Of a stretch of 64,000 nt of DNA, positions 1-64,000 are shown one piece after another. Source of the stretch: Anaerolineae bacterium (GTDB lineage Bacteria > Chloroflexota > Anaerolineae > Anaerolineales > UBA4823); assembly GCA_003130835.1 (NCBI GenBank), contig QEXX01000023.1, positions 1 to 64,000 on the forward strand, read 5' to 3'. The position numbers and the translations under genes are program-made. The notes under the pieces were generated by a model, which saw only the letters and a program-made list of their open reading frames with translations, was not told the origin of the DNA and did no database searches. The first letter of the stretch is position 1; the number at the start of each line of letters is the position of its first letter.

Positions 1-221
1 AGGATATCTGACCAGTTAGCGACCTCATGACTTTGCACCGAGAGTTGTGACTTGCCCAGAAGATTGGCTAGTAATTTGGCACTGGAGAGAAGGTTTTTGT
101 AGATCGAATCAAGATAAAGGTGGTTGAAATAAAGTGTGATGGCTACCCCCCCAACAATCATAATCACAATGAGCAAAATGACAATGGGATAGGCAATCCG
201 AGAACGCAAACTTTGCCCCAT
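1..221 (-). CDS. Sensor histidine kinase, N-terminal fragment (cut by window edge)
   Basis: The reading frame starts at an ATG at 221, two bases after the stop of the response regulator gene, and runs off the window. The visible 73 residues begin MGQSLRSRIAYPIVILLIVI, with one strong membrane segment (about residues 8-30) followed by a soluble part rich in Leu/Ala and Asn. This is the usual start of a PhoR-type kinase with an extracytoplasmic sensor region. The kinase domain is outside the window, so the call rests on the membrane start and the coupling to an OmpR-type regulator. Confidence 0.7.
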   Translation of the reverse strand, partial: MGQSLRSRIAYPIVILLIVIMIVGGVAITLYFNHLYLDSIYKNLLSSAKLLANLLGKSQLSVQSHEVANWSDI

Positions 222-223
222 TT

Positions 224-928
224 TTATCCCTCAAAACGATATCCTGAACCCCTTACGGTAAGAATGCGTCGCGGTTGTGCCGGGTCGTCTTCAATTTTTT
301 CTCTCAACCAGCGGATGTGAACGTCAACGGTGCGACTGCCACCGCTGAAATCCCATCCCCAAACCCTTTCTAAGATCAGTTCCCTTGAAAGCATTTGACC
401 TTTGTGGCGGACAAGGAAGAGCAGCAAATCAAACTCTTTGGGCTTTAGATTTAAGGGTTGATTATTCTTATAAGCCTCTCGACGAGTCATATCGATGGTT
501 AAATCACCAAAGTTAATAATTTCTTTCGGGATTTGAGCTTCGGTGTCAATTTCAGCGCGGATCAAGCGTACACGTCGCAAATGGGCTTTAACGCGTGCCA
601 TCAGCTCGCGCATCGAAAAGGGTTTGGTTACGTAATCATCGGCTCCCATTTCTAAACCAATGACTCTATCAATTTCTTCGTCTTTGGCTGTAAGCATGAT
701 GATCGGGATGTTCATTTCTTGGCGAATCACGCGGCAGACCTCAAAGCCATCCAAGATAGGCAGCATGATATCCAAGATGATCAGATCAGGTTTTGATTTG
801 CGTGCCACCTCAATGGCACTTTGACCATCGTCAGCCGTTTCGACTTGATAACCCTGCCTAGATAAATTGTATGCTAACGTGTCTCGAAGGGCAACTTCAT
901 CTTCGACAACGAGAATTTTATCGCTCAT
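224..928 (-). CDS. OmpR/PhoB-family response regulator
   Basis: A two-component DNA-binding regulator. The receiver domain (about residues 1-120) has the acidic pair E9/D10, phospho-acceptor D53 in ILDIMLP and the conserved Lys in YVTKPFS. A C-terminal winged helix (about 135-230) carries the PKEFDLL and GSGYRFEG signatures. I chose the ATG at 928 (MSDKILVV) rather than an in-frame ATG 30 bases upstream, because GGAG lies 8-9 bases before 928. It is followed at once by the kinase gene, so the two are cotranscribed. The target genes cannot be read from the sequence. Confidence 0.93.
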
Positions 929-1222
929 TTTCTTTTCTCCATTTTTGGGAAGGAACATTTAGCACCATATCTTTTTTTAATCTTATCTAATTGACAATCC
1001 TTTCGTTAACCTAACTTGATTATACAGTTTCTTGCCACGCTAGGAAATTAAATCATGCAAATAAGGTTAATGAATCTTGACAATCCCTTTGAGCGAATAT
1101 CGTTATGTACGTCTTTCAGTAACTTTTGGAAGGGACATATTCCGGATAAACGTGCAGAAGGAAACGGGATATAATTTGTGAAGATTGAACTTAACCCCAT
1201 GATAGGAGAGACAAGACGTGCA

Positions 1223-4233
<3,011 letters not shown>

Positions 4234-4286
4234 TTTTTGGGGCAGGTGTAAAAGAGAGAATGAGAAATTTTTTATAAGGAGTATCC

Positions 4287-5498
4287 ATGGCTGATCAAAT
4301 GGCAGATTCAATTCAAAAACGGATTGAGGCAATGAACCGCCGCGTTGAGAGCATCCGTCAACAAGATTTATATTTTTATAATCAACCCGTTGAGGAACTG
4401 CGAGGGGGCTCAAGAGTTCTCGTGAACGGGCGCGAGATGGGAATGTATGCCTCCTATTCCTATTTAGGCTTGGTGGGGCATCCTAAGATCAACCGCGCAG
4501 CACAGCAAGCTATCGAGAAATATGGCACTGGGACCCATGGGGTTCGAACGTTAGCCGGCACCCTAACCATCCATCGGGAATTGGAAGAGACGATTGCAGC
4601 TTTCAAACACGCTGAAGATGCCATTACTTACTCCTCTGGCTACGTGACCAATCTCACAGTGGTTTCAACTTTGGTCGGGCGGGGAGATTATGTTATCTCC
4701 GATAAACTCAACCATGCGAGCATTGTGGATGGTTGTCTGATGTCGGGGGCAAAATTTTTACGCTTCCAGCACAATGACATGGAAGCCCTGGAACATCGCC
4801 TGAAACAAGTTCCGGATGGGTGTGGAAAATTAGTCATCGCTGATGCTGTTTTTAGTATGGATGGAGATGTGATTGATTTTCCAAAAATGGTTGAACTGTG
4901 TAAGAAATATCGAGCATGGTTGATGATTGATGAGGCTCATTCGGTGGGTGTGCTGGGCGAACGAGGCACAGGGATTGAAGAGCACTTCGGAATGCCAAAT
5001 ACGATCGATATCAAAATGGGTACATTGAGCAAAACAATCCCATCGGTTGGGGGATATGTGGCTGGAAAGAAAGAAGTAATTTGCTATTTGCGCCATGCTA
5101 GCCGGGCTTATATCTTTTCGGCGGCTCTGCCGCCTGCCCAAGCGGCTGCCGCAAAAGCGGCTTTTGAAGTGATTCTTGAAGAACCATGGCGAGTCAAGAA
5201 ATTGCGGGAAAACGCAGCTTTGTTTATAAACGGACTTAAGCAGAGCGGTTTTGACACCATGCTGACCGAGACAGCCATTGTCCCAATCTTATGTGGTTCC
5301 GATGAAGCAGCTTTTGGCATGACACGCGCTGCCCAACGCAAGGGCCTTTTTGTTTTGCCTGTCGTTTCACCGGCAGTGCCGCCGGGCTTAGCTCGCTTGA
5401 GAGCAACCGTAACGGCTGCTCACGAAAAGGAAGAAATTGAGCAAGCGATAGAGCTATTAAGTGAGGTTGGTAAGGAAGTAGGGGTTTTATCTGGGTAG
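4287..5498 (+). CDS. PLP-dependent alpha-oxoamine synthase (AONS/KBL/SPT-like)
   Basis: Fold-type I PLP enzyme of the family that condenses an amino acid with an acyl-CoA (8-amino-7-oxononanoate synthase, glycine C-acetyltransferase, serine palmitoyltransferase). Seen: SYLGL near residue 60, GTHGVRTLAGT, the cofactor-contact DEAHSVGVLG (about 215-225) and the Schiff-base lysine in GTLSKTIPS (about 250). AAGGAG precedes ATG 4287. No other biotin gene is near, and the active-site loop is closer to SPT-like than to BioF or Kbl, so the substrate is left open. It lies 53 bases after ligA and 2 bases before the methyltransferase gene. Confidence 0.85.
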   Translation: MADQMADSIQKRIEAMNRRVESIRQQDLYFYNQPVEELRGGSRVLVNGREMGMYASYSYLGLVGHPKINRAAQQAIEKYGTGTHGVRTLAGTLTIHRELEETIAAFKHAEDAITYSSGYVTNLTVVSTLVGRGDYVISDKLNHASIVDGCLMSGAKFLRFQHNDMEALEHRLKQVPDGCGKLVIADAVFSMDGDVIDFPKMVELCKKYRAWLMIDEAHSVGVLGERGTGIEEHFGMPNTIDIKMGTLSKTIPSVGGYVAGKKEVICYLRHASRAYIFSAALPPAQAAAAKAAFEVILEEPWRVKKLRENAALFINGLKQSGFDTMLTETAIVPILCGSDEAAFGMTRAAQRKGLFVLPVVSPAVPPGLARLRATVTAAHEKEEIEQAIELLSEVGKEVGVLSG

Positions 5499-5500
5499 CT

Positions 5501-6691
5501 GTGGCGGCAAAAGCATACTTGAAGGTTGGTAAGGAAAAGTCTGTTCTCCGCTTTCATCCATGGATTTTTTCGAGTGCCATCGAGTGGATTGACGGGGATA
5601 TAGAACCTGGTGAAGCGATAGAAGTGTTTTCCCGCAATGGGGATTGGCTGGCGTGGGGATTGTACAGCCCGCAGTCACAGATTCGAATCCGCCTATGGAG
5701 TTGGCAGCGTAGCGAACCAATCGATCCAATCCTGTTACGGAATCGTATCCGACAAGCCATCGCTTGGAGAGATGCTTTGATGCGCTCTTCTGAGACGAAT
5801 TGCCTGCGCTTGATCTATGCAGAATCCGATCAACTGCCCGGACTGATTGTTGACTGGTACGATCCATACTTGGTGATTCAATTGCTTCACTGGGGTGTTG
5901 AACGCTATCAGGAGAAGATTCTTCACGCATTGTTGGAGATCACCGGTATTGAAAATATCTACGAGCGTTCGGATGGGGAGGGGAGAAAATTAGAAGGACT
6001 TGATGAAAGAAACGTCCTTAGGGTAGGACAAGAACCCCCTGCGACAATTGAAATCATGGAGCATGGGATTCGTTATCTGATCGATTTGCGGAAGGGGCAT
6101 AAGACGGGATTTTATTTAGATCAAAAGATGAATCGTTTACGGGTTCGGCAATACGCAAAGGATCGAGAGATCTTGGATTGCTTCTCTTACGTTGGGGGAA
6201 TGGCGCTCCCAGTCTTGATGGGGGGAGCCAAACATCTAACCTGCATTGATGAATCTGCTGAAGCCCTTGACCTTTTAGAGAGAAATCTTGCGCTTAATCA
6301 GATTCCGAGCGGAAAAGTTGAACTTCTATGTGGCGATGTATTCCAACAGCTTCGTCAATATCGAGATCGGGGTCAATTCTTTGACATGATTATCTTAGAT
6401 CCGCCCAAATTTGCCCCTACCGTAGCGCATGTTTCACGAGCCAGTCGAGGCTATAAGGATATCAATTTGTTGGCATTAAAACTACTCAGGCAGAATGGAA
6501 TTTTGGTCACTTTTTCTTGTTCGGGGGGAGTTAGCTTGGAACTATTTCAGAAAATTGTCTTTGGAGCTGCTATAGATGCAAGGCGAAAAGTCAAAATCTT
6601 GGAGTATTTACACCAGTCCCCAGATCATCCAATTGGGTTGCACTTCCCCGAAGGGGCTTACCTAGAAGGGTTGATTCTTGCTGTTGATTAG
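5501..6691 (+). CDS. RlmI-like 23S rRNA (cytosine-C5) methyltransferase
   Basis: Class I SAM-dependent RNA methyltransferase with an N-terminal PUA-like domain (about residues 1-75, starting AAKAYLKVGKEKSVLRFHPW), a central RlmI-type domain and a Rossmann methyltransferase domain. Seen: the RKGHKTGFYLDQ signature, ILDCFSYVGG as motif I, LDPPKFAP as the motif IV catalytic loop, and FSCSGGV with the cysteine expected for C5 methylation. The start is GTG 5501, two bases after the previous stop. It is the last gene of the + strand run and ends 8 bases from the 3' end of the tmRNA on the other strand. Confidence 0.9.
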   Translation: MAAKAYLKVGKEKSVLRFHPWIFSSAIEWIDGDIEPGEAIEVFSRNGDWLAWGLYSPQSQIRIRLWSWQRSEPIDPILLRNRIRQAIAWRDALMRSSETNCLRLIYAESDQLPGLIVDWYDPYLVIQLLHWGVERYQEKILHALLEITGIENIYERSDGEGRKLEGLDERNVLRVGQEPPATIEIMEHGIRYLIDLRKGHKTGFYLDQKMNRLRVRQYAKDREILDCFSYVGGMALPVLMGGAKHLTCIDESAEALDLLERNLALNQIPSGKVELLCGDVFQQLRQYRDRGQFFDMIILDPPKFAPTVAHVSRASRGYKDINLLALKLLRQNGILVTFSCSGGVSLELFQKIVFGAAIDARRKVKILEYLHQSPDHPIGLHFPEGAYLEGLILAVD

Positions 6692-6699
6692 CAAAAAAA

Positions 6700-7090
6700 T
6701 GGAGATGGCGGGAATCGAACCCGCGTCCGAAAGATTCGTCCCTCGAACATCTACGAGCGTAGTACCTTGTTTCTCTCGTCGGGCTACCCTCAAGGTACCC
6801 AGAGTAGACCGACCAGCAACTGAAGCCCGAAAGCTTCTCTTTCGCACATTTAGTTGCCTCCTGTGCGGCACTCCAGCTTTATTACGCCCACTCTACCTCC
6901 GGCTGGAGGACGGGGTAGGTGAACGTGGCCTCACTGCGGAGACCATCTGCTTTCCACTCGATTATGCAGCGAGCGGAATAGCAGCGTAGGGTGTGCGATT
7001 GGCACTTTTTGTTTGCGCTGATTTATCGAGTTCGGCGCCTCTCGGCTCGCAGTTCGGGGCCAGCCTCTCCCGTCGAAGCCTATCATCCCC
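6700..7090 (-). ncRNA. ssrA: tmRNA (SsrA), ribosome rescue RNA
   Basis: The ends form the tRNA-like domain: 5' GGGGATG (7090-7084) pairs with CATCTCC (6707-6701), followed by discriminator A at 6700. The T arm reads GCGGGTTCGATTCCCGC. The 5' side has the conserved GGCTTCGACGGG. The tag frame on the minus strand occupies 7018-6962 and encodes AQTKSANRTPYAAIPLAA, then TAA; it ends in the usual small hydrophobic degron. CCA is not encoded: the discriminator is followed by seven T, so CCA must be added after transcription. Length of about 390 nt is normal for one-piece tmRNA. Any protein frames here are spurious. Confidence 0.96.
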
Positions 7091-7102
7091 GATGACGTTT
7101 TG

Positions 7103-7131
7103 ATTATACTTCAAATTTGGGATTTTGTCAT
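7103..7131 (-). promoter_or_regulatory. Promoter of the tmRNA gene
   Basis: Reading on the minus strand, ATGACA (7131-7126) and TATAAT (7108-7103) are separated by exactly 17 bases, a near-consensus housekeeping sigma-70 promoter. The -10 box lies 12 bases before the mature 5' end at 7090, leaving a short leader for RNase P to remove. Confidence 0.8.
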
Positions 7132-7199
7132 GATATACTCTGCACATCCAATCAAGACCAACGGGGTTTTTCTGATTAAGAAACCCCGAGAACATACGG

Positions 7200-7784
7200 G
7201 TGTTTCAAGTGGAAGAAAAGAGTGAAGAGCAAATCTTAGCTTTAGCCGCTTCTGGAGACGAAGAAGCCTTTGCTTGGCTCTATCAAAAGTACATCAACCG
7301 CATTTATAACTACGTGTATTTTCGAACCGGCAGTGCCGCAGATGCGGAGGACTTGACTGCAAAAGTATTTATGCGGGCAATGAAACACATTCGAAATTAT
7401 CGGGACTTGGGTTTGCCGTTTTCTGCGTGGCTATATCGAATTGCGCACAATTTGGTAGCTAATTGGCATCGAGATAATGGTAGACGGAAAGAGATCCCTC
7501 TGGATGATGCCTTACCTTTACCTATTCTCGGTAAACATCCAGAAAGCGAGGTTGTTAGAAGGGAGGAAACAGAGAAGCTCTTGCGCATTCTCCGAAAATT
7601 GCCTCCGGAGCGACAACAGTTGATTATTCTTAAGTTTGTTGACCAGCTCTCCAATGCAGAAATAGGGGAAATCATGGGCAAAAGTGAAGGCGCCATAAAG
7701 AGTTTATATCATCGAACTTTGCTGTCTCTGCGCGAAGAATACGAACGGTATTTTGACGATGAACACAGTAAATTGACGAATTGA
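7200..7784 (+). CDS. ECF-type RNA polymerase sigma factor
   Basis: 194-residue group 4 (ECF) sigma factor. Region 2 is seen at about residues 25-90 (AFAWLYQKYINRIYNYVY, then DAEDLTAKVF and FSAWLYRIAHNLVANWHR). Region 4 is at about 125-180 (LPPERQQLIILKF, then the helix-turn-helix LSNAEIGEIMGKSEGAIKSL). The start is GTG 7200, with GTG 7209 as an alternative; neither has a good ribosome site. A small membrane protein follows 11 bases later and may act as its anti-sigma factor. A hairpin (CGGGGTTT/AAACCCCG) lies just upstream, ending about 11 bases before the start codon. Confidence 0.92.
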   Translation: MFQVEEKSEEQILALAASGDEEAFAWLYQKYINRIYNYVYFRTGSAADAEDLTAKVFMRAMKHIRNYRDLGLPFSAWLYRIAHNLVANWHRDNGRRKEIPLDDALPLPILGKHPESEVVRREETEKLLRILRKLPPERQQLIILKFVDQLSNAEIGEIMGKSEGAIKSLYHRTLLSLREEYERYFDDEHSKLTN

Positions 7785-7795
7785 TTTAGAAACCT

Positions 7796-8095
7796 ATGAA
7801 AAAGAGTGATGTTGTAATGAAACCTGAGAAAGCAGCACTTGAATCCTCGTTCGAGTCAGCATTACGATCTTATCTACAGCCGGTTGTTCCTAGGGATGAG
7901 TTTGTCAATCGCTTACGGGGAAAATTGGAAGAACAGGTTTTACCAATTCAGAAAAAAACAACGATTTCTTTCTACACATTATTGGAAGTTCTAATTCGAA
8001 CAGTGGCTATGCTCCTTCTTACTGTCCTAACGGTGCGAACAATGATGGTCATTATCTCAACCTGGAAAATTCTCCGTGCCTCCAGCGCTCGATAA
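7796..8095 (+). CDS. Small membrane protein downstream of ECF sigma; possible anti-sigma factor
   Basis: 99 residues of no recognised family. A soluble charged N-terminal part (about 1-58, with PRDEFVNRLRGKLEEQ) is followed by one hydrophobic segment (about 62-88) and a short basic tail. The layout of cytoplasmic helices then a single membrane span, placed directly behind an ECF sigma gene, is that of many anti-sigma factors. No ZAS zinc motif (HxxxCxxC) is visible, so the function is inferred from position only. The last 39 bases overlap the convergent gene below. Confidence 0.55.
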   Translation: MKKSDVVMKPEKAALESSFESALRSYLQPVVPRDEFVNRLRGKLEEQVLPIQKKTTISFYTLLEVLIRTVAMLLLTVLTVRTMMVIISTWKILRASSAR

Positions 8096-8425
8096 ATCCT
8101 GCTCATCGATCGGTAGCATTTCTTTCAGGTCAAGTGCATCTTGGATGAGATCGATGTGGTTTGGAAACGTGAAGTCCTCATTCACCTTTAGTAGAAAATG
8201 CGTCAGTAGCTCTTGTGCAGGGTGATTGGCGGCTAAATGGTTCTGAAGATAACGAAAATTTTGCATTGCATTGCGAAAAGGTTGAACACCCATCGAATGG
8301 AGGTAAGCTTGTACGATCACATTGGCGGCGCGACGCGCACATACTCTTGCCATTCCTTCGTTACCACGTTGGCGGGCACGTTTCGCAGTATCAATTTCTT
8401 GAGTAAAAGCTTTCGCCCAGTCCAT
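8057..8425 (-). CDS. Hypothetical alpha-helical protein
   Basis: 122 residues, not recognised. ATG 8425 is chosen because GGAGGACAAA directly precedes it; the frame stays open further upstream, but without a ribosome site. The sequence is helical and rich in Ala/Arg/Gln, with GNEGMARVCARRAANVIV near the N-terminus and an acidic Leu-rich C-terminal third. No catalytic motif, signal peptide or membrane segment is evident. Its 3' end overlaps the convergent membrane-protein gene by 39 bases. Confidence 0.55.
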   Translation of the reverse strand: MDWAKAFTQEIDTAKRARQRGNEGMARVCARRAANVIVQAYLHSMGVQPFRNAMQNFRYLQNHLAANHPAQELLTHFLLKVNEDFTFPNHIDLIQDALDLKEMLPIDEQDLSSAGGTENFPG

Positions 8426-8448
8426 TTTGTCCTCCAATCTATCCTGCC

Positions 8449-8670
8449 ATGCGAGATTTGAGAAAATACGCTCAACAGACAACCGTGCGCTTGACCTTCG
8501 GGGGGATATTAGTGATTGTTATTGTAGCAGAAATTTTGATTTGGAGTTTTTATGGTCGAGAAGCTGCGCTTTTCGGTGCAGTTTGTATCTTCCTCGGTCT
8601 TCTGCCGCTCTTTTTGACTTGGTTATTTCTATTGGGTTTAGATTGGTTTGTCAAAAGCCGACATAAATAA
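8449..8670 (+). CDS. Small two-span membrane protein, unknown function
   Basis: 73 residues with a basic N-terminus (MRDLRKYAQQTTVRLTFG), two hydrophobic segments (about 18-36 and 41-66) and a basic end (KSRHK), giving an N-in/C-in hairpin. It diverges from the gene at 8425 with only 23 bases between starts and has no clear ribosome site, so the start is tentative. A strong inverted repeat directly after the stop supports a real transcription unit. No family is recognised. Confidence 0.5.
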   Translation: MRDLRKYAQQTTVRLTFGGILVIVIVAEILIWSFYGREAALFGAVCIFLGLLPLFLTWLFLLGLDWFVKSRHK

Positions 8671-8705
8671 TCGAAGGTTGATGTAGAAATCAACCTTCGA
8701 TTATT
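8666..8705. terminator. Bidirectional hairpin terminator between convergent genes
   Basis: Perfect 17-bp inverted repeat (8666-8682 and 8689-8705) with a six-base loop; the inner arm reads TCGAAGGTTGAT/ATCAACCTTCGA. A/T-rich outer ends serve both strands. It lies between the small membrane protein (+) and the FrhB-like gene (-). Confidence 0.75.
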
Positions 8706-8738
8706 CCGTTTGGATTTAGGAGGAGGCTCCGGGAGCCC

Positions 8739-9767
8739 CTATAACAGCGTTGATTTAGAGGATTTGTCCGAAGCAATCGATTCTTGCTTGAGTTGATCCC
8801 GAATATAAGCAAAGAATATCGATAGCGGCTTGTGGCGAGGGCAAACCTGTTCACACATTCCACAGCCAGCACACGACTCTGCCCATCTGACGATGCCTTC
8901 AATTAGATATTGACCGGAGTCCGAGCGCATTGGCAGTTCAATAGCACAGAGGGGACAAACCTGCATACACTTTTGACAGTCGCCGCATTCAATAAAAGAA
9001 TCGACCAGTTGTTCGATGCTCAGCGGCAAAACGTCAGCCATCCCTTGCCGGATACGTTCGCTCACGCGCTGATTGCGTTCGTTGATTTTAGCAACCGTTA
9101 TTTGATGTTGCTCAATGAGCTTTGAATCAGCTTCCCGAATCCTTAAGTTACTGTTGGCGAGCAAGTTTATATCCTGTCTTTCAGGGAACATTAGCAAGAT
9201 AGATTGACGGATAGGAAGTCCAATCACGCCGATATTCACCTTTGCACCTTCGCTGGCCGGGGATTCACAGACTTGACAAGCTGAACGAAAACGATAGGGT
9301 ACAATTCCGCCGTGTTTGGCGAATTGAAGGGCTTCTTGAGTCAATTGTTCAACCGATCCCTTGCGTTTCGTCCGCCAGATGTAGTCTTCATTCGGGTATG
9401 TTCCCAAACAGTCGAAACAAATGGTCAGTAAGCCGTTTGTCCTTAAGCCGTTGTTCCTTTCAAGCCCTTTTAGAGCGCGCAGTTCACACGGGCGTAGAAT
9501 TGCCCCGATGTTTGAAGGTTTCTGTTGCTCATGTAGAAGAGCAGGCACAAACCGTGCGGTGTTGGAGGTCATCAGAGGCTTGAATGGATTGAAGTCTTCA
9601 AGCTCATCGGGTGAATAGAGCAAATACGGCGCTTGTTTGAGCTCTGCAGAGCCATTGGTCGGGGTCAGTATGCATTCGAGTTGTCCGTTCCGCCAAATGG
9701 TCTTGAGGATTTGACGGATCGTCCCTAAAGGATCAGCATGGGTTTCAACCATTAACCAGTGAGACAT
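8739..9767 (-). CDS. FrhB/FdhB-like flavin and 2x[4Fe-4S] protein
   Basis: About 342 residues of the coenzyme F420 hydrogenase/dehydrogenase beta-subunit type. The first two thirds hold the FrhB/FdhB-like fold (RPCELRALKGLE, CFDCLGTYP, then CQVCESP). A C-terminal dicluster ferredoxin has CGDCQKCMQVCP and CAGCGMCEQVCP. ATG 9767 is chosen because GGAGGTGGA precedes it; an upstream in-frame ATG has none. Relatives pass electrons between NAD(P)H or F420, ferredoxin and hydrogenase or formate dehydrogenase. As last gene of the bc/HdrD-like cluster it is the likely cytoplasmic electron entry or exit module. No hydrogenase or formate dehydrogenase catalytic gene is adjacent. Confidence 0.8.
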   Translation of the reverse strand: MSHWLMVETHADPLGTIRQILKTIWRNGQLECILTPTNGSAELKQAPYLLYSPDELEDFNPFKPLMTSNTARFVPALLHEQQKPSNIGAILRPCELRALKGLERNNGLRTNGLLTICFDCLGTYPNEDYIWRTKRKGSVEQLTQEALQFAKHGGIVPYRFRSACQVCESPASEGAKVNIGVIGLPIRQSILLMFPERQDINLLANSNLRIREADSKLIEQHQITVAKINERNQRVSERIRQGMADVLPLSIEQLVDSFIECGDCQKCMQVCPLCAIELPMRSDSGQYLIEGIVRWAESCAGCGMCEQVCPRHKPLSIFFAYIRDQLKQESIASDKSSKSTLL

Positions 9768-9865
9768 GCTCCACCTCCAAACCGCCTTTTTTGGAATGTT
9801 GGGATGTTGTCTTTGTGATGCCAATCATGATGGATTACCGCTCCATTATCTAATAGCTACCAATC

Positions 9866-11791
9866 TTATAGTCTTTTAGCGATGATCTCAGCTATGTCCA
9901 TTACTTGAATGGACTCAAGCAGCCCTTTTGAGCGAATAGCATCATCAAACATATTTAGACAATAGGGACAAGCAGTGGCAACACAGTTTGCCTTTGCATC
10001 GAGCACTTCTTCCAGCCTGCGATGGTTGATGCGAGTTTCGGCGTCTGTTTCCAGCCACATTTGCCCACCGCCGCCGCCACAACAAAAGCTGTTTTCGTAG
10101 CGCCGTGCCAATTCAACGGTGTGGACTTGTGCGTTTTTCAATAACTGCCTCGGTTGAGTGTAAATATCGTTATAGCGGCCAAGATAGCAGGAGTCATGAT
10201 AAGCAACTTTCTCCAAGGCAGACTTTCCGTTTGCCGAAATTCTCTCCCAAGGGAGATCGAGTTCGGATAAGAATTCCGTGTAATGCTGAACACGGTAGTT
10301 GCCGCCAAACTGGGGATATTCGTTCTTGAGCGTATTGAAGCAATGAGGGCATTGGGTTACGATGCGATTAAATTTCACCTTGTTGAAGGTTTCGATGTTT
10401 TGCTGTGCAAACACTTGGAAAAGGTATTCATGCCCCATCCGACGCGCTGTTTCACCGCAGCAGGTTTCATCCATGCCTAAAGTGGCGAAGTCAACACCTG
10501 CTTTCTGCAGAATGTGTACGAACGATTGAGCTACTTTCTTGTTGCGGTCGTCATAGGCAAAGGCGCAGCCAAGGAAGAGTAAAACGTCGGTCTCTTCACC
10601 TGGGGCTAGTTCACGGATGTTCAGTCCGTCTGCCCAAACAACGCGGTCTTCGGCTGGCATTCCCCAGGGGTTGCCTTGGCGTTCAAGATTGCGCATGACC
10701 TCGCTGACCGACTTTTGGACGTTGCCGCTAGTCAAGACTTGATAACGGCGTAAATCAATGATTTCATCAATTGGGTTGACAAAGGTCGGGCATTTTTTCA
10801 AGCATGCCCCGCAAGTTGTACAGTACCACGGGAAATCCTCCGAAAGCACTTCGCCGAGTAACTCATGGGTGCCGTTGCCGTTTCCATAAATTAAGGTCTG
10901 AGTCATGTTTGATCTTAGGGTTTGAATCAAGGTTTTAGGAGAGTACGGCATACCACTGATCGTTGCCGGACAAGCTTCCTCGCAGCGCCCACAGCGAACG
11001 CAAGTTTCAAACATCAAAAGCTGGCTGGAAGAGAATTGATCAATGGTTCCAACGCCGAGAATTTCCGCTTCTTCGATGTTTTCGATTTTTGTCAACTCGC
11101 CAGCCTTTTTTCTAGGATGGAAGAATACATTGAGTGGCGCTAGAACTAGATGGCGCAATTTGGTAAAGGGTATGGTTGCAGCAAAAGTCAAACCCAAACC
11201 CACATGAACCCAGAAGAATGCGTCATGGAGGAGTGTTGCAGTGGCGGGAGTTACACCAATCGACATGAGGATTCTTGCCCATAGGTTGCCAAAAGGCGAC
11301 CAATTTGCCCATTCGACTGGGTTGGCAATGAGGCGAAATGCTTCGGTGGTGAAACCGGCTAGTGGAATGAGCGTAAGGATCACCAGGGCGTAGACATCGT
11401 CCCATTGGGTATCTAGGCTTTTGGGTTTCCAGATGAAGCGACGCAAGGCAGCCATGATCACGCCAAGCAAGATAAAGAGCCCAGCGAAATCCATGATAAG
11501 TTCGTACCATAGATAGGCTGTATTGCGTGGAAAAGTGGTCAATTCAAATGGGGTGAAGAGCTTCATTTGCATTAGGTTGATGGCTGTACCAATGACCTGA
11601 ATCGTTACACCCCAAAAGATTAAGGCATGCATAATGCCCACATAAGCCTTTTTGTAAATGCGCACCTGAGCAATGGCATCCACGAAAAGATCTCGGAAAT
11701 TGGAACGATGCTCTTTAAGCCAATTCCCAAACCTGATCAACCAATTTGAAGAGAGCGCCGAATTGGCGGATTTCATGGTTTCGGTTGTCAT
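9866..11791 (-). CDS. Membrane Fe-S oxidoreductase: NarI-like heme-b domain fused to HdrD-like domain (EMO/FadF type)
   Basis: 641 residues. Residues about 45-225 form a NarI/HdrE-like membrane domain with some five spans and candidate heme ligands in MHALIF, LLHDAFFWVH and KLRHL. Two [4Fe-4S] sites follow (C264/C267/C270/C274 and C324/C327/C330/C334). Two CCG domains follow, with C444-C445 (CCGETARRMG) and C570-C571 (CCGGGGGQMW). This is the design of DsrMK, HdrDE and the ETF:menaquinone oxidoreductase/FadF group, which exchange electrons between a cytoplasmic partner and menaquinone. The start ATG overlaps the Rieske stop in ATGA, showing translational coupling. No etfAB is nearby, so the FrhB-like protein is the probable partner. 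Confidence 0.85.
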   Translation of the reverse strand: MTTETMKSANSALSSNWLIRFGNWLKEHRSNFRDLFVDAIAQVRIYKKAYVGIMHALIFWGVTIQVIGTAINLMQMKLFTPFELTTFPRNTAYLWYELIMDFAGLFILLGVIMAALRRFIWKPKSLDTQWDDVYALVILTLIPLAGFTTEAFRLIANPVEWANWSPFGNLWARILMSIGVTPATATLLHDAFFWVHVGLGLTFAATIPFTKLRHLVLAPLNVFFHPRKKAGELTKIENIEEAEILGVGTIDQFSSSQLLMFETCVRCGRCEEACPATISGMPYSPKTLIQTLRSNMTQTLIYGNGNGTHELLGEVLSEDFPWYCTTCGACLKKCPTFVNPIDEIIDLRRYQVLTSGNVQKSVSEVMRNLERQGNPWGMPAEDRVVWADGLNIRELAPGEETDVLLFLGCAFAYDDRNKKVAQSFVHILQKAGVDFATLGMDETCCGETARRMGHEYLFQVFAQQNIETFNKVKFNRIVTQCPHCFNTLKNEYPQFGGNYRVQHYTEFLSELDLPWERISANGKSALEKVAYHDSCYLGRYNDIYTQPRQLLKNAQVHTVELARRYENSFCCGGGGGQMWLETDAETRINHRRLEEVLDAKANCVATACPYCLNMFDDAIRSKGLLESIQVMDIAEIIAKRL

Positions 11792-12228
11792 TGTTGGTTG
11801 CCTCCGATATAGATTTCACCATTAATCAAATTGATAGCGTAGGATTTAAGGGGAACATCCGTTGGGCCGTGAATGACGTGCCCGTCAATGGGGTCAAATG
11901 CAGCTTCATGACAAGGGCATACAAAGGCGGCTTTCTCTTTTTCCCATTTGACCAAGCAGGCGAAATGGGTGCAAACGGCTGAATAGGCTCGTAACCCTTG
12001 GGGCGTATTCACGACCAGAGCAGGATAGCGGCCAAAGTTGATCGCCTTACATTCGTTAAGCGGAATTTCGTCTGCTTTTCCTACCAAGACTGGTTCAGAT
12101 GGTTCCTCTTCAAGCTTAGGAGGATAAAAGTAGGCGACAATTGGAGCGGTCAGTGCGCCTAACCCGGTGATAGCTAGGAGGCGCTTAAGAAGTTTCACGA
12201 ATTCGCGGCGGGTGATATTCTTGTCCAT
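11788..12228 (-). CDS. qcrA: Rieske [2Fe-2S] subunit of cytochrome bc complex
   Basis: 146 residues. The N-terminus has a twin-Arg-like RREF followed by one membrane span (about 15-35), as in Tat-exported Rieske proteins. The cluster-binding boxes are CTHFACLV (about residue 86) and CPCHEAAF (about 104), close to the CTHLGC/CPCHGS consensus but with F-A in place of L-G and E-A in place of G-S. It lies in tight order after cytochrome b and subunit IV. It takes electrons from quinol at the Qo site on the outer face and passes them to a c-type heme. The altered box residues may change its potential. Confidence 0.93.
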   Translation of the reverse strand: MDKNITRREFVKLLKRLLAITGLGALTAPIVAYFYPPKLEEEPSEPVLVGKADEIPLNECKAINFGRYPALVVNTPQGLRAYSAVCTHFACLVKWEKEKAAFVCPCHEAAFDPIDGHVIHGPTDVPLKSYAINLINGEIYIGGNQQ

Positions 12229-12231
12229 GGT

Positions 12232-12633
12232 TTAGCTGACTCCTCCCCAAATGGTAAGTGCGATCAGAATAAGCATACCGATGGCAACCATAATGCCTCG
12301 GATTTTTACCAGTTTGCGATCGGTTTCTTTCTTACGGTCTAAAAAGGGCCAAATAGCCAGGAGAACTACTCCCACAATAGGTATTAAGACACCGGTTGTT
12401 TTCGGAACGAACTTCAAAAGTTGATATAGGCCGAGGAAGTACCATTCTGGCTTTACGTGGGCTGGGGTGTTGAACGGGTCGGCTGGTTCTTCTAATCCAA
12501 CGGGGTTTATCATCCCCAGGATACCGATGATGACCGCAATGCCCACGATTCCAATCACAACCCGAAATTCACGCATGAATTGATCAGGGAAGAAGGGGAT
12601 GGTTTCTTCTTTGTCAAGTTGTTCGTGGCTCAT
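12232..12633 (-). CDS. qcrC: Cytochrome b C-terminal subunit (subunit IV-like)
   Basis: 133 residues with three hydrophobic segments (about 25-45, 72-95 and 110-130), matching subunit IV of b6-type complexes rather than a single long cytochrome b. It carries the Qo-site PEWY motif in HVKPEWYFLGLYQLLK. It completes the split cytochrome b encoded just upstream. Start ATG 12633 has AAGGAGTA seven to eight bases before it. The symbol follows one Gram-positive convention, in which QcrC has an extra cytochrome c domain; that domain is absent here. Confidence 0.9.
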   Translation of the reverse strand: MSHEQLDKEETIPFFPDQFMREFRVVIGIVGIAVIIGILGMINPVGLEEPADPFNTPAHVKPEWYFLGLYQLLKFVPKTTGVLIPIVGVVLLAIWPFLDRKKETDRKLVKIRGIMVAIGMLILIALTIWGGVS

Positions 12634-12656
12634 AAGCTACTCCTTGGTAATCAAAA

Positions 12657-13715
12657 TTAGAGGGGTCGCATAACACCTTGACGTCGAACCATCAAGAAGT
12701 GAGCGAACATGAATGCAACTGTCAGGAGCGGGATAATGATGACGTGCAAACCGTAAAAGCGACTCAATGTTTCACCGGTGACATTCCAGCCAACGCGCAG
12801 AAAGACCAAGGCAAGATTGCCAATGATCGGAACGGCACCGGCGATTTCTGAACCAACGGTGGTTGCCCAAAAAGCTCGTTGATCCCATGGGAGCAAGTAG
12901 CCGGTAAAACCAAATGCCAAGGTCAGGATCAAAAGGAGCACGCCGCTGACCCAATTCATCTCGCGAGGATTCTTGTAAGCACCCATGATAAACACGCGCA
13001 GCATGTGGGCGGTACACATAACGATCATGCCATTGGCTGCCCAGTGATGGATGGCACGAATGGCTGCTCCAAACCGCACTTGGGTCTCGATAAATTGAAT
13101 GCTGGCATAAGCCGCTTCTGGTGTGGGTTTGTAGTAAAAGGCTAGCATGATGCCAGTTACGCCCTGAACGACAAAGAGAAAGGCGGTGATTCCCCCCAAA
13201 CAATAAAACCAGCGGAGAGCGTATTTTGGAACCGGCTTCTTGAGGACTTTGGTAAGCGGTTCGGAGATTTCGTATCTCTCATCAACCCATTCAACGGTGC
13301 GGTTGGTGAGTGGCTTCCAAGTTTTCCGGTTGAGGATCACGCTTCCGGTACGGTACATACCAAAAGCGAAGATCATGCCCATTGTGCCGAAAATTGCCCA
13401 GCGTGCTAATGGAGTCCAGAGGTTTTTATTCTCGCCGGTGATGTGGCAATGAAGGCAGGGATCTTGCTTGGGCGGCGGTAAAGTCGCTGAAAGCGAACGC
13501 TGGGGCTGCATACTGTTTTGAAGGATTGTCCCAATTCTGGTTAGGGAAGGAGCATCAGCGGCGCTTGAGGCAGCATATTGATTTTCGGGTGGACTTTGAT
13601 TGGCGAGGACATGGATGGTCAATGAAGCCAATAGGATGGTTGCTAGGATGATACTCAAGAAGAGAACTTTTTGTAACGATCTGCGGATGGGCACTTGATC
13701 AGAATGTTTTCTCAT
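12657..13715 (-). CDS. qcrB: Cytochrome b (b6-type) with N-terminal heme-c extension
   Basis: 352 residues. The C-terminal core (about 165-352) is b6-like: four spans with heme-b histidine pairs in AIHHWAANGMIVMCTAH (spacing 14) and LHVIIIPLLTVAFMFAH (spacing 15, the b6 value). The first ~125 residues are extra: a membrane span (about 16-38), a polar stretch with heme-c motif CLHCH (C87, C90, H91), and a second span (about 100-124). This topology would put heme c on the outer face and return the chain to the cytoplasm where cytochrome b6 starts. No separate cytochrome c1 or f gene is in the cluster, so this heme may replace it. First gene of the cluster. Confidence 0.88.
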   Translation of the reverse strand: MRKHSDQVPIRRSLQKVLFLSIILATILLASLTIHVLANQSPPENQYAASSAADAPSLTRIGTILQNSMQPQRSLSATLPPPKQDPCLHCHITGENKNLWTPLARWAIFGTMGMIFAFGMYRTGSVILNRKTWKPLTNRTVEWVDERYEISEPLTKVLKKPVPKYALRWFYCLGGITAFLFVVQGVTGIMLAFYYKPTPEAAYASIQFIETQVRFGAAIRAIHHWAANGMIVMCTAHMLRVFIMGAYKNPREMNWVSGVLLLILTLAFGFTGYLLPWDQRAFWATTVGSEIAGAVPIIGNLALVFLRVGWNVTGETLSRFYGLHVIIIPLLTVAFMFAHFLMVRRQGVMRPL

Positions 13716-13796
13716 AAATCACCTCTTCTCAGAAAGATCAAATGGTAAGCCAGAATAAAGAATAGCAATTTTGAACAGATTTGTCATCCAATCTAT

Positions 13797-13834
13797 ACCT
13801 GAATTTCCTCAGGTTAAGACCTTAATTCTGAGGG
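13797..13834. promoter_or_regulatory. Palindromic elements upstream of the bc cluster
   Basis: Between the NarL-type regulator gene and cytochrome b lie two adjoining dyads: ACCTGA(6)TCAGGT at 13797-13814 and TTAAG(2)CTTAA at 13814-13825. The latter sits inside a longer repeat CCTCAG/CTGAGG (13807-13832). There is no T tract, so an operator or regulatory RNA fold is more likely than a terminator. The role is inferred from position alone. Confidence 0.3.
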
Positions 13835-13894
13835 TGAATTGGATCGTTTTATTGAGGGATTATTGTTGTTCGAGAAATAAGATAAATCGCTGAC

Positions 13895-14542
13895 TTAAAT
13901 ATCGATGATTTTCTTTTGAATAGCGTACTTTATCAATTCCCCTCGGTCATGTAGGTCTAACTTCTTCATTAGGTTTAAGCGATGGGCTTGTACGGTTTTA
14001 ATCGAAATAGAGAGAATGTCAGCGATTTGTTTATTGGTGTAACCTTCGGCGATTAACTGCAAAATTTGTCGTTCGCGGTCGGTTAAGCCATCTGTCGAAT
14101 CTTGCGCCGATAAATCTCCCCAACGTAGATAATCTGTAACTATTAGTCGGGTAATGGCCGGCGACAACACAACTTCCCCTTTGTGTACCGATCGAATTGC
14201 ACTCAGGAGCTCCCGCGCGGCTGCATCTTTTAGGATATACCCCATAGCTCCAGCAGCCAAAACTTGGCGGATATATTCTTCGTTTTCGTGCATCGTTAAG
14301 ATCAGAATCTTTGCCCTTGGTTGATTTTTGCGAATTTGGCGCGTTGCCTCAAGCCCGTTAAGCAAGGGCATGGCAAGATCGATTAAAATGACGTCAGGCC
14401 TCAGCGAATCGGCGAGTTTAACGGCTGTAATGCCATCTTCGGCTTCGCCGATGACCTCCATATCGGGCTCATCCTCGATCAGCGAGCGAATTCCATCCCT
14501 GAGGATTGTGTGATCATCAGCAAGCAATATGCGGATTTTCAT
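13895..14542 (-). CDS. NarL/LuxR-family response regulator
   Basis: 215 residues. The receiver domain (about 1-120) begins IRILLADDHTILRDGIRSL, with the phospho-Asp in VILIDLAMP and Lys in GYILKDAA. A LuxR-type helix-turn-helix follows (about 148-210: LTDRERQILQLIAEG, NKQIADILSISIKTVQAHR). The ATG directly abuts the TAG of the kinase gene, so translation is coupled. It is the last gene before the bc respiratory cluster on the same strand, which makes that cluster a plausible target. Confidence 0.95.
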   Translation of the reverse strand: MKIRILLADDHTILRDGIRSLIEDEPDMEVIGEAEDGITAVKLADSLRPDVILIDLAMPLLNGLEATRQIRKNQPRAKILILTMHENEEYIRQVLAAGAMGYILKDAAARELLSAIRSVHKGEVVLSPAITRLIVTDYLRWGDLSAQDSTDGLTDRERQILQLIAEGYTNKQIADILSISIKTVQAHRLNLMKKLDLHDRGELIKYAIQKKIIDI

Positions 14543-15577
14543 CTAACGAACCATCTGCAACATGTGGGATGGCACAAAAACGGTTATCCTTGTGCCGTTC
14601 TGTGCCGATGAGTGGATACGCAAGATGGCTTGAATCGACTCGGCGCGTTCTTTCATGCCAAGTAACCCCCATTTGCCGTCGGTGAGAGCTTGTTGTTGAT
14701 ACTCGTTGCTTTCAAAACCAATACCATTATCTTCAATGACCAAAGAAATACCGTTTAACTCTTGTTTTAGGGAAATGTTTGCCTGCGTTGCTTGGGAATG
14801 TCTCACAATATTATTGATGGCTTCTTGAGAGATGCGAAATAGACAAGTGCTAACCCAGTCGGGAAGCGGTAGAGAATCCTGCGGAGCATCGAGGGTGAAA
14901 CGAATCCCGGCGCCTTCCAATCGACTGCGACCATACCAGCGGATCGCAGGGATCAGCCCCAAATCATCTAAGATGGATGGACGGAGATCAAGGATGATTT
15001 TACGTAGTTCCTGGAGAGTGTTTGCTGCCAAAGTGCGGCAGAAAGATAGTTTTTCTCTAAGGTCAGGGGCTTGATCGGACAGTTTGTTTTCTATTCTTTC
15101 CAAATTGAACACCAGAGTAGACAGAGCTTGACCGGTATCATCGTGTAAGGATTGAGCAATCCGTTTGCGTTCTTCCTCCTGCGCACAAATAGCTTGTTGG
15201 GAGAGAGCTTGTAATTCCAAATTGCGTTGTTGAATTTGATTGACTAACAACTTTAGGACAGATGCCAATTCCGCAATGTCCGGATCCGAAGCTTCAAAGT
15301 CTACCTCAGCGGTGTCTGGGTTGGTTTGCAGTTTACTGACTAAATTTTTTAGATCATACAGTGGTTTGAGGGCAGTGCGTAAGATCAGTGCGTTTATGGT
15401 GACACTTAACACAGTGCCAACCGATGAGAACAGGAAAATCAACAGCGGATCGGCTGCTCGGTAGGTTAGATTTCGGGTGATTAAGGTTCCAGCGATAGCG
15501 CCAAAGATAATAATGATCGAATTGCCGATAATAATTTTTTGCGAAATCGAAAGTGAGAGAAACCTTTCTAGCTTCAT
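14543..15577 (-). CDS. NarX/DegS-type sensor histidine kinase
   Basis: 344 residues. Two membrane segments near the N-terminus (about 13-30 and 45-68) have almost no extracytoplasmic loop. A HAMP-like linker and coiled coil follow (about 70-135). The HisKA_3 dimerisation domain has the phospho-His in SLHDDTGQALSTLV (about residue 143). A HATPase domain has N-box ISQEAINNIVRHS and G-box EDNGIGF. The lack of an external loop suggests it senses something in or near the membrane or cytoplasm. It is paired with the NarL-type regulator that directly follows. Confidence 0.93.
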   Translation of the reverse strand: MKLERFLSLSISQKIIIGNSIIIIFGAIAGTLITRNLTYRAADPLLIFLFSSVGTVLSVTINALILRTALKPLYDLKNLVSKLQTNPDTAEVDFEASDPDIAELASVLKLLVNQIQQRNLELQALSQQAICAQEEERKRIAQSLHDDTGQALSTLVFNLERIENKLSDQAPDLREKLSFCRTLAANTLQELRKIILDLRPSILDDLGLIPAIRWYGRSRLEGAGIRFTLDAPQDSLPLPDWVSTCLFRISQEAINNIVRHSQATQANISLKQELNGISLVIEDNGIGFESNEYQQQALTDGKWGLLGMKERAESIQAILRIHSSAQNGTRITVFVPSHMLQMVR

Positions 15578-15681
15578 TTTTGAGCCTAACTATTAATGAG
15601 TATAACATACACATCATGGAGGATGTTGTAGATCATCTGAAGATTTGGGCTGGGAAGCAATTTTTGTGTGAAAGTTCGGGA

Positions 15682-15687
15682 TATAAT
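15682..15687 (+). promoter_or_regulatory. Candidate -10 box upstream of cysS
   Basis: TATAAT 91 bases before the cysS start, in the context CGGGATATAAT. The same 11-base context occurs upstream of the heme A synthase gene (1165-1175). No convincing -35 box is present at 16-18 bases, so this is only a candidate. Confidence 0.3.
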
Positions 15688-15777
15688 AAAAAGGATTTCT
15701 TTTAGAATATCTCGCCTTGGTAATTCGTTCTCAATAGATAAACTAGAGAATATTGTGAAGGAGCGTGAAACCCCTCT

Positions 15778-17157
15778 ATGAAACTTCGATTATATGATAC
15801 TTATACCCGTTCGTTACGTGAATTTGAACCTTTGCGAAGCGATTACGTTGGAATGTATGCTTGTGGGCCAACGGTCTATGATTATGCTCATATTGGCAAC
15901 CTGAGAACTTATTTGTTTGAAGACTTTTTACGGCGCACCTTGGAGTTTAACGGTTATACGGTGAAACATGTGGTGAACATCACCGATGTTGGACACTTGA
16001 CTTCGGATGCGGACACTGGCGAAGATAAAATGGAGAAGGGGGCGCGCAAAGCTGGAAAAACGGCTTGGGAAATTGCCGAAATGTATACCCAAGCTTTCAA
16101 AGAGGATATCCGTCGCTTGAACATTAAGGAACCAACGATTTGGTGTAAAGCTACGGATCATATCAAAGAGCAAATTGAGTTTATTCAATGCATCGAACGC
16201 AAAGGATTCACGTACCGCACCTCAGATGGCATCTACTTTGACACCTCCAAACTGAAGAATTATGGCTATCTGGCGCGGCTTGATATCGATGGTTTACAAG
16301 CTGGGGCAAGGGTCGATGTCGGTGAAAAGAAGTCGCCCACCGATTTTGCATTGTGGAAGTTTAGCCCCAAAGATCAGAAACGTCAGATGGAATGGGAGAG
16401 CCCTTGGGGGATTGGCTTTCCCGGTTGGCATATCGAATGCTCCGCCATGTCAGTTCGTTATCTGGGTGAGTACTTTGATATTCACTGTGGCGGTGAAGAT
16501 CATATCAATGTCCATCATACCAACGAAATCGCTCAAACAGAGGCGTGTTACGGGACGCGTTTGGCGAACTTCTGGTTACACGGTCACTTTTTGCAGCTTG
16601 ATGCAGAAAAGATGTCAAAATCTGCCGGTGAATTTTTGCGGTTACAATCCCTTATCGATCGCGGTTATGATCCGCTTGCCTATCGCTTTTTCTGCATGAG
16701 TGCGCATTATCGGGCAAAATTGAATTTTACTTGGGAAAGTTTAGACAGCGCGGCTTATAGCCTTGATCGATTGAGAAATTTGGTCTATGAATGGGGGGAA
16801 CCCGGCACAGTACACCAAGACTGGGTTGAGCGCTTTCGCGATGAGGTGAACGACGACCTCAATTTGCCTCGAGCGGTGGCGCTGACCTGGGAGCTCACAA
16901 AATCGGATCTCTCACCGGCTGATAAAAAAGCTACAATCTTGATTTTTGACCAGGTCTTGGGATTGAGTTTGGGGGATTGGGAACCGAAAGAAGAGGTCAT
17001 TCCGCCACAAGTGTTAGAGCTGGTGGAAAAACGGCAGCAAGCTCGCCAACAACGTAATTGGCCTGAGGCGGATGCCTTACGTGCTAAAGTGGGCGAGTTA
17101 GGTTATGAAATCGAAGATACGCCTCAAGGACCAAAGGTTAAGCGAAAGAAGGGATAA
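15778..17157 (+). CDS. cysS: Cysteinyl-tRNA synthetase
   Basis: 459-residue class I aminoacyl-tRNA synthetase that charges tRNA-Cys. Seen: zinc-site Cys in YACGPTVYD, the HIGH motif as AHIGNLR (about residue 41), [13 protein letters not shown], the zinc-ligand region [17 protein letters not shown], and KMSKS in [11 protein letters not shown] (about residue 280). A C-terminal anticodon-binding helical domain ends with basic KVKRKKG. Length is typical (about 460). It is followed three bases later by a CooC-like ATPase gene, an unusual neighbour for cysS. Confidence 0.98.
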
Positions 17158-17160
17158 AAG

Positions 17161-17943
17161 ATGAAGATAGCGATCACAGGAAAAGGTGGTGTTGGCAAGA
17201 CAACCCTAGCTGCTTTATTGGCTCAAGCTTATGCAGATCGCGGAATGCAGGTGTTAGCCGTTGATGCTGACCCGGCGCCTTGTTTGGCAGGCGCGCTTGG
17301 CTTTCCTCCGGAGTTGAGGGCGAAATTACATCCGATTAGTGAGATGGACGAATTAATCGAGGAAAGAACGGGTGCCAAACCGGGCAGTATTGGGGGGTTC
17401 TTTACCCTAAATCCGCGTGTGGACGATATTCCCGAACGTTTTAGCGTTGTTCATCGAGGAGTCCGCTTATTAGAGATGGGTTCTGTGGATACCGGTGGAA
17501 GCGGTTGTATCTGCCCTGAAAGTGCAATGCTCAAAACTCTTTTTACCCACCTCTTATTTCGCAAAGATGAGATGTTGATCTTAGATATGTATGCTGGTGT
17601 TGAACATCTCGGACGGGCGACCGTGGATTTTGTGGACGCTATGCTCGTTGTGGTAGAACCGACCAGGCGCAGTCTCGGAACGGCTGCCCAAATCAAGAAA
17701 TTGGCGAATGATCTTGGTTTGACTCGCTTATGGTTGGTTGGGAATAAGATAAGAAACGATGAAGAGGAACGTTTCTTGCAGGAGAATACGCCTGGACTGC
17801 CGCTTTTGGGCGTTTTGTATGCCGATTTAGCTGTCCAAGAAGCGGACCGCTTAGGCGTTGCAGTATACGATTATGTCCCACAACTCAAGCAAAAAGCCCA
17901 CGAGATGGCAGAAAAACTTTCAGCGGTAGTGCAGAGGGCTTAA
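17161..17943 (+). CDS. cooC: CooC-type nickel-insertion ATPase for CO dehydrogenase
   Basis: 260-residue MinD/SIMIBI-class P-loop ATPase. The deviant Walker A is GKGGVGKTT (residues 7-15), with VDADPAPCLAGALG as switch I region and SGCICPES holding the CxC motif through which CooC dimers bind Ni. LDMYAGVEHLGR matches the family Walker B region. CooC proteins load nickel into the C cluster of CODH, encoded 18 kb downstream here. It lies 3 bases after cysS and 30 before a paralogue. Confidence 0.9.
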   Translation: MKIAITGKGGVGKTTLAALLAQAYADRGMQVLAVDADPAPCLAGALGFPPELRAKLHPISEMDELIEERTGAKPGSIGGFFTLNPRVDDIPERFSVVHRGVRLLEMGSVDTGGSGCICPESAMLKTLFTHLLFRKDEMLILDMYAGVEHLGRATVDFVDAMLVVVEPTRRSLGTAAQIKKLANDLGLTRLWLVGNKIRNDEEERFLQENTPGLPLLGVLYADLAVQEADRLGVAVYDYVPQLKQKAHEMAEKLSAVVQRA

Positions 17944-17973
17944 CCTTTATTGGTAGAAACGAGGAGTGTTGTT

Positions 17974-18768
17974 ATGACGACGTTTATCGCTTTGGCTGGC
18001 AAAGGCGGGGTTGGGAAAACAACCATCGCTGGCTTAATTATTAAGTACCTTGTTCGTAATCATCTGACTCCAGTACTTGCGATAGATGCCGATCCAAGTA
18101 GCAATCTAAACTTAGTTTTGGGCGTGGAATTAGAATGGACGGTGGGAGATATTCGGGAAGAGATGTTGGAGCAGGTTAAAGAGTCGTTGGCGACCAGTGG
18201 AGCAGCAATTGGCTCGCTGCCGGGGGGAATCACAAAGCGCGAATATTTAGATTATCAAATCCGCTCGGCAATGATCGAAGGCAATGATTTTGACTTGATT
18301 GCCATGGGGCGCTCTGAAGGTCCGGGTTGCTATTGCGCTGTCAATCATAACTTGCGTATGGTCATTGATACCATTAGCAAGAATTACCGCTATGTCGTTA
18401 TTGATAATGAAGCAGGAATGGAGCATCTTAGTCGCCGCACCACGCGGGATGTCGATCACTTGATCATTGTCTCGGATCCAAGCTTGCGCGGGTTAATAGC
18501 CGCCCAACGCATTGCAGAATTTCGGCATGATCTGGACATTCGCATTCATCATGCTTATCTTGTGCTCAATCGAGTGCGGGGAGAAATATCACCCGATTTG
18601 CAAGCCTATCTTGATAAAATGGATATTCCTTTGATCGGTATCTTCCGTGAAGAGACAACCTTGAGCGATTTTGATGCAATGGGGAAGCCACTGATTGAAT
18701 TAGATGAGACATCCCCCTTTTACCTAGAAATCACCCGCGTAATGGAGCAGTTGAGCAGCCGCCAATAG
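17974..18768 (+). CDS. Second CooC/AcsF-like ATPase
   Basis: 264-residue paralogue of the preceding gene. Seen: Walker A AGKGGVGKTT, AIDADPSSNLNLVLG, a CxC pair in GPGCYCAVNH, and IDNEAGMEHLSRRTTRD, which is typical of CooC. ATG 17974 is chosen because GAGGAG lies about eight bases before it; a TTG start 24 bases upstream has no such site. Two CooC-like proteins side by side suggest division of labour, one for the CODH C cluster and one AcsF-like for the acetyl-CoA synthase A cluster. The sequence alone does not say which is which. Confidence 0.88.
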   Translation: MTTFIALAGKGGVGKTTIAGLIIKYLVRNHLTPVLAIDADPSSNLNLVLGVELEWTVGDIREEMLEQVKESLATSGAAIGSLPGGITKREYLDYQIRSAMIEGNDFDLIAMGRSEGPGCYCAVNHNLRMVIDTISKNYRYVVIDNEAGMEHLSRRTTRDVDHLIIVSDPSLRGLIAAQRIAEFRHDLDIRIHHAYLVLNRVRGEISPDLQAYLDKMDIPLIGIFREETTLSDFDAMGKPLIELDETSPFYLEITRVMEQLSSRQ

Positions 18769-18784
18769 GGCCTTTTGCCTATTG
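18763..18784. terminator. Hairpin between convergent genes
   Basis: CAATAGG (18763-18769) and CCTATTG (18778-18784) form a 7-bp stem extended by GCC/GGC outside. It overlaps the stop codon of the second CooC gene and lies before the convergent 425-aa gene. A T4 run sits in the loop, not after the stem, so it may act as a weak terminator. Confidence 0.45.
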
Positions 18785-18820
18785 ACGGCCTGTCCTGATC
18801 CTTGAACTAGCCGTCGCAAC

Positions 18821-20098
18821 CTATTCGTAATAATGAAGGTTTTTGGCTGCAATGACTGCGATTCCGTTTTCGGTTAAAGCCTGTGCCGTGCGGTTGGTGG
18901 CGTCAAATTTGTCCAAAAAGTTCAGTAGTAAATGATCCCAATCGCCGCTGGAAATGATCTCGGCTTTATCTCGGAAATAATCTAGGATATCCGAGGGGTG
19001 TTCTCGATTGATTTCTACTTCAGGATCGCCACCTTCATGTTTTGCGCTGATGTTTTTGACCTTTTTGGCTAGTTCAATCAGTTCTGCACGACGATTGTAG
19101 GGCTGACGTACAATGCTTTTCCATGTTTCGGTGATGTGGTGTTCAAAGCGGACCAAATCTTCGAAGTTCAGCATCTTGCGGATTTGAGCCGTTAGCTCGA
19201 TGGTTTGATTGTTGACCGAGTTACTCCAGTTGAAACCAACCAATGGCGTGCTTCCATCTGCCCGCGAGAAGAGCTTAGCTCCAATCAGTGTCCATAGGGC
19301 AGCATACGGATTATCGTTTCCAACAAAGACCGAGATTTTAAATTCAATATCGACCCCAAGACGATGTAAGAGGTAACCTAGCAGGATTGTACCGGAATTC
19401 AGGTTTAGAACCTGCCGTATCCCGTATGTCGTGTAATAGTATAGATACTCATCGACCCACTTCAGTGCATATTCATTTGGCTGACCAACGCCCCCAAAGT
19501 AACCGGTAATGGTTTCAGGACCGCCGAGATGAATATTTGAACCATCGGTTCCTTTCGTATCCAGTGATTCTACATAGCTGGCGCCGATAATTTGCATAGC
19601 GGCTGCCATTGCAACGAGGTCGCCATCTTCCTCCTGCTCCTTCATTTTCCGAACCCGAATGAAGCGTCCAGGCATGAGCGATCTTTCTTCAAGCGCCTTT
19701 TTGGCAATTGAAATGACCCAAGGGAAATATTGCGTAGCGCTAATCTCTAAAGTGACTGCAAAATCCTCCGCAAAGTTAACCTGGTCTGCACGGTCACCAA
19801 GCAACTTACGGCAATACTCCTTGATGCTAATGAAAGCCCTTTGATCCCGCTGTTCTTGTAGCCAGCGTAGGTCTTCAAGATACTGGGGACATTTCTGGCG
19901 GACAAGATCGATAAGATGGGGTAGGGCAGCAGCTTCTTTGGCTCTTTGATTAATCTGATCTGGCCCACCATATTTCTTGACAACATCGAGAAATTGTTGA
20001 ATGATTTCTGTTTTGGGGTCTAGTAGGACAGCATTGATTGCTTCAAGCTGATTGGCCTCAATTCTTAATCTGTGGCGAATATCTTCGGTCATTTGCAA
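18821..20098 (-). CDS. Protein of unknown function, 425 aa
   Basis: I do not recognise a family. It is soluble, without signal peptide or membrane span. The N-terminal third is helical and charged (EDIRHRLRIEANQLEAINAV). The middle is Gly/Asn-rich and looks like an enzyme active-site region: GASYVESLDTKGTDG, HLGGPETITGYFGGVG, LNLNSGTILLGYLLHRLG, VFVGNDNPYAALWTLIGAK and GFNWSNSVNNQT. The C-terminal part is again helical and ends NLHYYE. These conserved-looking Gly, Asn and His positions suggest a metabolic enzyme rather than a structural protein. It stands alone, convergent with the CooC genes, and its start ATG 20098 has GGGAGT upstream. Confidence 0.75.
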   Translation of the reverse strand: MQMTEDIRHRLRIEANQLEAINAVLLDPKTEIIQQFLDVVKKYGGPDQINQRAKEAAALPHLIDLVRQKCPQYLEDLRWLQEQRDQRAFISIKEYCRKLLGDRADQVNFAEDFAVTLEISATQYFPWVISIAKKALEERSLMPGRFIRVRKMKEQEEDGDLVAMAAAMQIIGASYVESLDTKGTDGSNIHLGGPETITGYFGGVGQPNEYALKWVDEYLYYYTTYGIRQVLNLNSGTILLGYLLHRLGVDIEFKISVFVGNDNPYAALWTLIGAKLFSRADGSTPLVGFNWSNSVNNQTIELTAQIRKMLNFEDLVRFEHHITETWKSIVRQPYNRRAELIELAKKVKNISAKHEGGDPEVEINREHPSDILDYFRDKAEIISSGDWDHLLLNFLDKFDATNRTAQALTENGIAVIAAKNLHYYE

Positions 20099-20315
20099 CT
20101 CCCTTCTATTCTAAATAAACTCTGCGGATGGATTGAGGATGGATGGCATTCTGTGGAAGGCAAGATGTTTCTGGGTTTTGACGAAGGTTTACCTCCTCAT
20201 AACCAAAGGGTTCAGATGTCAAAATTTTTGTTGAAAATGCATTAATTTTATTGTAACTTCAATTGGGATTAGGATATTGGGAAATCGATGTTGGTGGACA
20301 AGGCACTTTTCCCCT

Positions 20316-20462
20316 CTAGAAGTTTGCCTTATTCATCCACACACCAACGATGATAACGAAGACCGTCAGAACTCCTAAGCTGATGATCATGTTGATGCTC
20401 GTAGGATTAGGAGGGGTATATTCCAGAAGAGGCGTTGCTGTAGCTTGAAGTTGAGGGAACAT
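20316..20462 (-). CDS. 48-aa single-span membrane peptide downstream of thiolase
   Basis: A short frame from ATG 20462 to TAG 20316: an N-terminal Thr/Pro-rich stretch with ATATPLLEYTPPNP, then one hydrophobic segment (about residues 25-43) and a short polar end (MNKANF). It starts seven bases after the thiolase stop, and the thiolase end supplies a purine-rich AAAGAG as ribosome site, so it is probably coupled. The T/P-rich linker resembles that in the lipoprotein at 51.4 kb. Function unknown. The rest of the 20099-20469 gap shows no other gene. Confidence 0.55.
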   Translation of the reverse strand: MFPQLQATATPLLEYTPPNPTSINMIISLGVLTVFVIIVGVWMNKANF

Positions 20463-20469
20463 CTTTTTT

Positions 20470-21624
20470 TTACTCTTTTACTAGGATATGGGTGATGATA
20501 TTTGAGCCGCTTCCGCCAATATTTTGAGTCATGCCAATTTTGGCATCCGCTACTTGATTCTCACCCGCCATGCCGCGCAATTGTAAAACAGCTTCAACAA
20601 TCTGATAAACCCCGGTTGCACCAACCGGGTGTCCGCGAGCTTTTAACCCTCCCATGGTCGTGATGGGGAGCTTACCCGTCAGGGTAATTTGCCCGTCTAG
20701 GGCAAGACGGGGCCCATTGCCGCGCTCAGCAAAGCCACATGCTTCTAGGGATAATGCAGACATGATCGAGAATGCATCATGAAGCTCAAAGAAATCAATA
20801 TCTTTTGGCTCTACGCCGGCTTGAGAATAGGCTTTTTGGGCTGAAATTTCAGCAGCTTTTAGCCATAAGGGGTCTTTACGATCATGAATGGCTATGCTGT
20901 CGGTAGCTGCGGCTGAACCAGCAATGCGGATGATGGGGCGGCCGTTCTTATGTAAAGTCTCTTTTGGCACAATCAAGACTGCTGCAGCTCCGTCTCCGGT
21001 CGGTGAAGCATCAAGTAAATTGATCGGGTAAGCGATCATCTTTGCCTTGGCATAATCTTGCTCATCAATTTCTTCTTGAAGTCGAGCATAAGGATTGGAT
21101 AGGGCATTATGGTGAGCATTGATCGAAAATGGGGCAAAATGGTTGTGCTGCCAACCATACTCGTACATATACCTCTGCATAATCAAGGCATTTAGAGCAA
21201 CGAAGCTGACCCCATGAGCAACCTCGTAATCGGCATCAGCGGCGGTTGCCAAAGCTGCGGTGATCTCGGTGCCCTTGGCTTCAGTCATTTTTTCAACGCC
21301 GACGGCAATTGCTGAATCGACAAAACCAGAGGCAACAGCAATGACGGCTTGCCGTACAGCCGCAGCACCGGAACTGCAGGCTGCTTCGATTTTTACCGCT
21401 TCAGTGTGACGCAGCCCAGCCCAATCTGCAATCAGGGTTCCCAAGTTTTCTTGCTGGCTGATCAAGCCGGAGAGCATATTCCCAACATAGAGGGCATCAA
21501 CGCTTTCACGTTGTGCATCTTGTAAAGCGAGCAAAACCGCTTCTGCAGCTAGATCGCGCAGAGATTTGTCCCAATGTTCATCGACTGGCGTCATTCCGAT
21601 TCCAAGAATGGCTACTTCACGCAT
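20470..21624 (-). CDS. Thiolase-family acyltransferase (SCP2/archaeal acetyl-CoA acetyltransferase type)
   Basis: 384 residues of the thiolase superfamily. The nucleophile Cys is in EAACSSGAAAVRQA (about residue 82), the catalytic His in ELHDAFS (about 282), and the C-terminal GGLKARGHPVGATG carries the second His. Instead of the CxG found in degradative thiolases, the C-terminal loop reads IGGSGSN. This is usual for the SCP2-like group found in archaea and some bacteria. That group often pairs with a DUF35 OB-fold protein; none is present here. The substrate is not fixed by sequence; acetoacetyl-CoA formation or acyl-CoA cleavage is possible. Confidence 0.88.
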   Translation of the reverse strand: MREVAILGIGMTPVDEHWDKSLRDLAAEAVLLALQDAQRESVDALYVGNMLSGLISQQENLGTLIADWAGLRHTEAVKIEAACSSGAAAVRQAVIAVASGFVDSAIAVGVEKMTEAKGTEITAALATAADADYEVAHGVSFVALNALIMQRYMYEYGWQHNHFAPFSINAHHNALSNPYARLQEEIDEQDYAKAKMIAYPINLLDASPTGDGAAAVLIVPKETLHKNGRPIIRIAGSAAATDSIAIHDRKDPLWLKAAEISAQKAYSQAGVEPKDIDFFELHDAFSIMSALSLEACGFAERGNGPRLALDGQITLTGKLPITTMGGLKARGHPVGATGVYQIVEAVLQLRGMAGENQVADAKIGMTQNIGGSGSNIITHILVKE

Positions 21625-21764
21625 AATGATCCCTCGAAAAATGTTGATACAACGTTTATTTCTTGCTATCTATTGTACGTTTTAGAACTATCAATAGCTA
21701 TCAAGTCAGAAATGTATGGATAGCTGAGTGAATTTATCTTTTAGAAATTTTCCATAAGGAAAAA

Positions 21765-23057
21765 TTACTGGTTGACGAAATAACTTTTGCAGGCTTGGTC
21801 AAGCAGTTCGGGAGTCATAGCTGGTGGAATCCCCTCATAATCACAAATGGCTTTTATGGTGCGCAACAAATCGCGTGGATGGACTGCTTGCATACTCCGA
21901 CCCGATTGTTTATACCATTTATTCACTAGGTACACAAACGCATCTTTGTTAAAAGGAATGTTGTGATTTTTGCATTCAAGCAAAAAGATCTGGGCAAACA
22001 TTTTTTCATCCGGTGATGATAGTTCCACCTTGATCTGAATGCGGCGTAAGAAGGCATCATCCATTAATTCATAGGGAGCAAGATTGGTGCTGAAAACCAA
22101 TAAGAGCTTAAAGGGCACAACGATGGTTTGTCCGCTGAGCAAGCGTAAAAAGTCAACTTGATTTTCTAATGGGACGATCCAGCGGTTCAGCAGATCACCC
22201 GGTCGAACCTGCTGCCGACCAAAATCATCAATCAGGAACATCCCGCCATTTGCCTTGAGCTGAAGGGGGGCTTCGTAAATCTTCGCAATCGGGTCATAGC
22301 GCAAATCTAAGGCGTCCATTTTTAGCTCACCCCCCACCATCACCGTTGGGCGATAAAATAGCCCCCAGCGCCCATCGACTCGTCCAAATTCGGCGGTTCG
22401 TTTGGAATCGGTTTTTACAGGGTGATGAACAAGGCGATCGTGAATTTGAATAATATGCCCTCCGGCGGTAATCGCATATGGAATCCAGATTGGATCGGTG
22501 CCGGAGATGAGTCGGGAAATAGCCTGAGCGACAGTGGTTTTACCATTGCCAGGTGGCCCGTATAAGAACAGGGAGGAGCCAGAGTTGATTGCGGGTCCGA
22601 TCCGCCGGTGAAAATCATCCGGCAAAATTAATCCGCGGATGGCTTCTTTGACTTGTGCAGCTTGTACTCGCTTGCGTTGTTGGGTTTGTAACTCTATACC
22701 TTGATTATAAGCGGGGATCGAGACCGGCGCGGGACCGATGTATTGACTGCGCTCAAATGCCCCCCGAGCACGTTCTTCACCGGCTTCTGTGAGCGTATAG
22801 ATATAACCGAGCCGACCTAATTCACCAATTGCTTTGGCAACTTCTACCAAGTGTTCTTTTTGCATCCAAGCTAAAATTTCGTCGATGATGCGATTTGATA
22901 TTTTTAAAACCTCGACGAAACGCGCAAGGGCTACGTTGCCCTCATTAAACAACAATCGGAAAATAATGTCCAAGATGATACTTTGAGGAATTTTCAAATC
23001 CTCAATTTGATTGGGTTCGGCAAGTATATCTCTTAGGGTTGCTTGGTTTTCACTCAT
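21765..23057 (-). CDS. AAA-family ATPase with N-terminal winged-helix-like region
   Basis: 430 residues. The first ~120 look like a winged helix (IIDEILAWMQKEHLVEVAK, then a YTLTEAGEERARG wing). The ATPase domain has Walker A GPPGNGKTT (about residue 168), Walker B GGMFLIDDFGRQ and a sensor-1 VFSTN. An arginine-finger-like FLRRIQIKVEL and a C-terminal helical lid follow. The role is unknown; similar genes sit alone in many Chloroflexota and actinobacterial genomes, in my recollection. It begins 21 bases after the GNAT-like gene and shows no ribosome site, so it may depend on coupling. Confidence 0.8.
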   Translation of the reverse strand: MSENQATLRDILAEPNQIEDLKIPQSIILDIIFRLLFNEGNVALARFVEVLKISNRIIDEILAWMQKEHLVEVAKAIGELGRLGYIYTLTEAGEERARGAFERSQYIGPAPVSIPAYNQGIELQTQQRKRVQAAQVKEAIRGLILPDDFHRRIGPAINSGSSLFLYGPPGNGKTTVAQAISRLISGTDPIWIPYAITAGGHIIQIHDRLVHHPVKTDSKRTAEFGRVDGRWGLFYRPTVMVGGELKMDALDLRYDPIAKIYEAPLQLKANGGMFLIDDFGRQQVRPGDLLNRWIVPLENQVDFLRLLSGQTIVVPFKLLLVFSTNLAPYELMDDAFLRRIQIKVELSSPDEKMFAQIFLLECKNHNIPFNKDAFVYLVNKWYKQSGRSMQAVHPRDLLRTIKAICDYEGIPPAMTPELLDQACKSYFVNQ

Positions 23058-23078
23058 GCGTCAAGAAATCTAAAATGC

Positions 23079-24206
23079 TTAAATAAACTTAGCGTAGACA
23101 CGATGATTTTTATAAGGTTTCCCGCCGACATTTTCGAGGTCTCGGCGCATTTGCACGGCTGTTTCAGCAACCTGCGTCAAGTCAGCGTGTTTAAATTGGT
23201 AGTTCCGTACCGTTTTTTCCATTTCGGAATATAGCAAGGCATTGCCGCCTCGACCATGAAACTCCGGTAGAATCCCTGCTCCATTGAGAGCAATCCATTG
23301 GGTACGTCGCATTTCAAGGAGAATATCAAGAATGGAGATTGGATTAATTCTGCCTTTGGCGCGCTGCATTGCTGCCGAGATGTCCGGAAAGCCAAAGAGG
23401 AAGCCAACGGCATCCTCTTTATGGGTAATGACCTTGATCAATTTCGGGTCTGCATAGGGAATGATGTTATCCAGTACAAATTGAATCTCTTCTTCGGTCA
23501 GGGGATAATATTCCCAATTATTGACGAAAGCGTTATTGTAAGCTTTACCAATTTTTTTTGCCCATTGGCGCAATTGAGAACGATTTTGAAAGGATAAAAC
23601 ATTCAATGTTCCACGTTCTTGGACACGTTGAGCAATGTGATGAACGCGTTCCGGCAGGCGGAAGGTCTCAGCAGACAAATAGCAGGAGACAAAGTCAACC
23701 TCTTTGGTAAATCCTTGAGCTTCAATCAGGTCTTTATAGTAGGGATAGTTGTAATTCATCATCATCATCATTTGACGGTGCTCAAATCCCTCGACAAGGA
23801 TACCATACCCATCTAGAGGCCCCATTCCTTTGGGACCTACTATTCGATTTAAGTTACGGGCTTTTGCCCATTCAAAAGCACGGCTAAAGAGCGCTTGAGC
23901 AACTTCAAGATCGTTTATGCAGTCGAAGAAATAGAATTGCGCATCCCGTTTTTGATGATATTGGTTAAAGTGACGATTTTCAAGGACTGCAATACGTCCT
24001 ACGTCTTGGCCATCTCTTCGGGCAATAAAAAATTCGGCAATTGAATGGCGATAAAAAGGGTGCTTTTTTTTATTTAGATAGAGTTTTGAATCATTGAGAA
24101 ACGGTGGTACCCACTGAGGCACATTCTGATAAAGACGAAAGGGGATAGCGATAAAACGATGGACGTCTTTTGGATTCGATGGGTCTAGGTGGTCAATTTG
24201 AATCAT
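23079..24206 (-). CDS. GNAT-fold protein of the YghO-like group
   Basis: 375 residues. Seen: FYRHSIAEFFIARRDGQDVGRIAV (GNAT beta strands), RNLNRIVGPKGMGPLDGYG and GFEHRQMMMMMNYNYPYY followed by LIEAQGF, a pattern I associate with the E. coli YghO family. The C-terminal GILPEFHGRGGNALLYSEM is a GNAT acyl-CoA pyrophosphate loop (GxGxxA-like), and the end NVGGKPYKNHRVYAKF is typical of acyltransferases. Five Met in a row near residue 147 are unusual. It probably transfers an acyl group to an amine, but the substrate is unknown. It is cotranscribed with the AAA ATPase. Confidence 0.75.
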   Translation of the reverse strand: MIQIDHLDPSNPKDVHRFIAIPFRLYQNVPQWVPPFLNDSKLYLNKKKHPFYRHSIAEFFIARRDGQDVGRIAVLENRHFNQYHQKRDAQFYFFDCINDLEVAQALFSRAFEWAKARNLNRIVGPKGMGPLDGYGILVEGFEHRQMMMMMNYNYPYYKDLIEAQGFTKEVDFVSCYLSAETFRLPERVHHIAQRVQERGTLNVLSFQNRSQLRQWAKKIGKAYNNAFVNNWEYYPLTEEEIQFVLDNIIPYADPKLIKVITHKEDAVGFLFGFPDISAAMQRAKGRINPISILDILLEMRRTQWIALNGAGILPEFHGRGGNALLYSEMEKTVRNYQFKHADLTQVAETAVQMRRDLENVGGKPYKNHRVYAKFI

Positions 24207-24299
24207 TCGGCATCCCTTTATGAAAGCTAGGATACCTCTATTTTACCTGTATTGTTAGAAAGATTGTTTAAGACATAAATCGAAAATCGAACGTCGAAC

Positions 24300-25238
24300 T
24301 CAGGGCGTCAGTTGGTCACTGAGGGTATCCAAAGCCAAAATGTCTGCTTCGGAAAGTCGCCAATTAAGAGCGCCGGCGTTCTCCTCAGCTTGTTTTCGGT
24401 TCTTTGCCCCTGGAATGGGAATAGCACCCTTACACATCACCCAGTTGAGGGCAACTTGGGTAGCGGTTTTATTACCATAAGAAGCCCCAATTTCTTGGAG
24501 CTTATCCTGGAGTGGCTTTATTTTGCGCAGAAATTGAGGGGAGTATAGAAACCGGCGTGCGCCGGGAGGTGGGTTTTGTTCATTATATTTCCCGCTTAGC
24601 ATACCTTGACCGATGGGGCTATAGGCGATAATTTTGATGTTCCGTTCTTGACAGGCTTGCAAGACACCGTTTTTCTCAATCTTACGGTTGATCAGACTAT
24701 AAGGAACTTGGTTCGAAGTAAGCGGGACACCTCGTTTGGCAAGAACATCATGGGCGCGCCGCACTTGATCAGCGTTATAGTTTGAGACGCCTAGGGCTTC
24801 AATGAGACCTTCTTCGTAGGCATCCGCCAGGCAATTTACCCATTTTTCGATCGGCATTGGAGGGAAAGGCCAGTGAATTTGATATAAATGTACCCGTTTC
24901 AATTTCAACCGATTTAAGCTGTTCGATAAGGCTTTGCGGAAATCAACTGATCGCCAGCGCCAAGGGTAGGGAAAAAACTTGGTAGCGATAACGGGAGCGA
25001 CCTTTGCCTCTTCGATGAGAGAGGCGAGAATCTTCTCAGACATGCCGTTGCCATATACTTCAGCTGTATCAAAGAAGTTAATGCCCAGGGCAATGGTCGA
25101 TTGAAAGGCTTGGCGAAGATCGTTTAGTGCATAATCTGAGCCATACCCCCAAAAGCGACGATCTCCCCATGCCCAAGTACCAATCCCCAGAGCAGAGATT
25201 TTCATAGAAATTGTTCCGAGTTGCGTATAGTCTTCCAT
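24300..25238 (-). CDS. Aldo/keto reductase
   Basis: 312-residue TIM-barrel NAD(P)H-dependent oxidoreductase. The catalytic tetrad is visible as Asp and Tyr in FFDTAEVYG, Lys in VIATKFFP and His in YQIHWPFP. The cofactor-binding end has IPIPGAKNRKQAEENAGA. Length is typical for the family. The substrate cannot be told. It lies in a run of minus-strand genes between the SDR epimerase and the GNAT-like protein, with about 40-90 bases between genes. Confidence 0.93.
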   Translation of the reverse strand: MEDYTQLGTISMKISALGIGTWAWGDRRFWGYGSDYALNDLRQAFQSTIALGINFFDTAEVYGNGMSEKILASLIEEAKVAPVIATKFFPYPWRWRSVDFRKALSNSLNRLKLKRVHLYQIHWPFPPMPIEKWVNCLADAYEEGLIEALGVSNYNADQVRRAHDVLAKRGVPLTSNQVPYSLINRKIEKNGVLQACQERNIKIIAYSPIGQGMLSGKYNEQNPPPGARRFLYSPQFLRKIKPLQDKLQEIGASYGNKTATQVALNWVMCKGAIPIPGAKNRKQAEENAGALNWRLSEADILALDTLSDQLTP

Positions 25239-25281
25239 TGTGTCATTCCTCTAAGCTAAAATCCTGCCATATCGATTGAAA

Positions 25282-26238
25282 TTATCGGGGATTGCCCAAC
25301 AAGTTCTGCAGTGCACTTTCAACAGTGGGATATTCATATTCAAACCCTAAAGCTAATAACCTTTTTGGGATCTGTTTTTGGGAGGCTAGGAGTAAATCAG
25401 CTTTTTCTCCAAATGCCAAGCGGAAGAAAAATTCTGGAGTGGGGAAAGCGGAAGGGCGTCTAATGGTTTCGCCAATTGCCTTACTGAGCTGTTGACTGGT
25501 TACCGGGTTGGGGGCACACAGATTAAAGGGGCCCTTGGCATGGGCATGATGGATCAGAAAATCAATGGCTCGCACGAGGTCTTGCAAATGAATCCAGGAA
25601 ACCCATTGGCAGCCGCTGCCTAGTGGCCCGCCTAGGAAAAAACGGTATGGCAATAGAATAAACGGCAGCGACCCCCCTTGAAGCGACATCACGACCCCGG
25701 CAATACGGGCAACGACTCGCCGGATGCCCATTTGATCCAATTCCGCGGTAGATTGTTCCCACTCAACACATAATTTTGCCAGAAAATCATCCCCTGGGGC
25801 AGCATCTTCATCCATCTCTCGATTGGGATGACTTCCATAGTACCCAACCGCAGATGCCTGGACAAATACATTTGGTTTGGTTGGAGAGTCTTTTATGGCT
25901 TTTAACAGCGCTTGACCACTGGCGATGCGGCTTTTTCGCAGAGCTTCTTTGCGCTCTTGAGTCCATCGTTTGGTTGCCACTTCAAAAATGTTTTTTCCAC
26001 CGATATTCTCACCTGCTAAATTTATCACAGCGTCGCTCTGATGAATCACCTGAGCCCATTCCCCAACATTTTCGCCATCCCAGTACAGGAAAACAGGGTT
26101 CTGCTGAGAGTTTAGTGTATTTTGGATATCTTGACTGCCTCGTCGAGAAAGAATGATGACTTGGTGACCGTTTTTAACAAGCAAATTGGTTAGTGCTGTC
26201 CCTATGAATCCACTTCCACCCGCTATAGTAATTTTCAT
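25282..26238 (-). CDS. TIGR01777 (YfcH/SDR39U1)-type NAD(P)-dependent epimerase
   Basis: 318-residue extended SDR. The dinucleotide-binding motif is GGSGFIG (residues 7-13), followed by VINLAGENIGG, the SDR Tyr in SAVGYYGSH and the family C-terminal block with PNPVTSQQLSKAIG and LLASQKQIPKRLLALGFEY. The TIGR01777 group is widespread but has no settled function; plant homologues act in chloroplast division. The start has GGAGGT seven bases before ATG 26238. It is the first gene of the minus-strand run. Confidence 0.9.
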   Translation of the reverse strand: MKITIAGGSGFIGTALTNLLVKNGHQVIILSRRGSQDIQNTLNSQQNPVFLYWDGENVGEWAQVIHQSDAVINLAGENIGGKNIFEVATKRWTQERKEALRKSRIASGQALLKAIKDSPTKPNVFVQASAVGYYGSHPNREMDEDAAPGDDFLAKLCVEWEQSTAELDQMGIRRVVARIAGVVMSLQGGSLPFILLPYRFFLGGPLGSGCQWVSWIHLQDLVRAIDFLIHHAHAKGPFNLCAPNPVTSQQLSKAIGETIRRPSAFPTPEFFFRLAFGEKADLLLASQKQIPKRLLALGFEYEYPTVESALQNLLGNPR

Positions 26239-26408
26239 GGTTTACCTCCAGAATGTTATCTACTTGAATTTTAATAAAGAAAATAATAAATGTCAAGAAA
26301 TTATGCAGGATTTGTCCAAGAATGACCGCAGGTGAAGGCTTGACCTTACAAATCTGTAGATGAAATTAGGTTTTAATCATGCTAAACTGAAAAGAAAGCA
26401 TATCAAAT

Positions 26409-29400
26409 ATGAGGATTCGAGACGTGATCATCCGTAATCCTATTTTCCTTTATCTGATGCTGGGTTTGGGGATAGGCATCTTGGGGATTTTGATCTCTAC
26501 AATCCTTGTTGCTCAAGATGCTGGCTACCTATTCAGCCTAAATCATTTGATTCAGGCACAAAAATCTCATAAGGTGCTTTGGTTTATTGATTTGATGCCC
26601 TTGGCAATAGGATTGATTTTTGCTGTACTGGGAAACATCCGTCAACAGCTTCAGCAGAGCGCTGTTGAACTAGAGCACTTGGTGGCAGAGAGAACCCAGA
26701 AGTTACACGAGAGCAACCAAAAGCTGATTGAGGAAAATCAAGAAAGACAAAAAATTGAACAGATTCTTTCTAGAGCCAAGAAAGAGTGGGAGGTGATTTT
26801 TGACTCGGTCAAAGATTTGATTGTGATTATCGATCAAGAAGGAAAAATTGTACGTTGCAATCGGGCAGTCACTCAACAATTTAGCAAGACGTTTCAAGAA
26901 GTGATCGGACTCAACATCAACGGTCTGTTTTATGGAGCGGATACAGCAGCTAAATCGAGATTGGAGTACGATGCCGAATATTGTCAATTTCCGATGTTGT
27001 CCGGTTGGTACGAAGTGTCTGAATATCCGATTGAGTTGGAGGCTGCCGGAGAAGGTTGTGTTTACATCGTGCGCGATATTACCGATCGCCATCGGGCGGA
27101 AATGGAGCTCTTGAGACAAAAACAATACTTCGAGGCGGTCGTTTATAACAGCCCGGTTGCCATTGTAATCTTGGATCGAGAAAATAAAGTTGTTTCTTGC
27201 AACCCTGCTTTTGAGGCGCTGTTTGATTACAGCGAAAAAGAAATCATAGGCTTAGATTTAGACTCCTTAATTACAACCGCCGAAATTGACCATGAAGCTA
27301 GAGAATTAACTCAGGCCGCAATGGCTCTCTCTGTACATGGGCTTGGAAAGCGCAAGAAACGGGATGGCACGCTGATCGATGTTGAGATCTTGGGGGTTCC
27401 AATCATCGTCCAGTCGGAACGGGTGGGGGTCTTAGGGATGTATCATGATATTACCGAGTTGTTGCAAGCAAAGATCAAAGCTGAAGAAGCCGATCGTGCC
27501 AAAAGCGAGTTCCTTGCCAATATGTCCCATGAAATTCGTACTCCGATGAACGGCATCATGGGAATGTTGGAACTTCTTTTGGATACCCCCTTATCTCCTG
27601 AACAGCAAGATTTCGTCAAGACTGCCCTTGAATCCGCCGAGGCGTTATTGGCACTTTTAAATGACATCTTAGATTTTTCCAAGATTGAAGCCCGCAAGCT
27701 TGAAATTGAACACATCGAATTTGAATTGCGCGCTACGGTTGAATCCGTCACACGCACGATGGCACAACGAGCAGCCGAAAAGAATTTAGAGACGATCTGC
27801 ATCATCCCAAGCGACTCACCCAACGACCTGATCGGCGATCCAACCCGCTTGCGACAAATTTTAGTGAACTTAATTGGAAATGCGATTAAGTTCACTGAGG
27901 TAGGTGAGATTGTGGTGAGTGTCGAAAAACTAGCGGAAAGTGAGGATCGGGTAAAACTGAAGTTTTCTGTGCGAGACACAGGGATTGGAATCCCACTTGA
28001 ACGTCAAAAGGCGATTTTTGATCGATTTACTCAAGTAGATGGTTCAACTACCCGTAAGTATGGCGGTACAGGTTTAGGTTTAACGATCTGCAAGCAATTG
28101 GTTGAACTCATGGGGGGTGAAATCGGTCTGGTCAGTGAGCCTGGAGTAGGCAGCGAATTTTGGTTCTGGCTTGAATTCCAAAAGCAAGAAAGAAAGGAAA
28201 AATGGACCAAGGCAAGTCCTGAACAGTTACGCCATAGCCACGTTTTGGTTGTCGATGACAACCTTACAAACCGAACTTATCTAGCCAAGACTTTGGAGAG
28301 TTTTGGTTGTACTGTAGAGACCGGCAGCAGCGGACAAGAAGGTATAAATCTCCTAATGAATGCTTATCAACGGGGTGAACCGTATCAGGTTGCCTTGATC
28401 GATATGCAGATGCCTGGCATGGATGGCGAGAAAACCATCAGCAAAATTCGCCAACATCCAGAAATGGATGACTTAAAGATTATTGTGCTTACGTCTATGG
28501 GCGTTCAGGGCGATGCGGCGCGCTTTCAAGAACTGGGTTGTAGTGGTTATTTATTAAAACCCATTCGACAACAAGAATTGCGAGATGCGCTGTTACTAGC
28601 CATTGGTACACCAGCCAAAGAGAAAAAGAAACAACTCATTACACGTCACACCTTGGCAGAATGTGCCGAGAGCTGCCGTATCCTATTAGTTGAGGATAAC
28701 CCGATCAATCAAAAAGTAGCGGTCAAACTGTTGAATAAAGCGGGCTTTTCGGTGGATACCGCTAACAATGGTGTGGAAGCTATCGAAGCGCTTCAAAACG
28801 GTTCTTATCAAATGGTCTTAATGGATGTACAAATGCCAGAAATGGATGGTTTCGAGGCGACCATGCGTATCCGAAACTCCAAGATGCCTTACAAAGATGT
28901 TCCTATTATTGCCATGACCGCTCATGCACTGAAGGGGGATCGAGAAAAGTGCTTGGAAGTAGGCATGAATGACTATATTTCAAAGCCAATCAGTGCAGAC
29001 GAACTTTTTGAGGTCATCCAAAAGTGGTCGCCAAAAGCATCGATTCAGGTAAAAGAGAGACAACAGTGTGATTCTGCTCCTTATCAAGAGCACTCAATCG
29101 AGCTCGGGGAAGAGATGGCGCCAACTTTTGAGCACAACTTGGTTAACTGGCAACCTTTTTTAGATGGAGTGACCATTGATTTGGAGGATGCGGCAATTTT
29201 CCAATCAGAACCTGAACCTGCACCCTCACAGAAACCTAGCCGAATACAACAGGAACAGAAAACGAATCAAGAATACATCGATCTAAAAGCAATCCTACCT
29301 CGTTTTGTCGATGATGTGGCGTTTTACTTTGAAATGCTGGGTGAATTTTTGCAACATAGCGATGAGCGGCTACATGAGATTAAGAATGCGATTGCACAAG

Positions 29401-29618
29401 GGGATGGAAAACAGGTTAATTTTCTGGCTCACCGCTTCAAGGGCATGGCTGCAAATTTAGGGGCTGAAAACATCGCCCAAATCGCTCAAAGATTGGAGGA
29501 TTGTGGAAAACAAAACCAATTCGAAGAATGCCAGCTAAGCATCGTTGCATTGGAACGCGAGATGCAGCTATTGGTAAGCTGGTATCATCAGAACAAGTCA
29601 ACTGTTTCTATCGATTAA
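26409..29618 (+). CDS. Hybrid sensor histidine kinase (PAS-PAS-HisKA-HATPase-REC-REC-Hpt)
   Basis: 1069 residues containing a whole phosphorelay in one chain. Two membrane spans (about 13-37 and 55-76) with a short loop, a coiled coil (80-120), then two PAS domains (about 128-230 and 236-355). HisKA has the phospho-His in FLANMSHEIRTPMNGIMG (about 377). HATPase shows VGNAIKFTE-like N-box, RDTGIGIP and GGTGLGLTI. Two receivers follow (LIDMQMPGMDG and LMDVQMPEMDG). A linker and a C-terminal Hpt have His in AHRFKGMAANLGAE (about 1016). The design is BarA/ArcB-like; no output regulator is adjacent. It converges with the SIS gene with three bases between stops. Confidence 0.96.
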   Translation: MRIRDVIIRNPIFLYLMLGLGIGILGILISTILVAQDAGYLFSLNHLIQAQKSHKVLWFIDLMPLAIGLIFAVLGNIRQQLQQSAVELEHLVAERTQKLHESNQKLIEENQERQKIEQILSRAKKEWEVIFDSVKDLIVIIDQEGKIVRCNRAVTQQFSKTFQEVIGLNINGLFYGADTAAKSRLEYDAEYCQFPMLSGWYEVSEYPIELEAAGEGCVYIVRDITDRHRAEMELLRQKQYFEAVVYNSPVAIVILDRENKVVSCNPAFEALFDYSEKEIIGLDLDSLITTAEIDHEARELTQAAMALSVHGLGKRKKRDGTLIDVEILGVPIIVQSERVGVLGMYHDITELLQAKIKAEEADRAKSEFLANMSHEIRTPMNGIMGMLELLLDTPLSPEQQDFVKTALESAEALLALLNDILDFSKIEARKLEIEHIEFELRATVESVTRTMAQRAAEKNLETICIIPSDSPNDLIGDPTRLRQILVNLIGNAIKFTEVGEIVVSVEKLAESEDRVKLKFSVRDTGIGIPLERQKAIFDRFTQVDGSTTRKYGGTGLGLTICKQLVELMGGEIGLVSEPGVGSEFWFWLEFQKQERKEKWTKASPEQLRHSHVLVVDDNLTNRTYLAKTLESFGCTVETGSSGQEGINLLMNAYQRGEPYQVALIDMQMPGMDGEKTISKIRQHPEMDDLKIIVLTSMGVQGDAARFQELGCSGYLLKPIRQQELRDALLLAIGTPAKEKKKQLITRHTLAECAESCRILLVEDNPINQKVAVKLLNKAGFSVDTANNGVEAIEALQNGSYQMVLMDVQMPEMDGFEATMRIRNSKMPYKDVPIIAMTAHALKGDREKCLEVGMNDYISKPISADELFEVIQKWSPKASIQVKERQQCDSAPYQEHSIELGEEMAPTFEHNLVNWQPFLDGVTIDLEDAAIFQSEPEPAPSQKPSRIQQEQKTNQEYIDLKAILPRFVDDVAFYFEMLGEFLQHSDERLHEIKNAIAQGDGKQVNFLAHRFKGMAANLGAENIAQIAQRLEDCGKQNQFEECQLSIVALEREMQLLVSWYHQNKSTVSID

Positions 29619-29621
29619 TTC

Positions 29622-30662
29622 CTATATCGTCTTGGTGACCTTTGTCAGCCGGCGTGGTTTGTCTGGGTCGTTGCCCCGCGCTAGGGTTAGCGATAGCGCT
29701 AACAACTGCCCTGGAACCACAGCAGCAATGGGGGCAATCCACTCGGGAAGCGCTTGGGGTAATGGAATGAATTTTGATGGATCGTGAGCTAGAGACACTT
29801 CGTTGCTAACCACAATTGTCTCAGCCCCGGCTTGGTTGACTTCTTCAATCAGATCTTTCATGGATTGGAAGGTTTTCCCTTGAGGGGCGATGGCGATCAG
29901 AGGGAAACCCTCTTCCAACAGGGCTATAGGCCCGTGTTTAAAGTCAGCGGCTGAATAAGGATCGGCGCTAATATATGATAACTCTTTGATTTTTAGAGCC
30001 ATTTCGTGGGTTGTGCAGTGGGTAAAGCCGCGTCCGACAATTAAGAGCCGATTGTGGTGTTTGATTTGCTCGGCAATATCCCGAACTACTGAATGGGTTT
30101 CTATAGCTTTTTGGATCAGCTCAGGTACGAAATTAAGCTGGTTAATCATTCGTTGATCGTCCAACCATGTTGCAGTTAGACAGGCGATGGCAAGTAGTTG
30201 TGCCGTGTGAGTTTTGCTGGCTGCGACAGCTTTTTCCTCACCGCAATGAAGAGGAATCGTCTGATCGGCGAATTGAATCATAGGCGCATCGAGGCGATTA
30301 ACGATTGCCAACGTAGGGCACTTTTGTTTTTGGGCTTCTTCCATCACAGCAATTACATCGGGAGAAGCTCCGGATTGAGAGATGCCGATCACGAACGTTT
30401 TGCGCATTAACGGCGGTTGTTGATATAGCGTGTATAAGGAGGGTATGGCTAATCCAACGGGAATTCTGAGGAAAGCGCTGAGCAGGTACTTAGCATAAAT
30501 GGCGGCATTATCCGATGTCCCACGCGCCGCGATTAGGACAAATTGAGGATTCACTTTGCGGAGATGGGCGCTAATCGCCTTGACTTCTTCAAGGTTATTT
30601 GCCAGGAATCGAGCCAGAATTTGGGGTTGTTCGTAGATTTCTTTTTCAAAGAAGCTGGTCAT
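29622..30662 (-). CDS. Double-SIS sugar-phosphate isomerase (GlmS C-terminal/AgaS-like)
   Basis: 346 residues with two SIS domains and no glutaminase domain. The first SIS has AARGTSDNAAIYAKYLL and the phosphate-binding VIGISQSGASPDVI. The second has LLIVGRGFTHCTTHEMALKIKELSYI and DFKHGPIALLEEG. The C-terminal tail GNDPDKPRRLTKVTKTI matches GlmS-type proteins (DxPRNLAKSVT). It is likely an amino-sugar-6-phosphate deaminase/isomerase or glucosamine-fructose-type isomerase; the true substrate is not visible. It follows the pabBC fusion on the same strand, separated by about 220 bases. Confidence 0.9.
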   Translation of the reverse strand: MTSFFEKEIYEQPQILARFLANNLEEVKAISAHLRKVNPQFVLIAARGTSDNAAIYAKYLLSAFLRIPVGLAIPSLYTLYQQPPLMRKTFVIGISQSGASPDVIAVMEEAQKQKCPTLAIVNRLDAPMIQFADQTIPLHCGEEKAVAASKTHTAQLLAIACLTATWLDDQRMINQLNFVPELIQKAIETHSVVRDIAEQIKHHNRLLIVGRGFTHCTTHEMALKIKELSYISADPYSAADFKHGPIALLEEGFPLIAIAPQGKTFQSMKDLIEEVNQAGAETIVVSNEVSLAHDPSKFIPLPQALPEWIAPIAAVVPGQLLALSLTLARGNDPDKPRRLTKVTKTI

Positions 30663-30880
30663 GTTTGTCTCTCTTTTAGGTATGGATAATACGGCATCTC
30701 AAATAGATTATATACGAATCTGAATCTCTGGGATAAGGTGATCCGCTGACTTGTCAGTGATAAAGCTTTTAGAAGAATCAGGCTGATGGGGCTGCAACCC
30801 ATCGTCAATCTTTTTGTAAGATTATGATCACGGTGAGGCGTTTGTTGTTTGAATTGCGAAAGGCTAGCTTTGTTGAAAGG
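30663..30880. other. Intergenic region without gene; hairpins
   Basis: No coding frame is supported. Seen: a dyad GATGGG/CCCATC (30785-30803) followed on the + strand by T5, a short palindrome CTGAC-TT-GTCAG (30748-30759), and a minus-strand TATAAT (30712-30707) that may belong to the SIS gene promoter without a clear -35 box. Confidence 0.35.
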
Positions 30881-32647
30881 CTATCGATGGGGAAAAGTGT
30901 GAATTTTCGCTTGCCGCCATTTCCGCACTGAGTTAATTAAGTAAATCTCCTGACATTTTATAAGGTCACTTAGAAGGATTTTTTCTTCGTGAATGATCTG
31001 TTGCTCCAATAACTTTTGGCGGAAAACTCCTGCGAGTAAACCACAACTGACCGGAGGAGTGATCAACTTTCCGTCAATTTTTACAACAATATTAGCGATT
31101 TCGCTCTCTGTCACTTCCCCGTGTTCGTTCCAAAACAGAACTTCACAGTCGCTCTCCCGATTTAGATATTCAGGTTTTGCTTTTTCATAATGCTCGCGAA
31201 AGGTTGTCTTGTGGTAGAGATAGATATTCTGAGAAGATAGCGGCGCTTTTGCTGGTACTAATTGCACTAATCCCCTTGAGTCAGGAAGGGGTTGGGACTG
31301 TATTGCGAAAGTGCCATCTGCTTTGAGGGTAAGCCGAACTTTTTGCGAATCAATGAACGATTGGGCATACTCAAGCAGGGCTTTTTTGATTTTTGGTAGG
31401 TCGCAGGGATAGTCAAAATATGCGGCTGACTTTTGTAGTCGCTCCAAATGTTCAGGGAGCAGAAAATAACCTTCTTGTCTTGTCCAACGTATTGTTTCCA
31501 GGAGCGCAAAATCTGGCGCTGGATGGGTTAGGAATTGAGCTTTCGTGAGGCACTCGTGGTATTCTCCCTCAACGGTAGAGTCCCACACGATTCCACCCCC
31601 AACCCCAACCTCAGCAATGTTCATGCGGCGGTCGATCCATACGGTGCGAATAGCCACATTGAATTGCGCCCGATTTTCTGGGGTAAGAAACCCAATACTG
31701 CCGGTATAGATTCGGCGAGGGCTTGATTCTAGGTGAGCGATTATTTTCATCGTGCTGACTTTTGGCGCACCGGTAATGGAAGCACATGGGAAGAGTGCCT
31801 TGAAGATTTCGGCAAAGTTGGCTTCCGTATACGCCTCGATAGTAGAGGTCATTTGCCAAACAGTGGGATACTTTTCGATCTCGAATAGGCGCGTTACATT
31901 GACGCTCCCAACCTTTGCAATGCGGCCAAGATCATTGCGAATCATATCAACGATCATAACATTTTCGGCGCGGTTTTTTACCGAACGAACCAATTGGTCG
32001 GCTTGATTTTGATCCTCCTCATGAGTTAAGCCGCGCTTTGCTGTGCCTTTCATTGGACGACATACAAGGTGTCCCTGCTGGTAAAGAAAGAAAAGCTCTG
32101 GAGATGCGCTGCAGATGACAAAATCTCCGAGATTCAAGTAGGCGGCGTATTTTGCTTTTTGTGCTGCAACGAGCCTACGAAAATAACCAAATGGATCTCC
32201 GGTGAAGCGGGCACGTAAACGAATTGTGTAGTTGACCTGGTAGGTGTCTCCCTGCGCAATGGCGGCTTTAATTTCTTGGATTGCTTTTGCATATTGCTGG
32301 TCTAAAACGGTGGGTTGCCACGGCGATAACTCAAAGTTGCTTGCACGACAGGAGCTGAGGTTGATTGTCTGAGCTTCTTTAAACAAACCAAACCAGAGCA
32401 AAGGAAAATCATCGGTTTGATTTGGCGTTGAAAATGCCGAATCAAAAGCTGGAGCTGATTCGTAGCTCAGGAAGCCAACCGCGTAAAGTTTTTCTTTGGC
32501 AACCTTTTGTTCAAGATAAAGGAGGTGATCGATAACCTCCTCGGGTTGAGTACTCCATAAGATTTCATGTGGATCGCAAAATTTTAACCAGGCCTTTTGA
32601 GTAGCATCATGCAGGATGATTAGAGGTGAAGGCATTTGCATGAACAT
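30881..32647 (-). CDS. pabBC: Fused aminodeoxychorismate synthase component I and 4-amino-4-deoxychorismate lyase
   Basis: 588 residues joining two folate (p-aminobenzoate) steps. Residues 1 to about 375 are PabB-like: GFLSYESAPAFD, QVNYTIRLRARF, SASPELFF, PMKGTAKRG, MIVDMIRNDLGR and SITGAPKVSTMKII. From about 378 (FALLETIRW) a class IV PLP domain follows, with the PLP lysine in YHKTTFREHY and the ending TESEIANIVV plus CGLLAGVFRQKLL. Such fusions are known in many bacteria. Supply of folate fits the folate-dependent methyl branch encoded nearby. The start may be the first, third or fifth codon (all Met). Confidence 0.93.
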   Translation of the reverse strand: MFMQMPSPLIILHDATQKAWLKFCDPHEILWSTQPEEVIDHLLYLEQKVAKEKLYAVGFLSYESAPAFDSAFSTPNQTDDFPLLWFGLFKEAQTINLSSCRASNFELSPWQPTVLDQQYAKAIQEIKAAIAQGDTYQVNYTIRLRARFTGDPFGYFRRLVAAQKAKYAAYLNLGDFVICSASPELFFLYQQGHLVCRPMKGTAKRGLTHEEDQNQADQLVRSVKNRAENVMIVDMIRNDLGRIAKVGSVNVTRLFEIEKYPTVWQMTSTIEAYTEANFAEIFKALFPCASITGAPKVSTMKIIAHLESSPRRIYTGSIGFLTPENRAQFNVAIRTVWIDRRMNIAEVGVGGGIVWDSTVEGEYHECLTKAQFLTHPAPDFALLETIRWTRQEGYFLLPEHLERLQKSAAYFDYPCDLPKIKKALLEYAQSFIDSQKVRLTLKADGTFAIQSQPLPDSRGLVQLVPAKAPLSSQNIYLYHKTTFREHYEKAKPEYLNRESDCEVLFWNEHGEVTESEIANIVVKIDGKLITPPVSCGLLAGVFRQKLLEQQIIHEEKILLSDLIKCQEIYLINSVRKWRQAKIHTFPHR

Positions 32648-32704
32648 CGGGAATACCTGAAAATGGGTGTTTAGTGATTAATTAACTCACCTTACGCAGT
32701 TCAT

Positions 32705-32853
32705 TCGTGCCGCGACATTCATGTCGCCTGAATCCACGAGATAAATCATTTGTGCCGCGACATTCATGTCGCCTGAGACCACGAGATAAATCTCGTGCTA
32801 CCGCGTAAGCGACATGCATGTCACCTGAAACCACGAGCTAAATCTCGTGCTAC
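32705..32853. repeat. Cluster of three palindromic repeat units (REP-like)
   Basis: Three imperfect tandem units, 45 and 52 bases apart. Each has hairpin A, GCGACAT-TC-ATGTCGC (32712-32727, 32757-32772, and 32809-32824 with changes), a CCTGA spacer, then hairpin B, CACGAGAT-AA-ATCTCGTG (32780-32797, 32832-32849; degenerate in unit one). Alternating short palindromes in an intergenic gap are the form of REP/BIME-like elements. No RAYT transposase is in the window. It is not a CRISPR: there are no unique spacers. Confidence 0.75.
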
Positions 32854-32875
32854 TGCGTAACGTCAGTAATTAACA

Positions 32876-32912
32876 AACAAGTGTCTGGCTTTTTAGCATC
32901 CAGACACTTGTT
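32876..32912 (-). terminator. Terminator of tRNA-Asp
   Basis: Perfect 13-bp stem (32900-32912 with 32876-32888, inner CCAGACACTTG/CAAGTGTCTGG) and an 11-base loop, four bases beyond the tRNA 3' end. On the minus strand it runs into a T-rich TTTGTTAATT. Confidence 0.75.
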
Positions 32913-32916
32913 CAGG

Positions 32917-32990
32917 CGGTCCCGACGGGATTTGAACCCGCGCTCTCGGCCTTGACAGGGCCGCATGTTAGGCCGCTACACCACGGGACC
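32917..32990 (-). tRNA. tRNA-Asp (anticodon GTC)
   Basis: Full cloverleaf on the minus strand: acceptor GGTCCCG/CGGGACC, D arm with GTGTAGCGG, anticodon stem CGGCC/GGCCG around loop CTGTCAA (anticodon GTC), T arm GCGGGTTCAAATCCCGT, discriminator G. The genome continues CCT, so CC but not the final A is encoded. Confidence 0.97.
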
Positions 32991-33092
32991 ATGCGCCAAA
33001 AAGTTTACTATACTTGTCTTTAGGCGTCAAGTTGTTTTTTTCAGCTTTTTGGGCAAAATTTCTTTCGCTAATCACCTCATCGAAAGGTGCAA

Positions 33093-33740
33093 TTATTTGG
33101 CGACTAATTGACGAGCGATCTGGACAGCTCCCATGGCATCTTCAGCATAGCCATCGGCACCGATTTCTTCCGCCCAACTGCGGGTGACTGGAGCGCCTCC
33201 GACCATGACTTTAACTTGATTACGGATACCCGCTTCGGTTAAGGCCTTGATCACCTCCCGTTGCATTACCATCGTTGTCGTCAATAGGGCGGAAAGACCG
33301 AGGATGTCTGGTTTCATTTCTTTTACTTTTGCGACAAAGGTCTCCGTAGGCACGTCAACGCCGAGGTCATGAACTTTGAAGCCATTGGCTGTGAGCATGG
33401 TGCCAACGAGAGACTTACCGATCTCGTGGATATCTCCTTTTACGGTTCCCAATAAGACGGTACCAGCCGATTCAATGGCTTGTTGCCTTTTGAGCAACTC
33501 TGGTTCGAGGAGAGTCATTGCCTTCTGCATGCCATCGGCAGCAATGATCAAATCGGGCAAAAAATATTCACCACAAGAAAATTTCTCACCAACAATGTTC
33601 ATGCCGGGGATTAAGCCCTCTTTGATAATAACCATTGGCTCGATGCCAGCAGCTAGCGCTTCTTTTGTCGCCTCAAACGTTGCGTCTGGATCGCCATCCA
33701 CAAGGCTGTTGGTCAATTTAGCGAAGATTTCTTGAGACAT
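33093..33740 (-). CDS. Methyltransferase corrinoid protein (MtbC/MttC-type B12-binding)
   Basis: 215 residues. An N-terminal helical cap (about 1-88, with GLIPGMNIVGEKFSCGEYFLPDLIIAAD-like family blocks) precedes a cobalamin-binding Rossmann domain (90-215). The lower axial ligand is the His in GDIHEIGKSLV, a variant of DxHxxG, followed by LSALLTTTM and VGGAPVTRSWAEEIGADGYAEDA. Such proteins carry a methyl group between a substrate-specific MttB-like or MtaB-like methyltransferase and a second transferase to tetrahydrofolate. No such partner is adjacent here. A RACo-like activator gene lies directly upstream on the same strand (65 bases). Ribosome site GGAGAAGG precedes ATG 33740. Confidence 0.92.
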   Translation of the reverse strand: MSQEIFAKLTNSLVDGDPDATFEATKEALAAGIEPMVIIKEGLIPGMNIVGEKFSCGEYFLPDLIIAADGMQKAMTLLEPELLKRQQAIESAGTVLLGTVKGDIHEIGKSLVGTMLTANGFKVHDLGVDVPTETFVAKVKEMKPDILGLSALLTTTMVMQREVIKALTEAGIRNQVKVMVGGAPVTRSWAEEIGADGYAEDAMGAVQIARQLVAK

Positions 33741-33804
33741 TTCCTTCTCCTAAGGGTGGTGTATGGTGATGGTATTGGATAGCTTTATGATACCAGAGAT
33801 GGCA

Positions 33805-35685
33805 TTAGTTTGCCAATTCTTTAGAAGGGAAAAACAGGGATTTCGAGAATTCGTCCGAGAATTTTGGGTGGTTCGATAATTCGATATAATGAATTTGCTG
33901 GGCTAGTTCGCTGGCAATTTGCCGATAGCGTTTGGAAAGAAGCATTTGCCGAGCACCTAATCCAGCGGCATTACCAACTTGTTGACACCGTTCAAGGGGT
34001 AGATAGGGGAACATGCCGATCTTCATTGCGCTTTTGATGTCGATGTAGGTGCCAAAGGCACCGGCAATGATCATGGCATCGAGCTCTTCAGGCTGCAAGC
34101 CGGCTTCCATCAACAAGATATTTATACCAGCCCGTATTGCTCCTTTGGCAAGTTGGATTTCATTGACATCCCGCCGTGTTAGGATGATTTCCTGATGGTG
34201 CCCGCTTTGATCCGCTGGGACCAGCACAAATTCCATATTCCGGTTTTGAATGCGTACATTGGGATGGTTCTTCAAAAACATGCCTTTGGCGTCGAGCAAG
34301 TTGGCGAAGTACATTTCGGCAATGGCATCCAAGATTCCTGAGCCGCAGATGCCGACTGGGTCTTGATCGGCAATTGTTTTGTAAAGGATGCGATGATCGG
34401 GGGTGATTTGCACTCGTTCAATGGCACCTGGCGCTGCCCGCATGCCAAATTGGATATGGGCGCCTTCAAATGCCGGACCTGAAGCACAAGAACAAGAAGT
34501 GATTTGTTGGTTGTGTAATAAGGAAATTTCTGTATTGGTGCCAATGTCAATCGCAAGTACATTGGAAGATTTTCGGTTCGGATCTGCGTAATATGGGTAG
34601 ATGGTGGGTAGCAACATCGCTACATGATCAGCCCCAACGTAACCAGCAATATTTGGAGGCAAATAGACTTCAGCAGATGGAGCAATGTTTAGTCCTAGTT
34701 CTTTGGCGGTAATAGAGAGGGCTTCGGAAACCGCTGGGACATACGGTGAAATGCCCAATTGTTCAACGGATAAGCCAGCAAAAAGATGGTGCATGGCGGT
34801 ATTGCCGACCACCACTGCATCGACGATATTCTCAGAAGAAACCGAAGAGTCGCCAATTTCAGCCAGCATTTTTTCGATAAGGTTGTTCAGACCTTCAATA
34901 ATCCGTTGATGTAAGAGGTTGGTGCTAGGATGACCTCGTTGCTCGGGATGATTGATCAAGTACGAAATACGGCTGATGACATCTTCGCCAAAAGCAATTT
35001 GTGGATTCATGCTTCCGGCTTGGGCTAAGATGTCGCCTGTTTCTAGGTTTACCAAATAGGCAGCAACCTTTGTCGTGCCAATGTCAACTGCTAAACCTAA
35101 GATTTTCGATTTTGGATCAGCGGGTAGGATTTGGATGAGCGTTGTATCCTTAAAGATTGCTTGAATGGTCCATTCAGCAGTTCGACAAAGCGTTGAGAGC
35201 TTTTGCAGAATTGCGTAATCAACATCGAAGGTTTCGTAAAAAGGTTGGATTGCCGATCGTAAACGAGTTAAATCCGAACGAAGGTCGTCAATGGATGGGG
35301 CAGGAATAGCCACTTGGATGCGACGCACGGGTGGGTCGAACTCACTTGGTTTCTGTTGACTTTCTAACTGAAGCCGCTGTGGTGTTGATAAAGACTCAGG
35401 TGGGATATCCAAGATAACGTCTGAGCGGGGAAAGGCTTGGCATGCTAGGCGATACCCCTGTTGAATCTCTTCAGTTGAAAAGGTGTTTTGTTCGTCCATC
35501 GTTAGTGGACTGAGTTCTCCTTTGACAAGGCGAACCCGGCAGGATTCACAAACTCCCACCCCACCGCAAATAGAAGTGATCTCTACACCGGCTAGTTGGG
35601 CAGCCTCTAACAGAGATTGATCGGAGCGGATTTGGGTGCGCCGGCCAATGGGTTGAAGATGAATCGTATGAACGATGTTTGTCAT
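33805..35685 (-). CDS. RACo/RamA-like corrinoid activation protein ([2Fe-2S] + ASKHA, DUF4445)
   Basis: 626 residues. An N-terminal plant-type ferredoxin has the cluster Cys in ICGGVGVCESC and RLACQAF (about residues 40-85). A linker is followed by an ASKHA ATPase part starting LGLAVDIGTTKVAAYL (about 195), with VVGNTAMHHLFAG, IDIGTNTEISL and CASGPAFEGAHIQ. These proteins use ATP to reduce Co(II) corrinoid back to Co(I). Placement beside the orphan corrinoid protein suggests that is its client. It is a paralogue of the protein at 43.2-45.1 kb in the Wood-Ljungdahl operon. It diverges from that operon with 312 bases between starts. Confidence 0.92.
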   Translation of the reverse strand: MTNIVHTIHLQPIGRRTQIRSDQSLLEAAQLAGVEITSICGGVGVCESCRVRLVKGELSPLTMDEQNTFSTEEIQQGYRLACQAFPRSDVILDIPPESLSTPQRLQLESQQKPSEFDPPVRRIQVAIPAPSIDDLRSDLTRLRSAIQPFYETFDVDYAILQKLSTLCRTAEWTIQAIFKDTTLIQILPADPKSKILGLAVDIGTTKVAAYLVNLETGDILAQAGSMNPQIAFGEDVISRISYLINHPEQRGHPSTNLLHQRIIEGLNNLIEKMLAEIGDSSVSSENIVDAVVVGNTAMHHLFAGLSVEQLGISPYVPAVSEALSITAKELGLNIAPSAEVYLPPNIAGYVGADHVAMLLPTIYPYYADPNRKSSNVLAIDIGTNTEISLLHNQQITSCSCASGPAFEGAHIQFGMRAAPGAIERVQITPDHRILYKTIADQDPVGICGSGILDAIAEMYFANLLDAKGMFLKNHPNVRIQNRNMEFVLVPADQSGHHQEIILTRRDVNEIQLAKGAIRAGINILLMEAGLQPEELDAMIIAGAFGTYIDIKSAMKIGMFPYLPLERCQQVGNAAGLGARQMLLSKRYRQIASELAQQIHYIELSNHPKFSDEFSKSLFFPSKELAN

Positions 35686-35821
35686 TTTTTTGCGCCTGAC
35701 TTGGTGAAATTGCTATGAATTTTACCTTACCTTGAAAAGCCTGATGGGGAAAATTGGTAGCGAAATTTCTTCTTGAACCTTATAATACGATTGTGAGTAG
35801 ATTCACTGCGCCTGTACATGA

Positions 35822-35869
35822 TGGACAAATATGACCAATCTGGTATGGAAAATTGGACAAATATTGACC
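35822..35869. promoter_or_regulatory. Direct repeats upstream of CODH/ACS operon, candidate operator
   Basis: TGGACAAATATGACC (35822-35836) and TGGACAAATATTGACC (35854-35869) are near-identical and start 32 bases apart, about three helical turns. They lie about 45-90 bases upstream of a candidate promoter -35 box, an activator-like position. The rest of the 35686-35997 gap holds no gene. Confidence 0.5.
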
Positions 35870-35890
35870 GCTGAGGGTAATAAATGTCAC

Positions 35891-35919
35891 TTGTCTAAAC
35901 CAATGTTATTTGTTATATA
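35891..35919 (+). promoter_or_regulatory. Candidate promoter of CODH/ACS operon
   Basis: TTGTCT (35891-35896) and TATATA (35914-35919) with 17 bases between, each matching four of six consensus positions. It predicts a leader of about 70 bases. Another TATAAT at 35781-35786 lacks a spaced -35 box. Confidence 0.5.
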
Positions 35920-35997
35920 AACTGAAAGTTAGCCCATATCCAGCTCTCGTATGTTTCTTCGCTCGCAAATCTAATACATCTAGGAAGGAAGGGAACC

Positions 35998-36390
35998 GTG
36001 AAAAAAGTCACTATTGAGATTCCGTCCATGTATGGAGACCACCACGTATTGGAGGTGAGGAAGATCCTGCTATCCATTCCCGGCGTAGAGGATGTCTACG
36101 CTAGCAGCGCATTTGGATTCGTAGAAGTCACCTATGATCCTTCAAAAGTGAATGACCTTGAAATCAAAATGAAGCTGGACGAAGCTGGTTATTTAGGAGA
36201 GTGGAGTGTTCCGACTGAATTGAGTGTACCAGCAACTGAGAAAACAGACCTACCGAAATATTTTCGACATACAGCGGTCTTTGAAACCACCAAAGAAGTC
36301 ATTAGTTTTTCGCAAAATCTTTCCTATCAAGGCCGACCGCTCTGGCCTTGTCCTGGTATGGGTGTAATTCGAGAGGTAATGGAGGAGTAA
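35998..36390 (+). CDS. HMA-like small protein heading the CODH/ACS operon
   Basis: 130 residues. About 1-68 has the beta-alpha-beta pattern of heavy-metal-associated (ferredoxin-fold) domains: KKVTIEIPSM, LEVRKILLSIPGVEDVYA, GFVEVTYDPSKVN. The copper-binding MxCxxC loop is replaced by M11-Y-G-D-H15-H16, so Cys is lost and two His appear. The C-terminal 60 residues are not HMA-like and end with LWPCPGMGVIREVMEE, holding the only Cys (118). GTG start with GGAAGGGA before it, and one base between its stop and the CODH start, imply cotranslation with CODH. A metal chaperone or regulatory role is inferred; I recognise no named family. Confidence 0.75.
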   Translation: MKKVTIEIPSMYGDHHVLEVRKILLSIPGVEDVYASSAFGFVEVTYDPSKVNDLEIKMKLDEAGYLGEWSVPTELSVPATEKTDLPKYFRHTAVFETTKEVISFSQNLSYQGRPLWPCPGMGVIREVMEE

Positions 36391-36391
36391 A

Positions 36392-38407
36392 ATGGCTAAA
36401 GAAAAGCGATCTCATGAAGAGCGAACGGTAGATCCCGCCGCTCAAGAGATGCTCTATCGAGCGGATGAACTTGGGTTGAGCACAGCGTTCACGCGAGTCG
36501 ATGAGTTGGTTCCCTGTAATATTGGTAGTGCGGGAATGTGTTGTAAACTGTGTGGCATGGGTCCGTGCCGCCTAACGAAAGATGGCATGACTGGCATTTG
36601 TGGGGCAACGATTGATACCATTCAAGCTCGCAACTTCATCCGAGCCATCGCCGCAGGGGCAGCAGCGCACTCCGATCATGGGCGAGATATGGCTTTTACT
36701 CTTAAGGCAGTTGCCAATCACCAAGCGGAAGGATATTCCATAAAGGATGTTGCAAAGCTGCGCATGGTGGCTTCCTATTACGATATCCCAGTCGAGGGGC
36801 GATCTCCGGAGGAGATTGCCAATGATCTTGCCGATCTTTACATTGCCCAATTTGGCCAACAAAAAGGTGAGGTTGCCCCAACCCGTCGGGCGCCGGCGAA
36901 ACGTCAAGCCTTATGGCGTGAGTTAGGAGTTATGCCACGCGGTATTGATCGGGAAGTTGTCGAAGCGCTCCATCGTACCCACATTGGTGATGATCAAGAT
37001 CCAATCCACATTCTTCAACATGCTGTGCGCACTGCTCTATCCGATGGTTGGGGCGGTAGCATGATTGCCACCGATATTTCGGATATTCTTTTTGGAACGC
37101 CTGCGCCAATTTTAGGTCAAGCGAATTTGGGCGTCCTAAAAGAAGATATGGTTAATGTCGTGGTGCACGGACATGAACCTACGCTTTCCCAGATGGTGGT
37201 AGCAGCCTCGCAAGATCCCGAAATTATTGAATACGCTCGGGCAGCCGGGGCGAAAGGGGTCAATCTCTCAGGAATTTGTTGTACAGCAAATGAAATCTTA
37301 ATGCGTCAGGGCATTCCCGCCGCTGGCAACTTTCTCCATCAAGAGCTGGCAATTTTGACCGGCGCAGTGGAGGCGATGGTAGTAGATGTCCAATGCATCA
37401 TGCAGGCTCTGACCGATTTAGCCGCTAATTTCCATACCAAGATCATCACCACCTCGCCGAAGGTGCGCATAAAGGGGGCATTACATATCGAGTTCGATGA
37501 ACATAAAGCATTAACGATTGCGAAAGAGATTCTGCGCACAGCGATTGATAATTATAAGAATCGGGGTGAAACCCATATTCCGAAAGTCAAAGAAAATCTT
37601 GTGCCCGGATTTTCGCATGAATATATCAACTACATGTTGGGTGGCTCGTATCGGGCATCGTTCCGACCCCTGAATGATGCGATTATGGCAGGTAGAATTC
37701 GTGGGGTGGCAGCCATTGTCGGTTGTAATAACCCGCGCAGTAAGCAAGATTATCTGCATACGTATGTGACCCAAGAGCTTCTTAAACAAGATGTGCTTAT
37801 CGTTGAGACAGGCTGTGGTGCCATTGCAAGTGCGAAATTGGGGTTATTGCTTGGCGAGGCTGGCCTCACCAAAGTCGGTCCTGGCTTACGCGAAGTGTGC
37901 GAAGCGATTGGTATTCCGCCTGTTTTGCATATGGGCTCCTGTGTGGATAACACCCGCATTCTGACGGTCTTGACCCAAATGGTGCAAGAAGGCGGGTTGG
38001 GTGACGACATCGATCAAATACCAGCCGTTGGCTTGGCGCCCGAATGGATGAGCGAGAAAGCGCTCTCGATCGGAGTATATTGCATGGCTTCGGGAGCGTA
38101 TGTCATCTTTGGTGGATCGTCGCCCATTAGTGGCATGCCCGATCGAGTGGCCGATTCCGACTTAATTTTGCGCTATATCAGTGAAGGGTGGGAGAAATTG
38201 TACGGTGGAAAGATGGAATTTGTTGCGGATCCGGATGAAATGATCCGACGTACCCTTGATCATATCGACAAAAAGCGGGCTGCTCTTGGATTGCCCGAGT
38301 ACGATCCGAAACGCTTTGGTAAAAGCGGTGATCGACGGGTGCTTGAACTAGAAAGCCTGCCGTTGTCAGAAAGAATTCAGGCTCTATATGGCGTAGCTGC
38401 AGATTAG
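36392..38407 (+). CDS. acsA: Carbon monoxide dehydrogenase catalytic subunit (Ni-Fe-S)
   Basis: 671 residues, bacterial CooS/AcsA type. It interconverts CO2 and CO at the NiFe4S4 C cluster and feeds CO to acetyl-CoA synthase. N-terminal cluster Cys lie in VPCNIGSAGMCCKLCGMGPC and GICGAT (B and D clusters). C-cluster ligands lie in NLSGICCTANE, VDVQCIMQ, VGCNNPRSKQD, ETGCGAIAS, HMGSCVDNTR and YCMASGAYV. Length fits the family (about 630-675). It starts one base after the HMA-like gene and is followed 11 bases later by acsB. Maturation by the CooC-like proteins at 17-19 kb is likely. Confidence 0.97.
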   Translation: MAKEKRSHEERTVDPAAQEMLYRADELGLSTAFTRVDELVPCNIGSAGMCCKLCGMGPCRLTKDGMTGICGATIDTIQARNFIRAIAAGAAAHSDHGRDMAFTLKAVANHQAEGYSIKDVAKLRMVASYYDIPVEGRSPEEIANDLADLYIAQFGQQKGEVAPTRRAPAKRQALWRELGVMPRGIDREVVEALHRTHIGDDQDPIHILQHAVRTALSDGWGGSMIATDISDILFGTPAPILGQANLGVLKEDMVNVVVHGHEPTLSQMVVAASQDPEIIEYARAAGAKGVNLSGICCTANEILMRQGIPAAGNFLHQELAILTGAVEAMVVDVQCIMQALTDLAANFHTKIITTSPKVRIKGALHIEFDEHKALTIAKEILRTAIDNYKNRGETHIPKVKENLVPGFSHEYINYMLGGSYRASFRPLNDAIMAGRIRGVAAIVGCNNPRSKQDYLHTYVTQELLKQDVLIVETGCGAIASAKLGLLLGEAGLTKVGPGLREVCEAIGIPPVLHMGSCVDNTRILTVLTQMVQEGGLGDDIDQIPAVGLAPEWMSEKALSIGVYCMASGAYVIFGGSSPISGMPDRVADSDLILRYISEGWEKLYGGKMEFVADPDEMIRRTLDHIDKKRAALGLPEYDPKRFGKSGDRRVLELESLPLSERIQALYGVAAD

Positions 38408-38418
38408 GAGGTCCGTAA

Positions 38419-40701
38419 ATGTCTAGGTACATTGCAAAACGTGCCATCCGCGGTGCAAATGCACTTGTCCGCGAAGCGGAATTAATGCTCAATCGAGCGC
38501 TAAAGGAAAAGGGAGAGGATCAAAAGGTTGCTTTTCCGAACACTGCCTACTACTTGCCGCTCATATATGGCATGACGGGAATTGCAGTGGAGAAACTGGA
38601 AGATTTAGTGCCTGTGATCGAGCAGGCAAAGCGATTGCTTCATCCGATGCCATCCGACAACTTGTGGACACCGTACCTCGGGGAGACCTTGGATAGTGGG
38701 ATGGCAACCTTACTAGCTGCAGAAGCGATTGAGGCAATCCGCTTTGTTTATGGCCTCCAACCAGAACGAATGCCGGGCTTTACCCTTGCGGGTGGGACAT
38801 CGTATCCTGAGTTAGATGCGCCGAACAATGGGCGGGTTGGTCATCTAAATGGCCCTATCGATGACATCCAACTTCGTTCTTGGGGCATCCAATTGGTGGA
38901 TGGACGGATGCCAGGTTTTGCTGCTATTGTTGGCGCAGCCAAATCCAATGAGGTGGCTGTAAAGATCGTCCGCGAACTGCAAAAGCGCAATATCCTATGT
39001 TTCCTTTCAGGGAATGTCAATGGGCGCAGTATCATCCATCAGCTTATCGAAGAGGGTGTAGAACTTGGTTACGATACCTATACTGTACCTTTTGGCACCG
39101 ATACGATCAGCGCCATCTATGCGCTAGGGTTTGCCACCCGCTCAGCCTTGACTTTTGGTGGTCTAAAACCGGGACAAGCGCGAGAAATCTTGTTATATAA
39201 CCGCGAGCGTGTTTTTGCCTTCGTTTTGGCTTTAGGTGAGGTAGATGATCTAAAATATGCGGCTGCAGCAGGAGCGATCAATTTTGGTTTTCCGGTGATC
39301 GCTGATACGGTCATCCCCGAAATCCTACCCACCGGCATCACCAAGTATGAACACGTCGTGAGTATGCCCTTCAATGAAATTGAAGGCGCAGATGACCTAG
39401 AAAAGGCAGAGCGCTTGGTTCAGAAATGCATCGAGGTGCGCGGCGTAAAAGTTAAGGTTGCTGAAGTGCCGGTGCCGGTTCCGTATGGGTCTGCCTTTGA
39501 AGGGGAAGTCGTGCGCAAGAACGACATGCGGGTTGAGTTTGGTGGCAAGCACTCGCGCTGTTTTGAATACCTCTTTATGGCACCGCTCGATGAAGTTGTG
39601 GATGGAAAAGTTGAAGTTATCGGCCCATCCTTTGAAAATGTCGAACCCCAGGGACATATGGATATGGGGATCATTGTCCAGGTGGCTGGGCGACAGATGC
39701 AAGAGGATTTTGAGCCTGTCTTAGAGCGTCAAATTCACTATTTCATCAATGGCGCTTCAGGAATTCAACACATCGGTCAACGCGACATTGCTTGGATTCG
39801 TATTTCCAATAATGCGGCAGAAAAAGGGTTCAAGTTAGAACATTTTGGGAAAATCCTCCATGCTCGGTATCACTCGGATTTTGGTGCAATTGTTGACAAA
39901 GTCCAAGTCACCATCATCACAGAACCTGAGTTGCTACAGCAATGGTTAGCAAAAGCTCGGGCAGCCTACGATTATCGCAACAAACGCTTGGCTGACTTAA
40001 CGGATGACAAGGTCGATGAGTTCTACTCTTGTACATTGTGTCAATCCTTTGCACCGAATCATGTTTGTATCATTAGCCCGGAACGACTAGGTCTATGCGG
40101 TGCCTATAATTGGCTGGACTGCAAAGCTTCCTATAACATCAATCCAACTGGCCCGAACCAACCGATCAAGCTGGGCAAGGTCATTGACCCCGTGAAAGGG
40201 TATTGGACTGGAACAAACGAATATGCCAAAATCGGCTCACATGGCGTTGTCTCGGAGGTTTCCATGTATTCCATCATGGAAAACCCCATGACCGCCTGTG
40301 GTTGCTTTGAATGTATTGTCATGTTGATCCCTGAAGCCAATGGCGTGATGGTGGTTAGCCGTGAAGACCCGAGCATGACTCCGGCTGGTATGACATTCAG
40401 CACGCTCGCTGGTATTGCAGGAGGCGGTTTACAAACCCCAGGGGTGATGGGGGTAGGAAAATATTTCTTGCTAAGCCCGAAGTTCATCTCAGCCGATGGG
40501 GGATTTAAGCGAGTCGTATGGATGAGCAGTATCTTGAAAGAAATGATGGCTGAAGAATTAAAAGCCGTCGCCGAGCGAGAAGGCGATCCGGACTTAATTG
40601 AAAAAATTGCCGATGAACGGCACGTGACGACGGTGGAAGAATTACTGGCTTGGCTTGAGGAGCACAACCATCCGGTATTAGCGATGGAGCCGATGTTCTA
40701 A
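38419..40701 (+). CDS. acsB: Acetyl-CoA synthase (CO-methylating), bacterial full-length type
   Basis: 760 residues. Makes acetyl-CoA from CO, a corrinoid-bound methyl and CoA. The full N-terminal CODH-binding domain is present (MSRYIAKRAIRGANALV onward), unlike the shorter archaeal CdhC. The A-cluster [4Fe-4S] Cys are in SCTLCQSFAPNHVC and LGLCGAYNWLDC (about 535-575). The CGC motif that binds distal nickel is in TACGCFECI (about 630). AGGAGG precedes the ATG. A hairpin follows the stop before acsD. Confidence 0.97.
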   Translation: MSRYIAKRAIRGANALVREAELMLNRALKEKGEDQKVAFPNTAYYLPLIYGMTGIAVEKLEDLVPVIEQAKRLLHPMPSDNLWTPYLGETLDSGMATLLAAEAIEAIRFVYGLQPERMPGFTLAGGTSYPELDAPNNGRVGHLNGPIDDIQLRSWGIQLVDGRMPGFAAIVGAAKSNEVAVKIVRELQKRNILCFLSGNVNGRSIIHQLIEEGVELGYDTYTVPFGTDTISAIYALGFATRSALTFGGLKPGQAREILLYNRERVFAFVLALGEVDDLKYAAAAGAINFGFPVIADTVIPEILPTGITKYEHVVSMPFNEIEGADDLEKAERLVQKCIEVRGVKVKVAEVPVPVPYGSAFEGEVVRKNDMRVEFGGKHSRCFEYLFMAPLDEVVDGKVEVIGPSFENVEPQGHMDMGIIVQVAGRQMQEDFEPVLERQIHYFINGASGIQHIGQRDIAWIRISNNAAEKGFKLEHFGKILHARYHSDFGAIVDKVQVTIITEPELLQQWLAKARAAYDYRNKRLADLTDDKVDEFYSCTLCQSFAPNHVCIISPERLGLCGAYNWLDCKASYNINPTGPNQPIKLGKVIDPVKGYWTGTNEYAKIGSHGVVSEVSMYSIMENPMTACGCFECIVMLIPEANGVMVVSREDPSMTPAGMTFSTLAGIAGGGLQTPGVMGVGKYFLLSPKFISADGGFKRVVWMSSILKEMMAEELKAVAEREGDPDLIEKIADERHVTTVEELLAWLEEHNHPVLAMEPMF

Positions 40702-40707
40702 GATTTT

Positions 40708-40750
40708 AAGGGGAAGGAAACGAGAATGTATTCTTGTTTGCCTTCCCTTT
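40708..40750 (+). terminator. Intra-operon hairpin between acsB and acsD
   Basis: Imperfect stem of about 18 pairs: AAGGGGAAGGAAACGAGAAT (40708-40727) against ATTCTTGTTTGCCTTCCCTTT (40730-40750), with one bulge, followed by a mixed T-rich TATTTCG. It could be a partial terminator or an mRNA-stabilising 3' end that sets a higher level of CODH/ACS than of the downstream proteins. Confidence 0.5.
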
Positions 40751-40809
40751 TATTTCGCGCCTTTATTAAGCGCATTCTGCATGCCTAATCATCCGAAGGA
40801 GAGAAAAAT

Positions 40810-41787
40810 ATGCCTGTTGAAGTACCTAAAGAGAAATGGCCAGGATCTGTGCGCACAATTACGTTAGGCGCGCTGCCATCAGAAGGAGGCACGCGCAAAC
40901 GAGTTGTGACCGTGGGTGGGGAAACAGCGATGCCTTTTATGCACTTTGAAGGCGAAATTCCCAATCCACCGGTGGTCGCAATTGAGATTAAAGATCGGAA
41001 ACCGGACGATTGGTCGCCTTTGCTGCTGGAGACGTGGAAAGACGTGATTGATGATCCGGCTCAATGGGCAGCCGCTGCAGAAGCTGCCGGGGCTGATCTG
41101 ATTGTATTAGCTTTGAGCTTGACCAATCGCAATGGCGAACCAACCAGTCCAGATGAGGCTGTAGCAAGCGTGAAAGCGGTCTTGAGAGCCACAGGGCTTC
41201 CGCTAATCGTTTTTGGCCCAGGGCAAGCGGAGGCTGACAATGCCTTGCTTGTAGCGGTGTCTGAAGCTACAAAGGGGGAACGCTTGGCGTTGGGGATCTG
41301 TGAAGATAAAAACTACCGCACCATCGTTGCAACAGCAATGGCAAACGATCATCTTGTTACCGCCAGAACGCCCATGGATGTTAATTTGGCGAAGCAACTC
41401 AACATCCTCATCAGCGACATGGGATTACCATTAGATCGTATCCTGATGGACCCAACCACCGGAGCGTTAGGTTATGGAATTGAGTATGGCTTCTCGGTCA
41501 TGGAACGTTTGCGCCTGGCTGCTTTACAAGGGGATAAAATGACGCAACTCCCGATGATTGTGACACCCGGTTTTGAAGCCTGGAAGGCAAAAGAATCCAA
41601 GGTTGGCGAAGGTGTGCCGGCTTCTTGGGGGGATTGGTTGAACCGGGCCATAAATTGGGAGACCTTGACGGCGCTGACGCTGGTCGAGTCGGGGGCAGAT
41701 ATCGTAGTCTTACGACACCCTGAAAGCGTCAAGCGGGTTAAAGCTGCCATCGAAGAATTGATGGCTGCGAAGTCGCTTGTCTCATAA
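40810..41787 (+). CDS. acsD: Corrinoid/iron-sulfur protein small (delta) subunit
   Basis: 325-residue TIM-barrel subunit of the CFeSP, which carries the methyl group from AcsE to AcsB. Family blocks seen: TLGALPSEGGTRKRVVTVGGE (split by Thr/Gly runs), AMPFMHFEG, DPAQWAAAAEAAGADLIVL, CEDKNYRTIVATAMA, DRILMDPTTGALGYGIEYGFSVMER-like block and SWGDWLNRAINWE. Start ATG 40810 follows GGAGAG at the usual distance. It pairs with AcsC, whose gene starts 26 bases after this stop. Confidence 0.95.
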   Translation: MPVEVPKEKWPGSVRTITLGALPSEGGTRKRVVTVGGETAMPFMHFEGEIPNPPVVAIEIKDRKPDDWSPLLLETWKDVIDDPAQWAAAAEAAGADLIVLALSLTNRNGEPTSPDEAVASVKAVLRATGLPLIVFGPGQAEADNALLVAVSEATKGERLALGICEDKNYRTIVATAMANDHLVTARTPMDVNLAKQLNILISDMGLPLDRILMDPTTGALGYGIEYGFSVMERLRLAALQGDKMTQLPMIVTPGFEAWKAKESKVGEGVPASWGDWLNRAINWETLTALTLVESGADIVVLRHPESVKRVKAAIEELMAAKSLVS

Positions 41788-41813
41788 TTTGCTTCCAATG
41801 ATTGGAGGTCCTT

Positions 41814-43142
41814 ATGGCTTTATCTGGAATTCAAATCTACAAGTTATTACCGCAGACAAACTGTAAGGAATGCGGTTTCCCGACTTGTTTAGCCTTTGCC
41901 ATGAAATTGGCTGCGAAGCAGGTCGAGCTTTCGGCATGCCCGTATGTCTCTGAAGAATCAAAAGCGCTGTTGGAGGAATCTTCAGCACCACCGATACGCT
42001 TGATTTCTCTAAAATCGGATGGTTATGAAGTAAAAGCTGGCAATGAAGTTGTTATGTACCGTCACGAGAAAACCTTTTATAACAAACCCGGACTGTTTGT
42101 CAAAATCAAGACGTCTTCGCCTGAAGCAGATGTAAAAACCTTGGCACAGCGTATTCAAGAGTATCGAGTAAATTATGTAGGGATTGACCTAGAAGTCGAT
42201 GGTATCGCCCTAGAGGATGATACCAATGAGGGCGAGAAGATGAAGAACGCCGTAAAAGCTGTACGATCGGTTTGCAAGAAGCCGCTCATGCTTTTTGCCA
42301 CTTCGGCTGCAAACCTTGAGCCTGCACTAACTGAGTTGAACGGCGAATCCCCCTTAATCGGTTGTGCTACAGCCGATAGTTGGGAAAAATTTGCTGAGCT
42401 TGCCAAGCAATATAAAGCATCCCTTGCGGTGATGGCAGATAACTTGGATACTTTAGCAGAATTATCAGAAAAAATTAAGGGGAAGGGTGTTGAGGATATT
42501 GTGCTTGTACCGCATGGTAAAAATTTGGGGCATGAGCTAATCCTTCAAACCCAAATTCGCCGTTTAGCCTTAAAGTCAAATTATCGACCGCTAGGCTACC
42601 CAACCTTGGCGTTTTGTCAAACCCATGCCCAAATGGCGCAAGCCATCGCTAAATATGCTGGTTTTTTGGTCATTGATACCTTTGCCGAAGAATTAGCTTA
42701 TCCTCTACTGGTTTTGCGCCAAAACATCTACACCGATCCCCAAAAACCGATTCAAGTCCAACCCGGCTTGTATGAAATCAACAATCCTCAGCCAACCGAT
42801 CCGGTTTTGGTTACCACGAATTTCAGCATAACGTATTTTAGTGTTGCGAATGAAGTCGAAGGTTCTGGTTTGCCAGCCTACCTCTTGGTAGCAGATGCAG
42901 AGGGGATGAGCGTCCTGACCGCTTGGGCGGCTGGTAAATTCGATGCAGAACGGATTGCCAAAGCCGTGAAAGCGGTGAATTTGGATGCAAAGGTGACACG
43001 CAAACGATTGGTGTTGCCTGGCGCAGTTGCGGTGCTTTCGGGAGAAGTTGAATCTGAACTGCCCGGTTGGGAGATTCGCGTTGGCCCACGTGAGGCAGTT
43101 GATATTCCTAAGTTTTATAAGCAGGTTCTACAGGCAAACTAA
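41814..43142 (+). CDS. acsC: Corrinoid/iron-sulfur protein large (gamma) subunit
   Basis: 442 residues. The N-terminal [4Fe-4S] domain has the Cys in TNCKECGFPTCLAF and SACPYVS. A TIM barrel and a C-terminal cobamide-binding domain (ITYFSVANEVEGSGLPAYLL onward, split blocks) follow. It holds the B12 cofactor that accepts the methyl from methyl-THF. ATG 41814 (MALSGIQIYK) is preferred over ATG 41802 because GGAGGT lies between them at the right distance. Confidence 0.96.
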   Translation: MALSGIQIYKLLPQTNCKECGFPTCLAFAMKLAAKQVELSACPYVSEESKALLEESSAPPIRLISLKSDGYEVKAGNEVVMYRHEKTFYNKPGLFVKIKTSSPEADVKTLAQRIQEYRVNYVGIDLEVDGIALEDDTNEGEKMKNAVKAVRSVCKKPLMLFATSAANLEPALTELNGESPLIGCATADSWEKFAELAKQYKASLAVMADNLDTLAELSEKIKGKGVEDIVLVPHGKNLGHELILQTQIRRLALKSNYRPLGYPTLAFCQTHAQMAQAIAKYAGFLVIDTFAEELAYPLLVLRQNIYTDPQKPIQVQPGLYEINNPQPTDPVLVTTNFSITYFSVANEVEGSGLPAYLLVADAEGMSVLTAWAAGKFDAERIAKAVKAVNLDAKVTRKRLVLPGAVAVLSGEVESELPGWEIRVGPREAVDIPKFYKQVLQAN

Positions 43143-43175
43143 TTTCCTTGTCGGTAACTTTTCTTTGTAGTCTTT

Positions 43176-45128
43176 ATGGCTGTTTACAGAGTAACCTTCA
43201 ATCATCAAACTGAACCCGTCGTCGTCAAAAGCGGCACTCTGATCACAGAAGCCGCCCGATTAGCTGGGATCGAGATCAATCAACCCTGTGGTGGGCAAGG
43301 GCGGTGTGGACGCTGCGTTGTTCAAGTAACCGATGGAAAGGTACGTCAACGGAGTGCCCTGCGGCTTTCTGCAGAAGACATCCAAATGGGCTATTGCTTG
43401 GCATGTCAGTCCGTGATTGAGGGGGATATCTCGGTTGTTGTGCCCGAACAGGAAAAAATTGAGAGAAGGTTGGTCACTGACCGTACCGCTATCGAGGTTC
43501 AGCCTATCCCGGGCTATGCGCCGGAGTACCAGCAAACTCTCAAACGATATTTTCTGGAGTTTTCACCACCGGACTACGAAGACCAAACGGATGACCTGAG
43601 CCGCTTACAGAAGCACTTGCGCACCGATTTGGGTTTTGAAGAAGTAGAGATTCCGATCTCCTTGCTCAAGAAAATTAGTTCGGTCTTGCGCGAAGGGAAC
43701 TGGCAGGTAACTGTGTATCTGGATGTCTTGTCCACCAACGATGGTAATCCGACTGCGCGTATGGTTGATCTTCTTCCGAATCGTTGCGATGAAGATAGCC
43801 CAATGTGGGGAGCTGCCATTGACATTGGAACAACAACCGTTACCCTTTGGTTAGTTGATCTTTGGACCGGAATCGTCCATGCGCAAGTGGCAGAATACAA
43901 TGCCCAGATCCGCCGCGGCGAGGATGTGATTTCGCGAATTATTTATGCCGATAAAGAAGGGGGCTTACAAGAACTACAGGAATTAGTGGTTGGAACGATC
44001 AATCAATTAATCGAGATAGCTTGCAAACGAGTCAAGCACCACCGGGTCTCACCCCAAGATATTCTAAAGTTAACGGTGGCCGGCAATACAACCATGATGC
44101 ATCTTTTCTTGGGCATACCGCCGAGCTATATTCGTCTAGCTCCTTTTGTCCCAACTTTTAATCAAGCCCCTTTGATCCGGGCTAAAGATGTGGGTTTGAT
44201 TGCCAATCCTCATGCGGTTGTTGATTGTCTGCCCGGTGTTGCCAGTTATGTTGGCGCGGACATTACGGCAGGGGTTTTATCTGCGGGTGTGGATAGCACC
44301 GATCAACTAACCCTCTTCCTCGATGTTGGAACGAATGGGGAAATGGTGTTAGGTTCTAAGGAATGGCTGGTGACATGTGCTTGTTCAGCGGGACCTGCTT
44401 TTGAGGGCGCGGGTGTTCGAGATGGAATGAGGGCGACAACAGGAGCCATTGAGGAAGTTTGGATCCATTCCGAAACGTATGAGCCGACTTACCGAGTGAT
44501 TGGTGGGGGGAAGCCGCGCGGCATTTGTGGCAGTGGCTTGATCTCGTTGTTAGCTGAAATGTTTATGACCGGGGTTGTCGATAAAGCCGGCAATCTAAAT
44601 ACCAGTCTCTCCACGCCACGCATCCGCGAAGGGGAGCACGGGATGGAGTACGTTGTTGCTTGGAAAGATGAAACTGAACACGGTCGCGATATTGTCATCA
44701 CTAGAGTCGACATTGACAATCTTCTGCGGGCGAAAGCAGCGATCTATGCTGGCTTCCTAGTGCTGGCTCAGAGTGTTGGCGTACCTTTGGAAGAGACCGA
44801 GCAAGTCTTAATCGGCGGTTCGTTTGGAAAATACTTGAACGTTGAAAAGTCGATACAAATCGGTTTGCTTCCAGATTTACCTTGGGAAAAGTTTAACTTT
44901 CTAGGCAATACAGCTGTGAAAGGAGCTTATTTCGCCCTATTGAGTCAAGAATACCGTACACGAATCCATGAAATTGCCAGCAAGATGACCTATATCGAAT
45001 TGTCCGCCGATAATACTTTCTACGAAGCCTTTATGGCAGCGATGTTTTTGCCGCATACGGATCTGAGCCGTTTTCCGACGGTGTTAGCGGCTTTGCAAGA
45101 TTCGAATATTCAATTTCAAACTAACTGA
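43176..45128 (+). CDS. acsV: Reductive activator of CFeSP (RACo, AcsV-like)
   Basis: 650 residues, same architecture as the protein at 33.8-35.7 kb. [2Fe-2S] ferredoxin with Cys in QPCGGQGRCGRC and CLACQSV (about 35-80), a linker, and an ASKHA ATPase core with AAIDIGTTTVTLWLVDL (about 212), TVAGNTTMMHLFLG, FLDVGTNGEMVLG and CSAGPAFEGAGV. It reduces inactive Co(II) CFeSP with ATP. The location between acsC and acsE fixes the client as CFeSP. Confidence 0.94.
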   Translation: MAVYRVTFNHQTEPVVVKSGTLITEAARLAGIEINQPCGGQGRCGRCVVQVTDGKVRQRSALRLSAEDIQMGYCLACQSVIEGDISVVVPEQEKIERRLVTDRTAIEVQPIPGYAPEYQQTLKRYFLEFSPPDYEDQTDDLSRLQKHLRTDLGFEEVEIPISLLKKISSVLREGNWQVTVYLDVLSTNDGNPTARMVDLLPNRCDEDSPMWGAAIDIGTTTVTLWLVDLWTGIVHAQVAEYNAQIRRGEDVISRIIYADKEGGLQELQELVVGTINQLIEIACKRVKHHRVSPQDILKLTVAGNTTMMHLFLGIPPSYIRLAPFVPTFNQAPLIRAKDVGLIANPHAVVDCLPGVASYVGADITAGVLSAGVDSTDQLTLFLDVGTNGEMVLGSKEWLVTCACSAGPAFEGAGVRDGMRATTGAIEEVWIHSETYEPTYRVIGGGKPRGICGSGLISLLAEMFMTGVVDKAGNLNTSLSTPRIREGEHGMEYVVAWKDETEHGRDIVITRVDIDNLLRAKAAIYAGFLVLAQSVGVPLEETEQVLIGGSFGKYLNVEKSIQIGLLPDLPWEKFNFLGNTAVKGAYFALLSQEYRTRIHEIASKMTYIELSADNTFYEAFMAAMFLPHTDLSRFPTVLAALQDSNIQFQTN

Positions 45129-45142
45129 AGGGAGGGTTTCCC

Positions 45143-46066
45143 ATGTATATCATTGGAGAAAATATCCACATCATCTCAGAAAAAGTCAAAGAGGCGCTCA
45201 AGGAAAGAAATGCAAAATTCTTTCAAGAGCTGGCTGTCAAACAAGTCGAAGCTGGTGCTAAAGCCTTGGATTTGAACCTAGGCCCAAGAAAGGCTGATGG
45301 TGAGGAAGTGTTCCCATGGATCGTCGAGACCGTTGAAGCGGTGGTAGATGTTCCCTTGAGTTTTGACTCGACCAACGTGGTTGGAATCGAAGCAGGTCTA
45401 AAGAAAGTAACAAAAGCACAGCCCATCATTAACTCCACGTCTGCGGAACCTGAACGCCTGGAAAAGGTACCATTGTTAGCCAAGAAATATAACACCAAAC
45501 TGATTGCGTTGACGATGGGCAAAAGTGGCATTCCAGTTGCGGCAGACGATCGAGTGAATATTGCCATAGAATATTTGATTCCCCGCGCCTTGGAAGTTGG
45601 TTTACCGATTGAAGATTTGATTATTGACCCTCTTGTCTTAACCGTGTCCGGCTGTCAAGAGTATTGTCCAGAGTTGATTGAGGCAATCCGAACACTCCAG
45701 TTTGCCTGGGATCCGCCTCCAGCCATTTCGGTAGGTTTGTCTAACGTATCAAATGCTGTCCCAAGAGAGAACCGGCCTCTGATCAATCGGGTTTATTGCG
45801 CAATGTTAATGGGGGTGGGTCTAAAGATGATGATTGCAGACCCGTTAGATCAAAAATTAAGGGAAACGATTCGAATCATTGAGGAAAGAGACGAATCGAC
45901 GCCTATTGGTCGTCTTTACCTGCGCATTGCTGATAAAATTAGGGATATGCAGGAAATCACACCAGACGATATCGATTTTGACGATCCTGAACAAGTGGCT
46001 GTCTGGAAAACTGTACAGATTCTGCTCAACAAAGTGATTTATGCAGATGGTTACCTTGATCAGTGA
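45143..46066 (+). CDS. acsE: Methyltetrahydrofolate:CFeSP methyltransferase
   Basis: 307-residue TIM-barrel enzyme of the pterin-binding (DHPS-like) family that moves the N5-methyl of methyl-THF to CFeSP. Seen: IIGENIHIISEKVKEAL, ALDLNLGPRKADGEE, PLSFDSTNVVGIEAGL, PIINSTSAEPERL, VGLSNVSNAVPRENRPLIN-type block with the Asn used in catalysis, and LMGVGLKMMIADPLD. GGGAGGG precedes the ATG. Length is slightly longer than the Moorella enzyme (262), by an extended C-terminal tail of about 40 residues (DDIDFDDPEQVAVWKT). Confidence 0.95.
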   Translation: MYIIGENIHIISEKVKEALKERNAKFFQELAVKQVEAGAKALDLNLGPRKADGEEVFPWIVETVEAVVDVPLSFDSTNVVGIEAGLKKVTKAQPIINSTSAEPERLEKVPLLAKKYNTKLIALTMGKSGIPVAADDRVNIAIEYLIPRALEVGLPIEDLIIDPLVLTVSGCQEYCPELIEAIRTLQFAWDPPPAISVGLSNVSNAVPRENRPLINRVYCAMLMGVGLKMMIADPLDQKLRETIRIIEERDESTPIGRLYLRIADKIRDMQEITPDDIDFDDPEQVAVWKTVQILLNKVIYADGYLDQ

Positions 46067-46104
46067 CCTCTTTGAGAAAGACGAGGATAGTTTAGGAGGT
46101 AGTT

Positions 46105-47592
46105 ATGCCCATTTTTACGCCAGGTAGACGATGGCAGCCGCCTTTTTATCCCTTTAAAAAGGAGCCTTTTGGTGCTCGTTTATTAGCCGGAATCGAAAAG
46201 ATGGTAAAAGGGCCGTTGTTTGGTTGCCGTATGTGTGGAAATTGCCTGTTGCAAGAGACAGCTTTTATTTGTCCAATGGAGTGTCCTAAAGGTATTCGCA
46301 ATGGACCTTGTGGTGGTTCGACCCCAGAACACTGTTACGTGGATGAAACCCGGCCCTGTATCTGGTACAAGATCTATGAGCGGGCTTTTAGAATGGGGCG
46401 CGAAGAGTACCTTTTGGAAGTGCTACCTCCGTTAGACTGGAATAAAGTTGGCACAGAAACCTGGGGAGATGTTGTAAACCAAGTGCGGAAGATCGGCACA
46501 AAAAATGTAGTGACTGGTCTGTTATCTAAGGATCCGGTAAAACGAACGGTTACGTGGGATTCTGTCTTTCGCCCAGTTCGTCAACCCGAATGGTGGCAAG
46601 GGGATGCAGAATACCATCCACCCAAATACACAGAGCCGATTTCTGAACTTGAGCGAAGGCTGAAGGCGGGCGAGTTTGTTGTTACTTCAGAAGTCGCCCC
46701 GCCAATGACGGTTTCAACCAATAAGTTATTGCAAAACATTGAGCTAATTAAGCCCTATGTAACGGCAATTAACTTTACCGACTCGCCATCAGCTACCCCC
46801 CGCATGTCCAGTTGGGCGTGCAGTGTGATGGCCGTTCAAGCTGGTGCTGAACCGGTAATGCAAATTGCCGCTCGGGATCGTACGCGAGTTGGACTTCAGT
46901 CTGAAGTGCTAGGGGCAAATGCCCTAGGCGTGCGCAATATCCTGTGCTTGTCGGGGGATAGTATGCGGATGGCGCCAGACCCGCGCGGCCGAATGGATGT
47001 GGTTGATATCGACTCGGTTCAAATGATTTGGATTTTGAGGCGAATGAGAGATGAGGGGAAATATCTTGATGGAAGAGCGATCAAGTTCCCGCCAAAGATC
47101 TTTATCGGTGCAGCCGCTTCTCCTTATGCCTCTGAACCACGTTTTCAGGCGATCCGCGAACACAAGAAAGTGAATGCCGGAGCACAATTCTTCCAAACGA
47201 ACTTAGTTTATGACTTGGATGGTTTAGAAATTTGGCTGAACGAGTTAGCAAAGCGAAATATTCTGGATAAGGTGTATATCTTGGTTGGTATCACACCGCT
47301 CAAGAGTTATAAAGTTGCTCAATACATGCATAACGAAGTGCCAGGAGTATTTATCCCCGAGCGATTGATGAAGCGCATGGAAAAAGCTGGCGATGGCGCA
47401 TCAGAGGAAGGGGTTCAAATTGCGCTTGAATTGATCGAAGGGGTGAAGAAATTGCAAGGTGTACATGGTATTCACCTGATGGCCGTTGGTTGGGAAGAAA
47501 TTGTGCCACGCATTGTGCGCGAAGCTGGCTTAGCGCCCAAGGAAATGCAACAGGCTGAAACGAAATCGACAGAAGCGCTTCTCAATTCGTAA
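46105..47592 (+). CDS. metF: MetV-MetF fusion: methylenetetrahydrofolate reductase with N-terminal zinc/Fe-S partner domain
   Basis: 495 residues. The first ~180 are MetV-like (methylene-THF reductase C-terminal-domain family): FGCRMCGNCLLQETAFICP, CPKGIRNGPCGG, EHCYVDETRPCIWY, all Cys-rich. From about 195 (LKAGEFVVTSEVAPP) follows the MetF flavin barrel, with TAINFTDSPSATPRMS, MQIAARDRTRVGLQSE, ILCLSGDS and GAQFFQTNLVYD. In acetogens MetV and MetF are usually separate subunits. This fused form has no RnfC2 or HdrA partner nearby, so its electron donor is open. Last gene of the operon. Confidence 0.92.
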   Translation: MPIFTPGRRWQPPFYPFKKEPFGARLLAGIEKMVKGPLFGCRMCGNCLLQETAFICPMECPKGIRNGPCGGSTPEHCYVDETRPCIWYKIYERAFRMGREEYLLEVLPPLDWNKVGTETWGDVVNQVRKIGTKNVVTGLLSKDPVKRTVTWDSVFRPVRQPEWWQGDAEYHPPKYTEPISELERRLKAGEFVVTSEVAPPMTVSTNKLLQNIELIKPYVTAINFTDSPSATPRMSSWACSVMAVQAGAEPVMQIAARDRTRVGLQSEVLGANALGVRNILCLSGDSMRMAPDPRGRMDVVDIDSVQMIWILRRMRDEGKYLDGRAIKFPPKIFIGAAASPYASEPRFQAIREHKKVNAGAQFFQTNLVYDLDGLEIWLNELAKRNILDKVYILVGITPLKSYKVAQYMHNEVPGVFIPERLMKRMEKAGDGASEEGVQIALELIEGVKKLQGVHGIHLMAVGWEEIVPRIVREAGLAPKEMQQAETKSTEALLNS

Positions 47593-47609
47593 AACGTTAT
47601 CCATACTGG

Positions 47610-47644
47610 AAACCGCTCCTGTTCACAGCGAACAGGAGCGGTTT
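47610..47644 (+). terminator. Terminator after the Wood-Ljungdahl operon
   Basis: Perfect 15-bp GC-rich inverted repeat (AAACCGCTCCTGTTC, 47610-47624, with 47630-47644) and a 5-base loop, 18 bases after the MetVF stop, followed by TGTCATAT. Confidence 0.8.
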
Positions 47645-47659
47645 GTCATATCTGCGATA

Positions 47660-47688
47660 TTGATTATCTATCAATGGGTGAGTATACT
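47660..47688 (+). promoter_or_regulatory. Promoter of the RelA/SpoT gene
   Basis: TTGATT (47660-47665) and TATACT (47683-47688) with a 17-base spacer, directly after the operon terminator. Expected start near 47695. Confidence 0.65.
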
Positions 47689-47768
47689 ATCACCATTGAG
47701 AAAAACATCCAAAGAAGCTTTGCTCATAACAAGAGCGAAAGAATCTGGTAGAAAAAGAAAATTGTATT

Positions 47769-50039
47769 GTGAGTGAATACAAGAGAGAGTATATGCGCAT
47801 AGATAATTTATTGTCCATTCTGCCAGAGTCTTACAACCAACTGGATCGGGAGATCATCCTAAAGGCTTATCATATCGCTGAGGAAGCCCATCGAGGACAA
47901 AAACGCGCTTCGGGTGAGCCGTATATTAACCACTGTGTCGCTGTAGCGGGCATTTTAGCAGAAATGCATGTGCCACCGGAGGTGATTGTTGCAGCTTTGC
48001 TACATGACACGGTTGAAGATACCACGATCAAGCTCGATGATATTCGGCAGATGTTTGGTGATCGGGTCGCTATGCTGGTGGATGGAGTGACCAAACTGAC
48101 CAATCTCCCCAGGGTTTCGCGCGGCGATCAACAAGCCGAAGCCGTTGAGCAGGAAGAATTTGTGCGAGAAATGGCAGAAAAGCGCGGCTTGCCCGATCCT
48201 GAAGCCGAAGCCGCTCAGATGATGCGCAGTCGGCGTTATGACGCTGTTTCCGAGACTTTGCGAAAGACTTTCTTAGCAATGGGTGAAGATGTCAATGTTG
48301 TTCTGATCAAACTAGCTGACCGGCTGCATAATATGCGGACGCTTGCTTATATGCCAGAGCATAAGCGAAGGCGAATTGCTCAACAAACCTTAGATATCTT
48401 TGCTCCGCTCGCGAATCGGTTGGGAATCTGGAATATGAAATGGGAGTTAGAGGATCTCAGCTTTCGCTATGTGGAGCCGGAAAAATATAAAGAGATTGCC
48501 GATTTGCTAGCCTCGCGCCGCTCGCAACGCGAAGCAGAAATGGAAATGATTAAGGCGAAGTTGACCGATTGTCTCAGCAAGGCTGGCATTCAAGCTGACA
48601 TCACTGCTCGTCCAAAACACATTTATTCAATCTATATGAAAATGAAACGGAAAGGCATTCCGTTTGATATGGTCTATGACGTGCGCGGTGTGAGAATCAT
48701 TGTCGCCGATATCCCCACCTGCTATGCCGCCCTAGGCGTGATTCATACCAATTGGCGACCCATCCCCGGTGCTTTCGATGACTATATTGCGGCGCCAAAA
48801 GATAATTTCTATCGTTCGCTGCATACCGCAGTTATTTTCGACGACGGTAAAACGCTTGAATGCCAAATCCGGACACCTGAAATGCACCAAAACGCTGAAT
48901 ATGGCATTGCTGCCCATTGGCGCTATAAAGAGGGGGTTTCGCGGGATGATGAGTACGAAAAGCGATTGCTGTGGCTGCGATCCTTGATGGAATGGCGGCA
49001 GGATGTTGCAGATGCCAAAGAGTTTCTCGATAGCATGAAAACAGATGTTTTCCAGGATCGGGTGTATGTGTTTACCCCGAAAGGCGATATCATTGATTTG
49101 CCGGCCAAATCGACCCCGATCGATTTTGCCTATCATGTTCACACCGACATCGGCCATCGCTGCCGCGGTGCTAAAGTAAATGGAAAATTGGTTTCTTTAG
49201 ATTACACCTTGAAAACCGGTGATCAGGTAGAAATCCTAACCGCAAAACGCGGCGGCCCCAGTCGAGATTGGCTGAACCCCAACCTGGGGTTGGTGCGGAC
49301 GCAGAGAGCAAAAGCCAAGATCCGCCAATGGTTCAAAAAACAAGCTCGCGATCAGAATATCAGTCAAGGGAAAGTGATTATTGAGAAAGAGCTGCGCCGT
49401 TTGGGTCTGTTGGAAATCAACCTTGAACGGTTAGCGAAAGAATTTGACTTAAAATCTACCGATGATTTATTCGAAGCTGTCGGTTGTGGGGACATCAATA
49501 TTGGGAGAATCGTCAACCATCTGACACTTGCCGAAAAAGAATCTGCACCGAGTGAGATTCCACAAGCTCGCCCGCCAGCAGACACCGCTCGAGGCAAAGA
49601 AGAGTCGGTGACCGTCTTGGGCTTGAAAGGTTTGTTGACCAATATTGCCCGCTGTTGTAACCCGGCGCCTGGGGATGAGATTATTGGTTATATTACCAGA
49701 GGCAGGGGAGCAACCATTCATCGCTTGGATTGCCCGAACATCATGCGCATTCAAGATCGGGAGCGCCTCGTCAAAGTATCGTGGGGTGAACCCAAAAGCA
49801 CCTATCCGGTGCCTATTCGGATCACCGCCTATGATCGCAATGGTTTAATGAAAGACATCTCAACCCTTGTGGCGGACGAGGGAGTCAATATGTCCTCGAT
49901 AGCAGTCGAAACCAGCCGCAATTTGGCTACGATCAATATCACTTTGGAAGTGCATGATATTGCGGAATTGAGCCGTTTGCTCGATCGCTTAGAGAATTTA
50001 CCCAATGTGATTGAAGCAATTCGCGTCCGACCCGGCTAA
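47769..50039 (+). CDS. RelA/SpoT (p)ppGpp synthetase/hydrolase
   Basis: About 756 residues, long bifunctional RSH type. The HD hydrolase domain is intact (INHCVAVAGILAEM, LLHDTVEDT, about 45-185, and KLADRLHNMRTL). The synthetase domain (about 245-360) has DMVYDVRGVRIIV and APKDNFYRSLHTAV. TGS (about 415-475, VYVFTPKGDIIDLPA), a helical region with Cys (ARCCNPAPGDEIIGY) and a C-terminal ACT domain follow. GTG 47769 is used; ATG 47793 with GAGAGAG before it is an equally possible start. It links nutrient stress to translation; no link to the neighbouring pathway is seen. Confidence 0.96.
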   Translation: MSEYKREYMRIDNLLSILPESYNQLDREIILKAYHIAEEAHRGQKRASGEPYINHCVAVAGILAEMHVPPEVIVAALLHDTVEDTTIKLDDIRQMFGDRVAMLVDGVTKLTNLPRVSRGDQQAEAVEQEEFVREMAEKRGLPDPEAEAAQMMRSRRYDAVSETLRKTFLAMGEDVNVVLIKLADRLHNMRTLAYMPEHKRRRIAQQTLDIFAPLANRLGIWNMKWELEDLSFRYVEPEKYKEIADLLASRRSQREAEMEMIKAKLTDCLSKAGIQADITARPKHIYSIYMKMKRKGIPFDMVYDVRGVRIIVADIPTCYAALGVIHTNWRPIPGAFDDYIAAPKDNFYRSLHTAVIFDDGKTLECQIRTPEMHQNAEYGIAAHWRYKEGVSRDDEYEKRLLWLRSLMEWRQDVADAKEFLDSMKTDVFQDRVYVFTPKGDIIDLPAKSTPIDFAYHVHTDIGHRCRGAKVNGKLVSLDYTLKTGDQVEILTAKRGGPSRDWLNPNLGLVRTQRAKAKIRQWFKKQARDQNISQGKVIIEKELRRLGLLEINLERLAKEFDLKSTDDLFEAVGCGDINIGRIVNHLTLAEKESAPSEIPQARPPADTARGKEESVTVLGLKGLLTNIARCCNPAPGDEIIGYITRGRGATIHRLDCPNIMRIQDRERLVKVSWGEPKSTYPVPIRITAYDRNGLMKDISTLVADEGVNMSSIAVETSRNLATINITLEVHDIAELSRLLDRLENLPNVIEAIRVRPG

Positions 50040-50046
50040 ATCAATC

Positions 50047-50073
50047 TTGACAAAACCACAAGTCTGGTATAAT
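50047..50073 (+). promoter_or_regulatory. Promoter with extended -10 upstream of the acidic protein gene
   Basis: TTGACA (50047-50052), 15-base spacer, then TGG-TATAAT (50065-50073). A perfect -35 and perfect extended -10, just after the RelA/SpoT stop, predict a leader of about 50 bases for the 50131 gene. Confidence 0.75.
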
Positions 50074-50130
50074 TCCGCATCGCCGTTTGCAAGATAAATG
50101 GGTAGGTAAAATCTTTCAGGAGGTACTAAG

Positions 50131-50364
50131 ATGCCACGCATACGCTGTCATTATCTTGATTGTGTCTTCCTTGATGATGGTTATTGCGGTGCTGCTGCGA
50201 TCGAGATTGATCCAGATGTGGGGTGCATGACTTTCAAACGGTCGGACGATCTGGATGTTGAAGAAGATTGGGAGGATGAAGACGAAGAGCTGATTGATGA
50301 AGATGAATGGGATGAACTAGAAGACGAAGACGATCTATGGATTGACGATGACGAAGATTATTAG
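50131..50364 (+). CDS. Small acidic Cys-containing protein
   Basis: 77 residues. The N-terminal half has four Cys and a His (RCHYLDCVF, GYCGAAAIEI, GCMTF) in a spacing like small metal-binding DUF1540-type proteins. The C-terminal half is almost purely Asp/Glu with Trp (EEDWEDEDEELIDEDEWDEL). A strong AGGAGG and a near-perfect promoter suggest high expression. Such acidic tails are seen in RNA polymerase or ribosome-associated small proteins, but I do not recognise the family. It is followed by the PfkB kinase gene after two bases. Confidence 0.8.
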   Translation: MPRIRCHYLDCVFLDDGYCGAAAIEIDPDVGCMTFKRSDDLDVEEDWEDEDEELIDEDEWDELEDEDDLWIDDDEDY

Positions 50365-50366
50365 GC

Positions 50367-51284
50367 ATGGTTGCAGCAATTGTCTTTGGTAATGTAACCC
50401 TAGACGTCATTTGCCAAACTGTAGATGATGTTCCTCGTTACGAATCGGTCTCCTTTGATCGGGTTGTTTTATCGCCAGGGGGATGTGCATCGAATGTAGC
50501 GGTTGGTTTGGCTGCACTAGGTATTGAAACCGTTTTAATCTGTAAAATTGGTACGGATGCGGCGGCAGAGATTCTCCAAAGAACATGGTCAAAGTTCAAC
50601 TTAAATCTTGATTATGTCCGTGTTGATCCGTCTGTTCATACAGCGGTGAGCATTGGTTTAGTCGATCACGACTTTCAGCCCCGCTTTATCCATACCCCAG
50701 GTGCTAATGGTCGCCTCACGATCGATGATTTCCCTGAAGAATTGCTGTGTAATACCAGTATTAAAGTCATGCATATTGCGGGATTCTTTGTCTTGCCGGG
50801 TCTCCTTGATAAACGGTTGGGAGAATTTTTGAGATGCGCACACGAGGCAGGTTGGGTGGTCACTCTGGATGTAGTGAATTCAAAACGCTATTGGAGGCCG
50901 GAGTTCTTGTTTCCCTTGCTAAGCGAAGTTGATGTGTTCCTTTGCAACCGCGTTGAGGCAGAAAAGCTGACCGGAGAGGGTGTCATTGAAACCAGTGCGC
51001 AAAAGCTTCGCCAACTTGGCGCTAGAGCAGCGGTGATTAAGATGGGTGGGGAAGGATGCTTTCTGCACAGCGATCAATGGATTGGTAAGGTGCCAACTGA
51101 AACAGTGAATGTTGTCGACACAACCGGTGCAGGGGACGCTTTTGCAGCCGGGTTGATTTCAGCACTGGTTAAAGGAAACAATCTTTACGAAGCATGTATT
51201 CAGGGAAACGCCTGTGGCTCGAAGATCGTTCAAGAGCTTGGCACAATTACCTATTGGGAAAAACAGCTCTTGCAATCGGTTTGA
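50367..51284 (+). CDS. PfkB-family carbohydrate/nucleoside kinase
   Basis: 305-residue ribokinase-fold enzyme. Seen: FGNVTLDVICQTV near the N-terminus, SPGGCASNVAVGLAALG (PfkB signature 1), and the catalytic Asp in VVDTTGAGDAFAAGLI (signature 2, about residue 252). The sugar substrate cannot be told from the motifs. It starts two bases after the acidic protein stop and lacks its own promoter, so the two are cotranscribed. Confidence 0.92.
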   Translation: MVAAIVFGNVTLDVICQTVDDVPRYESVSFDRVVLSPGGCASNVAVGLAALGIETVLICKIGTDAAAEILQRTWSKFNLNLDYVRVDPSVHTAVSIGLVDHDFQPRFIHTPGANGRLTIDDFPEELLCNTSIKVMHIAGFFVLPGLLDKRLGEFLRCAHEAGWVVTLDVVNSKRYWRPEFLFPLLSEVDVFLCNRVEAEKLTGEGVIETSAQKLRQLGARAAVIKMGGEGCFLHSDQWIGKVPTETVNVVDTTGAGDAFAAGLISALVKGNNLYEACIQGNACGSKIVQELGTITYWEKQLLQSV

Positions 51285-51357
51285 GGCGGTCAGGGCTTGG
51301 TTATGAGTTAAGTGCTTAGCCTTGATTAATGCGCATAGCCAAATCATACAAAAAACA

Positions 51358-52068
51358 ATGAGAAAACTCAAAATAAAAAAACAACCAATTCTCCTAACAG
51401 CAACATTGCTCACAACCCTTGCATGCAAATTTGCGCTACCAAGCTCGACAGTCACTCCGCTTCCAACGCAAGCAGAGCAGGTAACCGAGATAACCCCTTC
51501 CATCGTGTCATCCATCGCTATGCATCCTGTATTAAGTTCACCAACAGCTTCACCGCAGAGCACTGTAGGGGACGAACAAGAAACACTCCTTCAGGAGTCT
51601 ACACCGACCCCTTTGCTGACTAATACTCCAACGGCAACCCCGCAAGCAATTTTGGCATACGTCCAACCGCAATCGCCCGTCTATTTGATCAATTTTCTTC
51701 ACCCCGAACTTGGATGTCAATGGTCGGGTGTAGCTGGACAAATCTTTAACGCCAATGGTTCTCCCACCAATGGTCTCATCGTGGAAGTGAATGGTGAGCT
51801 AAATGGCAAGCCATTCCTTGGATTGGGGCTATCCGGGCTTTCGCAACCGATTGGGCCGGGTGGGTATGAAATTCAACTCTCCAATCAACCGTTTAACTCC
51901 CAAAACTCACTGTCCCTGCGTATTTTCGATCAAAACGGGAATCAATTAAGTGAGACGCTCCCTCTGGTAACTTATAATGATTGTCAAAAAAGTTTGATTC
52001 TGATAAACTTTGTCCTATACGGTCAGCCACTGAACCAAAAAATGTACTTTCCCCTGGTCGTTCGATAG
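51358..52068 (+). CDS. Putative lipoprotein with Thr/Pro-rich linker
   Basis: 236 residues. ATG 51358 gives a basic start (MRKLKIKKQ), a hydrophobic stretch and lipobox LTTLAC, so it is likely lipid-anchored outside the cell. A Ser/Thr/Pro-rich linker follows (to about residue 100: STPTPLLTNTPTATP). The C-terminal domain (about 105-236) is beta-rich, with C in LGCQWSGVAGQIF and YNDCQKS that may form a disulfide, and ends in YFPLVVR. I recognise no family. The domain has the look of carbohydrate-binding or Ig-like modules, which is a guess. No clear ribosome site is present. Confidence 0.75.
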   Translation: MRKLKIKKQPILLTATLLTTLACKFALPSSTVTPLPTQAEQVTEITPSIVSSIAMHPVLSSPTASPQSTVGDEQETLLQESTPTPLLTNTPTATPQAILAYVQPQSPVYLINFLHPELGCQWSGVAGQIFNANGSPTNGLIVEVNGELNGKPFLGLGLSGLSQPIGPGGYEIQLSNQPFNSQNSLSLRIFDQNGNQLSETLPLVTYNDCQKSLILINFVLYGQPLNQKMYFPLVVR

Positions 52069-52074
52069 CTCAGC

Positions 52075-52647
52075 ATGGCATTTCGATTTTTATTTGACCA
52101 CTTCGATTGGATTGCCCCATTTTATGATCAAATCATCCCGCAACCAGATATTCGCACGCTGATTCATCATGGCCAATTTCCCATTTCCGGCAGAGTCTTA
52201 GATGTCGGAGGAGGCACAGGGAGAGTGACTCGCGCATTGCTGCGAGTGCATGCGGATATAACCCTTGTGGATAGCAGCCTGGGGATGCTAAAAGTTGCCA
52301 ATCAAAATCTAGCTATCCAACTTGCACGATGCGAGGCAGAACATCTACCGTTTGCATCGAACAGCTTTGAACGCGTGATCTTAATTGATACACTACATCA
52401 CGTTGTGGATGCTGCAGCTACATTAAGGGAATGTGTGCGCGTGCTCAAAAAAGATGGGTTATTACTGATCCAAGAACCCGATATCGAACAATGGGGCGGA
52501 AAGTTAATCGCCCTTTTTGAAAAATTCTTATGGATGCGCAGCCACTTATTACGCGCCAAGCATGTCCAAAACCTCCTAGCTCCATCCTGCCAGGAGACTG
52601 TGATCGAACGCGGCAATCAACAATATTGGATCATTTGTCGCAAATAA
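52075..52647 (+). CDS. Class I SAM-dependent methyltransferase (UbiE/Methyltransf_11-like)
   Basis: 190 residues. SAM-binding motif I is RVLDVGGGTGRVT (about 43-55), followed by DITLVDSSLGML, CEAEHLPFASNSFERVI and LIDTLHHVVDAAATLRECVRVLKKDG. This matches the Methyltransf_11 group, which includes UbiE/MenG. The protein is shorter than UbiE (about 230-250), so a menaquinone role is not claimed. It begins six bases after the lipoprotein stop and converges with hypE, two bases apart. Confidence 0.88.
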   Translation: MAFRFLFDHFDWIAPFYDQIIPQPDIRTLIHHGQFPISGRVLDVGGGTGRVTRALLRVHADITLVDSSLGMLKVANQNLAIQLARCEAEHLPFASNSFERVILIDTLHHVVDAAATLRECVRVLKKDGLLLIQEPDIEQWGGKLIALFEKFLWMRSHLLRAKHVQNLLAPSCQETVIERGNQQYWIICRK

Positions 52648-52649
52648 GG

Positions 52650-53741
52650 TCAACAGATGCGCGGCAGCATCTCTCCAGATAGCATATCGACTAAGCGCGT
52701 ACTCCCCATAATAGTTTTTAGCAAGACCTTTTGGATAGGATCAGCGACAACCTCGCCAATCACTGCTGCTTGCCGACCATATTCGTGAGCCCGAATAGCT
52801 TCTAACACTTGATCGACACGCTTTGGATCAACAAAAAACAGGCATTTTCCCTCATTTGCCATATAAAGGGGATCGAATCCTAACATTTCGCAAACCGAGT
52901 TAACCGTCTCATTAACTGGAATGGCTGCTTCCTCAATTAAGACTCCCACATTGGACTGAGCGGCTATTTCGTTAAGCGTTGTTGCCAGTCCGCCACGAGT
53001 CACATCCCGCATGGTATGGATGGCATTCTGCTGAGAACCTTTGCCTGCTTCGAGTGCAGAGGCGATCAAATGATTTAACGGCGCAACATCGCTTTGAATA
53101 TCGGATGTAAAACCCAAGTTTCCCCTTGCTTGTAAAACAGCTACACCATGTTCTCCAAGCGCCCCGGAAAGGATAATTCGATCACCGATCTGGGCATTGC
53201 GTCCACTGACCTGCAACGACTTAGGGCGAATGCCGACCCCGCTTGTGATAATAAATATGCCATCTCCTTTCCCCCTTTCAACCACCTTTGTATCCCCAGC
53301 AACAATCGAAACCCCCGCTTCTCTAGCAGTTTTTGCCATGGAAGAAACAATATACTCCAAGACTTCAACTTGAAGACCCTCTTCCAAAATAAAGGCTGCT
53401 GTGAGATACAAAGGCTTGGCGCCCATCACTGCAACATCATTGACAGTTCCGCAGACAGCTAACTTGCCAATATCTCCGCCCGGAAAAAAAATAGGGGAGA
53501 CGACATGCGAGTCGGTGCTGACGACAATTTCAAAATGATCAGGATTCATCACCGGCAGCACAACTCCATCATCACCTTGCTCAAGCAGCGGATTGGCGAA
53601 ATGCGTCTTAAAAATCCGCTGAATCAGTTCGTGGGTCAAGCGCCCACCACTTCCATGCCCGATGATAATTTGCTCTGAATGAGATAGGGGTATGGGGCAG
53701 TAGGCACCTAAAAAATCAAAGGCTTGTTGTTCTTCAGACAT
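52650..53741 (-). CDS. hypE: Hydrogenase maturation protein HypE
   Basis: 363 residues of the AIR synthase-like family. HypE dehydrates the HypF-derived thiocarboxamide to thiocyanate, the CN source of the NiFe centre. Seen: [53 protein letters not shown]-type ATP site, [18 protein letters not shown] and the essential C-terminal Cys in PRIC. Its start overlaps the hypD stop by eight bases. It is the last gene of the hyp operon. Confidence 0.97.
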
Positions 53742-54852
53742 GTTTTCTTTCAGGTGTTTCTAAATTGCGAGCGTATAGATAATAGGCAGCACAGGCCCCT
53801 TCTGAAGAAACCATTGTCGCTCCTAAGGGGTTTTGAGGTGTACAAAGAGTCCCGAAAGCAGAGCACTCGTAGGGTTTTTTCAGCCCTTGCAAAACCAATC
53901 CAGCAATACAGATCGGTGATTCTTGTGTCTCGATAGCTTGGGTATCGAAGCGCTTTTCGGCGTCAAATTTTGAGTATTCATCGCGAAGCTTCCAGCCGCT
54001 TTTCGGAATGATGCCAATCCCTCGCCACTTACGATCACATACTTCAAAAACGTTCCGTATCACCTCTTGAGCTGCGCGATTTCCTTCGTATGTCACTAGG
54101 CGAGAATATGCGTTTTCAACTTCGTACTTCCCAGTTTCAAGCTGCTGAACTACTCGATAAACCCCATCCAAGATGTCTAAAGGTTCAAAGCCGGTGACCA
54201 CAATCGGAATGCGGAACTCTTGCGCGATGGGCACATATTCCCAATATCCCATGACTGTGCAGACGTGTCCAGCAGCAAGAAAACCTTGAACGCGATTGCT
54301 TGGCGAGGCAAGGATCGCTCGCATTGCTGGTGGAACGCAGACGTGGGAAACCAAAAGGCTGAAGTTTTCAATGCCCATCGCTTTGGCTTGTAAAACACAC
54401 ATGGCATTTGCCGGAGCAGTCGTTTCAAAACCAATAGCGAAGAACACTACTTCTCTTTGAGGGTTTTCTTTGGCGATTTTCAGACTATCCAGAGGGGAAT
54501 AGACTACCCGCACATCCCCGCCATTTGCCTTTACACTAAATAAATCGCCCCTAGATCCAGGCACGCGTAGCATATCCCCGTATGAAGTGAAGATCACATT
54601 TGGCATTGAAGCAATTTGAATCGCCTTATCGACCAACTCTAAAGAAGTAACGCACACCGGGCAACCCGGTCCGTGAATAAACTCTATTTCGGACGGCAAT
54701 AATTGTTCAAGTCCAAACTTCTTTATAGCGTGCGTTTGACCTCCGCAGATTTCCATAATTGTCCATGGACGAGTGATCAGCTTTTTAATCTGGCGGAGCT
54801 TGGTTTGAACCAGTTTTGGGTCTCTAAACTTATGAAGCAGCCTGTTGTCCAT
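53734..54852 (-). CDS. hypD: Hydrogenase maturation protein HypD
   Basis: 372 residues with a [4Fe-4S] cluster. With HypC it assembles Fe(CN)2CO. Signatures: [55 protein letters not shown] and [13 protein letters not shown]. The C-terminal Cys are in [12 protein letters not shown] and the [10 protein letters not shown] block. The gene lies three bases after hypC and overlaps hypE. Confidence 0.97.
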
Positions 54853-54855
54853 GAC

Positions 54856-55107
54856 TCAATCCTGGGTAGGCAATTCCTCTTCCAAATTAGCAATTTCGCT
54901 CAGTAAGGCAAGAGTTTCATTAGCCTCCTCCTCACTGATCACATTGAGCGCAAAGCCTACATGCACCAAGACATAATCACCCACCTTTGCCTCTGGAACA
55001 TACGTTAGACAAGCTTCACGAACAACACCACCAAAATCGATCTTTCCCATCGTAAGACCATTGGTTTCGTAAATCTCAAGTATTTTTCCCGGAACACCTA
55101 AGCACAT
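54856..55107 (-). CDS. hypC: Hydrogenase maturation chaperone HypC
   Basis: 83 residues starting with the diagnostic MCLGVPGKI, whose Cys2 binds Fe and contacts HypD. The OB-like body contains VGDYVLVHVGFALNVISEEEA, and the tail is acidic. The start is ATG 55107, with AGGAGAG at a good distance; the frame stays open to an earlier ATG, but that would bury the functional N-terminal Cys. It lies 28 bases after hypF. Confidence 0.96.
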   Translation of the reverse strand: MCLGVPGKILEIYETNGLTMGKIDFGGVVREACLTYVPEAKVGDYVLVHVGFALNVISEEEANETLALLSEIANLEEELPTQD

Positions 55108-55135
55108 CGTCAACTCTCCTATACTTCTTAACTTC

Positions 55136-57472
55136 TTAAGTACCGAACATCTTCGCTGCAATGGCGATTTGGCCTAAGGCAATACCACCATCATTTGCCG
55201 GAACTTCCCGGTGAATGAGCACCTTAAAACCTGCTTTTCTCAGCAAACGGATCGTTTGCTCTAACAAAGTGATATTCTGCCAGACTCCTCCACTCAGCGC
55301 GACGTAATTAATCGAAGTCTCCTTTTTAAGGAGCTGGCAGACTTCTAAAACTACCTTTGCAATGGTGTGATGAAAGCGGGCGGAAATCAGGGAGGGTGAA
55401 ACCCCATCGATAAAATCCTTGATAACGGATTGGATCGTCTGGGTTAGGCTAACTTGAGTTGGGAAATTTGCAGTTCCTTGATTAGGAATCAATTCAAATG
55501 AATAGGGATGATCTACTCCCGACGCAGCAATCGCTTCTAATTCAATGGCTGCTTGGGCTTCATAATTAATTGCCTGGCGAACCCCTATTAAAGAAGCAAC
55601 TAGGTCAAACAATCTGCCCATGCTAGAGGTGTTGACCAAATTGATCTTGTGTTGCAATTGTGAATGAAGTAATTGGCGCTCATCGGCACATAGGGATTGA
55701 AAGCAAGGTAACTCTCGCGGCGCTTCGATGCCGAAGTAATCCAGATATGCTAGGGCAATTCGAGCCGGAAAGCGAATCGAACGATCTCCCCCGGGTAAGG
55801 GAAAATATTGCAGGTGAGCAGCCCTCTCAAAAGATTTGTATGAGCTAATCAGAAATTCTCCCCCCCAAATTGCTCCGTCATTGCCATATCCCGTTCCATC
55901 AAACGAGACACCAAGCACCGCTTCATCACTCTGCCAACCATTTTCCACTAAACAGCTTGCGATGTGGGCGTGGTGGTGTTGTATAGCAATGGCTGGAATT
56001 TGTTCGCGGTGCGAGCGTTCGAGGGCATAGCGAGTAGAGAGGTAGTTTGGATGTTTATCGTAGGCAATCGCTTCTGGACGAATGCGAAATAGCTTTTGAT
56101 AATGTTCGATTCCTTCTTCTAAAGACTGATAGGTTTCATAATTCTCCAGATCGCCTATGTGATGGCTGAGAAAAGCATAATCATCTCGACTCAAGCAAAA
56201 AGTATTCTTCAGTTCTGCACCTACGCCTAAGATTTGAGGGGTTTTCCAAGGTAGCCTAAGTGGATTTGGAGCATAGCCGCGCGAGCGTCGGATCGGGTAG
56301 ATTTGCCATTCACCGTCCAGCGACACGGTGCGAACCACCGAGTCGTCGCAGCGAATATGGATAGGGCGGTTGTGAAGCAAAAAGGCATCGGCAAGGGATG
56401 CCAATTGGGTTCTTGCCTGTTCATTGTGGATGGCAATTGGCTCTTCAGACCGATTGCCGCTAGTGAGCACAATGGCTTCTAGAGGATAATCGTTATAAGA
56501 GCAGCGATCAAAGTTATAAAAAATCAGATAATGTAAAGGGCTATAGGGCAACATCACACCCAAAGTGTTTTGATTTGGTGCTACGCTGGAGGCAATAGAG
56601 GAGTTTGAACGCTTGTTCAATAAAACAATTGGGCGTTCTTTTGAAGTTAGTAAGTCAATGTCTGCCGCAGTGAGAATACAGTGCTTTTCAACGGTTTTTA
56701 GGTCAGGCATCATCAGAGCAAAGGGCTTATCTACCCGGTGCTTCCGCTCCCGTAAAGTCTTCACAGCCAGGGGATTGAGTGCATCACAAGCTAAATGAAA
56801 GCCACCAATTCCCTTAATCGCCACAATAGCCCCGCCTTTAAGGAGCTTTTGCACTTCTTGGATAATTTCTTTGTCTGTGCTGTTTATCTCGTTTTGCCCA
56901 TCAATGATCAGGCTCAAATGCGGCCCACACACTGCACAAGCTACAGGTTGAGCATGAAAACGCCGATCTTCGGGATTATGATACTCAGATGCACAATCTG
57001 CACAGAGAGGAAAGGATGCCATGGTGGTGTTTGGGCGATCATAGGGAATGGTCTTCGTTATCGTAAAACGTGGACCGCAATTGGTACAGTTGATAAAAGG
57101 ATAAAGAAATCGGCGATTTTGGGGATCAAAGAGTTCATGGAGACAGTCATTACAAACAGAAATATCAGGAGAAATAGGGATGAAGGCTGACTCAATATCT
57201 TGTGATTCGATGATCTCGAATTTAGTAAAATGATTTTCCTCAACCGGGTGAACTTCAATTTGATCAATCCTCGCAAGCGGTGGTGCTTCGTCGTTGATGC
57301 GGCGAATGAATCGGAGAATTGCCTCTTCGCAGCCTTCGACCAGAATCTCCACCCCTGCACTGGTATTTTTAACCCAGCCAAGCAAATTTTCCTGATGAGC
57401 TAATTTATAAACAAAGGGTCGAAAACCAACACCTTGAACGATACCGGTAATCCGAATATATCTACCAGCCAT
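55136..57472 (-). CDS. hypF: Carbamoyltransferase HypF
   Basis: 778 residues. It makes the carbamoyl group used for cyanide ligands. Domain order: acylphosphatase (GIVQGVGFRPFVYKLA, 1-90), two zinc fingers (CNDCLHE, CTNCGPR, CADCASE, CAVCGPH, about 105-190), YrdC-like (IVAIKGIGGFHLACDA, about 215-390), and a Kae1-like carbamoyltransferase with HHHAH metal ligands (IQHHHAHIASCLV) and GVSFDGTGYGNDG. Full length for the family (about 750-780). Confidence 0.97.
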   Translation of the reverse strand: MAGRYIRITGIVQGVGFRPFVYKLAHQENLLGWVKNTSAGVEILVEGCEEAILRFIRRINDEAPPLARIDQIEVHPVEENHFTKFEIIESQDIESAFIPISPDISVCNDCLHELFDPQNRRFLYPFINCTNCGPRFTITKTIPYDRPNTTMASFPLCADCASEYHNPEDRRFHAQPVACAVCGPHLSLIIDGQNEINSTDKEIIQEVQKLLKGGAIVAIKGIGGFHLACDALNPLAVKTLRERKHRVDKPFALMMPDLKTVEKHCILTAADIDLLTSKERPIVLLNKRSNSSIASSVAPNQNTLGVMLPYSPLHYLIFYNFDRCSYNDYPLEAIVLTSGNRSEEPIAIHNEQARTQLASLADAFLLHNRPIHIRCDDSVVRTVSLDGEWQIYPIRRSRGYAPNPLRLPWKTPQILGVGAELKNTFCLSRDDYAFLSHHIGDLENYETYQSLEEGIEHYQKLFRIRPEAIAYDKHPNYLSTRYALERSHREQIPAIAIQHHHAHIASCLVENGWQSDEAVLGVSFDGTGYGNDGAIWGGEFLISSYKSFERAAHLQYFPLPGGDRSIRFPARIALAYLDYFGIEAPRELPCFQSLCADERQLLHSQLQHKINLVNTSSMGRLFDLVASLIGVRQAINYEAQAAIELEAIAASGVDHPYSFELIPNQGTANFPTQVSLTQTIQSVIKDFIDGVSPSLISARFHHTIAKVVLEVCQLLKKETSINYVALSGGVWQNITLLEQTIRLLRKAGFKVLIHREVPANDGGIALGQIAIAAKMFGT

Positions 57473-57483
57473 ATCATCGATAC

Positions 57484-58161
57484 TTACACCATGTTTTGTG
57501 TTCGAAACTCGCCGATTTTCTTACGCAACCAATGGAACCAATTCTCTAAGCCTTCTCCACTGCGGCAAGACACCATCAACAATTCCACATTTGGATTTAA
57601 GGCTTCTAAGCCCTTCCGAAAGAAGTCAACATCAAACTCCACATAAGGCAGTAAGTCTATCTTATTTAACAACACACAATCGACTCCGCGGTACATGGCG
57701 GGGTATTTGTGTGGTTTATCATGCCCTTCCGGAACAGACGCTACAAGCACATTATGGAACGTCCCCAGAGCAAAGCTGGCTGGACAGACTAGGTTGCCGA
57801 CGTTCTCGACAATTAACAGATCAAATTGGTTTAGGTCGGCTTGCACGAGCGCTTTGTTAAGCATAACCGCGTCTAGATGGCAATCTCCGCCAGTGTTAAT
57901 TTGGATCGCTGTAGCCCCGGCAGCCATTGCACGGTCAGCATCAAACGTCGTGGCAATGTCTCCATCAATGACCAAGATACGATAATCCTGGCATAGATTC
58001 TTGACAGTTTGTTCGATAAGAGATGTTTTCCCCGCTCCCGGGGATGCCATCAAGTTAATTGAAAACAAGCCTGCCTTGTTGAGCAACTGCCGGTTTTGGT
58101 CGGCAATCGCGTCATTTGCGCTGAGGATATTCTGGACAATTTGGATACGTTGTTGGTTCAT
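57484..58161 (-). CDS. hypB: GTPase HypB, hydrogenase nickel insertion
   Basis: 225 residues. G1 is MASPGAGKTSLI (about 38-46); VIDGDIATTFDADR, INTGGDCHLDAVML (metal-site Cys-His), ENVGNLVCPA and LLNKIDLLPY follow. The N-terminus lacks the His-rich nickel-storage stretch and the CxxCGC site of some HypB, so only the G-domain metal site is present. Its ATG overlaps the hypA stop (ATGA). Confidence 0.97.
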   Translation of the reverse strand: MNQQRIQIVQNILSANDAIADQNRQLLNKAGLFSINLMASPGAGKTSLIEQTVKNLCQDYRILVIDGDIATTFDADRAMAAGATAIQINTGGDCHLDAVMLNKALVQADLNQFDLLIVENVGNLVCPASFALGTFHNVLVASVPEGHDKPHKYPAMYRGVDCVLLNKIDLLPYVEFDVDFFRKGLEALNPNVELLMVSCRSGEGLENWFHWLRKKIGEFRTQNMV

Positions 58162-58502
58162 GTTTCTACGTCGATTGCTTCTATGTAAAATTCTTCACCA
58201 CTAAGAATCTTGACCCGAGAACTACCACATGCTGGACAATAAACCGCGTTTCCATCAAGCTGATAAACGGTATGGCAATCTGAACATTCAAAGGATGCTG
58301 AAATTCTTCGAAAGACCAACTCAGCTTGTTCTGCTAAGGTATCTTTGGCTATGATCTCCCAATAAAATTGAACGGATTCATCAACGATGGACGAAAGCTC
58401 TCCGATAACCAAATAAATCTTGCTTATTTTTGTAGCCTGGGCTTTTCCAGCATGATCCAAAACGATATTCAAGACATTTTGGGTAATCGCAAGTTCATGC
58501 AT
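58158..58502 (-). CDS. hypA: Nickel/zinc chaperone HypA
   Basis: 114 residues. The N-terminal MHEL provides the nickel ligand His2. The C-terminal zinc site is two CxxC motifs in FECSDCHTVYQL and VYCPACGSSRV. It hands nickel to HypB and the hydrogenase large subunit. The gene follows tatA after about 38 bases on the same strand. Confidence 0.96.
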   Translation of the reverse strand: MHELAITQNVLNIVLDHAGKAQATKISKIYLVIGELSSIVDESVQFYWEIIAKDTLAEQAELVFRRISASFECSDCHTVYQLDGNAVYCPACGSSRVKILSGEEFYIEAIDVET

Positions 58503-58540
58503 CCAATAATTACAAGAACACTTTCCTTTTGCCTAGAATG

Positions 58541-58744
58541 CTACTCTTTGCTTTCGGTAGGTTTTGATGCGGTTTCGGTTTTCTTTTCATCTGTTTCGTC
58601 AGTAGGAGACTGCAAGCCTTCTTTGAAGGCACGAATGCCCTTGCCGAATTCACCAGCTACTTTACTGATTCGCCCAACGCCAAAAAGCAGGATGACGATG
58701 AAAAGGATAATCAGTAACTCTGCACCCTGAGGTAAATTGAACAT
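58541..58744 (-). CDS. tatA: Twin-arginine translocase TatA/E
   Basis: 67 residues. MFNLPQGAELLIILFIVILL is the membrane segment, followed by the hinge FGVGRISKVAGEFGKGIRAF (amphipathic helix) and an acidic tail. ATG 58744 is chosen by AAAGGAG ahead of it. It heads the hyp operon; Tat exports folded cofactor proteins such as hydrogenase small subunits and Rieske proteins. No tatC is in the window. Confidence 0.92.
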   Translation of the reverse strand: MFNLPQGAELLIILFIVILLFGVGRISKVAGEFGKGIRAFKEGLQSPTDETDEKKTETASKPTESKE

Positions 58745-58765
58745 ACAGGAACTCCTTTCCAAAAT

Positions 58766-58803
58766 TTGAACATTAAGTCAATTTCAATTATACTACTACC
58801 CAA
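58766..58803. promoter_or_regulatory. Overlapping divergent promoters of trmFO and tatA-hyp
   Basis: On the + strand TTGAAC (58766-58771) and TATACT (58789-58794) are 17 bases apart and would start transcription at about 58801, right at the trmFO ATG (58803), which has no ribosome site. On the minus strand TATAAT (58792-58787) overlaps the same bases and serves tatA-hyp, without a clear -35 box. Confidence 0.6.
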
Positions 58804-60161
58804 TGATGAAAGCGAATGAGTTAATTGTCATTGGTGGTGGTTTGGCGGGTTGCGAGGCTGCCTGGCAGGCTGCCCAAAGAGGGATACAAGTTATTTTATA
58901 TGAAATGCGGCCCTTAGTGAACACAGGGGCGCATGTAACCGATCGCTTGGCAGAGCTAGTCTGTTCAAACTCACTTGGTGCAAACCAAATCGAGCGTGCC
59001 ACTGGCTTATTGCTGAATGAACTACGACAACTCGATTCGTTGCTCATCCGCTGTGCGGATGCAAACGCTCTGCCAGCCGGTCGGGCTTTAGCCGTGGATC
59101 GGGAACGGTTTGCAAATGAGGTAACTCAGTCCATCCTTGCTCATCCAAGGATTAATGTCGTTCGAGAAGAAGTAAAGACAATTCCAGATCAACCAACGAT
59201 CCTTGCCTCTGGGCCTTTAACCTCTCCAAGTCTCGCGTCTGCCATAGCCAAGTTTTTAGGTCAATCAAATTTATTCTTCTATGATGCCATTTCACCGATT
59301 GTCGAAGCCGATACAATCGACATGAACATTGCCTTCCGGGCAAGCCGCTATGATCAAGATGGGGATGGCGATTATATTAATTGCCCCATGAACCGAGAAG
59401 AATATGAGCGCTTCGTCCAGGAACTACTTAAAGCGGAACGCATCCAACTGCGGTTCTTTGAAGAAGAGATCAATTTGGGAGTCAAAAGCGGAAAGGGAGA
59501 ATTTTTTGAAGCCTGTTTGCCGATCGAGGTTCTTGCTCAGCGAGGGAAAGAGGCGCTTGCTTTTGGGCCTCTAAGGCCGGTTGGATTGAAGGACCCTCGC
59601 ACAGGCAAACGGCCATACGCAGTAGTACAACTACGACAGGATAACCTAGCCGGCACCCTTTACAATATGGTGGGATTTCAAACCAATCTAACATTTTCCG
59701 AGCAAAAACGGGTATTTCGTTTGATTCCTGGTTTGGAGAACGCTGAGTTTAGCCGTTATGGTCAGATGCATCGCAACACCTATATTTTTTCTCCCCAAGC
59801 TCTCAAACCGACCCTACAAACCATGCGCCGTCCAGATTTATTTATGGCTGGACAAATCATCGGTGTGGAGGGCTATGCAGGTAACATTGCCAGTGGCTGG
59901 TTAGCCGGTGTTAATGCGGCGAATTATCTAAAAGGGAAGCCTCTCTTAGTCCTACCGCGCGAAACAATGCTGGGTAGCTTAGTGTACTACATCACGCATG
60001 CGAGTGAAAAGGACTTTCAACCCATGAAAGCCAACTTTGGTTTACTCCCTTATACGGAAGACGAGTGGGTGCGCAATAAACGAGATCGCCATCTCTATTT
60101 TGCTCAACGCTCAAAAACAATTCTGGAAAAATGGATCAAAGAAAACGGTGTATTGGATTAA
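58803..60161 (+). CDS. trmFO: Methylenetetrahydrofolate-tRNA-(uracil-5)-methyltransferase TrmFO
   Basis: 452-residue FAD enzyme that makes T54 in tRNA using methylene-THF as carbon donor. Seen: FAD-binding [38 protein letters not shown] (with the Cys near residue 53), [37 protein letters not shown] and [17 protein letters not shown]. Typical length. It probably has a leaderless transcript. The use of methylene-THF draws on the same folate pool as the Wood-Ljungdahl enzymes. Confidence 0.97.
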
Positions 60162-61041
60162 ATTGCGCATAGGTATACTGATTGGACTGATTGTTCTCGC
60201 GTTTGCCCAAGGATGCGGTAACGTCCAGAAGGGAGTTTCTGAAGAGGAAAGGTTTGCCTTAATTAATCAAGACCTTTCTTTTCAAGTGCATTGCGGGCCG
60301 CGAACGCCTGGTTCTGAATGTCATCAAAAAGTCCAAAAGTGGATCATCTCAACCCTTCAAGAGCAGAAGTGGCAAGTTGAAACTCATTCATTTGTTTATG
60401 GTGAGCAGCAAGGAGTCAATATCATCGGCAAATATGGCAATGGAGGGCAGCTCATTCTCATCGGAGCTCACTACGATTCGCGCTTTACCTCGGATCAAGA
60501 GAGTCAACCTGACCTTCGTAGCCAACCGGTGCTGGGAGCAAATGACGGGGCATCTGGGGTGGCGTTGTTACTCATGTTAGCTAGGGAAATTCCACAACAG
60601 TTACCGCCCACGGAGAAAACCATTTGGCTGGTGTTTTTTGATCTAGAGGATAATGGCAATTATCCAGGCTGGGATTGGATCTTGGGCTCAACAGCTTTTG
60701 CGAACTCAATGCTGGAAACTCCCTCTGCAGTCGTGGTTGTAGATATGATCGGAGATCGCGACCTAAACATTTTTATGGAACACAACTCAAACGTTGAGCT
60801 GAATCAGCAAATTTGGCAAACCGCTCATCAGCTTGGCTATGACAAGAATTTCATCCCCCAATATAAATACCGCATGATCGATGATCATTTGCCCTTTGTG
60901 CAACGTGGTTATCCCACCTCGCTCTTAATTGACTTCGACTATCCTTATTGGCATACAACCCAAGACACTCTCGATAAAGTCTCCCCTCACAGTATTTTTG
61001 TCGTCTATGATACACTTATTAACTGGATGAGACAGCGATAA
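60148..61041 (+). CDS. M28-family peptidase / glutaminyl cyclase-like, secreted
   Basis: About 297 residues. A hydrophobic export segment (about residues 8-22, ending FAQGC, a poor lipobox) precedes a zinc aminopeptidase-like domain. Metal ligands: His and Asp in GAHYDSR, Asp in GANDGASG, Glu/Asp in FDLEDNG, Asp in VVDMIGDRD and His in IDDHLPF. These fit M28 peptidases and the related glutaminyl cyclases. The start is uncertain: GTG 60148 overlaps the end of trmFO, while TTG 60163 lies just past it. The frame is open further upstream inside trmFO, which is not credible as coding. Confidence 0.85.
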
Positions 61042-61042
61042 C

Positions 61043-62299
61043 ATGAACGAAGGAAAGCCGGTAGCTACACCAGAGCACCTTAGAATGCTGAAAGTTCTTC
61101 AGCATTCGCTTCCTGAAATCACCGAGCAGTTAACCAAAACTTCCAGCATCCGCCCTTCTCTGGAAAAGCAGTTACAGGCTCTATTCAGTGCATTTGAAGA
61201 TTTTGCTCTTTCAGAGAATCAATCCAACCTCGATCAAATTTTAGACAATTGGCTAATGCAATATACTGAAGCCGAGATTCCCCAAGTTGTTTTAGACTTG
61301 AGTGACTTCTTACGCTCGATTGATAAAACCTGCCAAAACATTCTCAAAAAACACGCCAGCACTGTTGATTCTAGCGAACAAAGCGAGCCTGTGGTACTCT
61401 CCAACTTGTTCTTCTACGCTCAGAAGAGATTAGTGAGAATTGGCTTTCGGAAATACATCGAACAACAGACCAAAACTGCTTCCGAGATTCAATCGATGCT
61501 AGAGAGGCTCGACCGCAGTAAATCGAATTTTATTTCCATCGCAGCCCATGAATTGAAAACTCCTTTAACTCTAATAGAAGGATACTCGATGATGTTGGGG
61601 GAATTGCTCAAAAGCAGTCAAGATCTAAATTCCTATTCTCCGTATTTAGAAGGAATCAAAAAGGGAACGGAACGGCTAAAACAAATTATCCAAGATATGA
61701 TCGATGTGTCTTTGATCGATTCACGAATGCTATTGCTGAACTTTCAGCCTTGTCTAATCAATCGCGTGATCCAAAAAGTTGTCGAAGAGATGAAAAGAAG
61801 AGCTGCCGATCGGGATCTATTCGTTCAATTTCGGCCAATCAAGGGGGTCAATGAAATCATCTATCTCGATGAAATTCGTCTCTCACAAGCCCTGCGGAAT
61901 GTCATCGAAAACGCGATTAAATATACTCCAGATGGTGGAAAAGTAAAAATTTACGGAAGAAAACTCAGTGGTTTTATAGAAATTTTGGTTGAAGACACCG
62001 GAATCGGTGTAGATCCCGAAGACCAACCCTTGATCTTTGAAAAATTCTCGCAACTAGGGCAAGTTTCCTTGCACTCAACCGGAAAATCCAAATTTAAAGG
62101 GGGAGGAGCTGGATTAGGCTTACCAATTGCCAAAGGGATCCTAGAAGCTCATGGTGGCACAATCTGGATGGAGTCGGAAGGATATGATGAAGTTCGCTGT
62201 CCCGGCTCGATCTTTCATTTGATGATACCGATCCATACGCAACCCCCAAAACCTTCTTCACCGATCCTCACCAACCTGGGCATTTCTAATCGCGATTGA
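61043..62299 (+). CDS. Cytoplasmic sensor histidine kinase
   Basis: 418 residues without a membrane span. The N-terminal ~150 is helical and of unknown sensor type. HisKA has the phospho-His in FISIAAHELKTPLTLIEG (about 173). HATPase shows N-box LRNVIENAIKYTP, G1 EDTGIGVDP, F-box LIFEKFSQLG and G2 GGAGLGLPIAK. No response regulator is adjacent. The start is one base after the peptidase stop, and the end overlaps the possible TTG start of hflX. Confidence 0.93.
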   Translation: MNEGKPVATPEHLRMLKVLQHSLPEITEQLTKTSSIRPSLEKQLQALFSAFEDFALSENQSNLDQILDNWLMQYTEAEIPQVVLDLSDFLRSIDKTCQNILKKHASTVDSSEQSEPVVLSNLFFYAQKRLVRIGFRKYIEQQTKTASEIQSMLERLDRSKSNFISIAAHELKTPLTLIEGYSMMLGELLKSSQDLNSYSPYLEGIKKGTERLKQIIQDMIDVSLIDSRMLLLNFQPCLINRVIQKVVEEMKRRAADRDLFVQFRPIKGVNEIIYLDEIRLSQALRNVIENAIKYTPDGGKVKIYGRKLSGFIEILVEDTGIGVDPEDQPLIFEKFSQLGQVSLHSTGKSKFKGGGAGLGLPIAKGILEAHGGTIWMESEGYDEVRCPGSIFHLMIPIHTQPPKPSSPILTNLGISNRD

Positions 62300-62307
62300 G
62301 TTTCCAA

Positions 62308-63678
62308 ATGGTTAAAAAAATTGTTCCAGTGATTGATTCCTATCAAGAACGAGCTGTTGCCGTAGGTGTAGAAATCGGCCAGCCAGATTCGCCCTTTACC
62401 CTTGAAGAATCATTAAATGAGTTGTGCCTTTTGGCTCAAACAGCCGGTATTGAAGTTATGGCAACCCTTACCCAGAGACTTGAAAAACCCAACCCAAAAA
62501 CCTATATAGGAGTTGGCAAACTCGAAGAGTTAAAGGCAGTTGTCCATGAGTTGGGTGCGAACATCATTTTATTTGACGATGAACTTTCTCCCCGTCATTT
62601 ACGAGAACTTGAAAAACACTTTGACGAAACCGTTCGCATCATCGACCGCACAGCATTGATTCTCGATATTTTTGCTCAACACGCAGCAACCCGAGAAGGT
62701 GCATTGCAAGTCGAACTTGCCCAATACGAATACCGCTTGCCTCGCTTAACTCGGGCGTGGACACACTTGGCAAGACAGGCTGGTGGCGGTGGTGGTAGAG
62801 CAGGCAGTGTTGGTGGTGTTGGGCTACGCGGCCCAGGAGAAACGCAACTGGAAGTAGACCGGCGCGATATTCGCCGCCGTATCGCTCATCTAAAAGAAGA
62901 ACTAGAGAAGGTCAAATCTCATCGTCGTCAGTATCGACGCCGCCGAAAAAAATCGGGGATTCCGGTTGTAGCGTTGATCGGCTATACCAACGCTGGCAAA
63001 TCCACCTTACTGAACGCGCTCTCCAATGCGAATGTGTATGTGGCCGACCAATTATTTGCGACGTTAGACCCAACCACTCGACGGGTTGTCCTATCCAACC
63101 ACAACGAAATTTTGCTAACCGACACGGTTGGGTTTATCCAAAAACTGCCCACCCATTTGGTTGCTGCCTTTCGAGCTACGTTAGAGGAAATTGCAGAAGC
63201 TGACTTATTGTTGCATGTTTTGGATATTTCCCAACCCACTGCCCAACAACAAGCCCAAGCTGTCTTTCAGACTTTGAAAGAAATCCAAGCTGATCATCTA
63301 CCGATCTTTACCGTACTAAACAAAATCGATCTGCTTAAAGACCCGCAACAGACGAGAAACATCCTTGCTGAATATCCCAATTCTGTAGCCATTTCGGCGC
63401 GCCATGGCATAGGGCTCACCGATCTAATGCAGAAATTAGATGACTTCCTCTTTCGTCGCCAACACGCGATTTCCGTTGTGATTCCCCAAAGGGAAGCTTA
63501 TCTCATCCAATTAGTTTCCCAAGAAGGGATTGTGGAAAAAATTGAATATGCTGGTAAGGATGTCTTTCTCCAAGGAAAAATTCCAGGCAGACATCTAGCA
63601 AAATATACCCCTTACCTTTATCAAGCTGCGGCTGAAAAAAGCCAAAACGAAGGTTTAGCCTATGAAAGAACTTCTTAA
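62308..63678 (+). CDS. hflX: Ribosome-associated GTPase HflX
   Basis: About 456 residues. The HflX N-terminal domain (GIEVMATLTQRLEKPNPKTY, YIGVGKLEEL, ILFDDELSPRHLRELE), the glycine-rich linker with RQAGGGGGRAGSVGG and GLRGPGETQLE, and a coiled coil precede the GTPase domain. G1 is IGYTNAGKSTLLN, G3 DTVGFIQKLP and G4 LNKIDLL. It splits stalled 70S ribosomes. ATG 62308 is used; TTG 62296, overlapping the kinase stop, is another option. Confidence 0.95.
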   Translation: MVKKIVPVIDSYQERAVAVGVEIGQPDSPFTLEESLNELCLLAQTAGIEVMATLTQRLEKPNPKTYIGVGKLEELKAVVHELGANIILFDDELSPRHLRELEKHFDETVRIIDRTALILDIFAQHAATREGALQVELAQYEYRLPRLTRAWTHLARQAGGGGGRAGSVGGVGLRGPGETQLEVDRRDIRRRIAHLKEELEKVKSHRRQYRRRRKKSGIPVVALIGYTNAGKSTLLNALSNANVYVADQLFATLDPTTRRVVLSNHNEILLTDTVGFIQKLPTHLVAAFRATLEEIAEADLLLHVLDISQPTAQQQAQAVFQTLKEIQADHLPIFTVLNKIDLLKDPQQTRNILAEYPNSVAISARHGIGLTDLMQKLDDFLFRRQHAISVVIPQREAYLIQLVSQEGIVEKIEYAGKDVFLQGKIPGRHLAKYTPYLYQAAAEKSQNEGLAYERTS

Positions 63679-63877
63679 CCACCTCCTCGATAGGTTAGCC
63701 AACTTTTTTGCCCATCGCAAAGGATTACTCCCCTTGATGGGTTTGGTACTGATTCTGATAAACGGTATCCTCCAATTCACGCCCATGGGGGATTTTGCCA
63801 TCGTCGAGAAAAACTTCTTTCTTCACATTGGCTTGATCCTTGCCATCCTTGGGTTTCTTTTAGCGTGGTCATTATGA
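63662..63877 (+). CDS. Small two-span membrane protein after hflX
   Basis: 71 residues, overlapping the end of hflX by 17 bases in another frame. A charged N-terminus (MKELLNHLLDRLANFFAHRK), then two hydrophobic segments (about 22-40 and 50-70), the second ending the protein at WSL. Family unknown. Close overlap with hflX suggests coupled translation. Confidence 0.6.
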   Translation: MKELLNHLLDRLANFFAHRKGLLPLMGLVLILINGILQFTPMGDFAIVEKNFFLHIGLILAILGFLLAWSL

Positions 63878-64000
63878 CTGACTGTTGATGCGATTGAAGT
63901 GGGAAAAAGCTCGTCGAGCAAGCTTGCCATTCCATACCCGCGATCAAACTGGCGGTACTATGCTTGACGTGTCGCTTAAAAAAGTATCCAACCTAGCTTA
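63878..64000. other. Terminal intergenic stretch without gene
   Basis: No open frame is supported on either strand. A short palindrome GCTCG-T-CGAGC and an AAGCT/AGCTT dyad lie at about 63908-63927. Read on the minus strand these end in T5, so they may be a terminator for a gene beyond the window. Confidence 0.3.

Follow-up and report, generated by a model that had tools for sequence, protein, structure and literature searches.

Introduction

The mycobacterial membrane protein EtfD (PDB 9ojn; EMO/FadF/DgcB family) is a precedent for a wire that leads from the cytoplasm to menaquinone (PMC13083937). In EtfD, Thr539 forces a linear 3Fe-4S cluster at cluster D1, and His583 caps the second cluster, D2, making it non-catalytic (PMC13083937). 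In methanogens, electrons from F420H2 are carried to HdrA by ElpB, a subunit of the Elp-Hdr complex (8rvu) (PMC12350162). Here, we describe an operon of five genes, A to E, carried by a family of Chloroflexota most of whose members are uncultured. The operon is real, conserved, and built from known modules, and it is apparently undescribed. The first-pass annotation of the locus knew of no complex with such a composition, and none was found in the open-access literature searched.

The products of A, B, and C resemble cytochrome b6f and other Rieske-cytochrome b complexes in the split between b6 and subunit IV, the four histidines of the b hemes, the PEWY motif, the cysteine of heme cn, and the Rieske ligands. 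Unlike b6f and bc complexes, the operon has no separate cytochrome f or c1, cytochrome b carries the outer heme c as an N-terminal fusion, and A-C are obligately linked to D. Like EtfD, D has a NarI-type domain, one heme b, two 4Fe-4S clusters, and two CCG domains. However, it has Cys445 instead of Thr539 at cluster D1 and is encoded with a bc complex, not with ETF. D shares two complete CX34CCX35-36CXXC motifs with the heterodisulfide reductases HdrDE/HdrB, but differs in its fused membrane cytochrome domain and its His483 cap. Furthermore, we know of no CoM/CoB system in the operon bearers. E has the fold, the PC and CxxC motifs, and the C-terminal dicluster of ElpB and of FdhB from the Fdh-Hdr-Fmd complex (7bkb). 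However, E adjoins D, and the operon encodes neither FdhA/ElpA nor MvhD as its partner.

Two other systems are also similar. A matches ExtP, the cytochrome b of the Geobacter ExtP/ExtQ selenite/tellurite operon, with 259.5 bits, under the curated cut-off of 290. The description of the ExtP family does not mention an HdrD/FdhB-type module. In DsrMKJOP, NarI-type and CCG-type modules join menaquinone to cytoplasmic chemistry, as is predicted for D. However, DsrMKJOP has no Rieske protein, D scores 55.9 bits against DsrK (cut-off 400), and no DsrC-like carrier is encoded in the genome from which the operon was taken. For the last two reasons, DsrC-linked sulfur chemistry was rejected for D.

Organization of the Operon

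The window, i.e., the whole stretch of 64,000 nucleotides that was analyzed, contains the five genes tightly packed on the minus strand (13715-8739) in the order A-B-C-D-E, as the first-pass annotation had described (Table 1). Domains were assigned with Pfam and NCBIfam. The junctions measure 23 (A-B), 3 (B-C), -4 (C-D), and 41 bases (D-E). The start of E is probably the ATG at 9767 (MSHWLM...) rather than the TTG at 9824, because orthologues align from there, and the D-E junction then measures 98 bases. The LuxR-type response regulator probably controls the operon. Roughly half of the loci have a sensor kinase and a same-strand homologue of this regulator upstream of A, and most of these loci are from the family to which the window belongs.

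Table 1. Features of the operon and its upstream regulators in the window.
Feature	Coordinates	Strand	Description and basis
A	12657..13715	-	Cytochrome b (b6 type) preceded by an N-terminal TM helix and an outer mono-heme c segment (CxxCH); PF00033, 175 bits
B	12232..12633	-	Subunit IV (petD-like), PEWY Qo motif; PF00032, 59.5 bits
C	11788..12228	-	Rieske 2Fe-2S protein; PF00355
D	9866..11791	-	Membrane domain of the NarI type (one heme) joined to two 4Fe-4S and two CCG domains; PF02665, PF02754 x2
E	8739..9767	-	FdhB/ElpB-type flavoprotein (predicted), C-terminal 2x[4Fe-4S]; longest ORF from TTG 9824
ATGA overlap, C stop / D start	11788..11791	-	Translational coupling
CxxCH heme-c motif of A (C87-C90-H91)	13443..13457	-	Orthologue conservation
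Cys172 of A	13200..13202	-	Aligns with Cys35 of cytochrome b6 (binds heme cn, inner side)
Cys445 of D	10457..10459	-	Extra Hdr-type cysteine, first CCG motif
LuxR-type response regulator	13895..14542	-	Pfam; directly upstream of A
Sensor histidine kinase	14543..15577	-	Pfam; partner of the response regulator

Conservation of A-D

At E <= 1e-70, 56 of 400 Anaerolineales genomes yielded an orthologue of A, although the weakest of these matches may be paralogues, as is the case with locus L180. Among the 43 loci read, 35 had room for the four genes, and 33 of these carry A-B-C-D in order on one strand. The two exceptions are L180, a paralogous bc locus, and L153 (G533), where the stretch expected to hold D (5062-8196) is masked and reads partly as N. 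The A-D order is thus kept in 33/33 assessable loci, which come from Anaerolineales and one genome of another order. In the latter genome (G335), succinate dehydrogenase/fumarate reductase-like genes directly follow the operon (L072 4155-7470).

The overlap of four bases (ATGA) between C and D, recognized in the window by the first-pass annotation, recurs in nearly all loci in which both starts are resolved. The large C-D values of L147 and L161 belong to a second EMO gene, and by coordinates the operon copies at these loci overlap by 4. The gene maps were made with a simple ORF picker, which sometimes missed B or C, and these were recovered by tblastn. An origin by chance or as an assembly artefact was rejected, since the operon is conserved in dozens of independent genomes, in some of them within one contig. 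The first-pass annotation had considered that its idea of a joint complex would fail if the cluster split freely in relatives, and such splitting was not seen.

The bc Part Encoded by A, B, and C

A begins with a transmembrane helix, which is followed by the short outer CxxCH segment, a second helix, and the b6-type cytochrome b. Its best PDB match is cytochrome b6 of the chloroplast b6f complex (2.5e-63). The b-heme histidines H223, H237, H324, and H339 and the CxxCH motif show at least 97% conservation across 45 orthologues, and CxxCH is invariant in the 25 aligned rows. Cys172 is likewise invariant among the aligned orthologues of A. No separate cytochrome c1 or f subunit is encoded in the operon. 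Instead, the CxxCH sits in the N-terminal extension that precedes the cytochrome b domain of A. With a mean pLDDT of 59.6, the structure model of this protein was too poor to use, and the extra domain was positioned by a topology argument.

In the Rieske protein C, the ligand and disulfide residues C86, H88, C91, C104, C106, and H107 are kept. The closest PDB entry is 8hn2. The box II Ser and Tyr of Rieske proteins raise the redox potential, and the motif table showed that neither residue of the high-potential proteins is kept in C. C is thus predicted to have a low potential, which fits menaquinol.

The genome of the window also encodes two more Rieske/cytochrome b complexes, on contigs C66 (L031 128-3091) and C124 (L032 7875-11932). 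One of them has subunit IV fused to a two-CxxCH cytochrome, and one has two diheme cytochromes c. Neither is adjoined by a D-type gene. The heme cn cysteine was seen in neither: the b6-type cytochrome b of C66 lacks it (FTLG), and the divergent cytochrome b of C124 showed no counterpart.

The Membrane Protein D

The best solved match of D is EtfD (9ojn_A, 1.5e-105). A tree of 81 D-like proteins places the 34 operon copies in a single clade with a long stem (SH-aLRT 100, stem 0.94), within which branching largely follows families and taxonomy. The ordinary EtfD/EMO-type protein of the same genome (contig C125) falls in a separate group.

The heme b ligands H55 and H196 and all 4Fe-4S cysteines are conserved in the 34 operon copies. 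The two complete CCG motifs comprise C409/444/445/481/484 and C535/570/571/608/611, with C484 present in 31/34. Position 445, which corresponds to Thr539 of EtfD, is Cys in all 34 operon copies and Thr in 8/8 members of the clade of the genome's own EMO-type protein. Elsewhere among the relatives of D, it is mostly Asn, Thr, Ser, or Ala. The Thr that gives EtfD its linear 3Fe-4S D1 site is thus found in none of the 34 operon copies. Nor does D have the uncapped, catalytic second cluster of HdrD, since H483, the EtfD-type His cap, is kept in 34/34. With C445 and H483, D thus combines a first site of the Hdr type with a second site of the EtfD type.

The Flavoprotein E

In a single-sequence scan, E matches FrhB_FdhB_C with 18.2 bits, under the Pfam cut-off of 23.3. 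A 27-row profile of E matches FdhB (7bkb_E) over nearly the whole length (6.1e-20). The AlphaFold model of E has a mean pLDDT of 82, and its top Foldseek matches are ElpB (8rvu_E, 5.5e-13) and FdhB (7bkb_E, 3.3e-12). Profile and predicted fold agree that E is closest to the FdhB/ElpB type. The FrhB-like donor module of the first-pass annotation can thus be refined to this type. In the gene maps of the loci, E is not accompanied by a catalytic subunit of its own (FdhA, FrhA, or ElpA). The genome of the window carries cofE for F420 biosynthesis, which shows only that F420 could be made.

E follows D in 26/32 loci. However, a profile search found no E in the whole genomes G367, G610, G544, G523, G560, and G412. 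G524 is likewise without E, but its D runs off the contig end. The core of the unit is therefore A-D, and E is an accessory that cannot be the sole electron source. E was rejected as an obligate part on the same grounds, and the single five-gene unit proposed by the first-pass annotation holds for its first four genes, whereas the fifth is frequent but dispensable. Outside the window's own genome, the 400 genomes sampled from the phylum contained no more than distant relatives of E.

In family f63 (L169, L170, L171, L176, and L178), E has lost one cysteine of the first C-terminal cluster motif. A distant paralogue of E (25%) is encoded on contig C15 of the window's genome (L037 664-1770), beside MvhD and a 1521-aa HdrA-type protein, an arrangement that fits docking of E-type proteins on Hdr.

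Proposed Electron Route

Together, these features suggest that A-E is a dedicated electron route connecting the cell interior with the outer face of the membrane. In the best explanation, which as a whole has about an even chance of being right, the unit is vertically inherited and dedicated to membrane electron transfer; electrons would enter via E/D and reduce menaquinone, and the bc part would pass them to the outer heme c. D would serve as an EtfD/HdrD-type wire: by homology to EtfD, its clusters D1-D4 would transfer cytoplasmic electrons to the one b heme and then to menaquinone. Where E is present, it may be the cytoplasmic flavin entry, which accepts hydride from F420H2 or NAD(P)H. Alternatively, E may receive electrons from an HdrA-type partner and then give them to D. 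Electrons may also enter directly at D. ETF could be the donor of D, given the likeness of D to the ETF-linked EtfD.

A-B-C would act as a b6f-like complex with heme cn and a low-potential Rieske protein and would oxidize menaquinol by a Q cycle that translocates protons. The place of cytochrome f/c1 would be taken by the heme c of A. The operon encodes no soluble cytochrome c or other acceptor for the electrons of the heme c of A. This heme may hand electrons to an outer cytochrome and aa3 oxidase, genes for which are present in the window's genome, or to another acceptor. The fixed translational coupling between C and D suggests coordinated synthesis of D and the Rieske protein, and also that D belongs physically to the bc complex or docks on it. 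From this near-invariant coupling, we infer contact between D and the bc part.

A more extended assembly can also be envisaged, in which E docks on HdrA like FdhB and ElpB, and soluble HdrABC(-MvhADG) is thereby united with E, D, and the bc complex at the membrane. This proposal is highly doubtful. If it holds, Hdr-type flavin bifurcation would have a direct connection to menaquinone and an outer c heme, which would bridge flavin-based and quinone-based bifurcation.

Alternative Explanations

The bc complex and D may be merely co-transcribed. D would then be a specialized EtfD/EMO protein fed by ETF from beta-oxidation, and the menaquinone pool would link the two enzymes. EtfD is the best solved match of D, its His cap is kept as H483, etfAB is present in the window's genome, and ordinary menaquinone coupling needs no contact between the two. 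However, the etfAB genes lie on contig C47, with no EMO/CCG protein in the 18 kb read there, and D stands beside etfAB in none of the loci read. The pairing of D with etfAB elsewhere in the genome, which the first-pass annotation had named as an argument against a joint complex, was thus not found. The same genome encodes another EMO-type protein, which carries the Thr of EtfD, C445 is specific to the operon D, and the C-D overlap is near-constant over the whole order. We consider this explanation somewhat unlikely. D as the ETF partner of its own genome is likewise not favored, because the other EMO-type gene exists and D forms a separate clade.

Another explanation is that D reoxidizes a dithiol, or HdrABC itself, supplied by the HdrABC-MvhADG hydrogenase. 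The high-potential branch of bacterial Hdr bifurcation would thereby be closed through menaquinone and the bc complex. In four loci read, hdrCBA-mvhDGA and a hydrogenase protease gene directly precede A. The places of A and MvhG indicate the same adjacency in G423, G444, G458, and G535, which brings the total to eight genomes. In the window's genome, hdrC-hdrB-hdrA-mvhD-mvhG lie on another contig (C42, L035 2313-7198) and are cut by the contig end. Both CCG motifs of D are of the complete Hdr type, and E resembles the Hdr-bound subunit ElpB. However, the eight genomes belong to one family, and the adjacency may be one event. MvhG occurs in 38/46 operon bearers and 23/34 non-bearers, a difference that is not significant (p 0.18) in a test that ignores shared ancestry, and the hydrogenase was rejected as a general partner of the operon. 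H483 corresponds to the cap that makes cluster D2 non-catalytic, and the absence of a DsrC-like carrier from the genome also argues against a dithiol. Taken jointly, the dithiol reaction and the closure of the branch are distinctly improbable.

The first-pass annotation suggested uphill reduction for the Wood-Ljungdahl pathway. In this reading, menaquinol and the proton-motive force would drive electrons via D/E to a low-potential cytoplasmic acceptor. The window contig also holds an acetyl-CoA synthase/CODH cluster (acsA, B, D, C, V, and E) and a hyp hydrogenase-maturation cluster (36392-47592 and 52650-58161). AcsB is found in 41/46 bearers and 16/34 non-bearers (p 5e-5), although this test ignores shared ancestry. 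The comparison takes no account of phylogeny or genome completeness. The non-bearers are a convenience sample, and for 17 of them (family f2) the absence of the operon was read from their D matches instead of a direct result for A. Even though heme cn on the inner Qi side could exchange electrons with a cytoplasmic module, the uphill explanation is very improbable, since AcsB is missing from some bearers, the aa3 oxidase and the outer heme c point to downhill oxidation, and D and the bc part would run against a large potential gap; the energetics instead favor flow from the cytoplasm via menaquinone to the c heme.

Significance

Since the operon, the residues, and the contrast proteins are all defined, the preferred proposal, a route from E/D through menaquinone to the outer heme c, is concrete and testable. 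If D is a true bc subunit, cytoplasmic electrons would have an entry point within the bc complex itself. A single assembly could then lead electrons from a carrier in the cytoplasm to an outer cytochrome. Such a complex would also be a candidate for closing HdrABC reactions on their high-potential side in bacteria without CoM and CoB.
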